A stretch of DNA of 64,000 nucleotides from Butyrivibrio sp. (GTDB lineage Bacteria > Bacillota > Clostridia > Lachnospirales > Lachnospiraceae): contig JAEEXE010000009.1 of assembly GCA_016291375.1 (NCBI GenBank), positions 1-64,000 on the forward strand, given 5' to 3'. Positions 1 to 64,000 of the stretch are shown one piece after another. How positions within the stretch are numbered: the stretch's first letter is position 1; every line of letters begins with the position of its first letter. The notes beneath the pieces are model-generated. The model had not been told where the DNA came from, searched no databases, and worked only from the letters and a program-made list of their open reading frames with translations. Position numbers and translations under genes: made by a program.

Positions 1-2221
1 GCTCCTTAGTAAGGTTGATGAACTTAACAGCATATCCTGATACACGGATAGTGAAGTTAGCATACTCAGGCTTCTCAGGATGCTCCATAGCATCGATGAG
101 CTTCTCCTTACCAAATACGTTAACGTTGAGGTGATGAGCACCCTGGTTGAAGTAACCATCAAGAACGTTAACAAGCTTGTTTGATCTCTCCTCGTCGTCA
201 TGACCAAGAGCGTTGGGGTTCATTGTCTGTGTGTTAGAAATTCCGTCAAGAGCGTACTCATAAGGAATCTTAGCAACAGAGTTAAGTGAAGCAAGAAGTC
301 CGGCCTTCTCTGCACCGTATGAAGGTGATGCTCCGGGTGCGAATGAAGCGAATGCAGGTCTTCCGTCAGGTGTAGCACCTGTAGCCTTACCGTAAACAAC
401 GTTAGATGTGATAGTAAGGATAGATGTTGTAGGCTCAGAATCACGATATGTGTGGTGCTTCTCGATCTTCTTCATGAATGTCTTAAGGAGCCATACAGCG
501 ATCTCGTCTGCTCTCTCATCGTCGTTACCGTATCTGGGGAAGTCACCCTCAATCTTGTAATCGATAACAAGACCTGACTCGTCACGAACAGTTGAAACCT
601 TAGCGTACTTGATAGCTGAAAGTGAATCAACAACGTGTGAGAATCCTGCGATACCTGTAGCGAATGTACGTCTTACGTTTGTATCGATAAGAGCCATCTC
701 AGCTGCTTCGTAGTAGTACTTGTCGTGCATGTACTGGATAAGGTTGAGGATGTTTACATAGAGTCCTGCAAGCCAATCCATCATTACGTCATACTTACGC
801 ATAACTTCATCGTAGTCAAGAACGTCAGCTGTGATAGGAGCCATTTCAGGTCCGATCTGCATGTGCTTACCGTCTTTTGTAAGGAACTTCTCATCCTTAC
901 CGCCGTTGATAGCGTAAAGAAGGCACTTAGCAAGGTTAGCTCTTGCTCCGAAGAACTGCATCTCTTTACCTGTCTGTGTAGCTGATACGCAGCAGCAGAT
1001 GCTGTAATCATCGCCCCAGATAGGACGCATAACATCGTCGTTCTCGTACTGGATTGAAGATGTTGTAACTGAAATCTTAGCAGCGTACTTCTTGAATGTC
1101 TCAGGAAGCTTAGCTGTGTAAAGTACTGTAAGGTTGGGCTCGGGTGAAGGTCCCATGTTCTCAAGTGTGTGGAGGAAACGGAAGTCGTTCTTTGTAACCA
1201 TGTGACGTCCGTCCATACCAAGTCCACCAACCTCAAGTGTTGCCCAAACGGGATCGCCTGAGAAAAGGTTGTTGTATGAAGGGATACGAGCGAACTTAAC
1301 CATTCTGAACTTCATTGTCATGTGGTCGATAAGCTCCTGAGCCTCGCTCTCTGTAAGTGTTCCCTCTTTAATATCTCTCTCGATGTAGATGTCAAGGAAT
1401 GTAGATACACGTCCAACTGACATAGCAGCACCGTTTTGAGTCTTGATAGCTGCAAGGTAACCAAAGTAGAGCCACTGAACAGCCTCTTTAGCGTTCTTAG
1501 CGGGAGCAGAAATATCATAGCCGTAAACCTTAGCCATCTCTTTCATTCCCTTAAGAGCTCTAACCTGCTCTGAGATCTCTTCTCTCTGACGGATGATGTG
1601 ATCGAGCATTGTTCCGTCACCGCAGTTGTTGTAATCTTCCATCTTCTTGTTGATGAGGTAGTCGATACCGTAAAGAGCTACTCTTCTGTAGTCGCCTACG
1701 ATACGTCCACGGCCGTATGTATCAGGAAGACCTGTTACGATGTGGCTGTGTCTTGCTGCTCTCATCTCAGGTGTGTATGCATCAAATACTGCCTGGTTGT
1801 GAGTCTTATGATACTCAGTGAAGATCTTGTGGAACTTCTCGTTAACCTTGTAGCCGTATGTCTCAGCAGCTTCCTCAGCCATCTTGATTCCACCGAAAGG
1901 CATGAATGCTCTCTTAAGAGGCTTGTCTGTCTGGAGACCAACTACCTTCTCAAGATCCTTCATAGACTCGTCAATGTATCCGGGGCCGTATGCTGTAAGG
2001 CTTGAAACAACCTCTGTCTCGCACTCAAGAACGCCGCCCTTTTCACGCTCCTGCTTCTGAAGCTCCTGAAGCTTGCCCCAAAGCTTATCTGTTGCGTCTG
2101 TAGGGCCTGCTAAAAAGCTCTCGTCTCCATCATAAGGTGTATAGTTGTTCTGGATGAAATCTCTAACGTTAACATCATCCAGCCAGTGGGTTCCTTTAAA
2201 ACCTCTCCATGCTTCGTTCAT
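1..2221 (-). CDS. pflB: Formate acetyltransferase (pyruvate formate-lyase), C-terminus cut by window edge
   Basis: Own translation of the minus strand from ATG at 2221 gives [41 protein letters not shown]..., with [43 protein letters not shown] (active-site Cys pair) and the glycyl-radical end [15 protein letters not shown]. Not in the ORF track, presumably because it runs off the edge. Confidence 0.97.
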
Positions 2222-2278
2222 ATCAAAACTCCTTTCAAAGCAGTATTGTTAAATTATTATCACTTATACTGACCGAGA

Positions 2279-2284
2279 ATTATA
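2279..2284 (-). promoter_or_regulatory. Putative -10 (TATAAT) of the pflB promoter
   Basis: + strand ATTATA at 2279-2284 reads TATAAT on the minus strand, ~58 nt upstream of the pflB ATG and ~30 nt downstream of the FNR-box centre. Confidence 0.55.
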
Positions 2285-2309
2285 TTACCATTTAGCATTT
2301 GGCCAAACA

Positions 2310-2323
2310 TTGATTAGAATCAA
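2310..2323. promoter_or_regulatory. FNR-type operator TTGATTAGAATCAA
   Basis: Perfect match to TTGAT-N4-ATCAA, upstream of pflB and close to a gene for an FNR-like regulator. Confidence 0.75.
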
Positions 2324-2341
2324 GTTTTAAAAAATATTGTT

Positions 2342-2374
2342 AAAAAAAAGACAGCGTTTTTTTGCTGTCTTTTT
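2342..2374 (-). terminator. Intrinsic terminator between pflA and pflB (hairpin AGACAGC...GCTGTCT flanked by A and T tracts)
   Basis: AAAAAAAAGACAGCGTTTTTTTGCTGTCTTTTT; lies just 3' of pflA on the minus strand. Confidence 0.7.
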
Positions 2375-2385
2375 CGATATATCGA

Positions 2386-3117
2386 TTACTTTAACCCGCG
2401 TAAAATCTGGGTTGCGTTCTCCACACGCTCTTTAGACGGCGATTTTACGCCTTCTAACTGGTACGGTATTCCGAGAGCCTCGAATTTATGCTGTCCCAGA
2501 GAATGGTAGGGAAGAACTTCTATCTTTTTAACGTTAGAAAGATTCTCAATAAATGCTCTGGTCTTTATGAGGTATTCGTCGATGTCCGTGATATCGGGAA
2601 CAAGTACGTGTCTTATCCAAATCGGCTGTCCGATCTCCGACAAATACCGCATTCCGTCGAGAATATTCTCATTGGGAAGTCCCGTGAGCTTCTTGTGTTC
2701 CTCATTATCTATGTGCTTGATATCAACAAGCATAAGATCCGTTACTTCCACTAGCTTATTAAACTTGGAAAAGAAAGGTTCTTCTCTTGTAAAAGGCTGA
2801 AGCGCCGTATCTATGCATGTATTTATTCCGCGCTCTTTGGCTTTTGTAAAAAGCTCGATAAGGAAATCTATCTGAAGAAGCGGTTCTCCTCCGCTTACTG
2901 TGATTCCGCCTTCTTCGCCCCAGTAGCTGCGATATCTCTCGGCAAAATCAAGCAGCTCGTCGGGTGTTCTCATATCCTCTGACTTGGGATCCCATGTATC
3001 TGCGTTGTGACAGTACTTACATCTGAGTTTGCACCCTTTCAAAAAAACTATAAATCTGATTCCGGGTCCGTCTACGGAACCGAAGGTCTCTATTGAATGA
3101 ATTGCACCTTTAACCAT
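2386..3117 (-). CDS. pflA: Pyruvate formate-lyase activating enzyme (radical SAM)
   Basis: GCKLRCKYCHNADTW (CxxxCxxC), TVSGGEPLLQ, CIDTALQPF; next to pflB. Confidence 0.96.
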   Translation of the reverse strand: MVKGAIHSIETFGSVDGPGIRFIVFLKGCKLRCKYCHNADTWDPKSEDMRTPDELLDFAERYRSYWGEEGGITVSGGEPLLQIDFLIELFTKAKERGINTCIDTALQPFTREEPFFSKFNKLVEVTDLMLVDIKHIDNEEHKKLTGLPNENILDGMRYLSEIGQPIWIRHVLVPDITDIDEYLIKTRAFIENLSNVKKIEVLPYHSLGQHKFEALGIPYQLEGVKSPSKERVENATQILRGLK

Positions 3118-3197
3118 AATTACTCCGTTTCTGATAATAAATAAAAAGAAAATCCTGCGAAAAATAATAAGTCTGAAATCGGAAATCTCTTTCAGAC

Positions 3198-3989
3198 TTA
3201 CTGGTAAATATATATATCCCTAAGGGCATCTCTGTCAAGAACTTTGATCCTGGCATGACCAAGTCGTTCTATAAGCCCCTCTTTTTCCATCTCGCGAAGC
3301 TTCCTGCTGACGGTTTCAGTCCTTAGGTTAACGCTGGCTGCGATATCATCGAGCTTAAGCACTATGTCATCTTCCACGCTTCTGTCTACTCTGTACATCA
3401 AAAATCCCGCAAGCCTTGCCATAGGATCCTTGGTGGAAAGGAGCATGTTACGCTCGTTGGCATCGTGTAGCTTCTTACTGAGAAGTATAATGATGTTCAT
3501 GGCTGCAGTAGGGTTGTCCACTACCTTTATGAAATCATCTCTGTGTATCTGACAGATCGAAGCGTTGGTCAGACATACTGCGGAATAGGGATAGATACTT
3601 CCATCCAGGAACATACCCTCCCAGATAATATCGTGATCTGCAAGGATGGTTATGATCTGCTCTCTTCCAAGGGAATCATATCTGCAGAGCTTAACTCTTC
3701 CTTTCCTGATGATACATATAGAGTCAACGGGCTCGCCTTCTCTAAAGAGATAGCTGTTTTTCCTTAAGGTCTCATGAACGGAATGCTCCATAAGACTTAC
3801 CTGGGCATTTACAGGAAGTCCTTCCATAATAGGAACGCTTTCTGTGCAAAGACCACCACAGTCCTCACATATCTTGAGTCCTATGATGCCCTTTTTTAGC
3901 TCCTCTTCGTGCTTCTGAGCCTGATATATTCCTTTGTTTTTCTGATCTTTCTTATCACCCATATACAATACCGAATTATGTATCCCCAT
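3198..3989 (-). CDS. Crp/Fnr-family regulator, probably FNR-like
   Basis: cNMP-binding fold, C-terminal HTH with NLRTETVSRKLREMEKEG (E..SR recognition motif) and N-terminal Cys cluster CEDCGGLC. Confidence 0.9.
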   Translation of the reverse strand: MGIHNSVLYMGDKKDQKNKGIYQAQKHEEELKKGIIGLKICEDCGGLCTESVPIMEGLPVNAQVSLMEHSVHETLRKNSYLFREGEPVDSICIIRKGRVKLCRYDSLGREQIITILADHDIIWEGMFLDGSIYPYSAVCLTNASICQIHRDDFIKVVDNPTAAMNIIILLSKKLHDANERNMLLSTKDPMARLAGFLMYRVDRSVEDDIVLKLDDIAASVNLRTETVSRKLREMEKEGLIERLGHARIKVLDRDALRDIYIYQ

Positions 3990-4054
3990 GAAAACTATGT
4001 GGTAACGATCGGCTCATTACCAAGTACTCTCTGTATATTTTGTCGTCAAAAAAA

Positions 4055-4615
4055 TCAGCTGCGTGACCATGCGTAGCAATATGCCTGCGTCCTTGCAGCG
4101 AAGGGTTCTTTTTGGAGAAGCTCTCTTACTTCTTCCTTGGTATACCACCCGGGAATGATCTCCTCAAGGGTTGAACTGCTCTTTGCAAATGTTCCGGTTG
4201 CCCTTCCGACACAGCATACGTTCTTTTCATTGGAAAAGCCAACAGCACTGTAGCTCTCGCCAATCCAGTCGTCTATGGCTATAATATCGAGTCCTGTCTC
4301 TTCCTTGAGTTCTCTTCTGGCGCTCTGCTCCGGTTCCTCGCCGGGGTCTATCAGCCCCGCAGGGAAATTGTAAACCCAGACGCCTGCTGCCATCCTGAAC
4401 TCTTTGTTGATAAGTACTTTCTCCCCGGTCTCGTCGTGCATGATGAGAACTACCGCATCAGCTTTTTTGTTGCGAATATCATCAAACTCTTTGATATTGG
4501 GATTTCTGCTTATCATCTCGTAGGTCTTGTCCTGATTGTCTACGGTCTTATAATGCAGATTATAACGTGTTATAAACTCGCCTTGTTCTCTTTTTTCCAG
4601 ATACTGAAAGTCCAT
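4055..4615 (-). CDS. NUDIX hydrolase (ADP-ribose pyrophosphatase-like)
   Basis: Nudix box GLIDPGEEPEQSARRELKEETGLD. Confidence 0.9.
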   Translation of the reverse strand: MDFQYLEKREQGEFITRYNLHYKTVDNQDKTYEMISRNPNIKEFDDIRNKKADAVVLIMHDETGEKVLINKEFRMAAGVWVYNFPAGLIDPGEEPEQSARRELKEETGLDIIAIDDWIGESYSAVGFSNEKNVCCVGRATGTFAKSSSTLEEIIPGWYTKEEVRELLQKEPFAARTQAYCYAWSRS

Positions 4616-4630
4616 ATATTAATCCTGTTC

Positions 4631-6424
4631 TTAGAACTTAACGGAAGGAAGCTCGTACTTGCGCTCATAGAAATCAACTGCCTGCTCAAAGCCGTCTCTC
4701 TTATCAGCCTTAAGCGCCTCAAGATATCCGTGTGCATCGTAGGCATCCTCATTAACTTCAATAATTCCGACAGCTATATTACTGCAGTGATCAGCAATAC
4801 GCTCGTAATCCGTTCCGATATCGCTAAGGTCAAAGCCCTGCTCGATGGTACATTTACCCTTACGAAGTCTTCTTACATGACGACGCTTAACCTCTTTCTG
4901 GATTCCATCGATTGCTTCTTCCAAAGGTTCAATTCCCTTGGCAATCTCGGGATCCTGAGTGGTAAATGCGTTAATAGACATATCCACAATCTCTTTTACC
5001 GCAGAAGAGAATATATCCATCTCGCTCTGTGCCTTGGGTGAAAAGCTTCTCTTGCCCTCGGACATGCCCCTTGCCTTCTGCATGATGTTAAGGGCATGAT
5101 CGCTTATTCTCTCATAGTCGGTGATGCAATGTAAAAGTACTGACAACGTATGGCTATCTTCGGGAGAAAGATGATGGTTGTTGATCTTCATAAGATATGT
5201 TCCCAGATTATCCTCGTACTGGTCAACTCTTCTTTCGAGATAATCAACTTCTTCCGCTACATCTTCTTTGAAATCGGTTATAAGGTCAACTGCCTTGTAA
5301 AGTGCATCTTTGGACATATTTGCCATCTCGATGGCTGCCTGTCTTGCCTGCTCAAGAGCAAAAGGAGGGTTTGAAAGGAAACGAGGATCCAATGTACGGA
5401 TTCCCTGCTGTTCCTCCTGCTCTTTTTTCTCCTTGTCATCTATAGGAATAGTCTTAAGTGCAAGGCTTACAAGAACACCTGCAAAGGGAAGCATAAGAGG
5501 TGTTGCAACAAGGTTGATAAGGGTATGGATTCCCGCTATTCCCGCCATACCTATTCTGTTGTCCATAAATGAGAAATGCACGATTCCGTTTACGACATAG
5601 AATATGATCATAAAGGAAAAGGCCTTGATAACATTGAAGTACAGGTGCATAAGAGCAGTTCTCTTACCGTTCTTGTTAGCACCAAAGGATGAAAGGATCG
5701 CTGTGATACAGGTACCAACCTCAGCGCCTACTACTACAGGGATAGCTACCGCATACAAAACAGGTACGTCCTTGGCAATAGCCTGGAGCACACCGATAGT
5801 TCCTGCAGAGCTCTGAATAACCATTGTGAAAATGATACCTACCATGAATCCGATCAAGGGATTCTTGAAGGTAGTCAGAAACTGTGTAAATCCTGCGTCA
5901 TCCTTAAGAGGAGACATTGCATCTGACATGCTGCTCATTCCAAACATAAGAACCGAAAATCCAAGAAGGATCGTTCCGATGTTTTTCTTTTTGTCGCTCT
6001 TGGCGAACATATATAAACCGATACCTACCATAGCAAGGAACGGTGTAAATGACTTGGGTTTAAGGAGACTTATAAAGAAATTCTCGCTGCTGATACCATT
6101 AAGTGAAAGAAGCCATGCTGTAAATGTTGTACCGAGATTGGCTCCCAGAATAACATTGACCGCCTGCTTAAGAGTCATAATTCCTGAGTTAACAAGTCCG
6201 ACTACCATTACAGTAGATGCAGATGAAGATTGAACCAGTGCGGTGACACCCACACCGAACAGATAAGCAATTATAGGATGCTTGGTAACCTTGGCAAGCA
6301 CGCTTTCAAGCTTGCCTCCTGCGGCCTTTGTAAGACCTCCGCTCATAACGTTCATTCCATAAAGGAACATCGCCAATCCGCCTACAAGTCCCGCCACAAG
6401 TTTAAACATTTCTTCTGAATTCAT
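4631..6424 (-). CDS. Na/Pi cotransporter family protein with C-terminal PhoU-like domain
   Basis: Paired QSSSA/QSSAG transport repeats (TALVQSSSASTVMVVGLVNSG, TMVIQSSAGTIGVLQ), PhoU-like helical C-terminus. Start moved from 6478 to 6424 because GGAGG precedes that ATG. Confidence 0.92.
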   Translation of the reverse strand: MNSEEMFKLVAGLVGGLAMFLYGMNVMSGGLTKAAGGKLESVLAKVTKHPIIAYLFGVGVTALVQSSSASTVMVVGLVNSGIMTLKQAVNVILGANLGTTFTAWLLSLNGISSENFFISLLKPKSFTPFLAMVGIGLYMFAKSDKKKNIGTILLGFSVLMFGMSSMSDAMSPLKDDAGFTQFLTTFKNPLIGFMVGIIFTMVIQSSAGTIGVLQAIAKDVPVLYAVAIPVVVGAEVGTCITAILSSFGANKNGKRTALMHLYFNVIKAFSFMIIFYVVNGIVHFSFMDNRIGMAGIAGIHTLINLVATPLMLPFAGVLVSLALKTIPIDDKEKKEQEEQQGIRTLDPRFLSNPPFALEQARQAAIEMANMSKDALYKAVDLITDFKEDVAEEVDYLERRVDQYEDNLGTYLMKINNHHLSPEDSHTLSVLLHCITDYERISDHALNIMQKARGMSEGKRSFSPKAQSEMDIFSSAVKEIVDMSINAFTTQDPEIAKGIEPLEEAIDGIQKEVKRRHVRRLRKGKCTIEQGFDLSDIGTDYERIADHCSNIAVGIIEVNEDAYDAHGYLEALKADKRDGFEQAVDFYERKYELPSVKF

Positions 6425-6551
6425 TTTTCCTCCATAGGCACTCACCTTTAAGAACCGTCGGTCCTTCGTACCTATCAATCTAAAAACCTTCTGTTACAAA
6501 TATATATTATAGGAACTCTTCCGAAAATGCCACCGTCAATTGTACCAAATC

Positions 6552-7496
6552 TTATAATTGTCTGATCATCCTTTTGTATCTGCCTTTTCCGGGCGCCTTA
6601 CCCGTACCTGTCTTAATTGTGTTATATTCATCTCCGTATATGTTCTCTTCGACTTCAACAGTATCAAGTTCGGCAAAGCCCAGTTTCTTGCAAAGGCCGA
6701 TGGATACTGTGTTTTCTTCTTTTACCAATGTCTGTACCTTATCAAATAAAAGAATTTCCTTGCCGTATTTAAGGATCGCATCGCAGGCTTCGAAAGCATA
6801 GCCCTGTCCCTGATAATCCTTTCCTATAAGAAAGCCAAGCTCGATATCATCAAATCCGTTTCTCACGGAATATCCCGCTCTTCCTATAACAGTGTTGTCA
6901 TCTCTTTTTACAACAGTCCATATTCCAAAGCCCAAGAGTCCGTATACTTTATCTATATAATCCTTTTGATAACGTTTCTCATCTTCAGGATTTTCAAACA
7001 GTCCCTCCATGTACCTGGTCATCTCCGGATCGCTGTACAGTTCGTAGAATCTGTCCACGTCTTCAAGCGTCGTCTCTCTTATAAGAAGCCTTGGCGTTAT
7101 TATGACTTCCCAGGGAAGATGTGCATATCTCTGATACGCCTTAATATATGAGTCTATATCAACTTCCTGAATATCGGTAAAAATATATTTGAGGCCGCCA
7201 AAATCCTCTCCCTCATTGAGCCTGTGAGAGATCCCAACAACATATGCTCCGGTTTCCGTAAGCAGTCTTGCCGCAAGACCTGAATCGGTTAAAAAAAGTG
7301 ATTCATCAAGAGCCGATTCACCGCTCGATCCGCTGTCATCGTGAGATTTTTTATCATCACTTACACCGCCTGCGATCTTAACTACAGCTTCAAACCCGCA
7401 GCTCTTTACGTACATTGCCGCTTCATTTACGTTTGCTACAATTTCAGAATCTTCTTTATTCTTTTTATCTATATAAAATAAAACCTTTTTAAGCAC
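6552..7496 (-). CDS. GNAT N-acetyltransferase with N-terminal degenerate HAD-like region
   Basis: TPRLLIRETTLEDVDRFYELY...GRAGYSV...LGFLIGKDYQGQGYAFEA. Confidence 0.85.
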   Translation of the reverse strand: MLKKVLFYIDKKNKEDSEIVANVNEAAMYVKSCGFEAVVKIAGGVSDDKKSHDDSGSSGESALDESLFLTDSGLAARLLTETGAYVVGISHRLNEGEDFGGLKYIFTDIQEVDIDSYIKAYQRYAHLPWEVIITPRLLIRETTLEDVDRFYELYSDPEMTRYMEGLFENPEDEKRYQKDYIDKVYGLLGFGIWTVVKRDDNTVIGRAGYSVRNGFDDIELGFLIGKDYQGQGYAFEACDAILKYGKEILLFDKVQTLVKEENTVSIGLCKKLGFAELDTVEVEENIYGDEYNTIKTGTGKAPGKGRYKRMIRQL

Positions 7497-7573
7497 TTCT
7501 CACTCCTGTTATCTTATGCTCTGATAATCCCGTCTCTTCTATTATACACGCTATTTACGTGTCTTATATATAA

Positions 7574-7600
7574 GAAAAAAGGACTCCTTTTCGGAATCCT
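7574..7600 (-). terminator. Intrinsic terminator
   Basis: Minus strand AGGATTCCGAAAAGGAGTCCTTTTTTCTT: stem-loop plus U tract, downstream of the crh-like gene. Confidence 0.7.
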
Positions 7601-7729
7601 GACGTTCATAATTTGTTTACAATTAATTAAAAGAATGGTTACCTCAAATCATCTTTTGTACATACTCACCTGTTAATATAATATTGTCAGATGAGTTAAG
7701 ACAATACCAAATAAAAACTTTTTCATAAT

Positions 7730-7757
7730 ATGCCAGGTAAGCGTGCTTACCTGGCAT
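7730..7757. repeat. Perfect 13-bp inverted repeat, 2-nt spacer
   Basis: ATGCCAGGTAAGC GT GCTTACCTGGCAT, 3' of the crh-like gene. Confidence 0.85.
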
Positions 7758-7777
7758 CCTCCCTTTTTAGGGGTATT

Positions 7778-8041
7778 TTATTTCTGTCCGTTTCCAAGAA
7801 GGAAGCTCTCCATATCTGCTACCGCAGAAGCCTCATCTGCTCCCTCAGCAATAACTGTAACTTCTTCTCCGGAATTGAGATTGAGTGTCATCATTCCCAT
7901 AATGCTCTTAGCATTAACTCTCTTGGACTGTGCCTCGATATGTACTGTACTGTCATACTTGCTGGCAAGCTGTACAAGTTCAGCAACAGGTCTAGCCTCA
8001 AGCCCTCTGGGCAACTTGATCTCAACAGATTTTGTTAACAT
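7778..8041 (-). CDS. HPr-family protein lacking the catalytic His (Crh-like)
   Basis: IKLPRGLEARPVAELVQ: Glu replaces His15 of GLHARP; Ser46 region VNAKSIMGMM kept; next to whiA. Confidence 0.9.
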   Translation of the reverse strand: MLTKSVEIKLPRGLEARPVAELVQLASKYDSTVHIEAQSKRVNAKSIMGMMTLNLNSGEEVTVIAEGADEASAVADMESFLLGNGQK

Positions 8042-8054
8042 AAATTTTTCCTCC

Positions 8055-8996
8055 TCATCTCAGCTTTTCAGCGAGCTCACTTAACTTCCTAAGACGATGA
8101 TTAACACCGGATTTACCAACAGGGGGTTCCAGAAAACTTCCAAGTTCAAGAAGTGTCGCATCCGGATGCTCCAGTCTTACCTCGGCCATCTGCCTAAGAC
8201 TCTCCTGCAGGTTATCGAAACCGTAATGGTCTCGTATATAGGTTATGTCCTCTATCTGCTTGGTGGCTGCATTAACCGTCTTGGTGATATTGGCAACCTC
8301 ACAGTTGACTCTCCTGTTAATGGAATTCCTCATCTCCTTGACTATCCTGAGATTCTCAAGATTCATCAGGCTTACGTGAGCTTCCATGATATTGAGAAGA
8401 TCAACTATACCCGAGCCCTCCTTCATATAGAGCACATAATACTTTTTGCGCTTAACAATGCGAGCCTCGATATCAAAACTTTCTATCATCTCTTGCAGCT
8501 GAACCGCCTGAATCTCACGGTCACAGACAAACTCCAGATGATATCCCTTGTTGGGATCGCTTATGGAACCAAGACACAGAAAAGAGTCTCTAATAAAAGC
8601 TCTCTTGCAACATGAATTCCTGGTGACCATAGGGCTGATGCCTTCGGAAATATCCTTGAGCTCTCCCTCGGGAGTAACGAGCTTAACTGCCTTAAGACAA
8701 GCTTCAAGAACCGAGTCCGTAACGGACACAGGCCTGTAAACACGCCCATTCGCCTTGATATCAGCATCTTTCTCCAAAATGCTAGTTCCTATATTAAATG
8801 CTTTTCTTAATAATGTAAAGAACTTTCTGACTATCTGTTCATTGTCGGCCTGAAGGAATAGTTTCCTGCTGCCGTCACTTTCTGTTCTTACAAGGCCAAT
8901 GCCGGATATTATGGCCGCTATTTCTGCCAGCTGGCAATGCCTCGATGTTCCAATATGCCCAACAAGTTCTTCTTTTACTTCTGATGAAAAAGACAT
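8055..8996 (-). CDS. whiA: DNA-binding protein WhiA
   Basis: MSFSSEVKEELVGH..., NCEVANITKTVNAATKQIEDI, PPVGKSGVNHRLRKLSELAEKLR. Confidence 0.95.
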   Translation of the reverse strand: MSFSSEVKEELVGHIGTSRHCQLAEIAAIISGIGLVRTESDGSRKLFLQADNEQIVRKFFTLLRKAFNIGTSILEKDADIKANGRVYRPVSVTDSVLEACLKAVKLVTPEGELKDISEGISPMVTRNSCCKRAFIRDSFLCLGSISDPNKGYHLEFVCDREIQAVQLQEMIESFDIEARIVKRKKYYVLYMKEGSGIVDLLNIMEAHVSLMNLENLRIVKEMRNSINRRVNCEVANITKTVNAATKQIEDITYIRDHYGFDNLQESLRQMAEVRLEHPDATLLELGSFLEPPVGKSGVNHRLRKLSELAEKLR

Positions 8997-9024
8997 ATCT
9001 TAATTCCCCATACAACAGCCTTTA

Positions 9025-9903
9025 TCATTTCGCTGCATGTTTAACATCCCTGTGAGCCAGCTTAAGTCCGAAGTTACCGCCTGAGTTCTTAAGTCTATCG
9101 TAAAGCTCATTGGCTATAGTAACACTTCTGTGCTGACCTCCGGTACAACCAATGCCAACCACAAGCTGATATTTACCTTCCTGAACATATCCGGGAATAA
9201 GGAATGTCAGCATGTCCGTAAGTTTATCAAGGAACTCTCCGCAAGCGGGGAAGCTCTTAACATAATCCTGAACCGGTTTATCGTTACCTGTCTGAGGCTT
9301 AAGTTCATCAATATAGAAGGGATTGGGAAGAAATCTCACATCAAAAACAAGATCCGCATCCGAAGGGATACCATACTTAAATCCAAAGGATAGGATGGTA
9401 ACCATAAGAGAATTGTACCCTTCATTCTTTACAAAGATCCTATCAAGCTCTTCTCTTAGCTCCCTTGTAAGAAGCTGGGAAGAATCAATGACATAATCCG
9501 CACGCTTCTTGACCTCTGCAAGAACCTCTCTCTCCTTGGCGATGCCATCTTCGATACGATTGCCTGCAGCGTTTACGTTCATGGGATGAACTCGCCTTGT
9601 CTCTTTGTATCTCTTAATGAGCACCTGATCGCTTGCATCCATGAAAAGAACTTCCACAGGGATCCCTCTCTCCTTGAGAGAATCGATCATCCCCGCAACT
9701 TCATCAAATCGCTCACCTGCTCTTGCATCTATTCCAAGGACTGCCTTGTCGATCTCATTTTCCGGAAGCGTTATCAGTTCTGCAAATTTCTCTATAAGTG
9801 AGACCGGCAGATTATCAACGCAGTAAAAACCTGCATCTTCCAACATATGTATTGCAGTGGCTTTACCGCCGCCGCTCATTCCCGTTACTATCACGAACCT
9901 CAT
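9025..9903 (-). CDS. rapZ: RNase adapter protein RapZ (YvcJ-like P-loop protein)
   Basis: MRFVIVTGMSGGGKATAIHMLEDAGFYCVDNLP, FDVRFLPNPFYI, IGCTGGQHRSVTIAN. Start moved to 9903 (AAGGA upstream; removes overlap with murB). Confidence 0.94.
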   Translation of the reverse strand: MRFVIVTGMSGGGKATAIHMLEDAGFYCVDNLPVSLIEKFAELITLPENEIDKAVLGIDARAGERFDEVAGMIDSLKERGIPVEVLFMDASDQVLIKRYKETRRVHPMNVNAAGNRIEDGIAKEREVLAEVKKRADYVIDSSQLLTRELREELDRIFVKNEGYNSLMVTILSFGFKYGIPSDADLVFDVRFLPNPFYIDELKPQTGNDKPVQDYVKSFPACGEFLDKLTDMLTFLIPGYVQEGKYQLVVGIGCTGGQHRSVTIANELYDRLKNSGGNFGLKLAHRDVKHAAK

Positions 9904-9943
9904 AACTAAAGTCCTTCTTTCCTCATGTCGCTGTACAAACTTC

Positions 9944-10855
9944 TCAGAACTTACCAAGCATTATTACTTCCGGCTCAAGCTCTACACCTGATGCCTCCAA
10001 CACTTTTTCTTTTACATCCTGAATAAGTCTGTATATATCAGAGGACGTTGCTCCGCCCTTGTTGATCACAAATCCGCAGTGTTTATCGGATACTGCCGCA
10101 CCGCCCACGGAATAACCGCGAAGCCCCGCATCCTCAATAAGCTTACCTGCAAAGTATCCTTCCGGTCTTTTGAATGTGGATCCCGCACTTGGGAATTCAA
10201 GCGGCTGCTTGTCTCTGCGCCTTGCAGCAAGCTCCGCCATCTTATCGGAAATAGCCTGCTTGTCACCCTTTTCAAAAGAAAGTTCCACTGAAAGAACTAT
10301 ATATCCACGGCCCTTTATAGCACTGGTCCTGTATCCAAACTCCATGGTGCTGTTATCAAGGACCATCACCTCTCCCTTGGGAGAAAGAACCGTAACTGCT
10401 CCGGTCACCTGCTTCATCTCGCCGTCATAAGCTCCGGCGTTCATGATCATGGCTCCTCCTATTGTTCCGGGAATTCCCGCCGCGAACTCGAAGCCTGTAA
10501 GTGAATTATCCCTGGCAAAAGAAGCTATGGCAGAATTAAGTGCACCGGATCCTGCTATAACAGTGTTCTCGCCCTTAAGCTCAATATCGGAAAATCTCTT
10601 AAGCGAGATCACAGCTCCGTCAAAGCCTTTGTCAGACACTAGAATATTGCTGCCGTTTCCAAGGATAAAAAAGTCTTCTGAAATGCGCCTTAGCACTTCA
10701 ACAACCTTTTCAAGCTGACTTATATCAGCCGGACTTATAAATAAGCTCGCAGGCCCACCCGTTTTAAACGTTGTGTGCCTGCTCATATCTTCGTTCTCTA
10801 TAACATTTTCCGGTGAGACAATCTGTCCCAAATACTCAATTACTTCTTTATTCAA
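9944..10855 (-). CDS. murB: UDP-N-acetylmuramate dehydrogenase
   Basis: HTTFKTGGPA, LGNGSNILVSDKGFDG, GFEFAAGIPGTIGGAMIMNAGAY, PSAGSTFKRPEGYFAGKLIEDAGLRG. Confidence 0.96.
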   Translation of the reverse strand: MNKEVIEYLGQIVSPENVIENEDMSRHTTFKTGGPASLFISPADISQLEKVVEVLRRISEDFFILGNGSNILVSDKGFDGAVISLKRFSDIELKGENTVIAGSGALNSAIASFARDNSLTGFEFAAGIPGTIGGAMIMNAGAYDGEMKQVTGAVTVLSPKGEVMVLDNSTMEFGYRTSAIKGRGYIVLSVELSFEKGDKQAISDKMAELAARRRDKQPLEFPSAGSTFKRPEGYFAGKLIEDAGLRGYSVGGAAVSDKHCGFVINKGGATSSDIYRLIQDVKEKVLEASGVELEPEVIMLGKF

Positions 10856-10914
10856 AAAAACTTTACCTCAAAAAACTATACTGCAAAGCTGCTCCGGTAC
10901 TACGCCGCGCCTTA

Positions 10915-11850
10915 TCAATACAAAAGCATCTTGGCTGCGCCGAATACTCCCGCATCGTTTCCAAGCTTGGCAAGAGCAAACTTAGCCTCGCCGCAGCCTG
11001 AGAATACGTACTTCTTGAAGCTTGGCATCAAAAGATCAAAGAGCATGTCTCCAGCTTTGGAAACACCGCCGCCGATAACGATGATCTCAGGGTTAACAAC
11101 TGTAGCAACAGCTGCGATACCTTTGCCAAGGTAGTATCCATATCTCTCAGCGCAGATAGTAGCAAGCTTATCGCCCTTCTTTGCTGCATCGAAAATATCC
11201 TTACAAGCAAACTCGCCTCCGCGAAGAACGCTGTCATCGTCAAATTCCGCAAGGACTCTTTTGGCGATCCTGACTGCACCTGTTGCACTTGCAAACTGTT
11301 CAAAGCAGCCGTGGTTACCACATCCGCAAGCATCGGGCTCATCGTCCACAAGATGAATATGTCCGATCTCTCCGCCTGATCCTCTGGAACCAGTAAGAAT
11401 CTTGCCTTCGTTGATGATACCGCCGCCAACGCCGGTTCCAAGTGTTACAAGGAGCATGTTGGGATATCCCTGTCCGCCGCCTTTCCACTGCTCTCCAAGA
11501 GCTGCTACGTTAGCATCGTTTCCTGCCTTAACGGGAAGCTTAAGTCTTGAATGAAGTTCATTTACAACATTCACTTTTTCCCAGCCCAGGTTAACTGCCT
11601 GATGGCAAACACCGTCAACATTAACGGCTCCGGGAACACCTACGCCTGCACCGATAACATCTGAATCATCTATGCCTTTTTCTTTCATCTTCTCTCTGAT
11701 AGATGCTGCTACATCAGGAAGAATATTCTCGCCGTTATTCTCGGTTCTTGTGGGAATCTCCCACACTTCAATCTTCTCGCCTGCCTCAGTGAGAAGTCCG
11801 ATCTTAACCGTTGTTCCTCCGATATCTACGCCAAATACATATCTACTCAT
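10915..11850 (-). CDS. ROK-family glucokinase
   Basis: FGVDIGGTTVKIGL, GTGVGGGIINEGKI, ROK zinc motif CGCGNHGCFEQFAS. Confidence 0.93.
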   Translation of the reverse strand: MSRYVFGVDIGGTTVKIGLLTEAGEKIEVWEIPTRTENNGENILPDVAASIREKMKEKGIDDSDVIGAGVGVPGAVNVDGVCHQAVNLGWEKVNVVNELHSRLKLPVKAGNDANVAALGEQWKGGGQGYPNMLLVTLGTGVGGGIINEGKILTGSRGSGGEIGHIHLVDDEPDACGCGNHGCFEQFASATGAVRIAKRVLAEFDDDSVLRGGEFACKDIFDAAKKGDKLATICAERYGYYLGKGIAAVATVVNPEIIVIGGGVSKAGDMLFDLLMPSFKKYVFSGCGEAKFALAKLGNDAGVFGAAKMLLY

Positions 11851-11922
11851 TCTTTATAATTCTCCTCTATAAATGTAATATCAGATTCAAAAGATTTTTT
11901 GTCTCTGATCATTTCTCAAAAA

Positions 11923-12867
11923 TCAGTCGTCATCTTCCTCTGATCTTCTCTTTGCCAGTGAGTTCTGAACTCTGTTATAGAGCTCCTGGGCTGCATTGTA
12001 ACCCATTGCCTTCTGTCTGTGGTTAACCGCAGCCGACTCGCAGATGACTGCAAGATTTCGTCCGGGACGGATGGGAATGCGATGGCAAACAATCTTGTTG
12101 CCAAGGTACTCTGTATACTCTTCCTCAAGTCCGAGTCTGTCGTACTCTTTATCTTTGTCCCAGTCCTCAAGCTTGATAACAAGGTCAATTGTCTGTGTCT
12201 CTCTTACGCTTGATACACCGTAGAGTGTCTTAACGTCTATGATACCAACACCTCTCATCTCAATGAAGTGCTTGGTTATGTCAGGAGCTGAACCAATAAG
12301 GGTCTCCTCGCTGACTCTTCTAAGCTCAACAACATCATCGGACACAAGACGATGTCCTCTCTTGATAAGCTCGATGGCTGTCTCTGATTTACCGATTCCG
12401 CTCTCGCCGGTGATCAGAACGCCGACACCGTATACGTCCACAAGAACGCCGTGTATGGAGATGCAAGGAGCAAGCTTAACGTTGAGCCATCTGATAATCT
12501 CCGCCATAAATGCGGATGTTGATTTCTTGGTCATAAGTACAGGAACTTTTTCCTGCAATGCGATCTTTATGAATATAGGGTCCGGAATGAGTTCTCTACA
12601 AAAGACAACTCCCGGGATGTCAAAGGAAAGAAATTCCTTGTACATCTTCTCTTTTTCCTCATCAGAAAAAGATTCCATGTAAGTGTATTCTACAAAGCCG
12701 ATTACCTGAAGTCTTGTCGCTTCAAAGTGCTCAAAGTAGCCTGCCAGCTGAAGTGCCGGTCTGTTAATATCAGGCTGACTGATGCGGATCTTCTTGATAT
12801 CCAGCTCAGGTGTCAGGTTATCAAGCTTCATTTTCTCAATGATGGTTTTAAGACTAACGCTTGCCAT
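11923..12867 (-). CDS. hprK: HPr kinase/phosphorylase
   Basis: Walker A GESGIGKSETAIELI, HRLVSDD, MRGVGIIDVKTLYG, IPIRPGRNLAVI. Confidence 0.95.
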   Translation of the reverse strand: MASVSLKTIIEKMKLDNLTPELDIKKIRISQPDINRPALQLAGYFEHFEATRLQVIGFVEYTYMESFSDEEKEKMYKEFLSFDIPGVVFCRELIPDPIFIKIALQEKVPVLMTKKSTSAFMAEIIRWLNVKLAPCISIHGVLVDVYGVGVLITGESGIGKSETAIELIKRGHRLVSDDVVELRRVSEETLIGSAPDITKHFIEMRGVGIIDVKTLYGVSSVRETQTIDLVIKLEDWDKDKEYDRLGLEEEYTEYLGNKIVCHRIPIRPGRNLAVICESAAVNHRQKAMGYNAAQELYNRVQNSLAKRRSEEDDD

Positions 12868-12929
12868 AAAGACCTCCCAATAAGCATTAACTATATACGG
12901 CTAAATGATACCATAGTTAGTTTACTTCT

Positions 12930-14804
12930 TCAATTTGCTTCCCCGTGGAAAAAGTCATAAATCTGCTTTGCGACATTCTCCGGAATCTCGGGTATCTTCG
13001 CAAGTTCTTCTATTTCCGCGTTCTTGATATCTTCTATAGATCTAAAGTTCCTCATGAGAGCTTTTCTCCTTGAGGGACCTATGCCGGGTATATCATCAAG
13101 AGAGCTCTTGACCTGAGCTTTGCTTCGAAGTGATCTGTGATATTCTATGGCAAATCTGTGAGCTTCATCCTGAATCCTTGTTATGAGCTTAAAGCCCTCG
13201 GATCTGGTATCTATAGGAAGTTCCACGTTGTTAAAATATAGTCCTCTGGTCCTGTGGTTATCGTCTTTTACCATACCGCAGACAGGAATGTTTATGCCAA
13301 GCTCTTTTAGAACCTGCAAACAGATGTTGACCTGTCCTCGTCCGCCGTCCATGAGTATTAGATCGGGGAACTTGGTAAAGCTTCCGTACCTGGCATCGAT
13401 ATCCCTTACTTCCAGTTCCTGTCTTTCTTCTATACCGTGAAGCAGACGCCTTGTGAGAACTTCATGCATGCAGGCGTAATCGTCCGGTCCCGCCACTGAT
13501 TTTATTCTGAATTTTCTGTAATCGCTCTTTTTGGGTTTTCCTTTTTCATAAACGACCATAGAGCCTACATTGGCAAAGCCGCTTATGTTCGAGATATCAT
13601 AGGCTTCCATTCGGTTAAGCCCCTTTATACCAAGGAGCTTCTCTATTTCTTTTACCGCACCTATGGTCCTTCCCTCTTCGCGCTTGATCCTCTCTTTATC
13701 TTTGCTAAGGACAAGCTCTGCATTCTGTGCGGCGAGTTCCATGAGTTTCTCTTTCTGTCCTCTCTCAGGAACAGTAATGTAAACTCTGCTGCCTTTCCTG
13801 CTTGAAAGCCACTTCTCTATAATCTCCATATCCTCTATGGCTTCAGGTAGCATAAGAGTTCTTGGAATAAAAGGAGTGCCCGCATAGAACTGTTTTACAA
13901 AGTCCTGCAAAATCTCATTCTGGGGATTTTCAGACACGTGTGTCATATAGAAATGTTCTCTGCCGATAAGTCTTCCGTCGCGCACAAAGAACACCTGAAC
14001 AACCGCGTCCTTGTCATCGGATGCAATTGCGATTATATCTTTATCTTCCATAGAAGAGTCCGTCATCTTCTGCTTCTGGGCGACGACCTTGACGCTGGCA
14101 AGAAGGTCTCTGTAGCGAGCTGCAGCTTCGAAATCAAGTTCTTCAGAAGCAGCCTGCATTTTCTGCTCAAGCTCTTTTATAATGACGCCGTAGTTACCGC
14201 CGAGAAATTCCAAGGCTTTATCAACTCTTTCCCTGTATTCTTCCTTGGTAACATTACCTGTACAGGGACCGCAGCACTGCTTCATATGGTAGTTTAAGCA
14301 AGGTCTCTCAAGTCCGATATCTCTTGGGAGATTTCTGTTGCAGGTTCTAAGACCATATAGTTTATTGATCAGATCGATGGTATCCTTAACTGCTGCCGCG
14401 CTGGTAAAAGGTCCAAAATATCTCGATCTGTCTTTTTTCATAAGTCTGGAAAAAAGGACTCTGGGATAATCTTCAGATACTGTGACTTTAATATAAGGAT
14501 AGGTCTTGTCGTCCTTAAGCAGTGTGTTATATCTGGGACAATGCTCCTTGATGAGATTGTTCTCCAAAACGAGGGCTTCCAATTCCGAGTCGGTGACGAT
14601 GTACTCAAATCTTGCAATCTGGGAAACCATCCTGTCTATCTGCGGACCACGACCTATGTTTGAACGAAAATAAGACCTGACACGATTGTGCAGGTTTATC
14701 GCCTTTCCTACATACATGATGGTGTCGCTTTCATCATGCATAATGTAGACCCCGGGCTTGTTGGGGAGTTTTTTCAGTTCTTCTTTGACATCAAAGTTCG
14801 CCAT
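12930..14804 (-). CDS. uvrC: Excinuclease ABC subunit C
   Basis: [76 protein letters not shown]. Confidence 0.97.
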
Positions 14805-15261
14805 TATAATACTTGCTTATGATCTCGCGCTCTATGATGAAATCTGATTTGTTGTCCGGCTCCGGCTCGGGATCCTTGATCTCCTCGAGAACTCTGGTAG
14901 CATACTCCTCCGCACTCTCAAGGGGCATAGTCTGCTCAAGGTATCTTAAGTCTCTACTATAAAGAAGGTAATTCTCATTCTTACCTTCAAAGAATGCTCC
15001 GGCTTTTTTCCATAAGCTCTCTGATGTATTCCAGGAAACTACAGCCTTATTGCCGCCAAGCATTCCACTCTGGCCGCCCTGCTCCTGAGCGGCTCTTCTT
15101 ATTTTCTCCGCGCCTTTTCTGGCTCCGGTTCCACTAAGAACCATGATGTAGTGGAACATATCAAGCTTGAACCACATAAGTATGGCAAGCAACAGCATAA
15201 CCACAGCTATTATTGTTGATACAGTTCCAACCATCTTGAAATATTCTATATTATCGGTCAT
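14791..15261 (-). CDS. Single-pass membrane protein of unknown function, just 3' of the Ser/Thr kinase gene
   Basis: N-terminal hydrophobic segment [21 protein letters not shown]; overlaps the uvrC start. Confidence 0.8.
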
Positions 15262-15262
15262 A

Positions 15263-16948
15263 TCATTTACCCAACTTGTCCAGAACTTCTATTGCTGATG
15301 CGATGGTCATTCTGGTCTCTGTCAAAAGATCCTTGTTCTCCTGCGTAAGCTCGTAGGTCTTAACAATATCTTCGTCTATGTGTTTCTCAATGTAATAAAG
15401 CTCATCCGCCATCTCCTGGCGGTCAACTCCGTCTGCCTGGAATCTGTGCGCGTTGTCATATACCTGGCTTGCCACCTCTTTGTAGATAACAAGAGCTGTT
15501 ACCAGATTGTCTGCCTTGGCAACATTGCCGTCAGCTATGGCAACCAGGTCGTTCCAATAATCCAGGTAGCTAACTGTCTTATCGCCACTCTTGGACTCTT
15601 TTCCGATGGTCGCATAGTACTGAGAGATCTTGCCAAGTCTTGTAGCTCTTTCCTGCCTCGCCTTGGTAAGTCTTCTCTGGCTTGTAGCTATCTCAAACCA
15701 TTTAGCGGCAAGCTGCTTATTGCCGGTTTCTTCATAACAATAGAAGTAAGCAATTCCAAGTCTGTAAGCAACTTCAGCATAAGCATCCTTGTCCTGAGCA
15801 AGGCTCTTCTCAATGGTGCTGCTGCCAACAGGTGTGATCATAATCTCGCGAAGGAGTTCATCTTCTTCCTTGGAAAGGATATCGTCCTGAAGGAATACCT
15901 TATCCAAAAGATCTATGTAAGCATCCTTGTTGGTAGGCTGAACCATAATGGCCTTGGTGTACATCTGCGCCGACGTCAGTTCATCATCGGCACTCATAGC
16001 CTCTGCCTTATATTTGGTATAGTTCTCCTCCACAATGCTCTTAGCTCTTGAAAAAGAATCAACAGCTGTAATAGAAGCAAGGAAGCAGATTATAAGTACT
16101 ACTACAAAAAGAGATACGCTAAGCTTAGCTTCTTTTCTATATCCCTTATCAAGCTCAAGGTAATTCTGAAGATCGTACATAACCTCTGCGCAAGATGCAT
16201 ATCTGTCTGCAGGATCATTTTGTACGCACTTCTCGATGATGTGCTCAAGTCCGGGTGAAAGAGCGGGGTTCCACTCTCTGATAGGCTTGAACTCATAGGG
16301 TGGTTCATTGGGGCTATGTCCGGTAACCAGATGATACAAAGTCGCTCCAAGACAGTAGATATCTGTTCTTGCATCAGTCTGTCCCATTCCTCCAAACTGC
16401 TCGGGAGCCGCATAGTCTCTGGTTCCCAGGTATGAAGTGTCTCCGGTATTCTCTTCCTTGTACTCACGGGCTGTACCGAAATCGATAAGGGTGATGGTAC
16501 CGTTGGGACGAAGCATGATGTTAGCGGGCTTAAGATCTCTGTAGATGATGGCGGGTTCTCTGGTGTGGAGATACTCAAGAACATCACAGAGCTGAATGCC
16601 CCATTCTATAACGTACTCCTGAGGCTGAGGTCCGATATAATCGAGGGCTCTTTCAAGAGTGTTACCTTCAATGTAGTCCATTACAATAAGGAAACGGCCG
16701 TCTTCCTCAATAACGTCAACAATGCTGGGAAGATATGGATGAGACAATGTCTTAAGGAGCTCAGTCTCCGTAATAAGACTCTGCTTGACAAGCTGGAAAT
16801 TGGTCACGGAATCCTCCCTGACCTCTTTAATCGCCCACTGCTTGTTGGCGCGCTCATTCATGGCAAGATAGACTGTACTCATTCCGCCCTGACCTATTAT
16901 GTTAAGTACTTTGTACTTGCCCCCTACAATGCTTCCTATCTCTAACAT
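15263..16948 (-). CDS. Membrane Ser/Thr protein kinase (PknB/PrkC-like) without PASTA repeats
   Basis: IGQGGMSTVYLA, WAIKEV, IIYRDLKPANIM, LIDFGTARE, GTRDYAAPEQF; TM SVSLFVVVLIICFLASITAV; helical extracytoplasmic part. Confidence 0.93.
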   Translation of the reverse strand: MLEIGSIVGGKYKVLNIIGQGGMSTVYLAMNERANKQWAIKEVREDSVTNFQLVKQSLITETELLKTLSHPYLPSIVDVIEEDGRFLIVMDYIEGNTLERALDYIGPQPQEYVIEWGIQLCDVLEYLHTREPAIIYRDLKPANIMLRPNGTITLIDFGTAREYKEENTGDTSYLGTRDYAAPEQFGGMGQTDARTDIYCLGATLYHLVTGHSPNEPPYEFKPIREWNPALSPGLEHIIEKCVQNDPADRYASCAEVMYDLQNYLELDKGYRKEAKLSVSLFVVVLIICFLASITAVDSFSRAKSIVEENYTKYKAEAMSADDELTSAQMYTKAIMVQPTNKDAYIDLLDKVFLQDDILSKEEDELLREIMITPVGSSTIEKSLAQDKDAYAEVAYRLGIAYFYCYEETGNKQLAAKWFEIATSQRRLTKARQERATRLGKISQYYATIGKESKSGDKTVSYLDYWNDLVAIADGNVAKADNLVTALVIYKEVASQVYDNAHRFQADGVDRQEMADELYYIEKHIDEDIVKTYELTQENKDLLTETRMTIASAIEVLDKLGK

Positions 16949-17024
16949 AACTGTTCCTTACTATCTTGTAGTCTTGTATTTATACATTAATAAAACATCT
17001 ATTTATTAATGTAAATAAGTATTT

Positions 17025-17849
17025 CTAGCATGCAAAAATCTGAATGGCAGAAATGTTATCTTTCTCACCTTTTGATTTTATTAGTTCCAAAATTACGTCA
17101 AGTCTCTTTTGCATATCATCTTCTATTACATCGGCCGAAATGTCAAGCCCGTCTGTAAATTCTTCTTCGGTCAGCTTCCTCCAGAATCCGTCGGAACACA
17201 GTATTACTGAAGTGTTCTTCTCAATCTGTCCATATATGAACTGCGGCTTCACCACCTCAGAAGCACCAACGCACTGCAAAAGGACGCTTCTCTGAGGGCT
17301 TTCCTCCGCTTCTTCACGAGTCATGACCCCCTTGTCTATGAGGCTCTGCACAACACTCTGATCGTGGGTAAGCTGCTCTTTCTTTTTGTCCTTAAGTGTA
17401 TATATACGGGAGTCGCCGACGTTCACAGCGATGAACTGGTCTCCCACAAGCAGGATTCCAACTACTGTGGTTCCAAGCTTGGAATCATGAGCTCTTCCGA
17501 AATCACCAAGTCTTTTGTTGACATCATTTATGAGTTCTGTCCACTGGTACTGTATCTCAGTCCTGACATCATTGGAGCCCTCTTCCTGGTCTGTTACGCC
17601 GTCAAGCTTCTCTGTCTTGTTTTTGCCGGAGAGAGCTGTCGGAAGCCCTTCTTTAAACCACTTGGCAAAGGCCGCGATCAGATCGGCGCTTGCAACCTCT
17701 CCCTGAGATAAGCCACCCATTCCGTCGCACAACACTGCCATCAGTACCTTGCCGTATTGAGTTGTTCCTGCCACTTTAACCATTATGGCGTCTTGATTGA
17801 CTGCTTTTACCAGACCTTTGTCTGTGCAATAGCATACTTTGTATTCCAT
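17025..17849 (-). CDS. PP2C-family protein phosphatase
   Basis: KAVNQDAIMV, AVLCDGMGGLSQGEVAS, VNVGDSRIYTL, ILCSDGFW. Confidence 0.92.
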   Translation of the reverse strand: MEYKVCYCTDKGLVKAVNQDAIMVKVAGTTQYGKVLMAVLCDGMGGLSQGEVASADLIAAFAKWFKEGLPTALSGKNKTEKLDGVTDQEEGSNDVRTEIQYQWTELINDVNKRLGDFGRAHDSKLGTTVVGILLVGDQFIAVNVGDSRIYTLKDKKKEQLTHDQSVVQSLIDKGVMTREEAEESPQRSVLLQCVGASEVVKPQFIYGQIEKNTSVILCSDGFWRKLTEEEFTDGLDISADVIEDDMQKRLDVILELIKSKGEKDNISAIQIFAC

Positions 17850-17935
17850 TTTGTCCCCTAAATTATTTCTTTATATACTGCCAAGAATAGCATATTTTGA
17901 CCAAAATTGCATTGATATAATATAGCTTTCTTGCA

Positions 17936-19666
17936 TTAAACAGAAGTTTCTGCTGCAGCCTTTATGTTGTCCTGTGTGTACCCTATGCGTGTAACCGGAT
18001 TCTTGCTCTTTATGATCTCAAATACCCTTCCGATTATCTGCTTGCTTTCCGCACCACTCTTTAATGAAGGTAAGCTATACGCACCATTTTCTTTATCCAA
18101 TATTACTATCTCGTTGTTGTTCTCTACTCCGTTCTGATAGTTTATCTTGTGATACGTCCAGAGGATATCCGAATAGGGTATGATCATTCTCCTTCCGCCA
18201 AGTGCAACAATATACCTCTCTGCGCAGTATATTTCTTCGGAAACCTTATATGTCTGGGGTGAAGCAAGAGCTGATTCAAGTCCCATGTATTCTGTATCTG
18301 ACATGTATGTCAGATCTTTTTTAAATTTCCTTAAAGCGGCAATCTGTATCAGAAGTCCCAAAAGAGTAAACGCTACTATAAAGATAGCTATTATTGCAAC
18401 TGTTTCAACTGTGCTCTTGGTAACTCCGCCGCCCTTGTAGCTGTCCTCGATCACAAGTGAGTATGCTCCAAAAAGATTTCCGGCATCACTCTCTGAATAG
18501 TCTTCTTCGTAGTAGCTGTTGAGGTAATCTATTGCATACTCAGCTGTCTCATCGGAAATCTCGCCGCAGTATCCGTGGAGGATTACCTTACCTTTCTCCT
18601 GTATCGCTTTGATTGCCTTGGAGTATTCGGCGTCATCAAACTCCGCGATAACGAGTGCATTCTGTCCGAATACTATATAGTCTGCAGAGGAGCTGCCGGT
18701 TGAACGCACAACCACCGGATAGTATTCCGTGGTGATCTCTGCAACAGATTTTTTTCTCAGATATTGATAATCCTCATTGGAATCCATATCGTAAACCCTG
18801 GAAGCACCTCCCGAAGGCTTGTAAAATTCTGTATATGCATAAAGATCGGCAGGAACAGCAATTCCAAGTATCACGATTATCAGACTGATCAAGACGCCTC
18901 TCTTTGCCTTTTTATAATAATTGGAAATTACGGGAAAAGTGATTCTGGAAACAGCCTGCTTAACTGAAACCACCGGCTCCCTTTTTACCTTATCAGCAGG
19001 ATTGTAGTCCTGTACCGATGATTCAAAAGAGACAAGCGCTTTGCGCTCTCTTCTAAGTTTGCCTCCCACATTTAACATAACTATGAGAGAAACAATGGCC
19101 GCTATTATGTGAAACAGGAACTTATCTACGATCACAGTCAACACATCCGGATCTGCTTTGATAAGGTCCTGATATCTTACAACATACTTGCTCTCGTCAA
19201 TTCCGCACTCCATTACATATGAGCGATAGAATCTTGCAACTTCATTATCTATATCGCTAATGCGGGCAACAAAGGTGTAAGGCTCACTGTTGTATTGATC
19301 CGGTGTGATCTCACCGTCTACGTATTTCCAGGTTTCATCAGCCATAGCGTCAAGTTGTTTGCTCGCTTCTTCTCCAACTTTAAACGCGATAAAAGAGCTG
19401 TCATCAAGCCAAGCTATGTAGTAGTACTCTGCTTTATTGTCTTCATCTCCGTCGCGGCTCGCAAAGCACCCCAGGTTTTGGTCAATCGTGACCTTTACAT
19501 ATTTATTTGGAAGGGACGCTTCGCCGTATTCTTCCAAATACTGATTTAAGGTCGGGTAGCTGCCCGTAGCAACTTCTCTTACATCTCCCCATCCGGGCAC
19601 TGTGAGAGCGATTGCTCCCAAGAATATTATCAGCGCCAGGAAAAACAATACTTTTCTTTTGAACAT
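17936..19666 (-). CDS. Multi-pass membrane protein of unknown function
   Basis: Several hydrophobic segments (VLFFLALIIFLGAIALTV, GVLISLIIVILGIAVPA, TVETVAIIAIFIVAFTLLGLLI). Confidence 0.7.
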   Translation of the reverse strand: MFKRKVLFFLALIIFLGAIALTVPGWGDVREVATGSYPTLNQYLEEYGEASLPNKYVKVTIDQNLGCFASRDGDEDNKAEYYYIAWLDDSSFIAFKVGEEASKQLDAMADETWKYVDGEITPDQYNSEPYTFVARISDIDNEVARFYRSYVMECGIDESKYVVRYQDLIKADPDVLTVIVDKFLFHIIAAIVSLIVMLNVGGKLRRERKALVSFESSVQDYNPADKVKREPVVSVKQAVSRITFPVISNYYKKAKRGVLISLIIVILGIAVPADLYAYTEFYKPSGGASRVYDMDSNEDYQYLRKKSVAEITTEYYPVVVRSTGSSSADYIVFGQNALVIAEFDDAEYSKAIKAIQEKGKVILHGYCGEISDETAEYAIDYLNSYYEEDYSESDAGNLFGAYSLVIEDSYKGGGVTKSTVETVAIIAIFIVAFTLLGLLIQIAALRKFKKDLTYMSDTEYMGLESALASPQTYKVSEEIYCAERYIVALGGRRMIIPYSDILWTYHKINYQNGVENNNEIVILDKENGAYSLPSLKSGAESKQIIGRVFEIIKSKNPVTRIGYTQDNIKAAAETSV

Positions 19667-19752
19667 AGCTCCTCCGATAAAATAGCTTTTCTGTTCTATA
19701 TATTTATACAGTTTAGATACCTGTTTTGTTGCATGTGGTATTTCCTCAGGCT

Positions 19753-22700
19753 TTATCCTATTCCGTAGGCGTCCTTCTGCTCCTGTGGCATTTCGTGATC
19801 CTTTAAGATGTCTTTGGCTTTTTTGATAAGGTCGTCTAGTGTGTAGTGGCGGAAGTAGCCGAGGTGATATTTATATTCTTTATCCTTGGATATACATGGG
19901 AATGTATCTGTTGGTGAGTGGTAACCCATGGAGGATCTTACGCATCCAAGTTCTATAAAGCTATCCGTATCTATTATGCTTGTCATCGAGTTCCCTGGCA
20001 TATACAAATACATGCAAGATTGATCAATATCAAAAGTAAATTCACAATCATTTCCGGTTACATCTCGTCCCGCGTAATCTGATTGTCCTACAGTCTCCCC
20101 CGTTAATGCATTATATCTACAGAGTTTTCCGTCAAAAAATGGTACTAGTAAAAGCTCTGTACCGCTTTTTTTATCACTAAAAAAAGCGGGTTTAAACATT
20201 CCTACATCAAGCGATGGAATATCTGCCTGTTCTTTTCCTTTAATATCACTTATAACGATATCTTTTTTGTCATATGCCGCAAGTAATGTTCCGTCCTCAT
20301 TCATGGAAACATATTGAGTTTCATCCCATCCGTCATGATATTCGAAATGATATATCTCGTTTTCATCTATATCGATAATATAATCATTAGTTCCGGATAC
20401 GTAGATATATCCTTGCTTCTCGAAATAAAACAGATCCTTGATCGAAGCTAATTTTTCTAACGGAACGTGGTATCTGTCTCTTTTTCCTGAAGAAACATCA
20501 TATACTACTGCAAAATAATCGGAATTATCACGATCCATAAATACAATCTTTCCGTTATCATATTTTGGCTCAACTAAATCATGAAATGTGTGGTCATTTA
20601 GCTTTTGTTCCGTGTATTCTCCGGTATTACAGTCAATACTGTATAGGATCAGATCGGAATACAATTCTGATGCGTGATTGGTTACCAGTAATTTTCCTTC
20701 ATAGCTTCCCAATATCGAAAGATGACCAGCGTTGTTTTTACTAATCGGAAGTATTCCACTTGTCTTATAAGCCATAGTATTTGGATCAAATATATCCAAA
20801 ACAGTCTCATCTTCCTTTTTAAAAACCGTAACCGCTACATTATCATCAAGAAATGATCTGAAAAGACTCTCTACCTCAGGCGAATTTTCATAAGAAGTCC
20901 ACTCCTTATCACTTGTAAGTGAAGTATAATAAATAATTCGACTGCTGTTACGTTGCGAAACATATATACCGGCACCTGTAGCAACTTTGGTGATATTATC
21001 TGCAAAATACTTCATAACAGCGATAGAATCACTTTTACTTGGCATTGGAGGATCGATCGTCGCATCTCCGCCGTTTGAAGTTATCAATCCGGGAAACTGA
21101 TCATCTTTATTTGCATACCCATATATTATTGGACAATCTATAGCATAGTGATGCAGCTTTTCTCCGGACTCCATGTCATAAATATCGCAGACATTGCTCG
21201 AATAATAAGATACCGAATTGCTAGCCGGAGTATATATAAAGTCTGCACTGTATGAAATACCATCGTACAAAAATTCATTTTCCCACTTTACGGACAGATC
21301 GTTCGTATCAAAGCATTGAATCATCTCTCGATCGGTAGAAAATATTTTCATATTATAAAAACCTGTATTTGAAGAATTCATCTCTTCTGTAGTGTAAGCC
21401 AAAAGAAAATCACTATCTGTCGGCAAAAGAGCTGATTTAATATTTAAAGACGATATCCCCGTATCTTTTATTATTGCCTTGTCCGCTATTATGTCATATA
21501 TTCCAATCGCACAATTTTCTTCATGCGTTATACAGGTAAATGCAATCTTGCTATTGTCGGGCGATAAAGAAACATTTCCTAAACCGCGCGAACTATTCAT
21601 AGAATCTGTTATTTCCGCAGGAAGCTTATACTCCGCAATTTCTGATCCGTCAGTTTGAGAAAGAATACAAAATTCGCCGTCACTTAACGCTATTAAAAGG
21701 TTTCCATCCGGTCTTATATTAACTCTTCCCGATACTGATTCATCCGAATATTCTTTTTCCCATACAATGCTGCCATCATCGGGATTAATACACTTTAAAA
21801 AATGAGCTCCAATTATCAATACTTTTCTGCCCGAAAGAATCTTATAATTCTTGGGAACAGAATTACTGTCATCAGGAACAAAGCTATACAATTCGTCATG
21901 AGTCTTTGCATCCCATATCTTGATAATGCCTTTGGTATCCATAGCTACAAAGAGTTTTTCCTCAGCACTTGTATCCATCGTGTTTATAGCATTAGGCATT
22001 TCATAATTCCAAACAGGCGCAATATTTGCAGAAGATATCGGAATATATGCCATTGTGGCGTCTGTTATCGCTTTAACAGCCTCATCGGTAACAGGTCTGT
22101 CGGGCATCTCTTCATTCGGAAGGGAATAAATAGCCAGATGAAGCGCATCCATTCTGTCATCTTGGTCCATCAGTTTCTGCGCCTCATTTGCAAGGTATTT
22201 GGACTGGCTTATGAGCGAAGCGCGGTAGCTATCGTTAACCTTCTTATTGCTGTAGATCATGTATCCTGCAAAAGCAAGCGTCACAACCATTACCGCAGCA
22301 AAAACAGCAGTCAGTCGTTTCATCTTGTACTGACGCTGTCTATCCATAAGTTCATTATATTCACAACCTATAAGAGCAGCTACAAGGCGCGGCAACTCTA
22401 CGTTCTTGGCTTCTCTTGCAGGAAGTCTAAAGTCACAGGAAAGAGGTTCTACAGGGATTGTCTCAGTTTCTTCGATCCCCTGCTCATTGACTCTTGTGAC
22501 TTGTTTATTTTTTAAAATCTCAGGCACAACATCTACAGGCTCGCCATCAGCCAGAACCGTAAGGATCTGATCCTGAGTATGGTTCTGTAAAAAGAGCTTT
22601 ATCTCTCTTTCAACCCACATTGATTTGCATGTGTTGGTTGAACAAATAACAATAAGATAGTCGGCATTCTCAAGAGCCTCAGCGATAGTCCCGCTGAGGT

Positions 22701-22881
22701 CGCTTGTAATCGGAAGTTCATCAGTATCCCTGAATATCCTCTCTATCCTTTTAACGCCGGTCTTTTTTTGTATCTTGCGCGGAATGTGATAGTGCTCAAG
22801 ACTGCGCTCGATCGTAGCTGCGATCTTGTTATCAAGCTCAGCGTGTTTGTATGAAATAAATGCATTGTAGTGTGTACTCAT
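19753..22881 (-). CDS. TIR domain - TM - extracytoplasmic beta-propeller protein, copy 1
   Basis: TIR: MSTHYNAFISYKHAELDNKIA...LIVICSTNTCKSMWVEREIKLF; TM AVFAAVMVVTLAFAGYMIYS; WD40-like repeats (IKIWDAKTHDELYSF). Start set at 22881 (MSTHYN) with AAGGAGT upstream. Confidence 0.88.
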   Translation of the reverse strand: MSTHYNAFISYKHAELDNKIAATIERSLEHYHIPRKIQKKTGVKRIERIFRDTDELPITSDLSGTIAEALENADYLIVICSTNTCKSMWVEREIKLFLQNHTQDQILTVLADGEPVDVVPEILKNKQVTRVNEQGIEETETIPVEPLSCDFRLPAREAKNVELPRLVAALIGCEYNELMDRQRQYKMKRLTAVFAAVMVVTLAFAGYMIYSNKKVNDSYRASLISQSKYLANEAQKLMDQDDRMDALHLAIYSLPNEEMPDRPVTDEAVKAITDATMAYIPISSANIAPVWNYEMPNAINTMDTSAEEKLFVAMDTKGIIKIWDAKTHDELYSFVPDDSNSVPKNYKILSGRKVLIIGAHFLKCINPDDGSIVWEKEYSDESVSGRVNIRPDGNLLIALSDGEFCILSQTDGSEIAEYKLPAEITDSMNSSRGLGNVSLSPDNSKIAFTCITHEENCAIGIYDIIADKAIIKDTGISSLNIKSALLPTDSDFLLAYTTEEMNSSNTGFYNMKIFSTDREMIQCFDTNDLSVKWENEFLYDGISYSADFIYTPASNSVSYYSSNVCDIYDMESGEKLHHYAIDCPIIYGYANKDDQFPGLITSNGGDATIDPPMPSKSDSIAVMKYFADNITKVATGAGIYVSQRNSSRIIYYTSLTSDKEWTSYENSPEVESLFRSFLDDNVAVTVFKKEDETVLDIFDPNTMAYKTSGILPISKNNAGHLSILGSYEGKLLVTNHASELYSDLILYSIDCNTGEYTEQKLNDHTFHDLVEPKYDNGKIVFMDRDNSDYFAVVYDVSSGKRDRYHVPLEKLASIKDLFYFEKQGYIYVSGTNDYIIDIDENEIYHFEYHDGWDETQYVSMNEDGTLLAAYDKKDIVISDIKGKEQADIPSLDVGMFKPAFFSDKKSGTELLLVPFFDGKLCRYNALTGETVGQSDYAGRDVTGNDCEFTFDIDQSCMYLYMPGNSMTSIIDTDSFIELGCVRSSMGYHSPTDTFPCISKDKEYKYHLGYFRHYTLDDLIKKAKDILKDHEMPQEQKDAYGIG

Positions 22882-22895
22882 TTTCAAACTCCTTA

Positions 22896-22941
22896 ATTCT
22901 TAAGAAAACTTAAGAATTATCTACAACGGTTCTTAAGAATT
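22896..22941. promoter_or_regulatory. Cluster of CTTAAGAAT-type palindromes upstream of TIR copy 1
   Basis: Perfect 9-bp inverted repeat ATTCTTAAG-AAAA-CTTAAGAAT (22896-22917) plus a third site TTCTTAAGAATT (22930-22941), 15-60 nt upstream of the ATG. Confidence 0.65.
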
Positions 22942-22955
22942 GTCTGCTATCATAG

Positions 22956-23465
22956 ATAAAGTCGACGGTCTATACTATTGTTTTCCTTGAAAGCAGTCCC
23001 AAACCATTTAAGGATTACAATGATACCTTTGTTCATAAATTCTCAACTGCATCTGACAGCGGTCTCAAGCTAAACATGTTGCAAAATTATATATTTGTCC
23101 CGGTTGATATTTTCCTTGAGAAACTTCATAATAGTGGTATACAAAGCGAATTAGATGCATGGCTTGCATTCCTTGGATGCGATGAACCGGATTATATAAT
23201 TTCTCTTATCGAGCAGTATCCTTCATTTGAAGCAATGTATCAGGATCTATATAACATGTGTCTGAACACAGAAAGGATGATGGATATGTTCTCTGAAGAG
23301 CTTAAAATACTTGATCGAAACACAGTTAAATATATGATTGATGAGCTTCAGGACGAACTTGATGATACTAAGGCACAACTTACTGATGCACACAAACAGC
23401 TTGCTGATAAAGATGCTACCATTGCCAAGCTGCAACAGGAATTACAAAAACACCAAAGCAAATAA
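22956..23465 (+). pseudogene. 5'-truncated Rpn/PD-(D/E)XK nuclease-family transposase remnant
   Basis: In-frame homology runs upstream of the called ATG to a stop at 22953: IKSTVYTIVFLESSPKPFKDYNDTFVHKFSTASDSGLKLNMLQNYIFVPVDIFLEKL...FLGCDEPDYIISLIEQYPSFEAMYQDLYNM...; the N-terminal nuclease core is absent. Confidence 0.75.
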
Positions 23466-23525
23466 CGTCCACATGAGCCGGATCACACAATCCGGCTTTT
23501 TTCATATCAATTTACCGTAATAACA

Positions 23526-24065
23526 TCATTTTTTAGGTGCCAAAATCCCTGTAGTGATATTCATGAATCCAGCAATAAGTATTAAGGGATATTGCAGAAA
23601 ATAGATAATCACGGAAAGTCCTGTATTATCCTCAAACAATTCCTCTCCCCCTGCTGAAAAAGATATAGTGCCATGAATATATTGATTCACAAAATAATCT
23701 ATAAAATTTTTACATCCTAATTCGATTATTTTACTTATATGCTGTCCTTTACAAAGTCTACTGATACTACCATTATTTATGTAACAAGTCTTATAATCGA
23801 GATATGTAAAGAATACAATTAAACCGATCATCACTACTGTAAGGATTACTTTTTTGTATATGTCAAAAGATGATCCATCTCTATACATGCCAACTTTAGC
23901 ACTTATTCCGATAATGCTTCCAAATATCAAACCACCAAAAGGAATAAAAAATAAGAACGCAGCCAATAGCATATTAATATCAAGTAATAATGCTAAGTAG
24001 TAAACTACAGTACATATTATTAGCCCAATAAAAGTGTTTTTTATAAAATACAGATTCTTTTTCAT
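23526..24065 (-). CDS. Small multi-pass membrane protein, unknown
   Basis: Several hydrophobic segments, ORF with stop/start consistent with the operon direction. Confidence 0.65.
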   Translation of the reverse strand: MKKNLYFIKNTFIGLIICTVVYYLALLLDINMLLAAFLFFIPFGGLIFGSIIGISAKVGMYRDGSSFDIYKKVILTVVMIGLIVFFTYLDYKTCYINNGSISRLCKGQHISKIIELGCKNFIDYFVNQYIHGTISFSAGGEELFEDNTGLSVIIYFLQYPLILIAGFMNITTGILAPKK

Positions 24066-24257
24066 ACAATTTTCCTCTTCCTAAATCTTTTTTACCAATC
24101 CACTATCTCATCTCAGCGTTTTCAAACTCCATGTATTCATCTACAGGACGCATCATAGTAATCCATTGACAGTTTGGCATCGTAAAATTTTCCGTCGTTG
24201 TATCCCATTTTCTTCTCTCCTCCTACGCGTTTAAAAACACCAACAATGCCTTACTCT

Positions 24258-25268
24258 CTATATAGCGTTCGGTAACTTAAAGCCAAAGAACTTTTCTATA
24301 TACTTATTAATTCCTTCACTTCCAAAGAAAAGTCTGGGGTTTGATAAATAATAAGATATTAAAGTGGCTACTATGATTCCCAAGAGTATGGATATGATCC
24401 AAAATAATACTCTTGCAACAATTGACCCTCCGGCATTATTTAGTAACCACGTCTTACGAACAGCAAAAACAAACAGTGCACAAAATACAAATGTTATCAG
24501 CCAATATATTATTATTCTATTATCAATAGTTAACTTGCATTTTATACCAAGGAGTTTCTTTACATCGTCTAGACTGCAATCATATCCCTCTGGATGTCTC
24601 GCACTAGGTCTTATTACGGTACATAATAATTCCTCGGAATTATCAAGCTCGTATGTCCAAAAATATGTTTCTTTATCTTTATAATTAAGAGGCAAATAAT
24701 TAAAAGTCCCCTTTTTAAAGCTCATATTCTTTATTTCATCACCGATCCATATTCCATAGTATATATCTCCATGATCCTGTGTTCCGGGAATATACCAATA
24801 ATGCGTAAAGCAATCAAATATAATTCCCATCATAAAGTCATACTCATGCACAAAGCCATCGCAATATTCATATTCTACGCTTACACGATTACGTTCCTCA
24901 TTTTTTTGATATAATTCCCCAGATTTTCTATCAAATTTATAAGTCACTATTCCTAAATCAGATTTATCTGATCTAGAAACACCCCATAGAACAGCATCTT
25001 CCCAATCATATCTCTGCACAACTTCTATATTCAGGTCTTCAATAGCATCTTCTACCGAAGCGTACCTTCCCAAAGCCTCCCCCGCGGCATTCTTTGCCTC
25101 ATCATCTTTCGGATCAAAATATATAGAGTTATATTTGGGATTCTTTACGTTCGTTGCATAATTTCCATATCCTCCAGTGAACGAGCAAATCATTATTAGC
25201 ACTAAAACTGTCATGAATACTTTATTAGTTGTCTTCATTACCAATTTCTCCATCCTTCTAAAATTCAT
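24258..25268 (-). CDS. Membrane protein, unknown (paralog A of a tandem pair)
   Basis: N-terminal signal-like segment and two C-terminal TM segments; shares GDIYYGIWIGDEIKNMSFKKG and DVKKLLGIKCKLTIDNRIIIYWLIT with the neighbouring gene. Confidence 0.75.
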   Translation of the reverse strand: MNFRRMEKLVMKTTNKVFMTVLVLIMICSFTGGYGNYATNVKNPKYNSIYFDPKDDEAKNAAGEALGRYASVEDAIEDLNIEVVQRYDWEDAVLWGVSRSDKSDLGIVTYKFDRKSGELYQKNEERNRVSVEYEYCDGFVHEYDFMMGIIFDCFTHYWYIPGTQDHGDIYYGIWIGDEIKNMSFKKGTFNYLPLNYKDKETYFWTYELDNSEELLCTVIRPSARHPEGYDCSLDDVKKLLGIKCKLTIDNRIIIYWLITFVFCALFVFAVRKTWLLNNAGGSIVARVLFWIISILLGIIVATLISYYLSNPRLFFGSEGINKYIEKFFGFKLPNAI

Positions 25269-25291
25269 TGCATCTTTTACAGGCGGTTTAA

Positions 25292-26332
25292 TTACAGCGC
25301 CGCTGGATTGTTGGGTATAGTTATTCCAAATATTTTTTCCACTAATCTGACCGTTTGCAAACCATAAACAAGCCTTGGATTATATATAAAATTGATGATC
25401 AGCAATGCCACAACAGCACACAACACTATTGATATCAGCCAAAACAGTATCTTCTGTATTGATATCCCGGATACTGTTTGATTAAGCATGACAGATTTGA
25501 TGATTGATAAAATTGTCAGCAATGTCAATATAACTGTTATTATCAAATATATGATGATGCGCTTGTCGAAGGTGTATTTACACTTCATGCCTAAAAGTTC
25601 TTTTACATCTTTCGTATTATAGCTGAATCCTTCATCATCATCTTCCATGATGGCTTGACCAAGTATCTCCATAGAATCTTCTAGTTCATATGTGCATAAA
25701 TAAGCGTTTTTTCCCTCATACTTATCTATAGGACTGTATTCTAGTTTTCCTTTTTCGAATGATATATCTTTTACTTCTTCTCCAAACCATAATCCATAAT
25801 AAATATCTCCGATTTTTCCAGCTTCACTTTTACCTTGAGGGATAAAATGTCCACCACCTGCGCTCGAACACATAAGATCAAATATAGCCAAATCATCACA
25901 CCAGTCGGCATCCCCTATGTTCTTATAGTATAACGTCACCGATATGCTGTTCTCTGCCACTACTTTGTATAATTCTTTTGTATCGGTTTTATAGCGGTAG
26001 CACACCAACACATCTTCAGACTTCCAACCTTCAAGAACCAGCAAATATATTTCGTCGTTGGATCTATATTCTTTTAATGTATCAAGTCCTATATATTCCT
26101 TTACATCATCTATCGATTCATATTTGTCTATATACTCAAAATCTTCCGGAGCATCATTTGTTTCTGTCGCTAGTACAGGCAAGTAGGCATCTTTTCTGCC
26201 AAATACCTTGTAACGCGGGGAAGATATATACTTAGTGATAAAAACGTTAATAGGTATTATTATTGCAACTATAAGTAAAACAAAAAGGATAATATTAATT
26301 TTCTTCATTAATTTGATCCTCCAATCCAGCAA
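25292..26332 (-). CDS. Membrane protein, unknown (paralog B)
   Basis: Shares GDIYYGLWFGEEVKDISFEKG and DVKELLGMKCKYTFDKRIIIYLIIT with 24258-25268. Confidence 0.75.
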   Translation of the reverse strand: MLDWRIKLMKKINIILFVLLIVAIIIPINVFITKYISSPRYKVFGRKDAYLPVLATETNDAPEDFEYIDKYESIDDVKEYIGLDTLKEYRSNDEIYLLVLEGWKSEDVLVCYRYKTDTKELYKVVAENSISVTLYYKNIGDADWCDDLAIFDLMCSSAGGGHFIPQGKSEAGKIGDIYYGLWFGEEVKDISFEKGKLEYSPIDKYEGKNAYLCTYELEDSMEILGQAIMEDDDEGFSYNTKDVKELLGMKCKYTFDKRIIIYLIITVILTLLTILSIIKSVMLNQTVSGISIQKILFWLISIVLCAVVALLIINFIYNPRLVYGLQTVRLVEKIFGITIPNNPAAL

Positions 26333-26405
26333 TTATATTAACACCTACTTCCTCATTATTACTTACCCCTTCCTCACTATTTATCTCTACCTCTTTTTCA
26401 TTTCT

Positions 26406-29400
26406 TTATCCTATTCCGTAGGCGTCCTTCTGCTCTTGAGGCATCTCGTGATCCTGTAAAATGTCTTTGGCTTTTTTTATAAGATCGTCTAATGTATAGT
26501 GACGGAAGTAGCCAAGACGATTTACGCCTTCTTCATCTTCACAAGTACAGACGAATGTGTCTGTGGGAGCGTGATAGCCTAAAGATCCGTAAACGAATCC
26601 AATATCCATATAATTATCAATATCAATTATGTTAATCATCGTCGAGTAATGTAAGTATATGCAAGAATGCTCAGAGTCAACAGTGAAAGTACTATTGTAA
26701 TCAGGACCACCTGCTGTAAAATAATCCGTCTTCCCTATCAGCTCGCCTGTTGATGCATTATATCGACATAGGTTTCCATCTGTAAACGGAACAATAAGGA
26801 TCTCTGTGTTAGTTCTTTTTTCTTTATGGAATACAGGTCTATGTGTCTCTACACCCAATATCGAAATTGTAGCTTTTACATCTTCTTTATCTACCGTGCT
26901 TATATCTTTTATCACGATATCTCTTCCGTCAGAAGCCGCGATAAGTGTACCGTCTTCATTCATTGATACGCATACCGTTCCGTCCCATTTATTGTCATAT
27001 GATACAGACCTTATATCATTTTTATTGATATCAACTATATAATCCTGCTCCCAAGCAAGGTAAACAAGGCCTTGTTTTTCAAAGAAATATAATCCGCCAT
27101 CATTGCATTTTTCTTTTTCCGAAGTACAATACTCATCTGTTTCCCCTGTGGAAACATCGTAAATCATCACTATAATGCCCTTAGACTCGTCTTCCTCCAC
27201 AAATGCTATTTTACCGTTTTCATATTTCACATAATCTGTATAATCAATGTGATCAAAATAGTATTTATTTATTCTATCGGCTGTAACTTCTCCGGTCGAA
27301 TAGTCTACTGTTATTAGTCCAAGAGTGCCACCGGTTAAACGTGAATATGATAAAAGCAGTTTCCCTTCATAAGTACCAAGGAAGTCCATATGATAATATT
27401 CATCACTGTCGTCCGATAGCTCGACACTTTGAGTATGTTTTTTCAAACTGGGATCATAAAGATCAAGTATTACACTTTCTCCTTCTTTTTCAGTAAGAAC
27501 TGCCGCAATATTTTCATCAAGATACGATTTATAAATATCCACTGTCTCCGGCGCATCTTCATATGAAGTCCAATCTCTGTCGTAAACATCCGCGGAATAC
27601 CTGATAATACTGTTACTGTTTCTCTGATTAACAAATACGCCTGCCCCCATAAATACATTATTAATATCACCGATAAAATATGAAACAGTATTAATTGTAT
27701 CTTTATTTTCAGAATTAAAAATATCGCTGAAAGCCATACCTCCGCTTTCAGTCACGTAATATATCCTATCGTCTTCCTCATCAAACAATGCGTATACAAC
27801 CGGATCTGCGAAAACATATTCCTGAAGAACTTCACCTGTGGACAAGTCCCAAACTTCCGATCTATCACCCGAAAAATAAGCGAGTGAATTATTCTTATTT
27901 AGATTGATTAGATCTGAATTTAATTCGACATCAGTGACCAAAAACTCTTTTTCCCATTTTTCGGATAGATCCGTCGGATCAAAGCAAATCACCTTATCAT
28001 AATCCTTTTGGGTTGTTGTTGTATTAAGGAAAGTATGATTCGAACCCCAAGTATCCATATTATACGTAACCACCAGATTATCTGCAGTAGGAAATGAAAT
28101 ATCCGTTATATAATCCGCATTTAAATCTTCTAAAACTGCTTTTCCCGATTTAATGTCATATACACAAATCCCACCTTTTTCTTCACTGTTATAAACACTA
28201 AAAGCAATCTTACTGTTGTCAGATGATAAGACAGTATTCCCGATGGAAACTGATGATAAAGTAAAATCGCTAAATGATTTATACCAATCATCCGTCATCT
28301 CTTCAGGAAGCGTATACTCACTTACTATCTTCCCGTCTGCCGGAGAATAGACACGAAACTTACCTCCACTCAAAGCCAGAAGAATATTACCGTCTGATGT
28401 GAAATTAATACTTTCGTCAACAAGATTTTCATTTATAAAATAATCTTCCCAAATGACTTCTACGGTTCGAGAATCCAGGCATCCGATAAAATTAGTTCCA
28501 ACAACAATCATCTTATTATCCGGTAAAAACTCAAAATTTGAAGCAACCAGAAAACTGTTGGGTGGAATATATTCCGCGAGTTTTTTATTGTTTTTTAAAT
28601 CCCATATATTGAAATTTCCCGCCTTATCCAAGGCCGCAAAAAGTTTATAATCAGGCGATGCCGCCATTTTTACGACTGTGCTCGGAACTTCGTAATTCCA
28701 TATGGCTTGCATATTAGAAATATCTTTAGGATCATAAGCCAGTGTTGCCTTTGTTATCGCACTGACCGCCTCTGTAGTTACCGGTCTGTTCGGCATTTCT
28801 TCGCTCGGAAGAGCGTGAAGTGCAAGGTGAAGAGCGTCAATTCTGTCTCCACTATCAAGCAGTTTCTCGGCCTCATTCGCAAGATACTTGGACTGGCTTA
28901 TAAGAGAAGCTCGGTAACTTTCATTTATCTGATTCTTGCTGTAGAACATATATCCGGCGAAACCTAGAGCGATAGCCAAAATTCCCGCAAAAACAGCAGT
29001 CAGTCTTTTCATCTTGTACTGACGCTGCCTGTCCATAAGTTCATTGTATTCACATCCAATAAGTGATGCAGCCAGACGCGGAAGCTCAGTATTCTTGGCT
29101 TCTCTTGCAGGTATTCTAAAATCACAGGAAAGAGGCTCAACAGGCACAAGCACTGTCTCTTCGATTCCCTGTTCGTTAATTCTTGTGACTTCTTTATTCT
29201 TAAGTATCTCAGGCACAACGTCGACGGGCTCGCCATCAGCCAGCACTGTAAGGATCTGATCCTGCGTGTGATTCTGTAAAAAGAGCTTTATCTCTCTTTC
29301 TACCCACATGGATTTGCAGGTATTGGTCGAGCATATAACTATAAGATAATCGGCGTTTTCAAGAGCTTCTGCGATAGTTCCGCTAAGATCGCTTGTAATC

Positions 29401-29570
29401 GGAAGTTCATCAGTATCTCTGAATATCCTCTCTATCCTTTTAACTCCGGTCTTCTTTTGTATCTTACGCGGAATATGATAGTGCTCAAGACTTCGCTCGA
29501 TCGTAGCTGCGATCTTGTTATCAAGCTCAGCGTGTTTGTATGAAATAAATGCATTGTAGTGTGTACTCAT
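26406..29570 (-). CDS. TIR domain - TM - extracytoplasmic beta-propeller protein, copy 2
   Basis: First 126 aa identical to copy 1; TM TAVFAGILAIALGFAGYMFYS; same C-terminal tail LGYFRHYTLDDLIKKAKDIL. Start set at 29570 (MSTHYN). Confidence 0.88.
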   Translation of the reverse strand: MSTHYNAFISYKHAELDNKIAATIERSLEHYHIPRKIQKKTGVKRIERIFRDTDELPITSDLSGTIAEALENADYLIVICSTNTCKSMWVEREIKLFLQNHTQDQILTVLADGEPVDVVPEILKNKEVTRINEQGIEETVLVPVEPLSCDFRIPAREAKNTELPRLAASLIGCEYNELMDRQRQYKMKRLTAVFAGILAIALGFAGYMFYSKNQINESYRASLISQSKYLANEAEKLLDSGDRIDALHLALHALPSEEMPNRPVTTEAVSAITKATLAYDPKDISNMQAIWNYEVPSTVVKMAASPDYKLFAALDKAGNFNIWDLKNNKKLAEYIPPNSFLVASNFEFLPDNKMIVVGTNFIGCLDSRTVEVIWEDYFINENLVDESINFTSDGNILLALSGGKFRVYSPADGKIVSEYTLPEEMTDDWYKSFSDFTLSSVSIGNTVLSSDNSKIAFSVYNSEEKGGICVYDIKSGKAVLEDLNADYITDISFPTADNLVVTYNMDTWGSNHTFLNTTTTQKDYDKVICFDPTDLSEKWEKEFLVTDVELNSDLINLNKNNSLAYFSGDRSEVWDLSTGEVLQEYVFADPVVYALFDEEDDRIYYVTESGGMAFSDIFNSENKDTINTVSYFIGDINNVFMGAGVFVNQRNSNSIIRYSADVYDRDWTSYEDAPETVDIYKSYLDENIAAVLTEKEGESVILDLYDPSLKKHTQSVELSDDSDEYYHMDFLGTYEGKLLLSYSRLTGGTLGLITVDYSTGEVTADRINKYYFDHIDYTDYVKYENGKIAFVEEDESKGIIVMIYDVSTGETDEYCTSEKEKCNDGGLYFFEKQGLVYLAWEQDYIVDINKNDIRSVSYDNKWDGTVCVSMNEDGTLIAASDGRDIVIKDISTVDKEDVKATISILGVETHRPVFHKEKRTNTEILIVPFTDGNLCRYNASTGELIGKTDYFTAGGPDYNSTFTVDSEHSCIYLHYSTMINIIDIDNYMDIGFVYGSLGYHAPTDTFVCTCEDEEGVNRLGYFRHYTLDDLIKKAKDILQDHEMPQEQKDAYGIG

Positions 29571-29581
29571 AAGGCGTCTTC

Positions 29582-31219
29582 TCAATATTCTTTCTTCACA
29601 TAGTTATCAAAAATAATACTATAATCCGAGATATCAAAATCAGTGTATGTGACATATTTATAAAAGTCATCAATAGGTTTAACTTCAGTACATTCATCAG
29701 TAATAGTTTTAATATTCTCATCGGAATCAATCGAAAAAAGCGTTTTTCGACCTTTGACAAAATATAACTTATCAGTATACAGATCATAAGCCGCAGACAG
29801 ATCCAAGCCGGAATCTTGCTGATATATCAAATCTGCTTTTTCATCCGTCACATGATATATCTCATTGGCCTCATTAACTGTCCATATATTTGATAAGTCA
29901 CTGTCAGCGTAGATATTTTTTATTCTATTCATTCCGTAAAGAATCTTCTTATCCGAAGCTACGCCATTTTCAAAAGTAGCCAAGTGAACATTCTCTCCGT
30001 CATGAAATACAAATTTGTACCTGCCGTCTCTTCCGCTTATCGGAACGCACTTAGTTACTCCATCATATGCAAGCGGAACTTTATTTAAATCCTTATCAAG
30101 CCAATAACGCTTGCCATCCTCAGCTACTACGCAACCCTCAAAAGTGTTGTCGTCGAACACATAAGCTTTGTCATATATATGATAGCTTTTCAGGTAGATG
30201 CCGCCTTCATCCCCATATGTTAAAAAAGAACTGTTTTTTGATTCGGGAGAATAATAACTTACTGCTCCCGATGCTCCCAGCGTCAAGAGTTTATCCATAT
30301 CACTGTTGAGGAACAGCGCCGGTTTAAGATCTGAAAATAAAGACTGCATTTCCCCCTTGTATATGCAAGATACATCACCTATTGAGTTCAACAAAAAAAC
30401 TGTTGTTCCGTCATTACTTACACTTAAGATATCAAATTGATCCGAATATAATTCTTCATATTGACAGCATGATACTTCTTTGCCATCTACCGTACTGACA
30501 ATCACCTCTGCACATATATCATCTTTGTTCAGACCTCTTTTCCTATAACAAATGTACTTTCCGTTTGGTGAAAGAACGGCTTCTTTTACAGTTTCTTCGC
30601 AACTAAATTTGCACTCTTCCTTAGTGCTTAAATCTATAACTTTAAGTTCGTATTTTCCATTTATATAATATGCGTACCCGCCATTAAAACTCATGCCAAG
30701 ATCAACCGCATGTCCTATCTTCTCAACCGACAGGTCGTTTTTTATATAATAAAGATCTTCTTCTCGATCAGTGAAAACTCCTTCGGAAGAAAACTTGTCA
30801 AAAGAAATCTTCTTTATCTTGTCCTTATACTCATCATTTACAACCCCTGCGCTGTTATAAAAAACACCGCCCTCTTCAATGATGATATCTCCGGTATATT
30901 CCACATCATCATGATCACTTGATGAAAAAAAGCTCGGAAAATTCCTATGACCATCAAATAAAGGTACGGTAAACTTAACCCCGATAATTAATACAAAAAA
31001 TGCCAATAACGATAGTCCAAGAAAAACTGCTCTTTTCTTATCTATCCTTATCTTGGGCAGCTTAAAACCGGGAATATCCTTATCGACATTTTTATTTTGT
31101 TCACTGGTTACGGATTCATTTTTTACAGGCACTTTCTCCTGTAAATAGATAGGATTGCCACACATGGGACAATGACGTGTATTCTCATTTACTTCATATC
31201 CGCAACTGCTACATTTCAT
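29582..31219 (-). CDS. Zinc-ribbon - TM - beta-propeller-like protein
   Basis: MKCSSCGYEVNENTRHCPMCGNPIYL, TM RAVFLGLSLLAFFVLIIGVKF, repetitive beta-rich C-terminal part. Confidence 0.75.
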   Translation of the reverse strand: MKCSSCGYEVNENTRHCPMCGNPIYLQEKVPVKNESVTSEQNKNVDKDIPGFKLPKIRIDKKRAVFLGLSLLAFFVLIIGVKFTVPLFDGHRNFPSFFSSSDHDDVEYTGDIIIEEGGVFYNSAGVVNDEYKDKIKKISFDKFSSEGVFTDREEDLYYIKNDLSVEKIGHAVDLGMSFNGGYAYYINGKYELKVIDLSTKEECKFSCEETVKEAVLSPNGKYICYRKRGLNKDDICAEVIVSTVDGKEVSCCQYEELYSDQFDILSVSNDGTTVFLLNSIGDVSCIYKGEMQSLFSDLKPALFLNSDMDKLLTLGASGAVSYYSPESKNSSFLTYGDEGGIYLKSYHIYDKAYVFDDNTFEGCVVAEDGKRYWLDKDLNKVPLAYDGVTKCVPISGRDGRYKFVFHDGENVHLATFENGVASDKKILYGMNRIKNIYADSDLSNIWTVNEANEIYHVTDEKADLIYQQDSGLDLSAAYDLYTDKLYFVKGRKTLFSIDSDENIKTITDECTEVKPIDDFYKYVTYTDFDISDYSIIFDNYVKKEY

Positions 31220-31262
31220 ATTTATATCCTATATTGTTTCTGCATGCTTTAAATTATTGGCT

Positions 31263-32639
31263 TTATCCTTGCGATCCCCATAGATACTCAATCTCATTAC
31301 CCTTATTAGCGAGTATTTCAGGAACATGGTTTCCGTCTTTCATCTCATTAAGCTGAATTGCATGCGAATATGCTTTTTGTATTTTTTTTAATAAATCATC
31401 CAAAGCCAAAATATTATCTTCACTCAGCTTTATAACATATCCGCCACTAATTATCAGCTTACACTCAGTAGGATAACCCTCTTCATCTATAATCTCTTCC
31501 ATCTTTTGAACAAATTCGTCATCCCATTTTCCTATTGCTGAAAGCCCGCGCTTCTCCTCTCCCTTAGACGGAATCTCTAAATTTGCAAATGAAAGAGCGT
31601 AATCAGGTGCAATGAACCCTTCATGTCGATTACTGATCTTTACATCCCAACTTTCTTCATCCTCAAGATTATAATCAAATCTACATTCTCCAATCGATCC
31701 TGTAAGTCTAAGCGCATATTCATCTACCCTAGCCTTTAATGCTTCTTCCTCATTTTTGTACTTTGGTCTTTTTTCATAAAAAGAAGATTCCACTATAGTT
31801 TCAACCACATTGGTGTACCCACACTCATATGAGATATCCATGATAAAAGCTTTATCATATTTTTCTCTCTTACCGTATTCCAATTCAAAGCATAAATCTC
31901 GATCACGGTAGCCGATACTATCGGTCATTCTATACTTATAGTGGCCACCAGTTATAAAGTCATACCATTTTGTGTCTGCTTCAACCTGCTTAGCTAAAAA
32001 GAAATACACATCACTGAGCATAGTTACTTCATGAAACAAATCTAAAGCATCATCTCTTTCCTCACTTAAATATCGTTCTTTGTCTCTATCTTTTGTATAA
32101 AGCACCTCGCCGTTTGCTCCCAAATACAAAGCTCTCAAGATATCGGAAGAATCCTTACATCCCAAAACAGCATTTAACTCAGAAATATAGTCAAGATAAT
32201 ACTCGTCAGTCAAAATCAGCTGGTTATTATCATTCCTCATTATATGAACTAGACCCATCTGATATTTCGCAATATAATGCCAGCAATTTTCTGCCTTGTT
32301 AGCTAATCTTTTCCCGTATTTTTTATACCCACTCTGAGAATCATCTGAAAGTGCACTCTTAAACAGCTCAAGTTCCTTGCCTCTGTTCTTCTGTGTATTA
32401 TCTTCTTCCATTATCTTTTCTACGGCTTCCAAAAGACTCTCAGGGGTATACGAACTTTTAGTTATGGCGTTATTGATTTCTTCATCGGAAAGACCATACT
32501 CGGTAATACTTCTCTTTATTTCATCATCCGAAATCTGTGTATTTGAGCTTTCGGTTGCTGCCCTTGCCGGTATTCTTATTATCGAAAAAAGTGTCAAATA
32601 TAGTATTACTGTCGTTAGTATTCTTCCTGTTTTTTTCAT
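31263..32639 (-). CDS. Signal-peptide-bearing paralog of the LXG-like effector C-terminal region
   Basis: Signal peptide MKKTGRILTTVILYLTLFSIIRIPARAA; shares GLSDEEINNAITKSS, LTGSIGECRFDYNL, HEGFIAPDY, GLSAIGKWDDEF, HVPEI, LWGSQG with the adjacent 820-aa protein. Confidence 0.8.
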   Translation of the reverse strand: MKKTGRILTTVILYLTLFSIIRIPARAATESSNTQISDDEIKRSITEYGLSDEEINNAITKSSYTPESLLEAVEKIMEEDNTQKNRGKELELFKSALSDDSQSGYKKYGKRLANKAENCWHYIAKYQMGLVHIMRNDNNQLILTDEYYLDYISELNAVLGCKDSSDILRALYLGANGEVLYTKDRDKERYLSEERDDALDLFHEVTMLSDVYFFLAKQVEADTKWYDFITGGHYKYRMTDSIGYRDRDLCFELEYGKREKYDKAFIMDISYECGYTNVVETIVESSFYEKRPKYKNEEEALKARVDEYALRLTGSIGECRFDYNLEDEESWDVKISNRHEGFIAPDYALSFANLEIPSKGEEKRGLSAIGKWDDEFVQKMEEIIDEEGYPTECKLIISGGYVIKLSEDNILALDDLLKKIQKAYSHAIQLNEMKDGNHVPEILANKGNEIEYLWGSQG

Positions 32640-32665
32640 TTTGGGTCTACTCCGAAAAATAATCT

Positions 32666-35128
32666 TTAATTACAACATTGCGCTCCCCATAATGTATCAA
32701 TCTCTGAATTCTCCGCAGCCGTTATGTCTGGTACATGTCCTCCGGTTTCCATGCTATTTAAGTTACTTACATAAGTGTATACTTTTTGTAACTCATCCAT
32801 AGAACCGCTCAGGCTTTTGTAATCTTCAGATTCAAGCGACGTTATATCAAGCCCGCCATTGACTAGTTGCTTACACAACTCAGGATTGCTCATGGCAGTA
32901 GCGTTGTTATCATCGCTCGCCCATGCATCAATAGTTGCATTGACCTCTTTAGTAAATTCAGGATCCCAATTACCAATAGCCGATAAACCATGCTGTTCAT
33001 CCGGGGTTGATGGAGTTGCCATATCTGCAAATGATCCAAGATATTCAGGTGCAACAAATCCATTATGCGGAGAACAATAAGCAATATCTCCTGCCGTTGT
33101 ATCTGTAAGATCATAGTCTATTACACACCTTCCGGCGGATCCAGATAGTCTTACCTGATAGTAATCTGCCTGTGCGTTTTGAGCATCCTCAACTCCTGTA
33201 TAAGACAAATACTTGTATGTGTCATATACTAACTGAGAAGACTGTGTGTAGTACTCCTTCGCGTCAGAAGCTGTCACGCTTTCCGTTCCATCGGAAGCAT
33301 ATTTGTAATCCAGATCGATCAGATTCTTTACATATTTGTCCATATATTTTTTATATACGTCTCCGCTAACACTTCCTTCATGATAGGAGTATGCTGCATC
33401 GTAGGCAAATGACACTGTTCCTGCTCCGGCAGCTGCATTCCCAAGCATTCCACCAGCTGCGGCTCCGCCAAGTACGAGTCCATCCTTCACGACCTTTTCT
33501 GCAAGATTTCTCTGCTCTTTCTCTGCAGCCGCGACATTTTCAGAAAAATCGGATGCGCTTAATGCTTCATCAAAGTTGCTGGCTCCGCATATATATTCTG
33601 ACGTCATAGTAAATGTCCTGCTTCCGTTATCCATCCAATAGCCATAATGGTTGATCTGATCTGTGGAGTTAATGGTAAGTACCAATCCGTCATTATAACC
33701 CACATCAGTGATTTCATACGTATGTCTTCTGTTTGATTGAAAAAAACCGTACTCTTCGTTATCTATCTGACATGATAAATAAGTAAACATGTCATTTAGA
33801 ATCATATTTTTCTTGTAGTCTCTATAAACGACCGAGTACCCCGCACAATCTTCCGCTGTTATTGCCGCTAAATAGTTACTATCCATAGCGACCATACATG
33901 ATCCCATATTTAATGCATTTATTACCTTTTCGGGATTCTCTGCTGCCAATGCGGCATTAAGCTGAGCCATGTACTCATCAGTATTTCCATATAAAGCCTC
34001 AGGTCCCTCTGCCGACTCGCCTAACATTACGGTTCCCATTATATATTTCGATACTCCATACCAGCACATAGTTTCCCCATCATCAAGTTTGTTGGTGTAT
34101 TTATTATATGCATCTGTAGCATCGCCGCTAAGCACCGCTTTAAATAATGTCATTTCTACACCATTGTTTTGATATACTATATCTTCAGCAACAATGGCTT
34201 CAGATAAGCAAGCAAGCTCCTCTAAAGTAAGAGAACTCTTACTTAAAGCATTGTTTATCTCCTCATCCGTTAATCCCATCTCATGAAGCTCACTTCTAAT
34301 AGCTCTCTGTAATACTATATTTTGCTGATCACCTTCAATTTCGGGATATTCATACGTTCTTGAAAAATCAAATGCTAGGCTAGTATCTATTACTCCCGCA
34401 AGTTTATCGCATATCGTTGTATTAAAAGCATCTACCCCGGTGACATATGTTTCAAATGAACCTAGAAGCGTATCTAATCTTGGATTCTTGTCACAATCAG
34501 TTTGAATAGCGGTACACTCCTCTGAAACATCCAATTCTTTTGCTTCTTCAGTTTCTAATTGGCTTAATATATCTAGAAGCTCGCCTTTTTTTTCTGCTAT
34601 GTTTGTAAATCTTAAAATTGCATCTTCTGTATCGGAGCTTATAACGCCACTGCTATAATATGTTTTATCCAAATATAATTCGGGGCACATTGACTGCTGT
34701 GCCCCTCCGTGTAGAGTTGCGGCCACACCTGCTGATGGGAGAACATAACCTACATATTGAGAAGATCCTTGAAGTATTTCGCAAAAATTCTCGCAACGCA
34801 ATAATAGATTCTGCGCTAAAAGTGAAGCACTACAAAGAGTTCTCCAGACAATTGTCGTCCTCTCATATAATAATTCAAATTTTGTATCCAAAAAACACTC
34901 TCCGTTACCCGTAAATTCAAAGCTTGCTTCTCCACTTGAATTATCCCTGGTTTCAGTTATATTGGTCTGAGTCTGTGTAGCCCATCCGTCAAGTGTATTT
35001 TTTAGAGAATTATACTCGTCTATCGCTTTATCAATTACATTTTTATTCAAATAAATCGTCACTTCCGAATTGGCCAGTGATATATCTCCAGTTCTTGTTA
35101 TTTTATCTTGTTCGTTATTATTCCCCAT
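32666..35128 (-). CDS. LXG-like T7SS effector candidate, copy 2
   Basis: Helical N-terminus with LDGW, preceded by two small helical genes; Gly/Ala-rich segment GLVLGGAAAGGMLGNAAAGAGTVSFAYD; conserved C-terminal motifs. Confidence 0.7.
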   Translation of the reverse strand: MGNNNEQDKITRTGDISLANSEVTIYLNKNVIDKAIDEYNSLKNTLDGWATQTQTNITETRDNSSGEASFEFTGNGECFLDTKFELLYERTTIVWRTLCSASLLAQNLLLRCENFCEILQGSSQYVGYVLPSAGVAATLHGGAQQSMCPELYLDKTYYSSGVISSDTEDAILRFTNIAEKKGELLDILSQLETEEAKELDVSEECTAIQTDCDKNPRLDTLLGSFETYVTGVDAFNTTICDKLAGVIDTSLAFDFSRTYEYPEIEGDQQNIVLQRAIRSELHEMGLTDEEINNALSKSSLTLEELACLSEAIVAEDIVYQNNGVEMTLFKAVLSGDATDAYNKYTNKLDDGETMCWYGVSKYIMGTVMLGESAEGPEALYGNTDEYMAQLNAALAAENPEKVINALNMGSCMVAMDSNYLAAITAEDCAGYSVVYRDYKKNMILNDMFTYLSCQIDNEEYGFFQSNRRHTYEITDVGYNDGLVLTINSTDQINHYGYWMDNGSRTFTMTSEYICGASNFDEALSASDFSENVAAAEKEQRNLAEKVVKDGLVLGGAAAGGMLGNAAAGAGTVSFAYDAAYSYHEGSVSGDVYKKYMDKYVKNLIDLDYKYASDGTESVTASDAKEYYTQSSQLVYDTYKYLSYTGVEDAQNAQADYYQVRLSGSAGRCVIDYDLTDTTAGDIAYCSPHNGFVAPEYLGSFADMATPSTPDEQHGLSAIGNWDPEFTKEVNATIDAWASDDNNATAMSNPELCKQLVNGGLDITSLESEDYKSLSGSMDELQKVYTYVSNLNSMETGGHVPDITAAENSEIDTLWGAQCCN

Positions 35129-35148
35129 TTTTATTCCTCTTAACTCTT

Positions 35149-35469
35149 TTAATGTTCTTCAACACTCACATCGTCACTTAATTCTGCATCAATATCATTA
35201 AATGTAATCTGATAGTTCCCAAGTAGATCTGCATATGTATCATAATACTTTAATGTAAAAGCTAAATATGTTGCTATTGTGTTAGCCGCAAACAAAAAAT
35301 AATCCCCTGAACTTCCAAGCCAGTGATTAGCTACTGTTATAGTATTCTCTACATATTGCTCATGCTGTGTTACTCCTTCTGCAGAAAGCCCTTCATAACT
35401 AAATTGCAAATCTATTATTTTAGAAGTATGAAGATATTTATCTCCATTCTCTACAGTAGATCTGTCCAT
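35149..35469 (-). CDS. Small WXG100-like / LXG-partner (Lap-type) protein
   Basis: VENTITVANHWLGSSGDYFLFAANTIATYLA; paralog of 41219-41533. Confidence 0.75.
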   Translation of the reverse strand: MDRSTVENGDKYLHTSKIIDLQFSYEGLSAEGVTQHEQYVENTITVANHWLGSSGDYFLFAANTIATYLAFTLKYYDTYADLLGNYQITFNDIDAELSDDVSVEEH

Positions 35470-35487
35470 CGTAAAAACCTCCTTTCA

Positions 35488-35847
35488 TTATCCATCCTGC
35501 TGCGCGGCAGCGGCTTCCTCCGCTGCTTTCCTCTGCTCTTCTTCCCACTCTCTTTGCTCTGCCTCAAGCCTTTCCAACAAAGCTTGAAGTTTTACCACAA
35601 GCATCGCTATTTTTCCACTTATGGATTGTGATTTAGTTCCAATTTGTCCATTCAGATCCATCATAACTGTTCTGAAATTGTACTGTGGAATCTTGACAGA
35701 ACTTCTATATGCCACATCCAAATCATTTAAATCTTCTGTAAGAGTTACATTCTCTCGAAGCATTTCTCCAACCTTATCTTGAGCATTATCTAGTCTTTCT
35801 AAATCTCGCTTCACTCTTGCAATGTCTCCACTTCTATCGCTTGCCAT
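35488..35847 (-). CDS. Small helical LXG-partner (Lap-type) protein
   Basis: MASDRSGDIARVKRDLERL...QREWEEEQRKAAEEAAAAQQDG; paralog of 41553-41921. Confidence 0.75.
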   Translation of the reverse strand: MASDRSGDIARVKRDLERLDNAQDKVGEMLRENVTLTEDLNDLDVAYRSSVKIPQYNFRTVMMDLNGQIGTKSQSISGKIAMLVVKLQALLERLEAEQREWEEEQRKAAEEAAAAQQDG

Positions 35848-35939
35848 ACTTGCTCCTTTCTCTTAAGTATCTATAACTTTTATCACTTTACATCGATCAT
35901 TATCGAATATGATCATTTTTCTACCTACCCAACGAATTT

Positions 35940-36719
35940 TTATATCATCTTCTTCAGGAGTCTCAAGCTCATAGAGTAACTCCTTTTTTGAGTGGATAAT
36001 TCATTTTTGTATACTTTATTATTCTCAAAAATATACACTTCGCCTTCGTCGTATCCAATTATCCTGGATGCTCCGCCTTTTTTATTGCATAAAACTTCGG
36101 CGTCTTGCGTTTCTATGTTAAATGAAAAAAGGACTTCCCCTTGAATATCATCATTTTCAATATTTCTTAAATCAACCAAATGTCCTTTCTTATATTTATC
36201 GCCCTTAACAGAAGTAGTAATTCCATATAATCTCCCGTCACTTAAATAAAAGGAATTGGCAAAAACTGCTGCATGCTTCAAATTAAGTTCACTTAGCTCT
36301 GAAATTTCAGAACGGCGATTAGAATCATCTATGAAATAAAGCTCGTTATCCTCTGATTCCTTATCAATACCAACTTTCCTTCCATCATCTAATTCAAAGG
36401 TCGGTGGTCCAAAATACGTGTATTTATCGTATACTTCCTCTTCATCCTCCACTTCTTCCAAAGCTTGATGTTCGATATCATATCTGAATCTAGTCTTCTC
36501 TTTTCCGTTTTCAACATCAAATATCACGCTATCTTCGCTCAGTACACAATTCGAGATGAAATCATTCTCCAAATCCACTACATCATATATGGAATAAGCA
36601 GTCTCTTTATCAATGTCATAGAGAACAACTCCGCTACACTTTCTCCCTTCATACTCTGATGTGTAGCAAAAATAATTCCCTGTATCGTCATTCGGTCCGA
36701 ATCGCTCCAAGAAAACCAC
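35940..36719 (-). CDS. Hypothetical protein, beta-rich, no signal peptide; possibly an N-terminally truncated gene
   Basis: Starts at a GTG 24 nt after the preceding stop; YFCYTSEYEGRKCSGVVLYDIDKETAYSIYDV propeller-like strands. Confidence 0.5.
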   Translation of the reverse strand: MVFLERFGPNDDTGNYFCYTSEYEGRKCSGVVLYDIDKETAYSIYDVVDLENDFISNCVLSEDSVIFDVENGKEKTRFRYDIEHQALEEVEDEEEVYDKYTYFGPPTFELDDGRKVGIDKESEDNELYFIDDSNRRSEISELSELNLKHAAVFANSFYLSDGRLYGITTSVKGDKYKKGHLVDLRNIENDDIQGEVLFSFNIETQDAEVLCNKKGGASRIIGYDEGEVYIFENNKVYKNELSTQKRSYSMSLRLLKKMI

Positions 36720-36743
36720 TCTATTATTCGATTCGTTTATACT

Positions 36744-37532
36744 CTATTCATTAACCGTCTCAGCATTTCTTATGACTTCATCAAATGTGTCTGCATCACG
36801 TCCCATCACAGAATAGAGCGAAACAAATTGTGGTTTGAATCGGCAAACATACCTCTTGTAAATATCCTCACCATCCACGTTAGCCTTTATGTATAGAGAC
36901 GGATGTTCTTCACCTAAAAAAGTTATGGTATCAATCTCTGCTGTTGCATTTGGCAAAGAGGGCAATACTGATGATTTACATTCCTCAAGAAATGCCTCTT
37001 CATTTGCAAATAATCCAACTTCAAGTTCAACCGCTTGAACCATTACGTCAAAAATATTATTTGCCGGAGCTGCATCTGTTTTATCTGAAGCATGAGCTAC
37101 CACCACCATGTCTCCTTTATCAATGGCCTGTCTCACCTCTATATCATTATTAAAATCGATGTCAATCCCGTTTATTTCCTTAAGTTCATCTGCGGTACTA
37201 AATGTATAACTGTCATCTAAATCAAATTTGATATTGAAAAAAGCATTTTCGTATGAATTTCCGTCCACCTCTCCCGTAACATCAGACATAGCGTGCATCT
37301 TTTTACGATCTTCATCCGTAAGTGTTTTGCGCTCCTCAGTGGATGCTTCAACTGAAGAGTCTTCATTACCAGGTTCAGTTGCTTCTTCCATTGATACCTC
37401 TGAGGAGGCAGTCTCAACTGAATTGTTTTCTTCAACGCTGTTATCTTTCGGTTCGGTTTTCGTATTTGCACACGCTACAGATGCTGCCATCACTGCTACC
37501 GTTATCATTGCAACAATTAGTTTCTTTTTCAT
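36744..37532 (-). CDS. Putative lipoprotein
   Basis: MKKKLIVAMITVAVMAASVACANTKTEPK followed by a Ser/Glu-rich linker. Confidence 0.75.
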   Translation of the reverse strand: MKKKLIVAMITVAVMAASVACANTKTEPKDNSVEENNSVETASSEVSMEEATEPGNEDSSVEASTEERKTLTDEDRKKMHAMSDVTGEVDGNSYENAFFNIKFDLDDSYTFSTADELKEINGIDIDFNNDIEVRQAIDKGDMVVVAHASDKTDAAPANNIFDVMVQAVELEVGLFANEEAFLEECKSSVLPSLPNATAEIDTITFLGEEHPSLYIKANVDGEDIYKRYVCRFKPQFVSLYSVMGRDADTFDEVIRNAETVNE

Positions 37533-37588
37533 AATTGATACCTTTCCTTTTTACCTGCGCTTCTAATGTCATAAAGCTCTTATACTGT

Positions 37589-38743
37589 TTACTCTTCACT
37601 CGGAACATCCTCAACCCAAGCAAGGCCACTGTTAAACGGGGATGCATCCTTATACTTTGGTTCTATAATCCATCCGTTCTCCACTGAATAATATCCATAT
37701 AAGCCATCTTTTTTTACAGGGACGATGCCTTCCTCGGATATATTTAGTATATCTTCATACTGACATGGCACTACCTCTTCACCTTTTGTATTGATCACGC
37801 CATCTAAGCCATCTTTATTCTTAACAGTCGCAAACCCATTAGTAAATTCTTGTGCGTTTTTATATATCGGATCTATGACATATTCCCCTTCGGTATCGAT
37901 GTATCCATACAATCCGGTTGTTTTATCTTCTACTCTTGCAAGTCCATCACTGTACAATTTTTCGTAAACAGTATATCCCGGCAGGCCGAATTTATCGTCA
38001 GATAAAGCTTGATTTTCAAGATTAATTAGTCTTGCTCCTTCTTTTTCATTTAACTGAGCAAAAGCTCTTCCTTCACGAAAATCTGTCAACCCTCTATATT
38101 GGGGTTCAATAATGTACTCACCCTTTTCGTTGATTACTCCTCTAAGCATATCCTTTGAGCATACAGTAGCTACGCCATCATCAGTGAAGGCTCTCGCTAA
38201 TATATAATCGGCTTTGATTACCATTTCTCCATCAATAGTCATGTATCCCCATAATTCTGTTTGCTTGTCCTTTATAGGAAATAGCCCATTTGCTCCCGGC
38301 GGACCAATAATATCAATAATATCAGTGACTCCATCCATGTCATACGGAATCTTTGATATTAGTTTCATCTTTTCATCCAAAATCTCAATTCCGTCATCGG
38401 TCCCACTAATGAATATAGCCTTATTGTCATATGTTCCCACTTCAACCATAGTTATCTTAAAAGAAACATCTCCAATAGCTTTACAGTTTTTATCGATAAA
38501 ATACACTTCCTTATTACCATAATTATAAGTTGGTGTTTTATCAACCCTTGCTATTCCATACCGTTTAAACACCTCCGGGTCTTCAGACTCAAAAACTTTG
38601 CTTACTTTTTCCCCTGAAATATCTATGTAATACTTACCGGATATCATATCCTTGTTGCATCCAACCAGAGTTCCTACAGCCAATATCCCTATGAATACTA
38701 TCGCTGTAACGCTTATTATAGTTTTCCTTAATTGCTTACTCAC
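37589..38743 (-). CDS. WG-repeat (KWG) lipoprotein
   Basis: Lipobox IGILAVGTLVGCNKD; repeats GLYGYIDTEGEYVIDPIYKNAQEF / GLYGYYSVENGWIIEPKYKDASPF. Overlaps the 3' end of the LXG-like gene by 8 nt. Confidence 0.85.
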   Translation of the reverse strand: MSKQLRKTIISVTAIVFIGILAVGTLVGCNKDMISGKYYIDISGEKVSKVFESEDPEVFKRYGIARVDKTPTYNYGNKEVYFIDKNCKAIGDVSFKITMVEVGTYDNKAIFISGTDDGIEILDEKMKLISKIPYDMDGVTDIIDIIGPPGANGLFPIKDKQTELWGYMTIDGEMVIKADYILARAFTDDGVATVCSKDMLRGVINEKGEYIIEPQYRGLTDFREGRAFAQLNEKEGARLINLENQALSDDKFGLPGYTVYEKLYSDGLARVEDKTTGLYGYIDTEGEYVIDPIYKNAQEFTNGFATVKNKDGLDGVINTKGEEVVPCQYEDILNISEEGIVPVKKDGLYGYYSVENGWIIEPKYKDASPFNSGLAWVEDVPSEE

Positions 38744-41186
38744 ATTGATTACCCCACAGTTCTAATATGGTACCATCAGCCTTTGCAGCCGGTTCAGGAC
38801 TTATATCAGGATCTGTTGCACAAACAGTTTTATATACCTCTTGCACTTTATTTAATGCACCGTATGTCTCTTCCAAGCAGTTATCATTTACTTTAATGAC
38901 TTCCTTTTCAACTCCGTTTACTTTTATCGTTTCCGTTTCCTTGAATGATGAAATATTATATTCTCCGCTGATGATAGCCTTGCATAAATCCGGATTCTGT
39001 ATTTGTTTACTATCTGCCCAAGCATCTATTGTATCATTCATCTTTGTTGTGAATTCTTCATTCCATTCTCCCAGCGTAGCTATACCTTTAGGATTATCTA
39101 TTGCGGCCATATATTCCGGAGCCACCATCCCATTATGAAGCGCACAAAAACGCACTTTCGCATCTTGTCCGTCAGAAAGGTCATAATCAACATAACATGC
39201 ACCAACGGAACCTACCATCTTCGTCAAAAGATGATCATGTTGATCTGCTAGAGCATCCTCCACACCTGTATACGTAAAATATTTATATGCATCAAAGGCT
39301 TCCTGTGAAATGGCAACATATTTTTCTGTATCACCTGTAGTATCTAGACTTCCCAGCTCTATGTATTTTTTTGCAAGCCTATCACCATGCGGCTTAAAAG
39401 TATCCACGCTAATATTCTCTTCATTAACACTAAAAAGCGTATCATAAGTGAGCGCACCTACTTCCGCTCCAACAGCCGGATGTCCACACTTTCCACCTAT
39501 ATATGCTCCTGAAATTACCATTCCTCCTCTAATCATTTTATTGCCAAGTTGTTTCTGTTCTAACTCTGCAGCTTCAACCAATTCTTCCATATTTCCATCA
39601 TCCAAAATATTACCCGCTGCCAATGGACCAACAATATATTGTGCGCTCATCTCGAATGGTTTATGTTCACCTTTTTTGTCTATTGAATCAATAGTTAGAG
39701 TCAATCCGCGTCCTTCAAAATATGAAGCTTCTGTGATTTTATAGTTAGGTTTATCTAAGTAGACTTCATAAATTCCTTCCTTTCCAAGTCTCGTACATCC
39801 AATATAATATTGTTTTTTCAAATAACCAAACATATCCGTCATGACACAATTCTTATGATAGTCATTAAGTAATACACCATGCAACGGAGTCCCGTTTTCA
39901 TTCATTGCTACAGCCATATTACTACTCCATGTGACTTCAACTGCTCCGTCATGGATATTATCAAGAATATCCATGGGGTTATCACATGCCAATATTGCAT
40001 TCATTTGATTTATATATTCTTCTGTATTTCCTTTTAATGCCGATTCCTCAGCACTACTATTCTCTATATATGATGTCCCCATTATGTAAGCGGCGACACC
40101 TATCCAGCATGCTTTTCCTTCACCGTTAAGCTTATCGGCATATTTATTATAGCCCTGCTTTGCATTTCCGCTAAGCACTGACTTAAACAACAGTATTTCT
40201 GTTCCACCATTATGATACAATTTATCCTCAGCATGTATAGCTTCAGCTCTCGCTGCAAGCTCTTCCAATGTTAACGAACTCTTATTTATAGCATTTTTTA
40301 TTTCTTCATCTGTTAGTCCCATCTCATGAAGTTCAGCCATAAGTACAGCATTCAAGATCATGTTCTCTTCTTCCGGATCGATCTCCGGATATTCATATGT
40401 TCTTGTGTTATCAAAAGCATTCGCGGTTACTATTATCTTTGAAAAGTCATCACTTATTGTTGTATTAAAATTATTAATGCCTAAAACATAATCACAAAAA
40501 GCCTTATAGAGTTTTGTTAATCTTACCCGCTTTTTGCAGTCATCTTCTATTGCCTCACATTCTGCCGAAATATCAAGTTTTCTTACCTTTAGATGACTAA
40601 GCAGCTCTACAAGTTCATCTTTTTGTGTTGATATATTTTTATAATTTGAGACCGCATCCTCAGTATCTGTTGATAAAGAGCCGCCTCCTTCACCATAATA
40701 TGCCTTGTTTAAATAAAGTTCAGAACACATCGGAGTCTTCTGGGTCGCCACATTTGGCGAAAAATAAACCGACACCCCAGCTGTAGGTAAAATCTGTCCT
40801 GAATATTCTTCATTTCCTTGCAGTATTTCGTAGAAACTCTCACAAAGAAGTAATAATTCTTTCGCCATATCTGAAGCCAGTCTCATTGTTTGTGTCGCAC
40901 TTACTGTTTTATGCTTCAGTTCAGCATACTCGGTACAATTATGCAAATCCTCTGCAAAAGTGAGTGCCTGACTCGCATCTCCATCCGAGCTATCTTCTAA
41001 ATCTTTTTTTCCAGATTGTGCAAGCTCTTGCCATCCATCAAGCACTCCCTTTATTGTCACATAATCATCTATTGTTGCATCGAGATAATCCTTATGAAGC
41101 CAAAGTTCGACTGTAGAATTATCAAGAGAATTTTCTTCTGTTCTATTTACCTTATCAATTGTATCTGTTGTATTCTTCTTCCCCAT
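38736..41186 (-). CDS. LXG-like T7SS effector candidate, copy 1
   Basis: Paralog of 32666-35128: VLDGWQELA, ELHEMGLTDEEIKNAINKSSLTLEELA, GGMVISGAYIGGKCGHPAVGAEVGALTYD, C-terminal LWGNQCE. Confidence 0.72.
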   Translation of the reverse strand: MGKKNTTDTIDKVNRTEENSLDNSTVELWLHKDYLDATIDDYVTIKGVLDGWQELAQSGKKDLEDSSDGDASQALTFAEDLHNCTEYAELKHKTVSATQTMRLASDMAKELLLLCESFYEILQGNEEYSGQILPTAGVSVYFSPNVATQKTPMCSELYLNKAYYGEGGGSLSTDTEDAVSNYKNISTQKDELVELLSHLKVRKLDISAECEAIEDDCKKRVRLTKLYKAFCDYVLGINNFNTTISDDFSKIIVTANAFDNTRTYEYPEIDPEEENMILNAVLMAELHEMGLTDEEIKNAINKSSLTLEELAARAEAIHAEDKLYHNGGTEILLFKSVLSGNAKQGYNKYADKLNGEGKACWIGVAAYIMGTSYIENSSAEESALKGNTEEYINQMNAILACDNPMDILDNIHDGAVEVTWSSNMAVAMNENGTPLHGVLLNDYHKNCVMTDMFGYLKKQYYIGCTRLGKEGIYEVYLDKPNYKITEASYFEGRGLTLTIDSIDKKGEHKPFEMSAQYIVGPLAAGNILDDGNMEELVEAAELEQKQLGNKMIRGGMVISGAYIGGKCGHPAVGAEVGALTYDTLFSVNEENISVDTFKPHGDRLAKKYIELGSLDTTGDTEKYVAISQEAFDAYKYFTYTGVEDALADQHDHLLTKMVGSVGACYVDYDLSDGQDAKVRFCALHNGMVAPEYMAAIDNPKGIATLGEWNEEFTTKMNDTIDAWADSKQIQNPDLCKAIISGEYNISSFKETETIKVNGVEKEVIKVNDNCLEETYGALNKVQEVYKTVCATDPDISPEPAAKADGTILELWGNQCE

Positions 41187-41218
41187 TATTCTTCCTCTAG
41201 TTATAATCGTTATAATAA

Positions 41219-41533
41219 TTATTTTTCTTCAACACCTAGATTTTTCGATAATACTTCGTCTACCGATTTAAAATCAAATTGATAATCGCCTAACAGCTCC
41301 GAGTATTTAGCAAAAAAATACATAGTACGCGCCAAGTAAGCCGCTATTGTATTGGCCGCGCCCAAATAGTTATCTCCGGATATACCTATCCAGTGATTTG
41401 CCATAGTTATTGTATTATCTACATAAGTTTCATGTTCAGCCTCTACATTGGATGATAATCCCTCGAAACTATATTCGACCCTACCTGTTATAAGCGGATC
41501 TTGATATATTGTTTCAGCAACTTTTTTGTCCAT
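41219..41533 (-). CDS. Small WXG100-like / LXG-partner (Lap-type) protein
   Basis: VDNTITMANHWIGISGDNYLGAANTIAAYLA. Confidence 0.75.
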   Translation of the reverse strand: MDKKVAETIYQDPLITGRVEYSFEGLSSNVEAEHETYVDNTITMANHWIGISGDNYLGAANTIAAYLARTMYFFAKYSELLGDYQFDFKSVDEVLSKNLGVEEK

Positions 41534-41552
41534 TATTAATTACCTCTTCCTT

Positions 41553-41921
41553 TTATCCGGATTGTTGTCCTTCTCGCTGTTCCTCAGCTCTTTGCTGAGC
41601 CTGGCGTTGTTCTTCTTCCCACTGTGCTTGCTCTGCCAATAATTCTTGTAAATAATCATTGAGCCACGATACCAGTTCTGTTATCTTACTATTTATAGTA
41701 GTTATAGATGGTCCAATCTGTTCATTCAAAGAAAGCATAACTGTCTTGAAATCTTCCTGTGGTATCTTGGCTGAAGCTTCATAATTACTTCCAAGTTCGG
41801 TAAGATCAGTAGTTATCAAAATATTCTCCGCAGACATGGGACCTAGCCTCATCGCTGCTCTTCCTAACAGATTTAAATCATGATATACATCCTCTATATC
41901 TCCACTTCTATCTCGTGCCAT
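41553..41921 (-). CDS. Small helical LXG-partner (Lap-type) protein
   Basis: MARDRSGDIEDVYHDLNLLGRAAMRLG...AQWEEEQRQAQQRAEEQREGQQSG. Confidence 0.75.
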   Translation of the reverse strand: MARDRSGDIEDVYHDLNLLGRAAMRLGPMSAENILITTDLTELGSNYEASAKIPQEDFKTVMLSLNEQIGPSITTINSKITELVSWLNDYLQELLAEQAQWEEEQRQAQQRAEEQREGQQSG

Positions 41922-41940
41922 ATCTCTCCTTTTTTAATTT

Positions 41941-41961
41941 GGCGGCGGCAACGCCGCCGCC
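41941..41961. repeat. Perfect GC-only 9-bp hairpin GGCGGCGGC-AAC-GCCGCCGCC
   Basis: Read directly; in the 45-bp gap between the WXG-type gene and the first cassette. Confidence 0.85.
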
Positions 41962-41966
41962 ATAAA

Positions 41967-42293
41967 TTATGCTTCTACGTAAAAATTAAGATCAATTCCA
42001 TCTTCGATAAGTGAATTATCAACTGCTTTTCCGGTTCTAGCCGCTTCATCGAGCGCCAGTCCAACTTGATTAATTTTTTCCGGATATTTCCCAACAAGTT
42101 CCCTTGATTGATTATATTTAGTCAAAAAATCTCCACGAGCTTGACCTGCAATCGAGTTTAAAACTTGAGTGTTCATTATTTCGTCAAGTGTTCCTAAAAG
42201 TGTTGAAAGATTTCCGGCCAACGATTGATATGCTCCCGCCTGAGACTCCAAATTACCCGGGGTATAACTAATAGGTGTTAAACTTATTTCCAT
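41967..42293 (-). CDS. WXG100-superfamily-like small protein without a WXG motif
   Basis: ~108 aa, helical, directly downstream of a clear WXG100 gene. Confidence 0.6.
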   Translation of the reverse strand: MEISLTPISYTPGNLESQAGAYQSLAGNLSTLLGTLDEIMNTQVLNSIAGQARGDFLTKYNQSRELVGKYPEKINQVGLALDEAARTGKAVDNSLIEDGIDLNFYVEA

Positions 42294-42305
42294 TTTTTTC
42301 TCCTT

Positions 42306-42656
42306 TCAACTAGGCATTCCCATACCGTTTAAACTAAGTACTCTCGCAACATTTTCTCGAGTAGCAGCATCTGCAACTGAATATGCGTCAATTGAATCCT
42401 GAGAATGATCACGTAAACATTCTGCATAATGAATCATATTATACATGGCATCTGCCAATTGCTGATATGAAGTTGTAAACTGATCCGCTGCACCACCAAG
42501 CCAATCATTAATCACCTGATCTCTCACGTCGATTAACTGGTTATTCCAACCAGTGAATTCAGACTTCATGTCTTCAAGATTGCCTACAGCAACCTTCATT
42601 GTTCCTCCATCTACTCCGACTGTATCTTCTCTTGTTGCATCAAATTGTCCAGCCAT
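42306..42656 (-). CDS. WXG100 (EsxA/YukE-like) protein
   Basis: VINDWLGGAADQFTTSYQQLADAM (WLG) and tail SIDAYSVAD (YxxxD); next to essC. Confidence 0.88.
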   Translation of the reverse strand: MAGQFDATREDTVGVDGGTMKVAVGNLEDMKSEFTGWNNQLIDVRDQVINDWLGGAADQFTTSYQQLADAMYNMIHYAECLRDHSQDSIDAYSVADAATRENVARVLSLNGMGMPS

Positions 42657-42718
42657 TTCTTTTTTCTCCTTTCCTTTACATTATAGTTGTATTATTGAAA
42701 AGCCTTTATCGGCACATT

Positions 42719-45700
42719 TCAACCTGTTTTATTAAATACGGTTTTAAGTTTATAAAAATTGTTATTTTCTAACAGATATGCTTCTCCCGGTTCTATCTTT
42801 TTGTGATATTTCTTTCTCAAAGCCGTCATCTGATCAATGACATGTTGCTCACTATAATTCTCAAACGCCATCGCGCTTTTCTCCTCTCGAACAAGCCTTA
42901 AGAATTCACATATACCCGGCACTCCCACAAGCACCTCACAATCAAGAATAGTCATAAATATTTTTTCATTCTTGAATTTGTTAAACAACCGCTTGTATAT
43001 TTCCAACATATCTCTTCTGATCGACAGCCCCTGATAATAGTCTGCGGAATTAAGAAGCAAGAAAGCTAATCTATCATTCCGTGTTCTATTCTTTAGATTC
43101 TCCTCCATCCTACTGTGTATTTCCTTGATCGCATCATCAAACACTTCTTCTTCCGACGTGTATACCTTGACGACTTCAAGCTTCTCAAGATTCCTAAACG
43201 TTCCTTTATAATCATCAAGAATATATATATCTACAGGTGCATTTTCTCTATTGTCGTTCATATAATTCATCCAATAATTTATAAACGACCTTCTTCCCGA
43301 ATGTTGCTTTCCGGCTATAGCCAGCGATATATTGTCAATCATATTAAAAGTTACCGGCTTTATTGTATTGAAGCTTACTCCAAACGGTATCTGGTATCTT
43401 CCGGGTTTCTCTTCATACATGGATGCTATTATCTCCGGAGAAACAATTTCCGGAACTTCAGGAATAGCAGCGCTGGTTGAAGATGCATAACGTGTATTTA
43501 CCTCCTCTATAAACTTTGTTATAAGCTCTTTGCGCTCTATCTCCTTTTCTGCATCGAATGTAAGATATGTTTGCGCCTCATAATACAATCTGTCTTTCTG
43601 ATATACCATTCTTCCCGGTACATTATCAGGCATTAATTTACAATGCTCAAATACCATTCCCATCTCAGTCTTATCATTAACAGCAAAAGAATATCTGTTA
43701 TTAAAGCATGCCAAAAGCCTAAATCCAAATACCGAAGACAGCGAACTTGTAAGAACAAACACTACTCCCATCGCTGCTCCTTCTCTTACAAGAACAGTAA
43801 GTTGATCAACATATTCTGGGCATTCTCCTCGGAACGCACTATAGTTATCGATCAATATGATTTCTTGAGGGAGCTCTCGATATCCGGCTTCTCTGTATGA
43901 ACTAAATGAACTAAGACCGAGCTTAGATAATATTTCTTTTCTTTCCTCTATATCTTTCTTGATAAGCTTAAACAAATTTGCAAGCTTCTCATCATCAGCC
44001 GGTTTTACTACGCCGCCTACATGTTTTAGCTCTGAGTAGTTAGCAAGGAATCCTGTTCCAAAATCAAGAATATATATCCTTGCATCTTCCGGAGTATATC
44101 TTTCTGCAATACCTCTTATTATCAGCTGCAACATATTTGTCTTACCGGTCTGTGATGAACCTATAATCAAGGCATTACCGCTTGATAAATTAAGCGAGAG
44201 CGTTCCTTGCTTCTGACTTGCCGGATCATCATATATTCCAAGCGGAACCAAAATATCACTTCCGTCTTCATCAAGTATTTCTGCGTTATACGGTATTACT
44301 TCCTCAAGCGCCGGCATACATATGGGACTAAGCTTTGCAATATTCTCTTTTTTACAATAATCACCTATATACTGTATAAGAGCTTCGAGCTGTGTTTCTC
44401 CTCCTTCTACTTTTTCAGGTTTCTGTTCGTATACAACTTCCCTTTTGCCTGAAAGATCAACTTTGCAAATATCAAATGCTCTTGCCTCATCAACGTTCTT
44501 AATAGTTGATGACTCGCCACTATAGCCTGACTGGAACAATTCAAATATCTCATTGTTTCCTACCTGGAGATATGCTCTTCCGGGTTCTCTTATCTCTGCA
44601 GCAAGCGGGGATTTAAGAACCTCGTTACTGTCTGTCTTCTCCTGCACCTTCAAACAAATCCTAAATCTCGAGTTACTCCAAATCTGATCGTTTACAACAC
44701 CTGCAGGCTTCTGAGTAGCTAATATTAGATGTACCCCCAAGCTTCGTCCGATTCGCGCTGTACTGATAAGTTCTTTCATGAACTCAGGCTGATCGGTCTT
44801 GAGCTCGGCAAACTCGTCGACTATCAGGATGAGGTGCGGTAAAGGTGTCTTTGCCACTCCGTCTCGAAACAGTTTTATGTAATCATCTATTCTGTTGACG
44901 TCATACTGTGCAAACAGCATCTGACGTTTAACAAGCTCTGCATGAATTGATGTAAGCGAACGGTCTATCTGCTTTCCGTCAATGTTTGTTATTGCTCCGT
45001 TTAGATGTGGAAGGTTCCTGAACTGATTCGCCATGCCACCACCCTTAAAGTCAATAAGAACAAACCCAAGCTCATAAGGATGGAACAATGTTGCAAGTGT
45101 TATTATGTATGTCTGTAACAGTTCACTCTTACCGGAACCGGTAGTACCTGCCACTAATCCGTGAGGTCCGTGATATTTCTCATGGATATCAAGCGTCATT
45201 GTCTTTCCGCTTGCAAGTACTCCTATGGGTGCTGCGATACTATCCCAGATTCTGCTCTCACGCCATCTCTTTCCAAGATCAAGCTCATATGCACTCATGA
45301 TATGCATGATCTCATACAGTGAAATATGCTTGGTCAATGAACTTTCCAAACTCACTTCATCTATATAAACAGGAGCCAGCTTAAGTGCCGCTTCCGCAAC
45401 CCTGCTCTGCGGTTCATGTATATATGCAAAACGCTGTTCTTTCATGCCATCCTGCACGCTCTGTATCACGCCCGCATTCTCTCTGGTATCAAGATACACC
45501 TTCTGCTCTACCGAATAATGCAGCATCTCTTCTTGTTCTTCGAAGAAGATAAATGAAAATCCCAATGAATTGGCTCTTTCCGCATACTTCAAAACAGGAT
45601 GTCCGCTGATCATCTCAGAGCGATACACGAACACAACGAAATTCGGTCTTCCCGCTGCATCATCCATAAGCTCTCTTGATGATAACTCGGAATACAAGAA

Positions 45701-47230
45701 TTGCAGCGCAACTTTTTTGGACTCTTCATCATAAATAAAATACCTAAGACCCTCATCGCTTTCCATATTGGGAATCCATCTAGCCCAAGAAAAAAGCGGA
45801 ACATCATCTTCGCTCATGATGAAAAACATCTTTGTTTCCTGTTCAAAATGTTGTCCGGCTATGCCTATCATCATATTTTTGGCAAACTGATAAAGTTTAT
45901 TTCTGGTACCAATCACTCCTACAGCATTCGTAGTCGCCAAAGGGAGCTGTATTGGCATATCATCAAGATACTTGTATTTTTTACTCATTTCCTCAGGATA
46001 TTCTTGGAGATTATCCCCAGTGTCTATTGTATCCTGATCCTTAAAAGCTATCTGGTTATAAGCCGGTCTTCTTCCGGTTCCAACCCATATGCTAAGATAA
46101 TCCGCATGTCCTCTTTTCCTTTCAAACAGACGTGCATCAAATCTTTCTATGAACTGAATAACATTATCAAGAGAAGGCATCATCTTTTCACATATGTTTT
46201 GCTCTTCCTCCTGAAGCTTTTGTATCTCTACTTCTTTTCTATCAATGTATTCATTGTATTTTTCAATTCGTTCTATCTTCTGTTTTCTAACGTTTTTCTT
46301 TCCTGTAAAATATGTAACGATCGACATTATGACGCTCATTCCCATACTCGCGCCAAAATAGATCATGTACATTCCGTTAGATCCCATCATGCTTCTTACA
46401 CTTATCATGACTACAAGCATGATCACCATAGGTAGAATACTAGCTATAAGATTGGTATTCCCGTCTGACGGAATTGGCTGTGGTGGCAAAACCTCAACCT
46501 GTGTATCGGGAATGACATATAATTGTCTTGGATTTTTAATAAATAGAGGGTATTTAAAATGATTGCTATGCTGCTTTTTTATGACCCTTTTAAGCGTTGT
46601 CTCAATCTCTGCATCAGTGCATGTGTAAATGCAATCTGATTCAATGTAGAATATTATTCCACATATCCCCACAAAATCCCCTTGAAAAACTTCTACACAT
46701 CCTTCCCTTATAACATATCCATTTACTTCAACTCCATATCTGTAATTTCTCAGATCTAGTTTGTAACATTCTCCTATTCTGTTCAGTAAGATTGTTCCGC
46801 CCTTAAAGTTGTCTTTTTTTATTCGAATGTCGTTATCACTCAAGCTTCCGATTGTAACTTGCTTTCCTTCCGGAATTGCAAGCCCCAGATCATAATTCTC
46901 CTGAGCAAGTTCATAGTCTATTGTGAAATCGATTGAGAGAAATTCTATTCCTGTTTTTTCAAAGGAAATAACTATTCGTTCTCCCAGTTGTAAATTACAT
47001 AACTTATCACCTGAAGATTTACTTGATGATATGCTTGCGTTGTTGCTACAATACGCAACATACCTATCGTCCATCTTTTCTATGTCCACTCTGAATTCTT
47101 CATTAAAGGATTTCTTTGAAAATCTGACATGACAATTCTTCTCAGTTCCGATACTGATCAGCCCCATGCTCTCATCAAAGCGAACTTCTTTATATAAATT
47201 GTCCCCATATATCGTAATTTTGTAATTCAT
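42719..47230 (-). CDS. essC: T7SSb ATPase EssC (FHA-like N-terminus, FtsK/SpoIIIE domains)
   Basis: Two N-terminal FHA-like segments, TM pair, Walker A GTTGSGKSELLQTYI and GSSQTGKTNMLQLII, degenerate third site GKQHSGRRSFINY. Confidence 0.95.
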   Translation of the reverse strand: MNYKITIYGDNLYKEVRFDESMGLISIGTEKNCHVRFSKKSFNEEFRVDIEKMDDRYVAYCSNNASISSSKSSGDKLCNLQLGERIVISFEKTGIEFLSIDFTIDYELAQENYDLGLAIPEGKQVTIGSLSDNDIRIKKDNFKGGTILLNRIGECYKLDLRNYRYGVEVNGYVIREGCVEVFQGDFVGICGIIFYIESDCIYTCTDAEIETTLKRVIKKQHSNHFKYPLFIKNPRQLYVIPDTQVEVLPPQPIPSDGNTNLIASILPMVIMLVVMISVRSMMGSNGMYMIYFGASMGMSVIMSIVTYFTGKKNVRKQKIERIEKYNEYIDRKEVEIQKLQEEEQNICEKMMPSLDNVIQFIERFDARLFERKRGHADYLSIWVGTGRRPAYNQIAFKDQDTIDTGDNLQEYPEEMSKKYKYLDDMPIQLPLATTNAVGVIGTRNKLYQFAKNMMIGIAGQHFEQETKMFFIMSEDDVPLFSWARWIPNMESDEGLRYFIYDEESKKVALQFLYSELSSRELMDDAAGRPNFVVFVYRSEMISGHPVLKYAERANSLGFSFIFFEEQEEMLHYSVEQKVYLDTRENAGVIQSVQDGMKEQRFAYIHEPQSRVAEAALKLAPVYIDEVSLESSLTKHISLYEIMHIMSAYELDLGKRWRESRIWDSIAAPIGVLASGKTMTLDIHEKYHGPHGLVAGTTGSGKSELLQTYIITLATLFHPYELGFVLIDFKGGGMANQFRNLPHLNGAITNIDGKQIDRSLTSIHAELVKRQMLFAQYDVNRIDDYIKLFRDGVAKTPLPHLILIVDEFAELKTDQPEFMKELISTARIGRSLGVHLILATQKPAGVVNDQIWSNSRFRICLKVQEKTDSNEVLKSPLAAEIREPGRAYLQVGNNEIFELFQSGYSGESSTIKNVDEARAFDICKVDLSGKREVVYEQKPEKVEGGETQLEALIQYIGDYCKKENIAKLSPICMPALEEVIPYNAEILDEDGSDILVPLGIYDDPASQKQGTLSLNLSSGNALIIGSSQTGKTNMLQLIIRGIAERYTPEDARIYILDFGTGFLANYSELKHVGGVVKPADDEKLANLFKLIKKDIEERKEILSKLGLSSFSSYREAGYRELPQEIILIDNYSAFRGECPEYVDQLTVLVREGAAMGVVFVLTSSLSSVFGFRLLACFNNRYSFAVNDKTEMGMVFEHCKLMPDNVPGRMVYQKDRLYYEAQTYLTFDAEKEIERKELITKFIEEVNTRYASSTSAAIPEVPEIVSPEIIASMYEEKPGRYQIPFGVSFNTIKPVTFNMIDNISLAIAGKQHSGRRSFINYWMNYMNDNRENAPVDIYILDDYKGTFRNLEKLEVVKVYTSEEEVFDDAIKEIHSRMEENLKNRTRNDRLAFLLLNSADYYQGLSIRRDMLEIYKRLFNKFKNEKIFMTILDCEVLVGVPGICEFLRLVREEKSAMAFENYSEQHVIDQMTALRKKYHKKIEPGEAYLLENNNFYKLKTVFNKTG

Positions 47231-47232
47231 AA

Positions 47233-47493
47233 TCAGCCATTCCTTCGAGAATAGATAATCTTTGTCCCCTGATACAAACGATATTCTTCTATTGTAGTAT
47301 CGCCTCTTAATAGTGCCGTGGGATTTTCACTTCTTAAATAACAATCCTCAGGATCATTCATTTTAATACCCAAATTAAATCCCTTATTCAGTCCATAGAT
47401 AAGTTCGTTTGCTGATATGTTCACCGGAATCTCTATATCATATTCACTGTTTCTTTCAGGTATGGAAAAAATAACAACAATCTTGTCTTTCAT
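47233..47493 (-). CDS. YukD-like (EsaB) ubiquitin-fold protein
   Basis: 86 aa; IEIPVNISANELIYGLNKGFNL...TTIEEYRLYQGTKIIYSRRNG; 2 nt from essC. Confidence 0.78.
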   Translation of the reverse strand: MKDKIVVIFSIPERNSEYDIEIPVNISANELIYGLNKGFNLGIKMNDPEDCYLRSENPTALLRGDTTIEEYRLYQGTKIIYSRRNG

Positions 47494-47501
47494 ATTGTTC
47501 C

Positions 47502-48479
47502 TCAGCTTACAGCGGTCGCTGTTCTAACAAAACAGTCTTTGTATTGTCCGGTCGTATCGTATGCTACCTTTTCACATACAGTACAGTTCTCAACCGTTTC
47601 TCCGAGTGCATCTTCTTCATCCGCTCTGTATTTACCGCAAACAAGGAAGCAGCTTTCCGGAGTATATCCCATTGCCTCAATAAAACGTTCTGTCTTTTTA
47701 ACAGAATACTTATCCTGTAGCAAAGTAACTATCGCATTTTCTCCCGGATGTATTCTGAATGCATCTTTGGTTGTTACTTCATCCGGCATTTCGAAAATTA
47801 CATAATCATATATTTTTCTTTTGCAGATCTCACTTGCGATATCCAGCATTATATCCACTGTTATCTGCCAGGATGACAACACTCCTCTCATTTCGGGAAC
47901 ATAATCAAATCCGTTTTTCTCTACCGCCCGAAGTATATAATCTGCGGAAACGGATGCCGGTTTCGTCAATACTCTGATAACCTCATCCGGAAGTGTCTTT
48001 TCTTCATCTATTAAGTATGAAAAGTTTTGTATGTTCTCAGAATTGATATACAATACTTTTCTTCCCATCTCATATAGCACTTTGGCTACACCGATCGCTG
48101 TTGTTGTCTTTCCGCTTCCTCCGGTAATACCGGTTACTTTTATAAGCTTAGAATCATTGAGTCCGTCTGACCTGATGTATTCAATCGGTATGCTTCTAAG
48201 TACCGCTTGTCCGCCACCGTATTTATAGATAAAGCCTTCTGTGTTGTCGTTTCTTTCCGTGATTATCAATCTGGTATCGGCTTTTATCTTTCCGGTATAC
48301 TCGATACATTTTTCATCTACTATAAGAAGATTTACTTTATAATCATAGTTTGCAAACTCAGAGAGAAACTTCATATCCGATATTATGGATATATCTACTT
48401 TCCCGGATAATCCTCCGGCCATTGCGCCCTCGATTATATTCACATATTCTTCATCAAGTGATATCAACAACAACTTCAT
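47502..48479 (-). CDS. CpaE/ParA-like P-loop ATPase with receiver-like N-terminus
   Basis: KVTGITGGSGKTTTAIGVAKVLYEMGRKVLYINSEN; N-terminal MKLLLISLDEEYVNIIEGAM. Confidence 0.8.
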   Translation of the reverse strand: MKLLLISLDEEYVNIIEGAMAGGLSGKVDISIISDMKFLSEFANYDYKVNLLIVDEKCIEYTGKIKADTRLIITERNDNTEGFIYKYGGGQAVLRSIPIEYIRSDGLNDSKLIKVTGITGGSGKTTTAIGVAKVLYEMGRKVLYINSENIQNFSYLIDEEKTLPDEVIRVLTKPASVSADYILRAVEKNGFDYVPEMRGVLSSWQITVDIMLDIASEICKRKIYDYVIFEMPDEVTTKDAFRIHPGENAIVTLLQDKYSVKKTERFIEAMGYTPESCFLVCGKYRADEEDALGETVENCTVCEKVAYDTTGQYKDCFVRTATAVS

Positions 48480-48519
48480 ACTTCTCTATCCTTATTAAAT
48501 CGCTTTACTACCGGCGAAA

Positions 48520-49422
48520 TCAATATTCAAAATGAACCGTGAAAGCTATGTCTGCTATTTTCAAAGTATCGTTATCATTTACATCTTGGTAATCATCTGT
48601 CGATACTCTTTCCCCGTTAAGCCAAGTTCCGTTTGTACTTCCAAGGTCTTTTAACTTAATCTGTCCATCGCGTTTTTCTAATATGCAATGTCTACGACTT
48701 ATTGCCTGACTGATATTTACTATTCCGTCACAGCTATTGTCTTTTCCTATTACAAAATCATCAATCGTATCTACAAAGGTAAAATGTCCGCCATTCGATG
48801 AATATTCAAGTACGACATTCTGGACGTTTTTGTTTGTTGTTCGCTTATCTCTTGTATAGGTATAGCTGTCTGCCAGTCTTTCGATAAGCTTCTGGGTCTC
48901 TCTATATCTGTCAAGAACCTCCGACATCTCTGATATTCTCACGCATTCAGTCATTATTCTGCTTACATCGGGATCATCAATTATTCCTTTGCTCACATCA
49001 AAAAACAAAGCTAAAAGTAATTCGGTCCACTCTATTTTTGCTGTGTTAACGTCATTAAAAACTCTGGGGACAACAGCAAACTTTACTGTATCTGTGTTCT
49101 GATCCAAATAAATATGTTCTTTACTTAAATCTATATACTCTAGATCCCAGAATGGACTTCTTTTAACAATACTTATTACATGAATTAGTGATTCAAATAC
49201 TTCTTTTCTCATGTAATTAGAAATGTCCTTTTTTAATGCAAGGTAACTCCCCATTCCATCTACAATATAGACAATTCTATCTTTTCCATTTCTTGTGATC
49301 ATTCTTGCTTTTAGCAAAACATCTTCGTTGGCCTCAATGAGTGTTTTTACTGCAAGCAATGAGTATTTTTCATCACTATCTGGCGTATATGCTATATGCG
49401 ACTGAAATTGTTCTGTTACCAT
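48520..49422 (-). CDS. FHA-domain protein with N-terminal DUF6382-like region
   Basis: C-terminal FHA: FVIGKDNSCDGIVNISQAISRRHCILEKRDGQIKLKDLGSTNGTWLNGERV. Confidence 0.88.
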   Translation of the reverse strand: MVTEQFQSHIAYTPDSDEKYSLLAVKTLIEANEDVLLKARMITRNGKDRIVYIVDGMGSYLALKKDISNYMRKEVFESLIHVISIVKRSPFWDLEYIDLSKEHIYLDQNTDTVKFAVVPRVFNDVNTAKIEWTELLLALFFDVSKGIIDDPDVSRIMTECVRISEMSEVLDRYRETQKLIERLADSYTYTRDKRTTNKNVQNVVLEYSSNGGHFTFVDTIDDFVIGKDNSCDGIVNISQAISRRHCILEKRDGQIKLKDLGSTNGTWLNGERVSTDDYQDVNDNDTLKIADIAFTVHFEY

Positions 49423-49437
49423 TCTTGTTCCCCATTA

Positions 49438-51063
49438 TCACTTCCTGAATTCAAATTCCTCATCAGCAAGTTTTACTATGTCTCCATCATTTAACTGCTG
49501 TGGTGTTCCATTATTTAACTTAGTTCCATTAAGGAATGTTCCATTTGTTGATCCAAGATCCTCAACATAAACTGTGCCGCCGGATGTCTTTATAGCGGCA
49601 TGCTGCCTGCTTATCGCTCCGTTATTTTTTACACAGTAATCAACGTGAGCCGAATCTTTTCCTATTACAAATCTATTCTTGTTGATTATTATGTTTTCAC
49701 CATATGATTTCCGGACCATCGTACCGTATATTCCTTGCGATACAGAACTTGTTCCGCCGGACAGCACAGATGTTTCACCAGATCCCGAAGTACTTAATAC
49801 ACTTGTTCCTTCCGCCGCATCTGATGTCTTTTTCTCAATTTTCTCAGATTTAGCATTGGTTCTCCTATTATCAAATTCTTCTGGAGTTATCTGTTTCTCT
49901 TTTTCCTCTTTTTTGATTCTTCTGCGTTCTTTGAATGACGGCTTGTTTGAGTTCTTTTTAAACAACAGCATCACTGCAACCAGTACAAATGCCACAAGTA
50001 TAAACAGAATAACTATAATTCCCACAAGCCATCCGGGAACTGTTGCCGGCACATATTCAGGTTCAACAGGAATATTCGACATAGCCTTTGACGCCGCGTC
50101 TTTTTCCTTCTCTTCTTCAATTCTTTTCTTCTCTTCAACTGAGATCTTATCGTATTCTAAGCCTAACCCATCTAGAATCTTAACTATAGAATTGGAGCTG
50201 ACAGCGTAGTAATATGTACCTTCTGTCTTATGGCTATTAATGCCTATCATCTCTCCGTTTTCTGTTATAAGTGGTCCGCCGTTATTGTTGGCTGAAATAG
50301 CAGCATTGTGCTCTATCCACTCAACATCACCTTCATTAACTATGTTAGATATTTTTCCTGATGTTCTGTTAACTCTATCATTTGGATAGTATGTTTCATT
50401 TTTTCCAAATTCTATTGCATCAGGAAATCCATAAGCATATACTTCTCCAACCCCCGGAAGATCCCTTCCGTTTTCAGAAAAGAGAATTTTCATGGGTTTT
50501 CTCTGGTTTAACACCTGGGACAATTTGAATACCGCCAGATCAAGTTCTTCACTGCTATTAAGAATCTCGGCTCCGAATACCATATCATTCTGTACAACTA
50601 CTTCATAGCTAAGCTTTTGATTATCCCATTCATCCTTTTTTATCTTTAGTGATTTAAATGTCGAATTTTTTAATTCCTTCGACGGAGTAACTGCATTAAG
50701 TCCTGTAATTACATATTCTGTTCCATCAGCTTTTCCTATAAGAGTTCCCGGTGTACCCTTTATTATGTGTTTTTTATCATCTTTATCTGTTAACACACAA
50801 TTTATCTGTACTACGCTACTCTTCGCTACTTCGAGCCTCTCTTCAAGACTTAGTTCTTTCTCTTCTTCTGACGCCGCTTCGGAAGATTCATCGGAAGCCT
50901 CGCTGGAAGTACTTGATTCCTCAGAACTTACCATACTTCCCGCATCCATGGTTTCTTCAATTTTTTCATTTTCAAGTTCTGAAGCATATGCCGCATTACA
51001 TGGCGAACTAGCTACAAAAATTGAAAGCAATAAACCTGTAAGAAATAGCTTCCTCTTTTTCAT
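49438..51063 (-). CDS. Membrane HtrA/trypsin-like pseudoprotease with cytoplasmic FHA domain
   Basis: Signal/TM, protease-like domain (VITGLNAV, DLAVFKL, SANNNGGPL), TM WLVGIIVILFILVAFVLVAVMLLF, FHA FVIGKDSAHVDYCVKNNGAISRQHAAI...LGSTNGTFLNG. Confidence 0.88.
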   Translation of the reverse strand: MKKRKLFLTGLLLSIFVASSPCNAAYASELENEKIEETMDAGSMVSSEESSTSSEASDESSEAASEEEKELSLEERLEVAKSSVVQINCVLTDKDDKKHIIKGTPGTLIGKADGTEYVITGLNAVTPSKELKNSTFKSLKIKKDEWDNQKLSYEVVVQNDMVFGAEILNSSEELDLAVFKLSQVLNQRKPMKILFSENGRDLPGVGEVYAYGFPDAIEFGKNETYYPNDRVNRTSGKISNIVNEGDVEWIEHNAAISANNNGGPLITENGEMIGINSHKTEGTYYYAVSSNSIVKILDGLGLEYDKISVEEKKRIEEEKEKDAASKAMSNIPVEPEYVPATVPGWLVGIIVILFILVAFVLVAVMLLFKKNSNKPSFKERRRIKKEEKEKQITPEEFDNRRTNAKSEKIEKKTSDAAEGTSVLSTSGSGETSVLSGGTSSVSQGIYGTMVRKSYGENIIINKNRFVIGKDSAHVDYCVKNNGAISRQHAAIKTSGGTVYVEDLGSTNGTFLNGTKLNNGTPQQLNDGDIVKLADEEFEFRK

Positions 51064-51236
51064 GTTTTTTACTCCGTCAATTTTTTCTTCTATCTTTGCT
51101 GCGCGCCTGCTTATCCTGCAGTTATTAAGGATTCACCGACATGCGCTTTTCTTACTGCCTTATACTATTAACACAATTTGTTTTTCTATTATGTTGCGCT
51201 TTGTTTCAAAAAATTTGAATTTCTTTTAATTGCTAT

Positions 51237-54200
51237 TTATTTAATCTTTCTTCTGTAAAGCAATACGCCTGCTCCACCAACTGAAACTACAGATGCACCT
51301 GCAAGGATAATGAACAATACTCTCTGCATTACGAAAGGTGAATTGCCCTGTGTATTTTGTCCAAGTCCATCGTTGGGATCAGGACTCTTGACATCTGTCT
51401 TTGTAGATACCAGAACACCTGAGATTACAGAGATTTCTCTGTTACCTGCAAGGTCCTCGGCAATCATTGTGATGGTGTATGCATCGTCTGACTCAGGAAG
51501 AGTGAGGCTCATATCTTCGCCTTTCTCAATAGCGTCCTGATCGTATGTCTTTACCGCCTTGCCGTCTACGTATACTACAAACTTGTCGATTGCCATGTTG
51601 TCGCTGACATCGTAGTTAAAGCTGTGTGATGTCTCTTTGTATACTTCGTTTTCTTTAATTCCGGCTGTAACGATACTTGGAGCAGTCATGTCAACTGCAA
51701 ATGTTACTTCTGCATCTCTTGACTTATTATCCTGTATGTTAGTCGCTTTATCTTCGGTATAAATTGACACTGAGTAACGGCCATCCCTCTTAAAGTTTTT
51801 GTTATATACCGTATACTCGTATGTCTTCCAGGAAGTATCATCTCCCTGCTGGTTTACTCCGTAGCCATCACCATTTTTAAGCTTAGTTAAGTCACCATCG
51901 CGAGTGTAGGAAACGTCCTTTTTGGTGATAGTATCAATGTTGATTTCTGTGACTTTGACGTCTTTAGGCTCGTTTGTATAGTATTTATCATTAAGCGCCT
52001 TTGTAAGGTCTCCAACTACAAAAACCGATCCGTGTCGATTAACAGAGAATATGAGCTGTTCATTTGACTCGTTTCCCGCCTTATCACGGACTTTGGCTTC
52101 CATGATGTATAAGTCGTCCATAGACTTATCATGTGCGAAGTCACTATAACTTACCACGAAACCATCCTCAGTCTGAGAAATGCTGTTTCCAACTGTTACG
52201 ATTCCGTTGTTTGAGCCTCTTAAAGTTACGCTGGAAGCATCAATGTCAATGTACTTATCTCCGTATTTTACGGTAGGTGCAACTTCTGCGTTGTTTGCCG
52301 AGTAGTTTTCTACACCTGAGAAAGTAACTTCAGGCGCGGTCTTGTCTATGATGAATACATCCGAAATGTAGTTCTCTGCTTTGTTACCTGCAAGGTCGGT
52401 ACAGTTAACCACGTAGCCGTATGTTCCGTCCTCATCAAAGGTAATGCGTGCAATGTTCTGATCGTCTGATGAGCTAAAGCCGCCTACTGCAGGAAGTGCT
52501 CCGCCTTCATTAAGAGGCTGTGCAGTAATCTCAACGAGTTTGTCGTCAAAAGAGATCTCTTTAATATTTACAGAAGCTATTCTGGTATCTTTGTAGAAGT
52601 TTCCGTTGGATGCCTCTGCTGCATTATAATTTACCTGTATTTCAGGCGCTGTCTTGTCTATGACAAATTCAGGTTCAGATTGTTTCTCTGACTGGTTGTG
52701 AGCCTTATCCTCACTCTGACAAGAGATTTCATACTGTCCGTCTTTTTCAAAAGTAACGGTACATTTATAAGTAAATGCGCCCTCCTGTGTCCATCCGCTT
52801 ATATCAGCTGTTCCGTATTTCTCCTGTACCTGAAGTCCTGCTGTCTCTTCGTTGAACGTGTAGTCAACTACTGTTACGGTTGCCGTCCTAGTTGCGTTGT
52901 AATACTTTTCGTTCATAGGATCATTATTATCAAAAGAAATGGTTACTTCAGGCTTTGTCGAGTCTACTGTAAACTTAGCGCCTTCTTTCTCTGAATGGTT
53001 TCCTGACATATCGATAGCTTCTACGATTACCTTGTACTCACCGTCACCATCTGTAGTAAATGAATATGTGTGCTCGCTATCTCCGAGGTCACCACTAAAA
53101 TCTGTAAATGGTCCGTATGTGGTCTGAGCTCCACTCTGGTCAGTTTTCTGAATAGTTACCTTAGACGCACTTCTATCAAGCCATTTATCTGTTACCTTAA
53201 CTGTTGCAGTAATATTGTTGTTGTAGAAAGAATCACCGCCTTCCGAAGGAGCATCCTTATCATAAGAGATCTCAACCTCCGGGTCTTTGTTATCAAGAAT
53301 CAAATACTTATAGTATTCTGTTTTTTCATGAGGTTCAGGTGCTTTATCTTTTGCATAAGTCTTTATGATATATTCACCGTCATCACTTGTTCTGAACTTA
53401 TATGTTGCATTGCCCTCGTCTTCCTCTTGAAGCTCTGGTGTAAGGTATGTATATCCGGCTTCTTTTCCCTCAATCGGTTCGAAATTGATTGATTCCTTAT
53501 CAAGGTCTATATCATTTATAGAAACCGTGCCGCTTATCTCTCCGGAGTAGAATTTATAATCTCCCTCTTCCCTCTTTATACCTTCTGTTGAGTAATGGAT
53601 TGATGGAGCCGCTTTGTCTAAAAAGTGAATATTTTCCTTTGACCCTTCACATTCCGCCACATTACCCGCCGCGTCAGAAATGCTTACAACTTTAATAACA
53701 TACTTGTTTTCTTCTCCCTCTTCTACTTCAACAGGATGTCTGAAAATAATGTATTCATCGTTACTATCAGATTTATCTATATCATGAATGTTTAACTCGT
53801 ATTCTTTAGGTTCTTCGTCATTTTTTTTCACGGTATAAGTAATAGAATAGAAACCACTTACCTCTTTTCCATCCTCTTCGTGATCACATTTCGCTGGAAC
53901 CTTAATTAATATGTCGATATTATCATTATGGATGCTGTGCCCATGTTTCTTGCCTTTTTCTTCATACGCATCGCTTGGCTCGGTTTTTATTTCTCCAGCG
54001 GGCGCTGTGTTGTCAATCCAAGCTTCCTTAGTGTCAATCTCTTTGGCCTCTGTGTCTCCCCAGAACAGAATGCTGACTTTATATTCTGTCTTACCTTCAA
54101 CATTGGGAACTGTTATATTCTGGTCAATTTCAAACTTTGCGTTTGTCAGTCGTGACTCAGCAGCCTTTTCACCTTCAATGCCGGTTACTATAATCTTTTG

Positions 54201-55535
54201 AATCTTTCTGGAAGTTCTTCCATCAATATTAATCAAAAGCTCTCCATCTTCTGCTGTTGAATGCCACTCTTCTTCCTTGGATCTGCCATTTCCTGTCTGG
54301 AGAGAAACTTCCAATTCGCGCTCTTCTCCTTGTTCATAATAGCAAAGTGCTTTTGTAGAAAAAGCAGAGTACTCTACCTTGTTTCCGCCGCGATCTTCAG
54401 CGACAACCTTCTCTATCTTATAGTTTCCATGATGCTCGGGAGTCCAAGTATAAGTATCTTCTGTTCCGAGGTTCATCTCGAATTCCTTTTCGCCCTCATC
54501 ATACTCTGCAACTACATATACTGAATCTATTCCTTTATCATCGGTTACTTTTGCTGTTACACTAAGATTAGAACTTTCGGTTGAAAAAGCTGTAATACCG
54601 GTTTCAGCGCACTCATAAGTTGGTGTGCCTTCCGCTACAGTAACGCTCTCAATTACCGGATCGACTTCATCTATTTTCTTTACTGTTACCTTAATGGTGT
54701 AGTTGTTCTCTCCCTTTTGGAGGTCTTCAAATTCGCATACTATTTTTTCATATTCTGCGTTCGGATTATGCTCTACATTTGCGGCACCCTCACATGATAC
54801 TGAGGAAACCTCATAGTCCTCGTCTATATCGTAATAGAAAGAAACTCCTGCAGAAACTTTATCGTCCTCTTTTTTTACATCAGTGGTAGAATATGTTTTT
54901 CCTCCCGGATAATACCTTTCATTATCCTTAGGCTCATATCTTCCCTCAAAGATTTTAAAACGAGAATCATCATTATTGGGGTCTGTGACATCAAAAGAGA
55001 TGATGAGTTCTTCACTTTCCTCTTCTTCGCCTTCCTCGTCACCCTCTTCTCCTTCTTCACCGGTTCCGTTAAGTGTTGCTGTCACTCCCTTTGCATTTCT
55101 CATCTGAGGCATAAGCAGACCTTTAAAATCCTCAGGATTTATAGATGCTTCACCCTCAGGTAGTTCTCCTTCAGCGGGAGTTCCTTCAACAGGCGTTCCG
55201 TCATTTGAGGTTCCGATTTTGTCCTCTTCACCCGTCACTTGTTCGTTTGTATTCTGACCATCACCGGGGTTATTCTCAGACTTATCGTCATTATTATTTT
55301 CATTAACATTGGTATTATTATCGCCGACGTTCTGCTCATCTGTGTCGTCTTCATCATCCACCTCTTCTTCATGAGCATCTTCATTTTCATTCGGCTGTTC
55401 GGCAGGTTCTTCAACGCCAGGCTCGGCTTCACCGGCAACAACCGGCAGAACCTCTATACTACTGAATAATAAGACCGGTATTAGGAGAACCGGAAGAAGC
55501 CTCTTTAAAAGAGACCAAGATAAAATTCTTTTCAT
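51237..55535 (-). CDS. Giant Ig-like-repeat surface protein with C-terminal TM
   Basis: Signal peptide, acidic low-complexity N-terminus, repeats such as FTVDSTKPEVTISFDNNDPMNEKYYNATRTATVTVVD and FVIDKTAPEIQVNYNAAEASNGNFYKDTRIASVNI; TM VLFIILAGASVVSVGGAGVLLYRRKIK; no LPXTG. Start set at 55535 (GGAGG upstream). Confidence 0.85.
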   Translation of the reverse strand: MKRILSWSLLKRLLPVLLIPVLLFSSIEVLPVVAGEAEPGVEEPAEQPNENEDAHEEEVDDEDDTDEQNVGDNNTNVNENNNDDKSENNPGDGQNTNEQVTGEEDKIGTSNDGTPVEGTPAEGELPEGEASINPEDFKGLLMPQMRNAKGVTATLNGTGEEGEEGDEEGEEEESEELIISFDVTDPNNDDSRFKIFEGRYEPKDNERYYPGGKTYSTTDVKKEDDKVSAGVSFYYDIDEDYEVSSVSCEGAANVEHNPNAEYEKIVCEFEDLQKGENNYTIKVTVKKIDEVDPVIESVTVAEGTPTYECAETGITAFSTESSNLSVTAKVTDDKGIDSVYVVAEYDEGEKEFEMNLGTEDTYTWTPEHHGNYKIEKVVAEDRGGNKVEYSAFSTKALCYYEQGEERELEVSLQTGNGRSKEEEWHSTAEDGELLINIDGRTSRKIQKIIVTGIEGEKAAESRLTNAKFEIDQNITVPNVEGKTEYKVSILFWGDTEAKEIDTKEAWIDNTAPAGEIKTEPSDAYEEKGKKHGHSIHNDNIDILIKVPAKCDHEEDGKEVSGFYSITYTVKKNDEEPKEYELNIHDIDKSDSNDEYIIFRHPVEVEEGEENKYVIKVVSISDAAGNVAECEGSKENIHFLDKAAPSIHYSTEGIKREEGDYKFYSGEISGTVSINDIDLDKESINFEPIEGKEAGYTYLTPELQEEDEGNATYKFRTSDDGEYIIKTYAKDKAPEPHEKTEYYKYLILDNKDPEVEISYDKDAPSEGGDSFYNNNITATVKVTDKWLDRSASKVTIQKTDQSGAQTTYGPFTDFSGDLGDSEHTYSFTTDGDGEYKVIVEAIDMSGNHSEKEGAKFTVDSTKPEVTISFDNNDPMNEKYYNATRTATVTVVDYTFNEETAGLQVQEKYGTADISGWTQEGAFTYKCTVTFEKDGQYEISCQSEDKAHNQSEKQSEPEFVIDKTAPEIQVNYNAAEASNGNFYKDTRIASVNIKEISFDDKLVEITAQPLNEGGALPAVGGFSSSDDQNIARITFDEDGTYGYVVNCTDLAGNKAENYISDVFIIDKTAPEVTFSGVENYSANNAEVAPTVKYGDKYIDIDASSVTLRGSNNGIVTVGNSISQTEDGFVVSYSDFAHDKSMDDLYIMEAKVRDKAGNESNEQLIFSVNRHGSVFVVGDLTKALNDKYYTNEPKDVKVTEINIDTITKKDVSYTRDGDLTKLKNGDGYGVNQQGDDTSWKTYEYTVYNKNFKRDGRYSVSIYTEDKATNIQDNKSRDAEVTFAVDMTAPSIVTAGIKENEVYKETSHSFNYDVSDNMAIDKFVVYVDGKAVKTYDQDAIEKGEDMSLTLPESDDAYTITMIAEDLAGNREISVISGVLVSTKTDVKSPDPNDGLGQNTQGNSPFVMQRVLFIILAGASVVSVGGAGVLLYRRKIK

Positions 55536-55626
55536 AGAATTATCCTCCAACAAAACTAACCAAAAACTTACATGTAACCTTATAGAACGCTGACCAGTTC
55601 CCCTCTAAACTTATCAGCTTATACAC

Positions 55627-55655
55627 ATTATAGACACTATTAACAACTATTGCAA
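55627..55655 (-). promoter_or_regulatory. Sigma-A-type promoter upstream of the T7SS cluster: TTGCAA-N17-TATAAT
   Basis: Minus strand TTGCAATAGTTGTTAATAGTGTCTATAAT; 17-bp spacer; ~90 nt upstream of the Ig-repeat gene. Confidence 0.7.
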
Positions 55656-55757
55656 TATCTTTTAACAATTAAATTAAAAAATATCAATCTTTATCATAGG
55701 CTTGTAGCGATATTAATCTATTTTCAGAAAAAAATCTCTTTTTCGTCATTTGTTTTG

Positions 55758-55789
55758 AACTATTCTGATTAATATTGTAACTATTCTGA
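55758..55789. promoter_or_regulatory. 11-bp direct repeat AACTATTCTGA, 21-bp period
   Basis: AACTATTCTGA at 55758-55768 and 55779-55789, ~100 bp upstream of the -35. Confidence 0.55.
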
Positions 55790-55883
55790 CCTTTTTTCTT
55801 TTTGTGTCACGTCAAAGGTTCAGCGCCCTAATACAGGCATCTTTATGCGTGCTACGCGTTATGATCTCATTGTTGCAAGATAC

Positions 55884-55920
55884 AAAAAAAGACCACAACT
55901 GTTAAAATACAGCTGTGGTC
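55884..55920 (-). terminator. Intrinsic terminator of ftsH
   Basis: Minus strand GACCACAGCTGTATTTTAACAGTTGTGGTCTTTTTTT. Confidence 0.85.
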
Positions 55921-55944
55921 ATGCTTTATGTTACGTCACAAACA

Positions 55945-58146
55945 TTATTTGTCAAAATTATCTGGAACATGTGAGAACAAACCGCCGGATGTCGCGGGCT
56001 GCTTGGCGTTATCATCTTTATTATCGCCGCTCTTATCGCTACTGCTATCGCTTGTATCTTGGTTCTGCCCTTCCTTGGTGGAATCGTCAGAATCTTGACT
56101 ATTAACAGCTTCAGCCGGCTTTTCCTGTTCCTTTTCTTCCTTATTTTTAATAGGAACATCCTCTCCAACAAGTGCTGATTCTGCTCTTGTTGCATAGAGT
56201 CTCTTGCGCTTATTCTCTTCCTGTTCTTCCTCTGTGGGCTCAGGAATGTTTTCTGCCTCGCGGTATATCTTCATAAATTCCTTACCGGTAATTGTCTCTT
56301 TTTCAATAAGGAATTGTGCGATCTTGTCCATTGTATCAAGATGCTCGCTAAGAATGCTCTTAGCTTTCTCATAGCACTGTGCAATGAGTGCCTTTACTTC
56401 TTCATCAATAAAGGTTGCTGTCTCATTACTGCACTGAAGGACTCTGTTGCCGTCTAGGTATCTGTTCTGGATTGATTCAAGCTGCATAAGTCCGAATCTC
56501 TCACTCATACCATAGAGGGTAATCATGCTTCTGGCGGTATTTGTAGCATCTTCTATATCTTGCATCGCGCCTGTTGTGACTGTGTTGAAAATGAGTTCCT
56601 CTGCGGCACGTCCGCCCATTGCTACAGTAATATCGTTCAAGAGCTCTTCCTTGGTCTTGAGGTGATTCTCATCTTCAGGAAGTTGAAGAACATATCCAAG
56701 TGAGCCTTTTGTTCTGGGAACAATGGTGATCTTCTGCACAGGTTCTGTGTTATTGATCACTGCGCTGACAAGTGCGTGTCCCACCTCGTGGTAGCTGACG
56801 CTCTTTCTTTCCTCTTTACTAAGTATTGAGCTCTTCTTTTCTTTACCGGCAATAACCTGCTCAAATGCCTCCATAAGGTCTTTCTGGTTAACTAGTTCTC
56901 TTCCGGCCTTAACAGCATTGATGGCTGCTTCGTTGATCATATTTGCAAGATCGGAACCAACTGCTCCGCCTGTTGCAAGTGCAAGTTCCTTAAGATCTAC
57001 GGTTTCATCCATCTTGACGTCTTTGGAGTGTACCTTAAGTATCTCTTCTCTTCCCTTGAGATCAGGCCTGTCTACGATGATTCTTCTGTCGAATCGTCCG
57101 GGTCTAAGAAGCGCTTTATCAAGGATCTCAGGTCTGTTTGTTGCTCCAAGGATAAGCACACCCTTAGATGAATCGAATCCATCCATCTCAGAAAGGAGCT
57201 GGTTAAGTGTCTGCTCACGCTCCTCGTTACCGCCGCCGTACTTGCTGTCACGGCTACGTCCGATGGCGTCTATCTCATCTATAAATATGATACAAGGTGC
57301 ATTTTTACTTGCTTCATTAAACAAATCTCTTACTCGGCTCGCTCCGACACCGACGTAGAGCTCGATGAAATCAGATCCCGCAAGTGAATAGAACGGAACA
57401 TGTGCTTCTCCGGCAACCGCCTTAGCAAGAAGTGTCTTACCTGTTCCGGGAGGTCCTACAAGGAGTGCTCCTTTGGGGAGCTTAGCTCCGATCTTGACGT
57501 ACTTGGAAGGGTTATGAAGGAAATCAACAACCTCTACCAGGGACTCTTTTGCCTCGTCCTCGCCTGCAACATCCTTAAATGTCACTCCGGTTTCTTTCTG
57601 TACATATACCTTGGCGTTGCTCTTACCCACGCTTAAGGGGCCGCCGCCTCTGCCCATTTTCCTGAATATCAGAGAAAGAAGGAACCACATAAGTAATATG
57701 GGCGCAATGTACTGTAATATAAAGGAAAGAATAAATCCGGAATTGTCAGGAACCTTACTGCTGACTTCTACTCCGGCCTTGAGCATTCTTTCTGTAAGAA
57801 CACTGTCTTCCTCAGCCTTACCGGTGTAGTATGTGACGGTATTGTTGCCTGTCCAATAGGAATATCCCTTGCCCAGCTTATCTTCATCCTTGACTTCCTT
57901 GGGATAGATGTCTATCTTGTCATAGTCGATGACAATCTTCTCTACCTTGCCGGCATCAACCATGCTGATAAATTCGCTATAGGTAATCTCTTTATTGGTA
58001 TTATCGGAGAATGCCCTTAGAAAGAAAGACATGAAAACCATTGTGACAAGTGCTGCCACCAACAGGAGGATGATGTTCTGCTTTCTTGGTGAATTGGATC
58101 CGCCTCCCAGCGGATTATTATTTCTTTGATTTTGATTGTTATCCAT
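55945..58146 (-). CDS. ftsH: ATP-dependent zinc metalloprotease FtsH
   Basis: GPPGTGKTLLAKAVAGEA, IDEIDAIGRSRDSKYGGGNEEREQTLNQLL, YHEVGHALVS (HExxH). Confidence 0.97.
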   Translation of the reverse strand: MDNNQNQRNNNPLGGGSNSPRKQNIILLLVAALVTMVFMSFFLRAFSDNTNKEITYSEFISMVDAGKVEKIVIDYDKIDIYPKEVKDEDKLGKGYSYWTGNNTVTYYTGKAEEDSVLTERMLKAGVEVSSKVPDNSGFILSFILQYIAPILLMWFLLSLIFRKMGRGGGPLSVGKSNAKVYVQKETGVTFKDVAGEDEAKESLVEVVDFLHNPSKYVKIGAKLPKGALLVGPPGTGKTLLAKAVAGEAHVPFYSLAGSDFIELYVGVGASRVRDLFNEASKNAPCIIFIDEIDAIGRSRDSKYGGGNEEREQTLNQLLSEMDGFDSSKGVLILGATNRPEILDKALLRPGRFDRRIIVDRPDLKGREEILKVHSKDVKMDETVDLKELALATGGAVGSDLANMINEAAINAVKAGRELVNQKDLMEAFEQVIAGKEKKSSILSKEERKSVSYHEVGHALVSAVINNTEPVQKITIVPRTKGSLGYVLQLPEDENHLKTKEELLNDITVAMGGRAAEELIFNTVTTGAMQDIEDATNTARSMITLYGMSERFGLMQLESIQNRYLDGNRVLQCSNETATFIDEEVKALIAQCYEKAKSILSEHLDTMDKIAQFLIEKETITGKEFMKIYREAENIPEPTEEEQEENKRKRLYATRAESALVGEDVPIKNKEEKEQEKPAEAVNSQDSDDSTKEGQNQDTSDSSSDKSGDNKDDNAKQPATSGGLFSHVPDNFDK

Positions 58147-58343
58147 AGTAATTATTCCTTATATTAATATGCTATACTATGTATTGTATAGTGTACAATT
58201 TGATATTTCAATTGCAGATGCTAAAAGTTTTATTAAATAATTTGGATAAATATCTAGATTTTCACTCGCTAAAAATATATAATAATAACTTGTTTTTGTA
58301 GTTTAATTATTGTCTCGTCAAGAAATCAGGAGGATGTTTAAAG

Positions 58344-59957
58344 ATGGCTGTAAAGTATATTTTTGTGACAGGTGGTGTCGTATCAGGACTCGGCAAGGGA
58401 ATCACCGCTGCTTCACTGGGAAGACTGTTGAAGGCTCGCGGATACAAGGTTACCATGCAGAAGTTTGATCCCTACATCAATATCGATCCCGGAACGATGA
58501 ACCCTGTTCAGCACGGTGAGGTTTTCGTAACTGAAGACGGCACTGAGACTGACCTTGACCTTGGTCACTATGAGAGATTTATTGACGAGAATCTTGATAA
58601 AAATTCTAACGTTACAACCGGTAAGATTTACTGGTCTGTTCTTCAGAAGGAGCGCCGCGGCGACTATGGCGGACGCACAGTACAGGTTATTCCTCACATC
58701 ACAAATGAGATCAAGAGTAAGTTCTACAGGAACTTTACTGATGATGAGACACATATTGCCATCATAGAGGTGGGCGGAACAGTCGGTGATATCGAGAGTC
58801 AGCCTTTCCTTGAGGCAATCAGACAGTTCCAGCATGAGGTGGGTCGTGATAATGCGATGCTCATCCTTGTTTCACTTATTCCTTACCTCAGAGTTTCTCA
58901 GGAGATCAAGACTAAGCCCACACAGTCTGCAGTTAAGACTATGCAGGGAATGGGTCTTCAGCCCGATGTTATTGTTTGCCGTTCAGAGATTGCTCTTGAC
59001 CAGGATACCAAGGACAAGATCGCTCTTTTCTGTAATGTGCCCAGCAACCACGTTCTTCAGAACCTTGATCTTGAGTACCTCTACGAAGCTCCTCTTGCAA
59101 TGGAAAAAGAGCATTTGGCTCATGTTGCATGTGAGTGCTTAAAGCTCGATTGTCCTGAGCCCGATCTTACAGATTGGAAAGCTATGGTTGACACTCTTTA
59201 TTCTCTCAGCCATGAGGTCAAGATTGCTCTTGTAGGTAAGTACACTCAGCTTCATGATGCATATATCAGTGTTGTTGAAGCTCTTAAGCACGGCGGTATT
59301 TCCAATCAGGCTGCTGTTGATATTAAATGGGTTGATTCAGAAGAAGTTACAGAGGACAATGTTGCATCTATTCTTTCTGATGTTGACGGTATCCTTGTTC
59401 CCGGTGGTTTCGGCGATCGTGGTATTGAGGGTATGATCCACGCGATCAAGTATGCTCGTGAGAACAATGTTCCTTACCTTGGTCTTTGCCTTGGTATGCA
59501 GCTTGCTATTATTGAATTTGCCAGAAATGTTATTGGTTACAAGGATGCTCATTCAATTGAGTTTGATCCCAACACAACACATCCTATGATAGCTCTTTTG
59601 CCTGACCAGAATGGTGTTGAGGATATCGGCGGAACACTTCGTCTTGGATCTTATCCTTGCGTTCTTGATAAGGATTCTAAGGCGTACAAGCTCTTTGGTT
59701 CTACTGATATCACTGAGCGTCATCGTCATAGATATGAGGTTAACAACGATTACAGAAACGTACTTGTTTCCAATGGTATGAAGCTCTGTGGTATGTCACC
59801 TGATGGTAGGATTGTTGAGATGATCGAGCTTCCTTCCAACAGTTTCCACATGGCTACACAGGCTCATCCGGAGCTTAAGTCTCGTCCCAACAGGCCTCAT
59901 CCTCTTTTCTCAGGATTTGTTAAGGCTTCTCTTGAGCACGAGAAGAGCCGCAAATAA
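58344..59957 (+). CDS. pyrG: CTP synthase
   Basis: [51 protein letters not shown]; GATase motif [19 protein letters not shown]. Confidence 0.98.
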
Positions 59958-59998
59958 TATTCCATATCGGATAATAATTTCTTATGATATATAAAATC

Positions 59999-60040
59999 AG
60001 AGCAGCCAACGCTTCATTCATGTCGTCAGCTGCTCTTTTT
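59999..60040 (+). terminator. Intrinsic terminator of pyrG
   Basis: AGAGCAGC...GCTGCTCTTTTT. Confidence 0.7.
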
Positions 60041-60105
60041 ATATGGCGCACCAAGTGGTAGGTGCTTTCATATTTCTATTTTTCTTTTTAATGCTATTCT
60101 TGGCG

Positions 60106-60942
60106 TTATCCCTTAACGGATCCCGCTGTAATTCCCGCTACAAAGTATTTCTGTAAGGAGAGGAATACTACGAGGACAGGAATCAATGACAATACCGAAG
60201 CCGCCATAATCAGTCCGTACTCGGCCGAGTATTGTGATATGAACATTTTGAGTCCTATCTGCAGTGTCTTCTTTGATTCAGTCGTAAGGTAAATGAGAGG
60301 TCCCAGGAAATCATTCCAGGTGTTTACGAACGTGAATATTATAAGTGTAGATATGGCAGGCTTAGAGAGGGGAAGCATTATCTTTAGGTAGATTCCGTAC
60401 TCCGTCATTCCGTCTATTCTCGCCGCTTCGCAGAGTGAATCTGATATTCCTTCATAGAACTGTCTCATAAGGAATACTCCGAATGCGGAGAATGCCTGCA
60501 ATATGATTATGGCAAGGTGGGTATCCGCAAGTCCCAGCTTTCTCATGAACATAAACTGGGGAACCATGTACACCTGCCAAGGCACTGCTATTGTTGCGAT
60601 GTATGCAAGGAAGAGTATGTTTCTTCCTTTAAACTGTAATTTTGCAAAAGCATATGCTGCAAAGCTTGAAGTAAATAACTGTAAGCAGGTTACTATGAGT
60701 GTTAGCTTTACCGTGTTGAGCGTAAATTTGGAAAGAGGTATCTTGGTCCAAATATCCACATAATTCTTCCATCTGGGCTCCGTGGGAATCCACTGGAAAG
60801 GAATCACGAATACATCCTTATTGAACTTAAGGGATGCTGATATCATCCACGCAAATGGCACGAGCATCATGAGCGCCAGAAAGATAAGAATCGCATACAC
60901 CAAGCCGTTTTTAATTATTCTGTTTGTCTTTTTGCTTTCCAA
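60106..60942 (-). CDS. Carbohydrate ABC transporter permease (MalG-type)
   Basis: EAARIDGMTEYGIYLKIMLPLSKPAISTLIIFTFVNTWNDFLGPL. Confidence 0.94.
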   Translation of the reverse strand: MESKKTNRIIKNGLVYAILIFLALMMLVPFAWMISASLKFNKDVFVIPFQWIPTEPRWKNYVDIWTKIPLSKFTLNTVKLTLIVTCLQLFTSSFAAYAFAKLQFKGRNILFLAYIATIAVPWQVYMVPQFMFMRKLGLADTHLAIIILQAFSAFGVFLMRQFYEGISDSLCEAARIDGMTEYGIYLKIMLPLSKPAISTLIIFTFVNTWNDFLGPLIYLTTESKKTLQIGLKMFISQYSAEYGLIMAASVLSLIPVLVVFLSLQKYFVAGITAGSVKG

Positions 60943-60957
60943 TCGTCCATCCTCCCG

Positions 60958-61848
60958 TCAATCATTTGCGTAGTTCTTTTCACCCCTAAACTGGATGATA
61001 GTGATAGCAAGAACTATGGCAAAGAGTACAAGTGCAGCCGCGGAGGCTTTACCAAGTTTCCAATTTCGGAAAGCTTCTTCGTAGATGTAGTATACAAGCA
61101 CCATGGCGCTCTTTCCAACCACACCGTTGGAACCGCCGGCAAGCATGTAGACGATGTCGTACACCTTGAAGCAGTTGATAGTCAGCATGATACTGACGAA
61201 AAATGTGGTCGGCTTTAGCTGCGGAATCGTGATGTGAACAAACTGCTTCCACGCCCCTGCTCCGTCAAGTGATGCCGCTTCGTAGAGATCTTCACTGATC
61301 CCCTGTAATCCCGCAAGATATATCACCATGTAATATCCCATGTTTTTCCATACAGAAAACATGATGATGGTGAGCATAACCGTGCCGGATGATGCAGCCC
61401 ACTTTAGTGGCTGAGCATGAAATACATTCATGAGCAGCTGGTTCATGATTCCGCCCTTAGCCGGTGTAAAGAGCATGTTCCACACTGCTGCAACTGCTAC
61501 AAGTGATGCAACATAAGGGAAGAATATAACTGTTCTAAAGAAGTTTCTTCCTTTTATCTTCTGATTGAGCAGAATCGCAAGTCCCAGGGCTATTATCAGG
61601 GTGAAGGGAACAGTAAATAAACTGTACACTATCGTGTTAACCAGGGATGATGTGAATCTGTCTTCTTTGAATAGCTCTATAAAATTGCCAATGCCCACAA
61701 ACTTCATGGGGTTGTTGCCATCCCACTCTGCAAAAGCCATTACAAGTGCAAGTATAATGGGCCCCAGAGTGAATATGGCAAATCCCAAAAAGTTAGGCGC
61801 TATAAATGAATAAGCAACAAGGTTTCTTTTAAACTGCCTTTTTCTCAT
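60958..61848 (-). CDS. Carbohydrate ABC transporter permease (MalF/UgpA-type)
   Basis: YEAASLDGAGAWKQFVHITIPQLKPTTFFVSIM. Confidence 0.94.
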   Translation of the reverse strand: MRKRQFKRNLVAYSFIAPNFLGFAIFTLGPIILALVMAFAEWDGNNPMKFVGIGNFIELFKEDRFTSSLVNTIVYSLFTVPFTLIIALGLAILLNQKIKGRNFFRTVIFFPYVASLVAVAAVWNMLFTPAKGGIMNQLLMNVFHAQPLKWAASSGTVMLTIIMFSVWKNMGYYMVIYLAGLQGISEDLYEAASLDGAGAWKQFVHITIPQLKPTTFFVSIMLTINCFKVYDIVYMLAGGSNGVVGKSAMVLVYYIYEEAFRNWKLGKASAAALVLFAIVLAITIIQFRGEKNYAND

Positions 61849-61880
61849 AGTTGTAATTCAAGTGCCTTCCTACTGCTTGT

Positions 61881-63239
61881 TTACTGTCCGATGATTGCCT
61901 GAACGCCTTCGTTCATAGCTGCGATGGCATCATCAACACTGATTTCTTCGTTCATGATAAGGTCGTGCTGTTCGTTAAGAACTGCCTCAATCTCAGATGA
62001 CTTGTCATTTGCAGGCATCTCAAGATATGTATGGCTTGTTACAAGTGCTTCCTTTGAAGCCTCGTCTGTAGGGAATCCTTCCATTCCTGCAATAAGGTCT
62101 ACGATCTTGTCGTTGGTCATTGCAGGGATGTTACCTGTTGAAGCCATAACTTCCGCGCCCTTTTCTCCGCTTACGAACTTAACGAAGTCCCAAGCTACGT
62201 CTTTGTTAGGTGCTGTTGTAGGGATTGCAAGTGCTGTAATAGTAGAAAGTGTTGATCCGGGCTCTACGCCTTCTGCATGAGGATACTTAACCATTCCCCA
62301 GTTTGTGCAGTCTGTGTATTCGCCTTCTTTGATCTTACTTATAAGAGTTGCGATGAACCATGATCCCATGTTCATTGTAGCTACATTACCCTGCGCAAAT
62401 GCTGCTGAGTAGTGAAGTCCCTGGGTCTTAAGAGTTGCATAGTCCATGCAAACGCCGTCTTTTTGCTGAGCAAGTACCATCTCATAGTAAGGCTTTGTGA
62501 ACTCATACTTGCCGTCTACGATTGTGTTCTTTCCATCAAGGATACCATCGAGCTGGATGGTTGATCTCCATGTGTGATAGTGTGAGCCATATACTTCTGC
62601 TCCGGGTGTTGTATCTGTAACCTTTCTGCAGAGTTCATCATACTGTTTCCAAGTCATATCGTTTGTAGGGTAGTCAACGCCTGCCTTATCAAAGATATCC
62701 TTGTTGTAATAAACCACCCAGATATCTGAACGGAAAGGAAGCTCGTAGAGCTGTCCGTCAATAGTTACCTGGTCTGTTACTCCGTTATAAAGTGAAAGGT
62801 CAATTCCGTCATTTTTGATAAGATCTCCAAGGGGCTCAAGAACTCCCTTGTTTACAAGTGTCACATAGCCGGGAACATCCTTAACTGTTACAACATCAAA
62901 GTCTGAACCTGAGCCTGAAAGCTGTGTTCCGAGAACTGTGCTGTAATCTGTTGATCCAAGGTCTACCATCTCGATAGTTACATTGGGATGCTCTGCTGTG
63001 TAAGCATCGATAAGCGGCTGGTAGTACACTGTGCTTGACACATCCCAAAGAGCCCACTTAAGTGTAACAGGTGCCTCGTCAGTTGCGCCCTGCGCGTCAT
63101 CTTTCTGCTCCTGTCCTGCATCAGCAGTCTGGGTCTGTGCCTCTGCTTTGTTTGATGTAGAAGCTGCATTTCCGCATCCTGTTATGCCGGCTATTACCAA
63201 TGAAACAGCAAGCAATGAACTTAAAATTCTTTTTCTCAT
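61881..63239 (-). CDS. Extracellular sugar-binding lipoprotein
   Basis: Lipobox VIAGITGCGNAAS; DAYTAEHPNVTIEMVDLGS; LPFRSDIWVVYYNKDIFDKAGVDYP. Confidence 0.94.
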   Translation of the reverse strand: MRKRILSSLLAVSLVIAGITGCGNAASTSNKAEAQTQTADAGQEQKDDAQGATDEAPVTLKWALWDVSSTVYYQPLIDAYTAEHPNVTIEMVDLGSTDYSTVLGTQLSGSGSDFDVVTVKDVPGYVTLVNKGVLEPLGDLIKNDGIDLSLYNGVTDQVTIDGQLYELPFRSDIWVVYYNKDIFDKAGVDYPTNDMTWKQYDELCRKVTDTTPGAEVYGSHYHTWRSTIQLDGILDGKNTIVDGKYEFTKPYYEMVLAQQKDGVCMDYATLKTQGLHYSAAFAQGNVATMNMGSWFIATLISKIKEGEYTDCTNWGMVKYPHAEGVEPGSTLSTITALAIPTTAPNKDVAWDFVKFVSGEKGAEVMASTGNIPAMTNDKIVDLIAGMEGFPTDEASKEALVTSHTYLEMPANDKSSEIEAVLNEQHDLIMNEEISVDDAIAAMNEGVQAIIGQ

Positions 63240-63262
63240 GTATTGCCTCCCTTTTTAATATA

Positions 63263-63283
63263 TGTCATACCCCATGTATGACA
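63263..63283. promoter_or_regulatory. 8-bp inverted repeat TGTCATAC-CCCAT-GTATGACA upstream of the sugar-binding gene
   Basis: Perfect arms, 24-44 nt upstream of the ATG at 63239. Confidence 0.6.
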
Positions 63284-63389
63284 CCTTCTTGTAATTGATA
63301 TTTTATCCGCATGACAGAATGATAAGAATGCAATATTTTATTTTCTTTTTTGCCAAAAAATATACTATTTTATCTAAAATATGCTTTTT

Positions 63390-64000
63390 TTACATATTAC
63401 TTTTACTCTGTATGTATTCACGCGGACTGTGACCGTCTACTTTTTTGAATACTTTGGAAAAATAGTATGCAGACTCAAATCCAAGTGCATCGGCAACTTC
63501 GTATATTTTCATATCTCCAGAAAGGAGCATTTCTTTGGCTTTTTCAATCTTCTTGGTATAAACATATTCAGAAAAACCGGTCTCCGTCGTCTTCTTAAAA
63601 AGAACTGACAGATAAGCTGCCGAAAGGCCAAAGACTTCCGCAACTTCATTAAGCTGTACTTTGCCGTTAAGATTGTTGTCAATGTATTCCTGAATTGTCT
63701 GGATGAGCTTGTCTTTACCGGATCTTCTGTTACTTCCAACGATATGGCTAAAAAGTCTTATTGGCTTTTCAGCATCTGCTGCCGCCTGCGCAGTTTTGGA
63801 TTCGTCAAAAGATACAGCTATATCCTCAGGGGTTGTAACTGTCGAACCAACTCCAAAAGTCAAAGTTGTCTTGAAATATCCCGATATCATTGTCCTTGCT
63901 GTCTCAAGGGACTCTGTTATCTTGTCCATTGTCCCCGCAACAGGAACATCTTCTGAGAAAAAGAAGACAACAGCAAAGTGTTTAAGATCAATTGAAACCA
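63390..64000 (-). CDS. AraC-type (YesN-like) regulator, N-terminus outside the window
   Basis: The frame stays open upstream of the called ATG to the edge (VSIDLKHFAVVFFSEDVPVAGTMDKITESLE...); AraC HTH NEVAEVFGLSAAYLSVLFKKTTETGFSEYVYTKKIEKAKEMLL...GFESAYYFSKVFKKVDGHSPREY. Confidence 0.9.
   Translation of the reverse strand, partial: VSIDLKHFAVVFFFSEDVPVAGTMDKITESLETARTMISGYFKTTLTFGVGSTVTTPEDIAVSFDESKTAQAAADAEKPIRLFSHIVGSNRRSGKDKLIQTIQEYIDNNLNGKVQLNEVAEVFGLSAAYLSVLFKKTTETGFSEYVYTKKIEKAKEMLLSGDMKIYEVADALGFESAYYFSKVFKKVDGHSPREYIQSKSNM

What the first reader, a model, noticed from the sequence alone, without database searches (positions are those of the whole stretch)
31263..32639. Sec-signal-bearing, glycine-zipper-less duplicate of the effector C-terminal region next to the effector
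Seen: the 458-aa protein begins with a signal peptide, then aligns with the effector from the GL[ST]DEEI.NAI.KSS motif to the end (SIGECRFDYNL, HEGFIAPDY, GLSAIGKW, HVPEI, LWGSQG). It lacks the LXG-like N-terminus and the ~150-aa Gly/Ala-rich block. Inference: it may be an immunity protein or decoy made from the toxin itself and routed by Sec to meet incoming effector outside the membrane, or a former effector re-routed to Sec.
Basis: partly seen in the sequence, partly recalled or inferred. Interest (0 to 1): 0.75.

Follow-up and report, generated by a model that had tools for sequence, protein, structure and literature searches.

The report
Exported toxin copy lacking its warhead
Next to a gut/rumen-type bacterium's secreted antibacterial toxin lies a gene for the same protein scaffold without its membrane-piercing part and with an export signal, most likely an antidote built from the toxin itself; a second bacterial genus holds an independent array of similar genes.

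Summary
It has a Sec-type N-terminus and matches the C-terminal toxin region of the adjacent 820-aa T7SSb effector (30% and 37% identity). It lacks exactly one 108-residue block (effector residues 531-638) that holds the Gly zipper. All five close effectors carry this block. It is an old paralogue, not a recent duplicate. AlphaFold gives a confident scaffold (pLDDT 86, pTM 0.85) with no PDB or viral fold match.

Two further results favour immunity. (1) Eight of 13 copies of this toxin domain are followed by a WG-repeat protein, mostly with a predicted lipobox or membrane anchor (probable immunity slot). After the 820-aa effector, 458 stands in that slot, at the position where the syntenic locus of Butyrivibrio X503 has WG. 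(2) In another Lachnospiraceae genus, a related effector is followed by five tandem genes. Each is an N-terminal membrane anchor joined to a copy of the toxin's C-terminal module (up to 60% identical, E 3e-61), again without the hydrophobic hairpin. Tandem divergent arrays are typical of T7SS immunity genes.

Best reading: immunity by an exported, warhead-less toxin scaffold (about 0.6). Protection and binding are untested.

The parts
31263..32639 (-). 458-aa Sec-signal protein = toxin scaffold without membrane hairpin (proposed immunity protein)
32559..32639 (-). predicted signal peptide (residues 1-27, AxA site)
   Evidence: sequence; hydropathy; not run through a dedicated predictor
31770..31775 (-). 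junction (residues 289/290) where the 108-residue effector block is absent
32666..35128 (-). 820-aa effector (proposed cognate toxin)
34304..35128 (-). effector N-terminal delivery domain (residues 1-275); the same N-terminus is joined to unrelated C-termini elsewhere
   Evidence: no Pfam LXG hit
32669..34303 (-). effector toxin region homologous to 458
33215..33538 (-). effector residues 531-638: helical hairpin block missing from 458
33404..33484 (-). Gly/Ala zipper (residues about 549-575) inside the block
35149..35469 (-). small helical partner gene (Lap-like by position, 106 aa)
   Evidence: paralogous set; no family hit
35488..35847 (-). small helical partner gene (Lap-like by position, 119 aa)
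   Evidence: paralogous set; no family hit
38736..41186 (-). 816-aa paralogous effector
   Evidence: 39% identity to the 820-aa effector
37589..38743 (-). WG-repeat lipoprotein-like gene in the immunity slot of the 816-aa effector (overlaps it by 8 nt)
   Evidence: PF14903 E 2.8e-47
41967..42293 (-). WXG100 protein
   Evidence: PF06013 E 1.7e-6
42719..47230 (-). EssC-type T7SSb ATPase, 1503 aa
   Evidence: 84% identical over 467 aa to the Butyrivibrio INlla18 homologue

Best explanation
The 458-aa protein is an extracytoplasmic immunity protein built on the scaffold of the T7SSb toxin it protects against. Shown here: the toxin's C-terminal region is a two-part scaffold with a 98-109-residue helical, hydrophobic/Gly-zipper block inserted between the parts. 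458 keeps the scaffold, lacks the block and has its own export signal. Inferred: the effector is a membrane toxin that works through the inserted hairpin. 458 is exported by Sec to the outer membrane face or wall zone. There its scaffold, chiefly the C-terminal module, pairs with the scaffold of arriving sister-cell toxin. This stops the hairpin from inserting or oligomerising (dominant-negative capping). Occupying the toxin's membrane docking site would be a second way of working. I prefer direct pairing, because five divergent tandem copies in the other genus look like recognition of varied toxins rather than of one fixed receptor.
For: (1) Homology over the whole scaffold with only the hairpin block absent; the scaffold fold is predicted confidently for 458, and the same order of helices and strands appears in the effector model. 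(2) Slot: 8 of 13 copies of this toxin domain have a WG-repeat protein directly 3'. In the syntenic locus of X503, with the same downstream Zn-ribbon and TIR-like genes, WG stands where 458 stands. WG genes also occur without the toxin (G033), as orphan immunity genes do. (3) Independent parallel: in G134 (another Lachnospiraceae genus) the 636-aa effector is followed by five tandem genes of 167-205 aa, each an N-terminal TM anchor plus a copy of effector residues about 469-636 (60%, 46%, 60%, 34%, 33%; E 3e-61 to 2e-21). They begin just after the effector's hydrophobic segment. dN/dS among the copies, where not saturated, is 0.12-0.35. Strings of non-identical paralogues are the known pattern for T7SS immunity genes (PMC9484751). 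(4) Compartment fits: the known Gly-zipper LXG toxins EsxX and TspA act from outside, and protection against the secreted toxin sits in the membrane (PMC12744356). (5) 458 is not evolving faster than the effectors (end branch 1.37 vs 0.23-1.88), so the scaffold is under constraint.
Against: Only one 458-type protein exists in the genomes searched, so no orthologue, dN/dS or co-evolution test was possible for it. The C-terminal module in G134 is only a distant relative (profile E about 1e-6 to 1e-4 in a set of 830 proteins), and the G134 effector appears frame-shifted near its N-terminus in that assembly. 458 has no lipobox or evident anchor, unlike most WG proteins. No complex prediction or experiment was run.
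Confidence: 0.6

Rival explanations
1. Orphan toxin cassette: a displaced or decaying C-terminal toxin module left behind by effector recombination, with a chance or acquired signal peptide.
For: Orphan C-terminal copies are common in these loci: an N-terminally deleted 544-aa copy in X503, fragments in G026, and Rhs-type duplicates in other Butyrivibrio T7SSb loci.
Against: Those copies that could be scored have no hydrophobic N-terminus, and the complete 544-aa orphan keeps the hairpin. 458 has an intact frame, an RBS, a signal peptide, a clean excision of one structural block and a constrained scaffold.
Confidence: 0.15
2. Re-routed effector or second toxin component: 458 is secreted by Sec and acts on other cells, alone or as a partner of the 820-aa toxin.
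For: It is exported and shares the toxin scaffold; C-terminal toxin regions can act when exported by Sec (EsxX C-terminus fused to a Sec signal is toxic from outside, PMC12744356).
Against: It lacks the block that carries the hydrophobic or Gly-zipper segment. It has no delivery domain and no immunity gene of its own behind it. A secreted partner does not explain the anchored tandem array in G134.
Confidence: 0.12
3. Accessory for secretion or stability of the effector outside the membrane (a post-translocation chaperone or docking factor) rather than immunity.
For: Same operon, extracytoplasmic location, scaffold able in principle to pair with the toxin.
Against: No other Butyrivibrio effector of the family whose 3' neighbour was read has such a paralogue, although several share the delivery domain; Lap-like partners already flank the gene.
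Confidence: 0.08

Closest known systems
S. aureus EsxX with ExiAB/ExiCD, and TelE/TipE (Gly-zipper LXG toxins and their immunity proteins; PMC12744356, PMC10434224)
   Same: T7SSb effector with a hydrophobic Gly-zipper segment and dedicated immunity genes beside it; immunity to the secreted form sits outside the cytoplasm
   Different: ExiAB are DUF5085 proteins and ExiCD polytopic membrane proteins, none reported as built from the toxin; here the candidate shares the toxin's own scaffold
T7SS immunity gene strings esaG, tsaI, tipC (PMC9484751)
   Same: tandem divergent paralogues next to or away from the toxin, as in the G134 array
   Different: those families are not described as homologous to their toxins; the G134 copies and 458 are
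WG-repeat proteins (PF14903) behind the same toxin domain
   Same: same gene slot, extracytoplasmic by N-terminal lipobox or anchor
   Different: beta-repeat proteins without toxin homology; no paper on WG repeats as T7SS immunity was found in the held library
Orphan toxin cassettes of Rhs/CDI polymorphic toxin systems (PMC3482391 for polymorphic toxins in general)
   Same: stand-alone copies of a toxin C-terminus next to the full toxin
   Different: orphan cassettes keep the toxic part and lack export signals; 458 lacks the hairpin and carries an export signal
Yeast killer toxin precursors and wtf poison/antidote pairs (own knowledge, not checked)
   Same: protection by a variant of the toxin polypeptide itself
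   Different: eukaryotic, unrelated proteins, antidote from the same gene rather than a separate re-routed paralogue

Membership tests
T7SSb effector-immunity pair | T7SSb machinery (EssC, WXG100) at the locus | tested here: met
   EssC ORF 42719-47230, homologues; WXG100 Pfam hit
T7SSb effector-immunity pair | effector with a conserved N-terminal delivery domain and polymorphic C-terminus | tested here: met
   same N-terminus joined to different C-termini in Butyrivibrio INlla18
T7SSb effector-immunity pair | immunity gene directly 3' of the effector | tested here: met
   26-nt gap; WG genes occupy this slot elsewhere
T7SSb effector-immunity pair | protection against, and binding to, the toxin | not testable with these tools
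   needs expression; complex prediction not available
LXG effector (PF04740) | Pfam LXG domain | tested here: not met
   no LXG hit at E<=1 in the 820- and 816-aa proteins; T7SS substrate status rests on context
LXG effector (PF04740) | two small helical Lap-type partner genes upstream | tested here: inconclusive
   119- and 106-aa ORFs upstream of each effector in the window and INlla18 form paralogous sets, but no family model names them
Gly-zipper membrane-depolarising toxin (EsxX/TelE/TspA type) | Gly zipper in a hydrophobic segment | tested here: inconclusive
   clear in the 820-, 816- and 544-aa copies, weak or absent in the 834- and ~780-aa copies, which keep a hydrophobic segment
Gly-zipper membrane-depolarising toxin (EsxX/TelE/TspA type) | membrane depolarisation | not testable with these tools
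   needs a membrane-potential assay
Orphan toxin cassette | retains the toxic part, no export signal of its own | tested here: not met
   458 lacks the hairpin and has a signal peptide
Known immunity families (Pfam, NCBIfam) | hit to any curated family | tested here: not met
   no Pfam, NCBIfam or PADLOC hit for 458

The most novel reading that the evidence does not exclude
Immunity made from the toxin's own scaffold is a recurrent class in Lachnospiraceae T7SS loci. The membrane-inserting hairpin is removed and the remainder is sent outside, by a Sec signal peptide in the window and by a TM anchor in the G134 array. It arose at least twice, works by homotypic pairing with incoming toxin, and replaces the usual WG-repeat immunity protein.
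Probability: 0.45. Interest if true: 0.85.

Novelty: new variant of a known kind. Interest (0 to 1): 0.7.

Why it matters
Immunity proteins are usually unrelated to their toxins, and how new immunity arises is an open question. A toxin whose warhead is a removable block, with export-routed scaffold copies serving as antidotes, gives a concrete and testable route by which immunity evolves from the weapon. It also offers a simple search rule for immunity genes of membrane toxins: toxin domain minus hairpin, plus an export signal.

Tried and rejected
Recent duplication of the 820-aa gene: rejected, identity 24-40%; the N-half groups with the INlla18 ~780-aa effector (100/99), while in the C-half that effector falls elsewhere and 458 is unresolved. 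Known fold or family: no PDB, BFVD, Pfam, NCBIfam or PADLOC match. Homologues on phages, plasmids or viral contigs: none. Other SP-bearing toxin-C-terminal paralogues in 17 further Butyrivibrio T7SSb downstream regions: none seen; within-locus duplicates there are Rhs-type orphans without a signal. Literature: no paper in the held library was found that describes a T7SS immunity protein homologous to its toxin; subscription papers and preprints are not held.

Full report
Observation. The ORF at 31263-32639 is real but lies on the minus strand (ATG 32639; 458 aa). It starts 26 nt after the stop of the 820-aa gene, with GGAG 10 nt upstream of the ATG, and ends 43 nt before a Zn-ribbon gene, so it reads as one operon with the effector (inference from spacing). 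BLASTP to the 820-aa protein gives two blocks, 30% (E 9e-28) and 37% (E 4e-38); the 816-aa paralogue also matches. The N-terminus MKKTGRILTTVILYLTLFSIIRIPARAA is a textbook Sec signal by eye, and its hydropathy is in the range of the window's exported proteins, unlike either effector. No dedicated predictor was available.

Setting. The window is a T7SSb locus: EssC (42719-47230), a WXG100 protein with a Pfam hit, two small helical genes before each effector, then effector and downstream gene. The genus is Butyrivibrio, judging by the titles of its relatives. The two effectors are paralogues (39%). Their shared N-terminus also occurs in two INlla18 proteins with unrelated, probably peptidase-like C-termini. 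So the N-terminal 275 residues are the delivery part and the rest is a polymorphic toxin region (inference from architecture). Pfam does not call the N-terminus LXG.

What 458 is. A profile of the toxin region aligns with 458 as 41-289 and 290-458, skipping profile positions 259-366. All five close effectors carry 98-109 residues there; 458 carries none. In three of them (820, 816, 544) the block has a Gly/Ala zipper; the 834- and ~780-aa proteins keep a hydrophobic segment but little or no zipper. AlphaFold2 of mature 458 from six sequences is confident (pLDDT 85.9, pTM 0.85): a helical N-half, three strands, a short loop at the excision point, two strands, then a helical C-terminus. The 820-aa model is weak overall (56.6), but its C-terminal scaffold shows the same order of elements, with a long helical hairpin (526-662) in place of the loop. 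No PDB or viral fold match exists, and no sequence match in PDB.

History. 458 is no recent copy of its neighbour. Over the N-half it is nearest to the INlla18 ~780-aa effector (40%; clade 100/99). Over the C-half it is nearest to the 820-aa effector (39%, against 24% for the ~780-aa one), though that tree is unresolved. Its end branch is no longer than those of effectors, so the scaffold remains constrained. The toxin domain is rare: 4 of 79 Butyrivibrio genomes and no other genus with the close profile; 458 itself was found once.

The gene slot. With three divergent effectors of X503 added (profile A6), the domain family shows at least three kinds of N-terminus: the window type, a second long helical type in X503, and Rhs repeats in G063. 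I listed 13 domain copies with a readable 3' neighbour. Eight are followed by a WG-repeat protein: window 816; INlla18 834; X503 544, 1206 and 1025; two remnants in G026; and G063 C44, the last by eye on a partial ORF. Six of these neighbours were tested and have PF14903 E<1e-33, and the window one is E 2.8e-47. Five copies have other neighbours: 820 to 458; ~780 to a 215-aa membrane protein; 864 to a 326-aa protein; G063 C42 to an LRR_5 protein; G134 to the array below. In X503 the syntenic 544-aa copy (67% to 820 in the N-half), followed by the same Zn-ribbon and TIR-like genes, has a WG gene, split in frame, where the window has 458. WG genes also stand without this toxin in G033. WG as immunity is therefore the likely reading (inference), and 458 stands in its place.

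Independent parallel. Profile A6 found G134, a different Lachnospiraceae genus. A 636-aa effector (L100:6429-8339) is followed by five tandem genes (8372-11387). Each begins with a positively charged stretch and a TM helix (N-in, C-out by the positive-inside rule), followed by a copy of the effector's residues about 469-636: 60% E 3e-61, 46% E 8e-41, 60% over 81 aa, 34% E 4e-24, 33% E 2e-21. The copies begin just after the effector's hydrophobic segment (404-439), the same boundary at which 458 lost its block. Between copies dN/dS is 0.12-0.35 where synonymous changes are not saturated. None of seven other genomes of that genus has the module. Strings of divergent paralogues are the known habit of T7SS immunity genes (PMC9484751). 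Caveat: the LXG-like start of the G134 effector lies partly in another frame, so that toxin may be broken or mis-assembled.

Mechanism. From EsxX and TspA (PMC12744356), Gly-zipper T7SS toxins depolarise membranes from outside and need membrane or extracellular protection. 458 keeps everything of the toxin region except the presumed membrane-inserting hairpin and is sent outside. The simplest account is that it pairs with incoming toxin and blocks insertion or oligomerisation. Competition for a docking site is second. The C-terminal module alone seems to suffice in G134. Shown: anatomy, homology, slot, parallel array. Inferred: toxin activity, export, binding, protection.

Comparison. Among T7SS systems I could read, immunity proteins are unrelated to the toxin (DUF5085 pairs, polytopic proteins, esaG, tsaI, tipC); searches of the held library found no toxin-derived T7SS immunity. 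I rate it a new variant of a known kind, effector-immunity pairs, with confidence 0.6 in immunity.

Noticed in passing
window 24258-25268 and 25292-26332 (-): Two membrane-anchored ORFs (336 and 346 aa) are homologous to the 326/338-aa pair that directly follows the 864-aa effector in X503 (L060:6827-8873); in the window they stand without that effector, so they look like orphan immunity genes.
   Followed up: partly
window 19753-22887, 26406-29585 (-); L013, L065, L077: Large proteins opening with a TIR-like motif (FISYKHAELDNKIAA) recur next to T7SSb immunity regions in several Butyrivibrio genomes; function not tested.
   Followed up: no
L013 about 9300-9550: In X503 a deletion joins the start of a Lap-like gene region to the toxin C-terminus, leaving an orphan 544-aa toxin; its WG neighbour is split into two frames.
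   Followed up: partly
L100:6226-6429: The LXG-like start of the G134 effector and the 636-aa frame are in different frames, so that effector may be broken or mis-assembled.
   Followed up: partly
L101:4825-5364: G412 encodes a 179-aa protein with an N-terminal TM whose C-terminus weakly matches the toxin scaffold's central strands (profile 181-238, E 0.005 in the genome); possibly another anchored scaffold piece.
   Followed up: no
L057:7892-9643 and L015:12734-13999 / L063:3-983: INlla18 effectors carry the window's delivery N-terminus with a different, possibly C39/papain-like C-terminus; no Pfam hit on the 583-aa one.
   Followed up: no
G001 contig C10 (L012, L015): The contig ends overlap exactly by 284 bases, so the 171-kb T7SSb-bearing contig is probably circular; an effector gene spans the join.
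   Followed up: no
L103:7606-9693 and L102:1248-2447: G063 holds several WG-repeat proteins, one of 695 aa, apart from its toxin-domain contigs.
   Followed up: no
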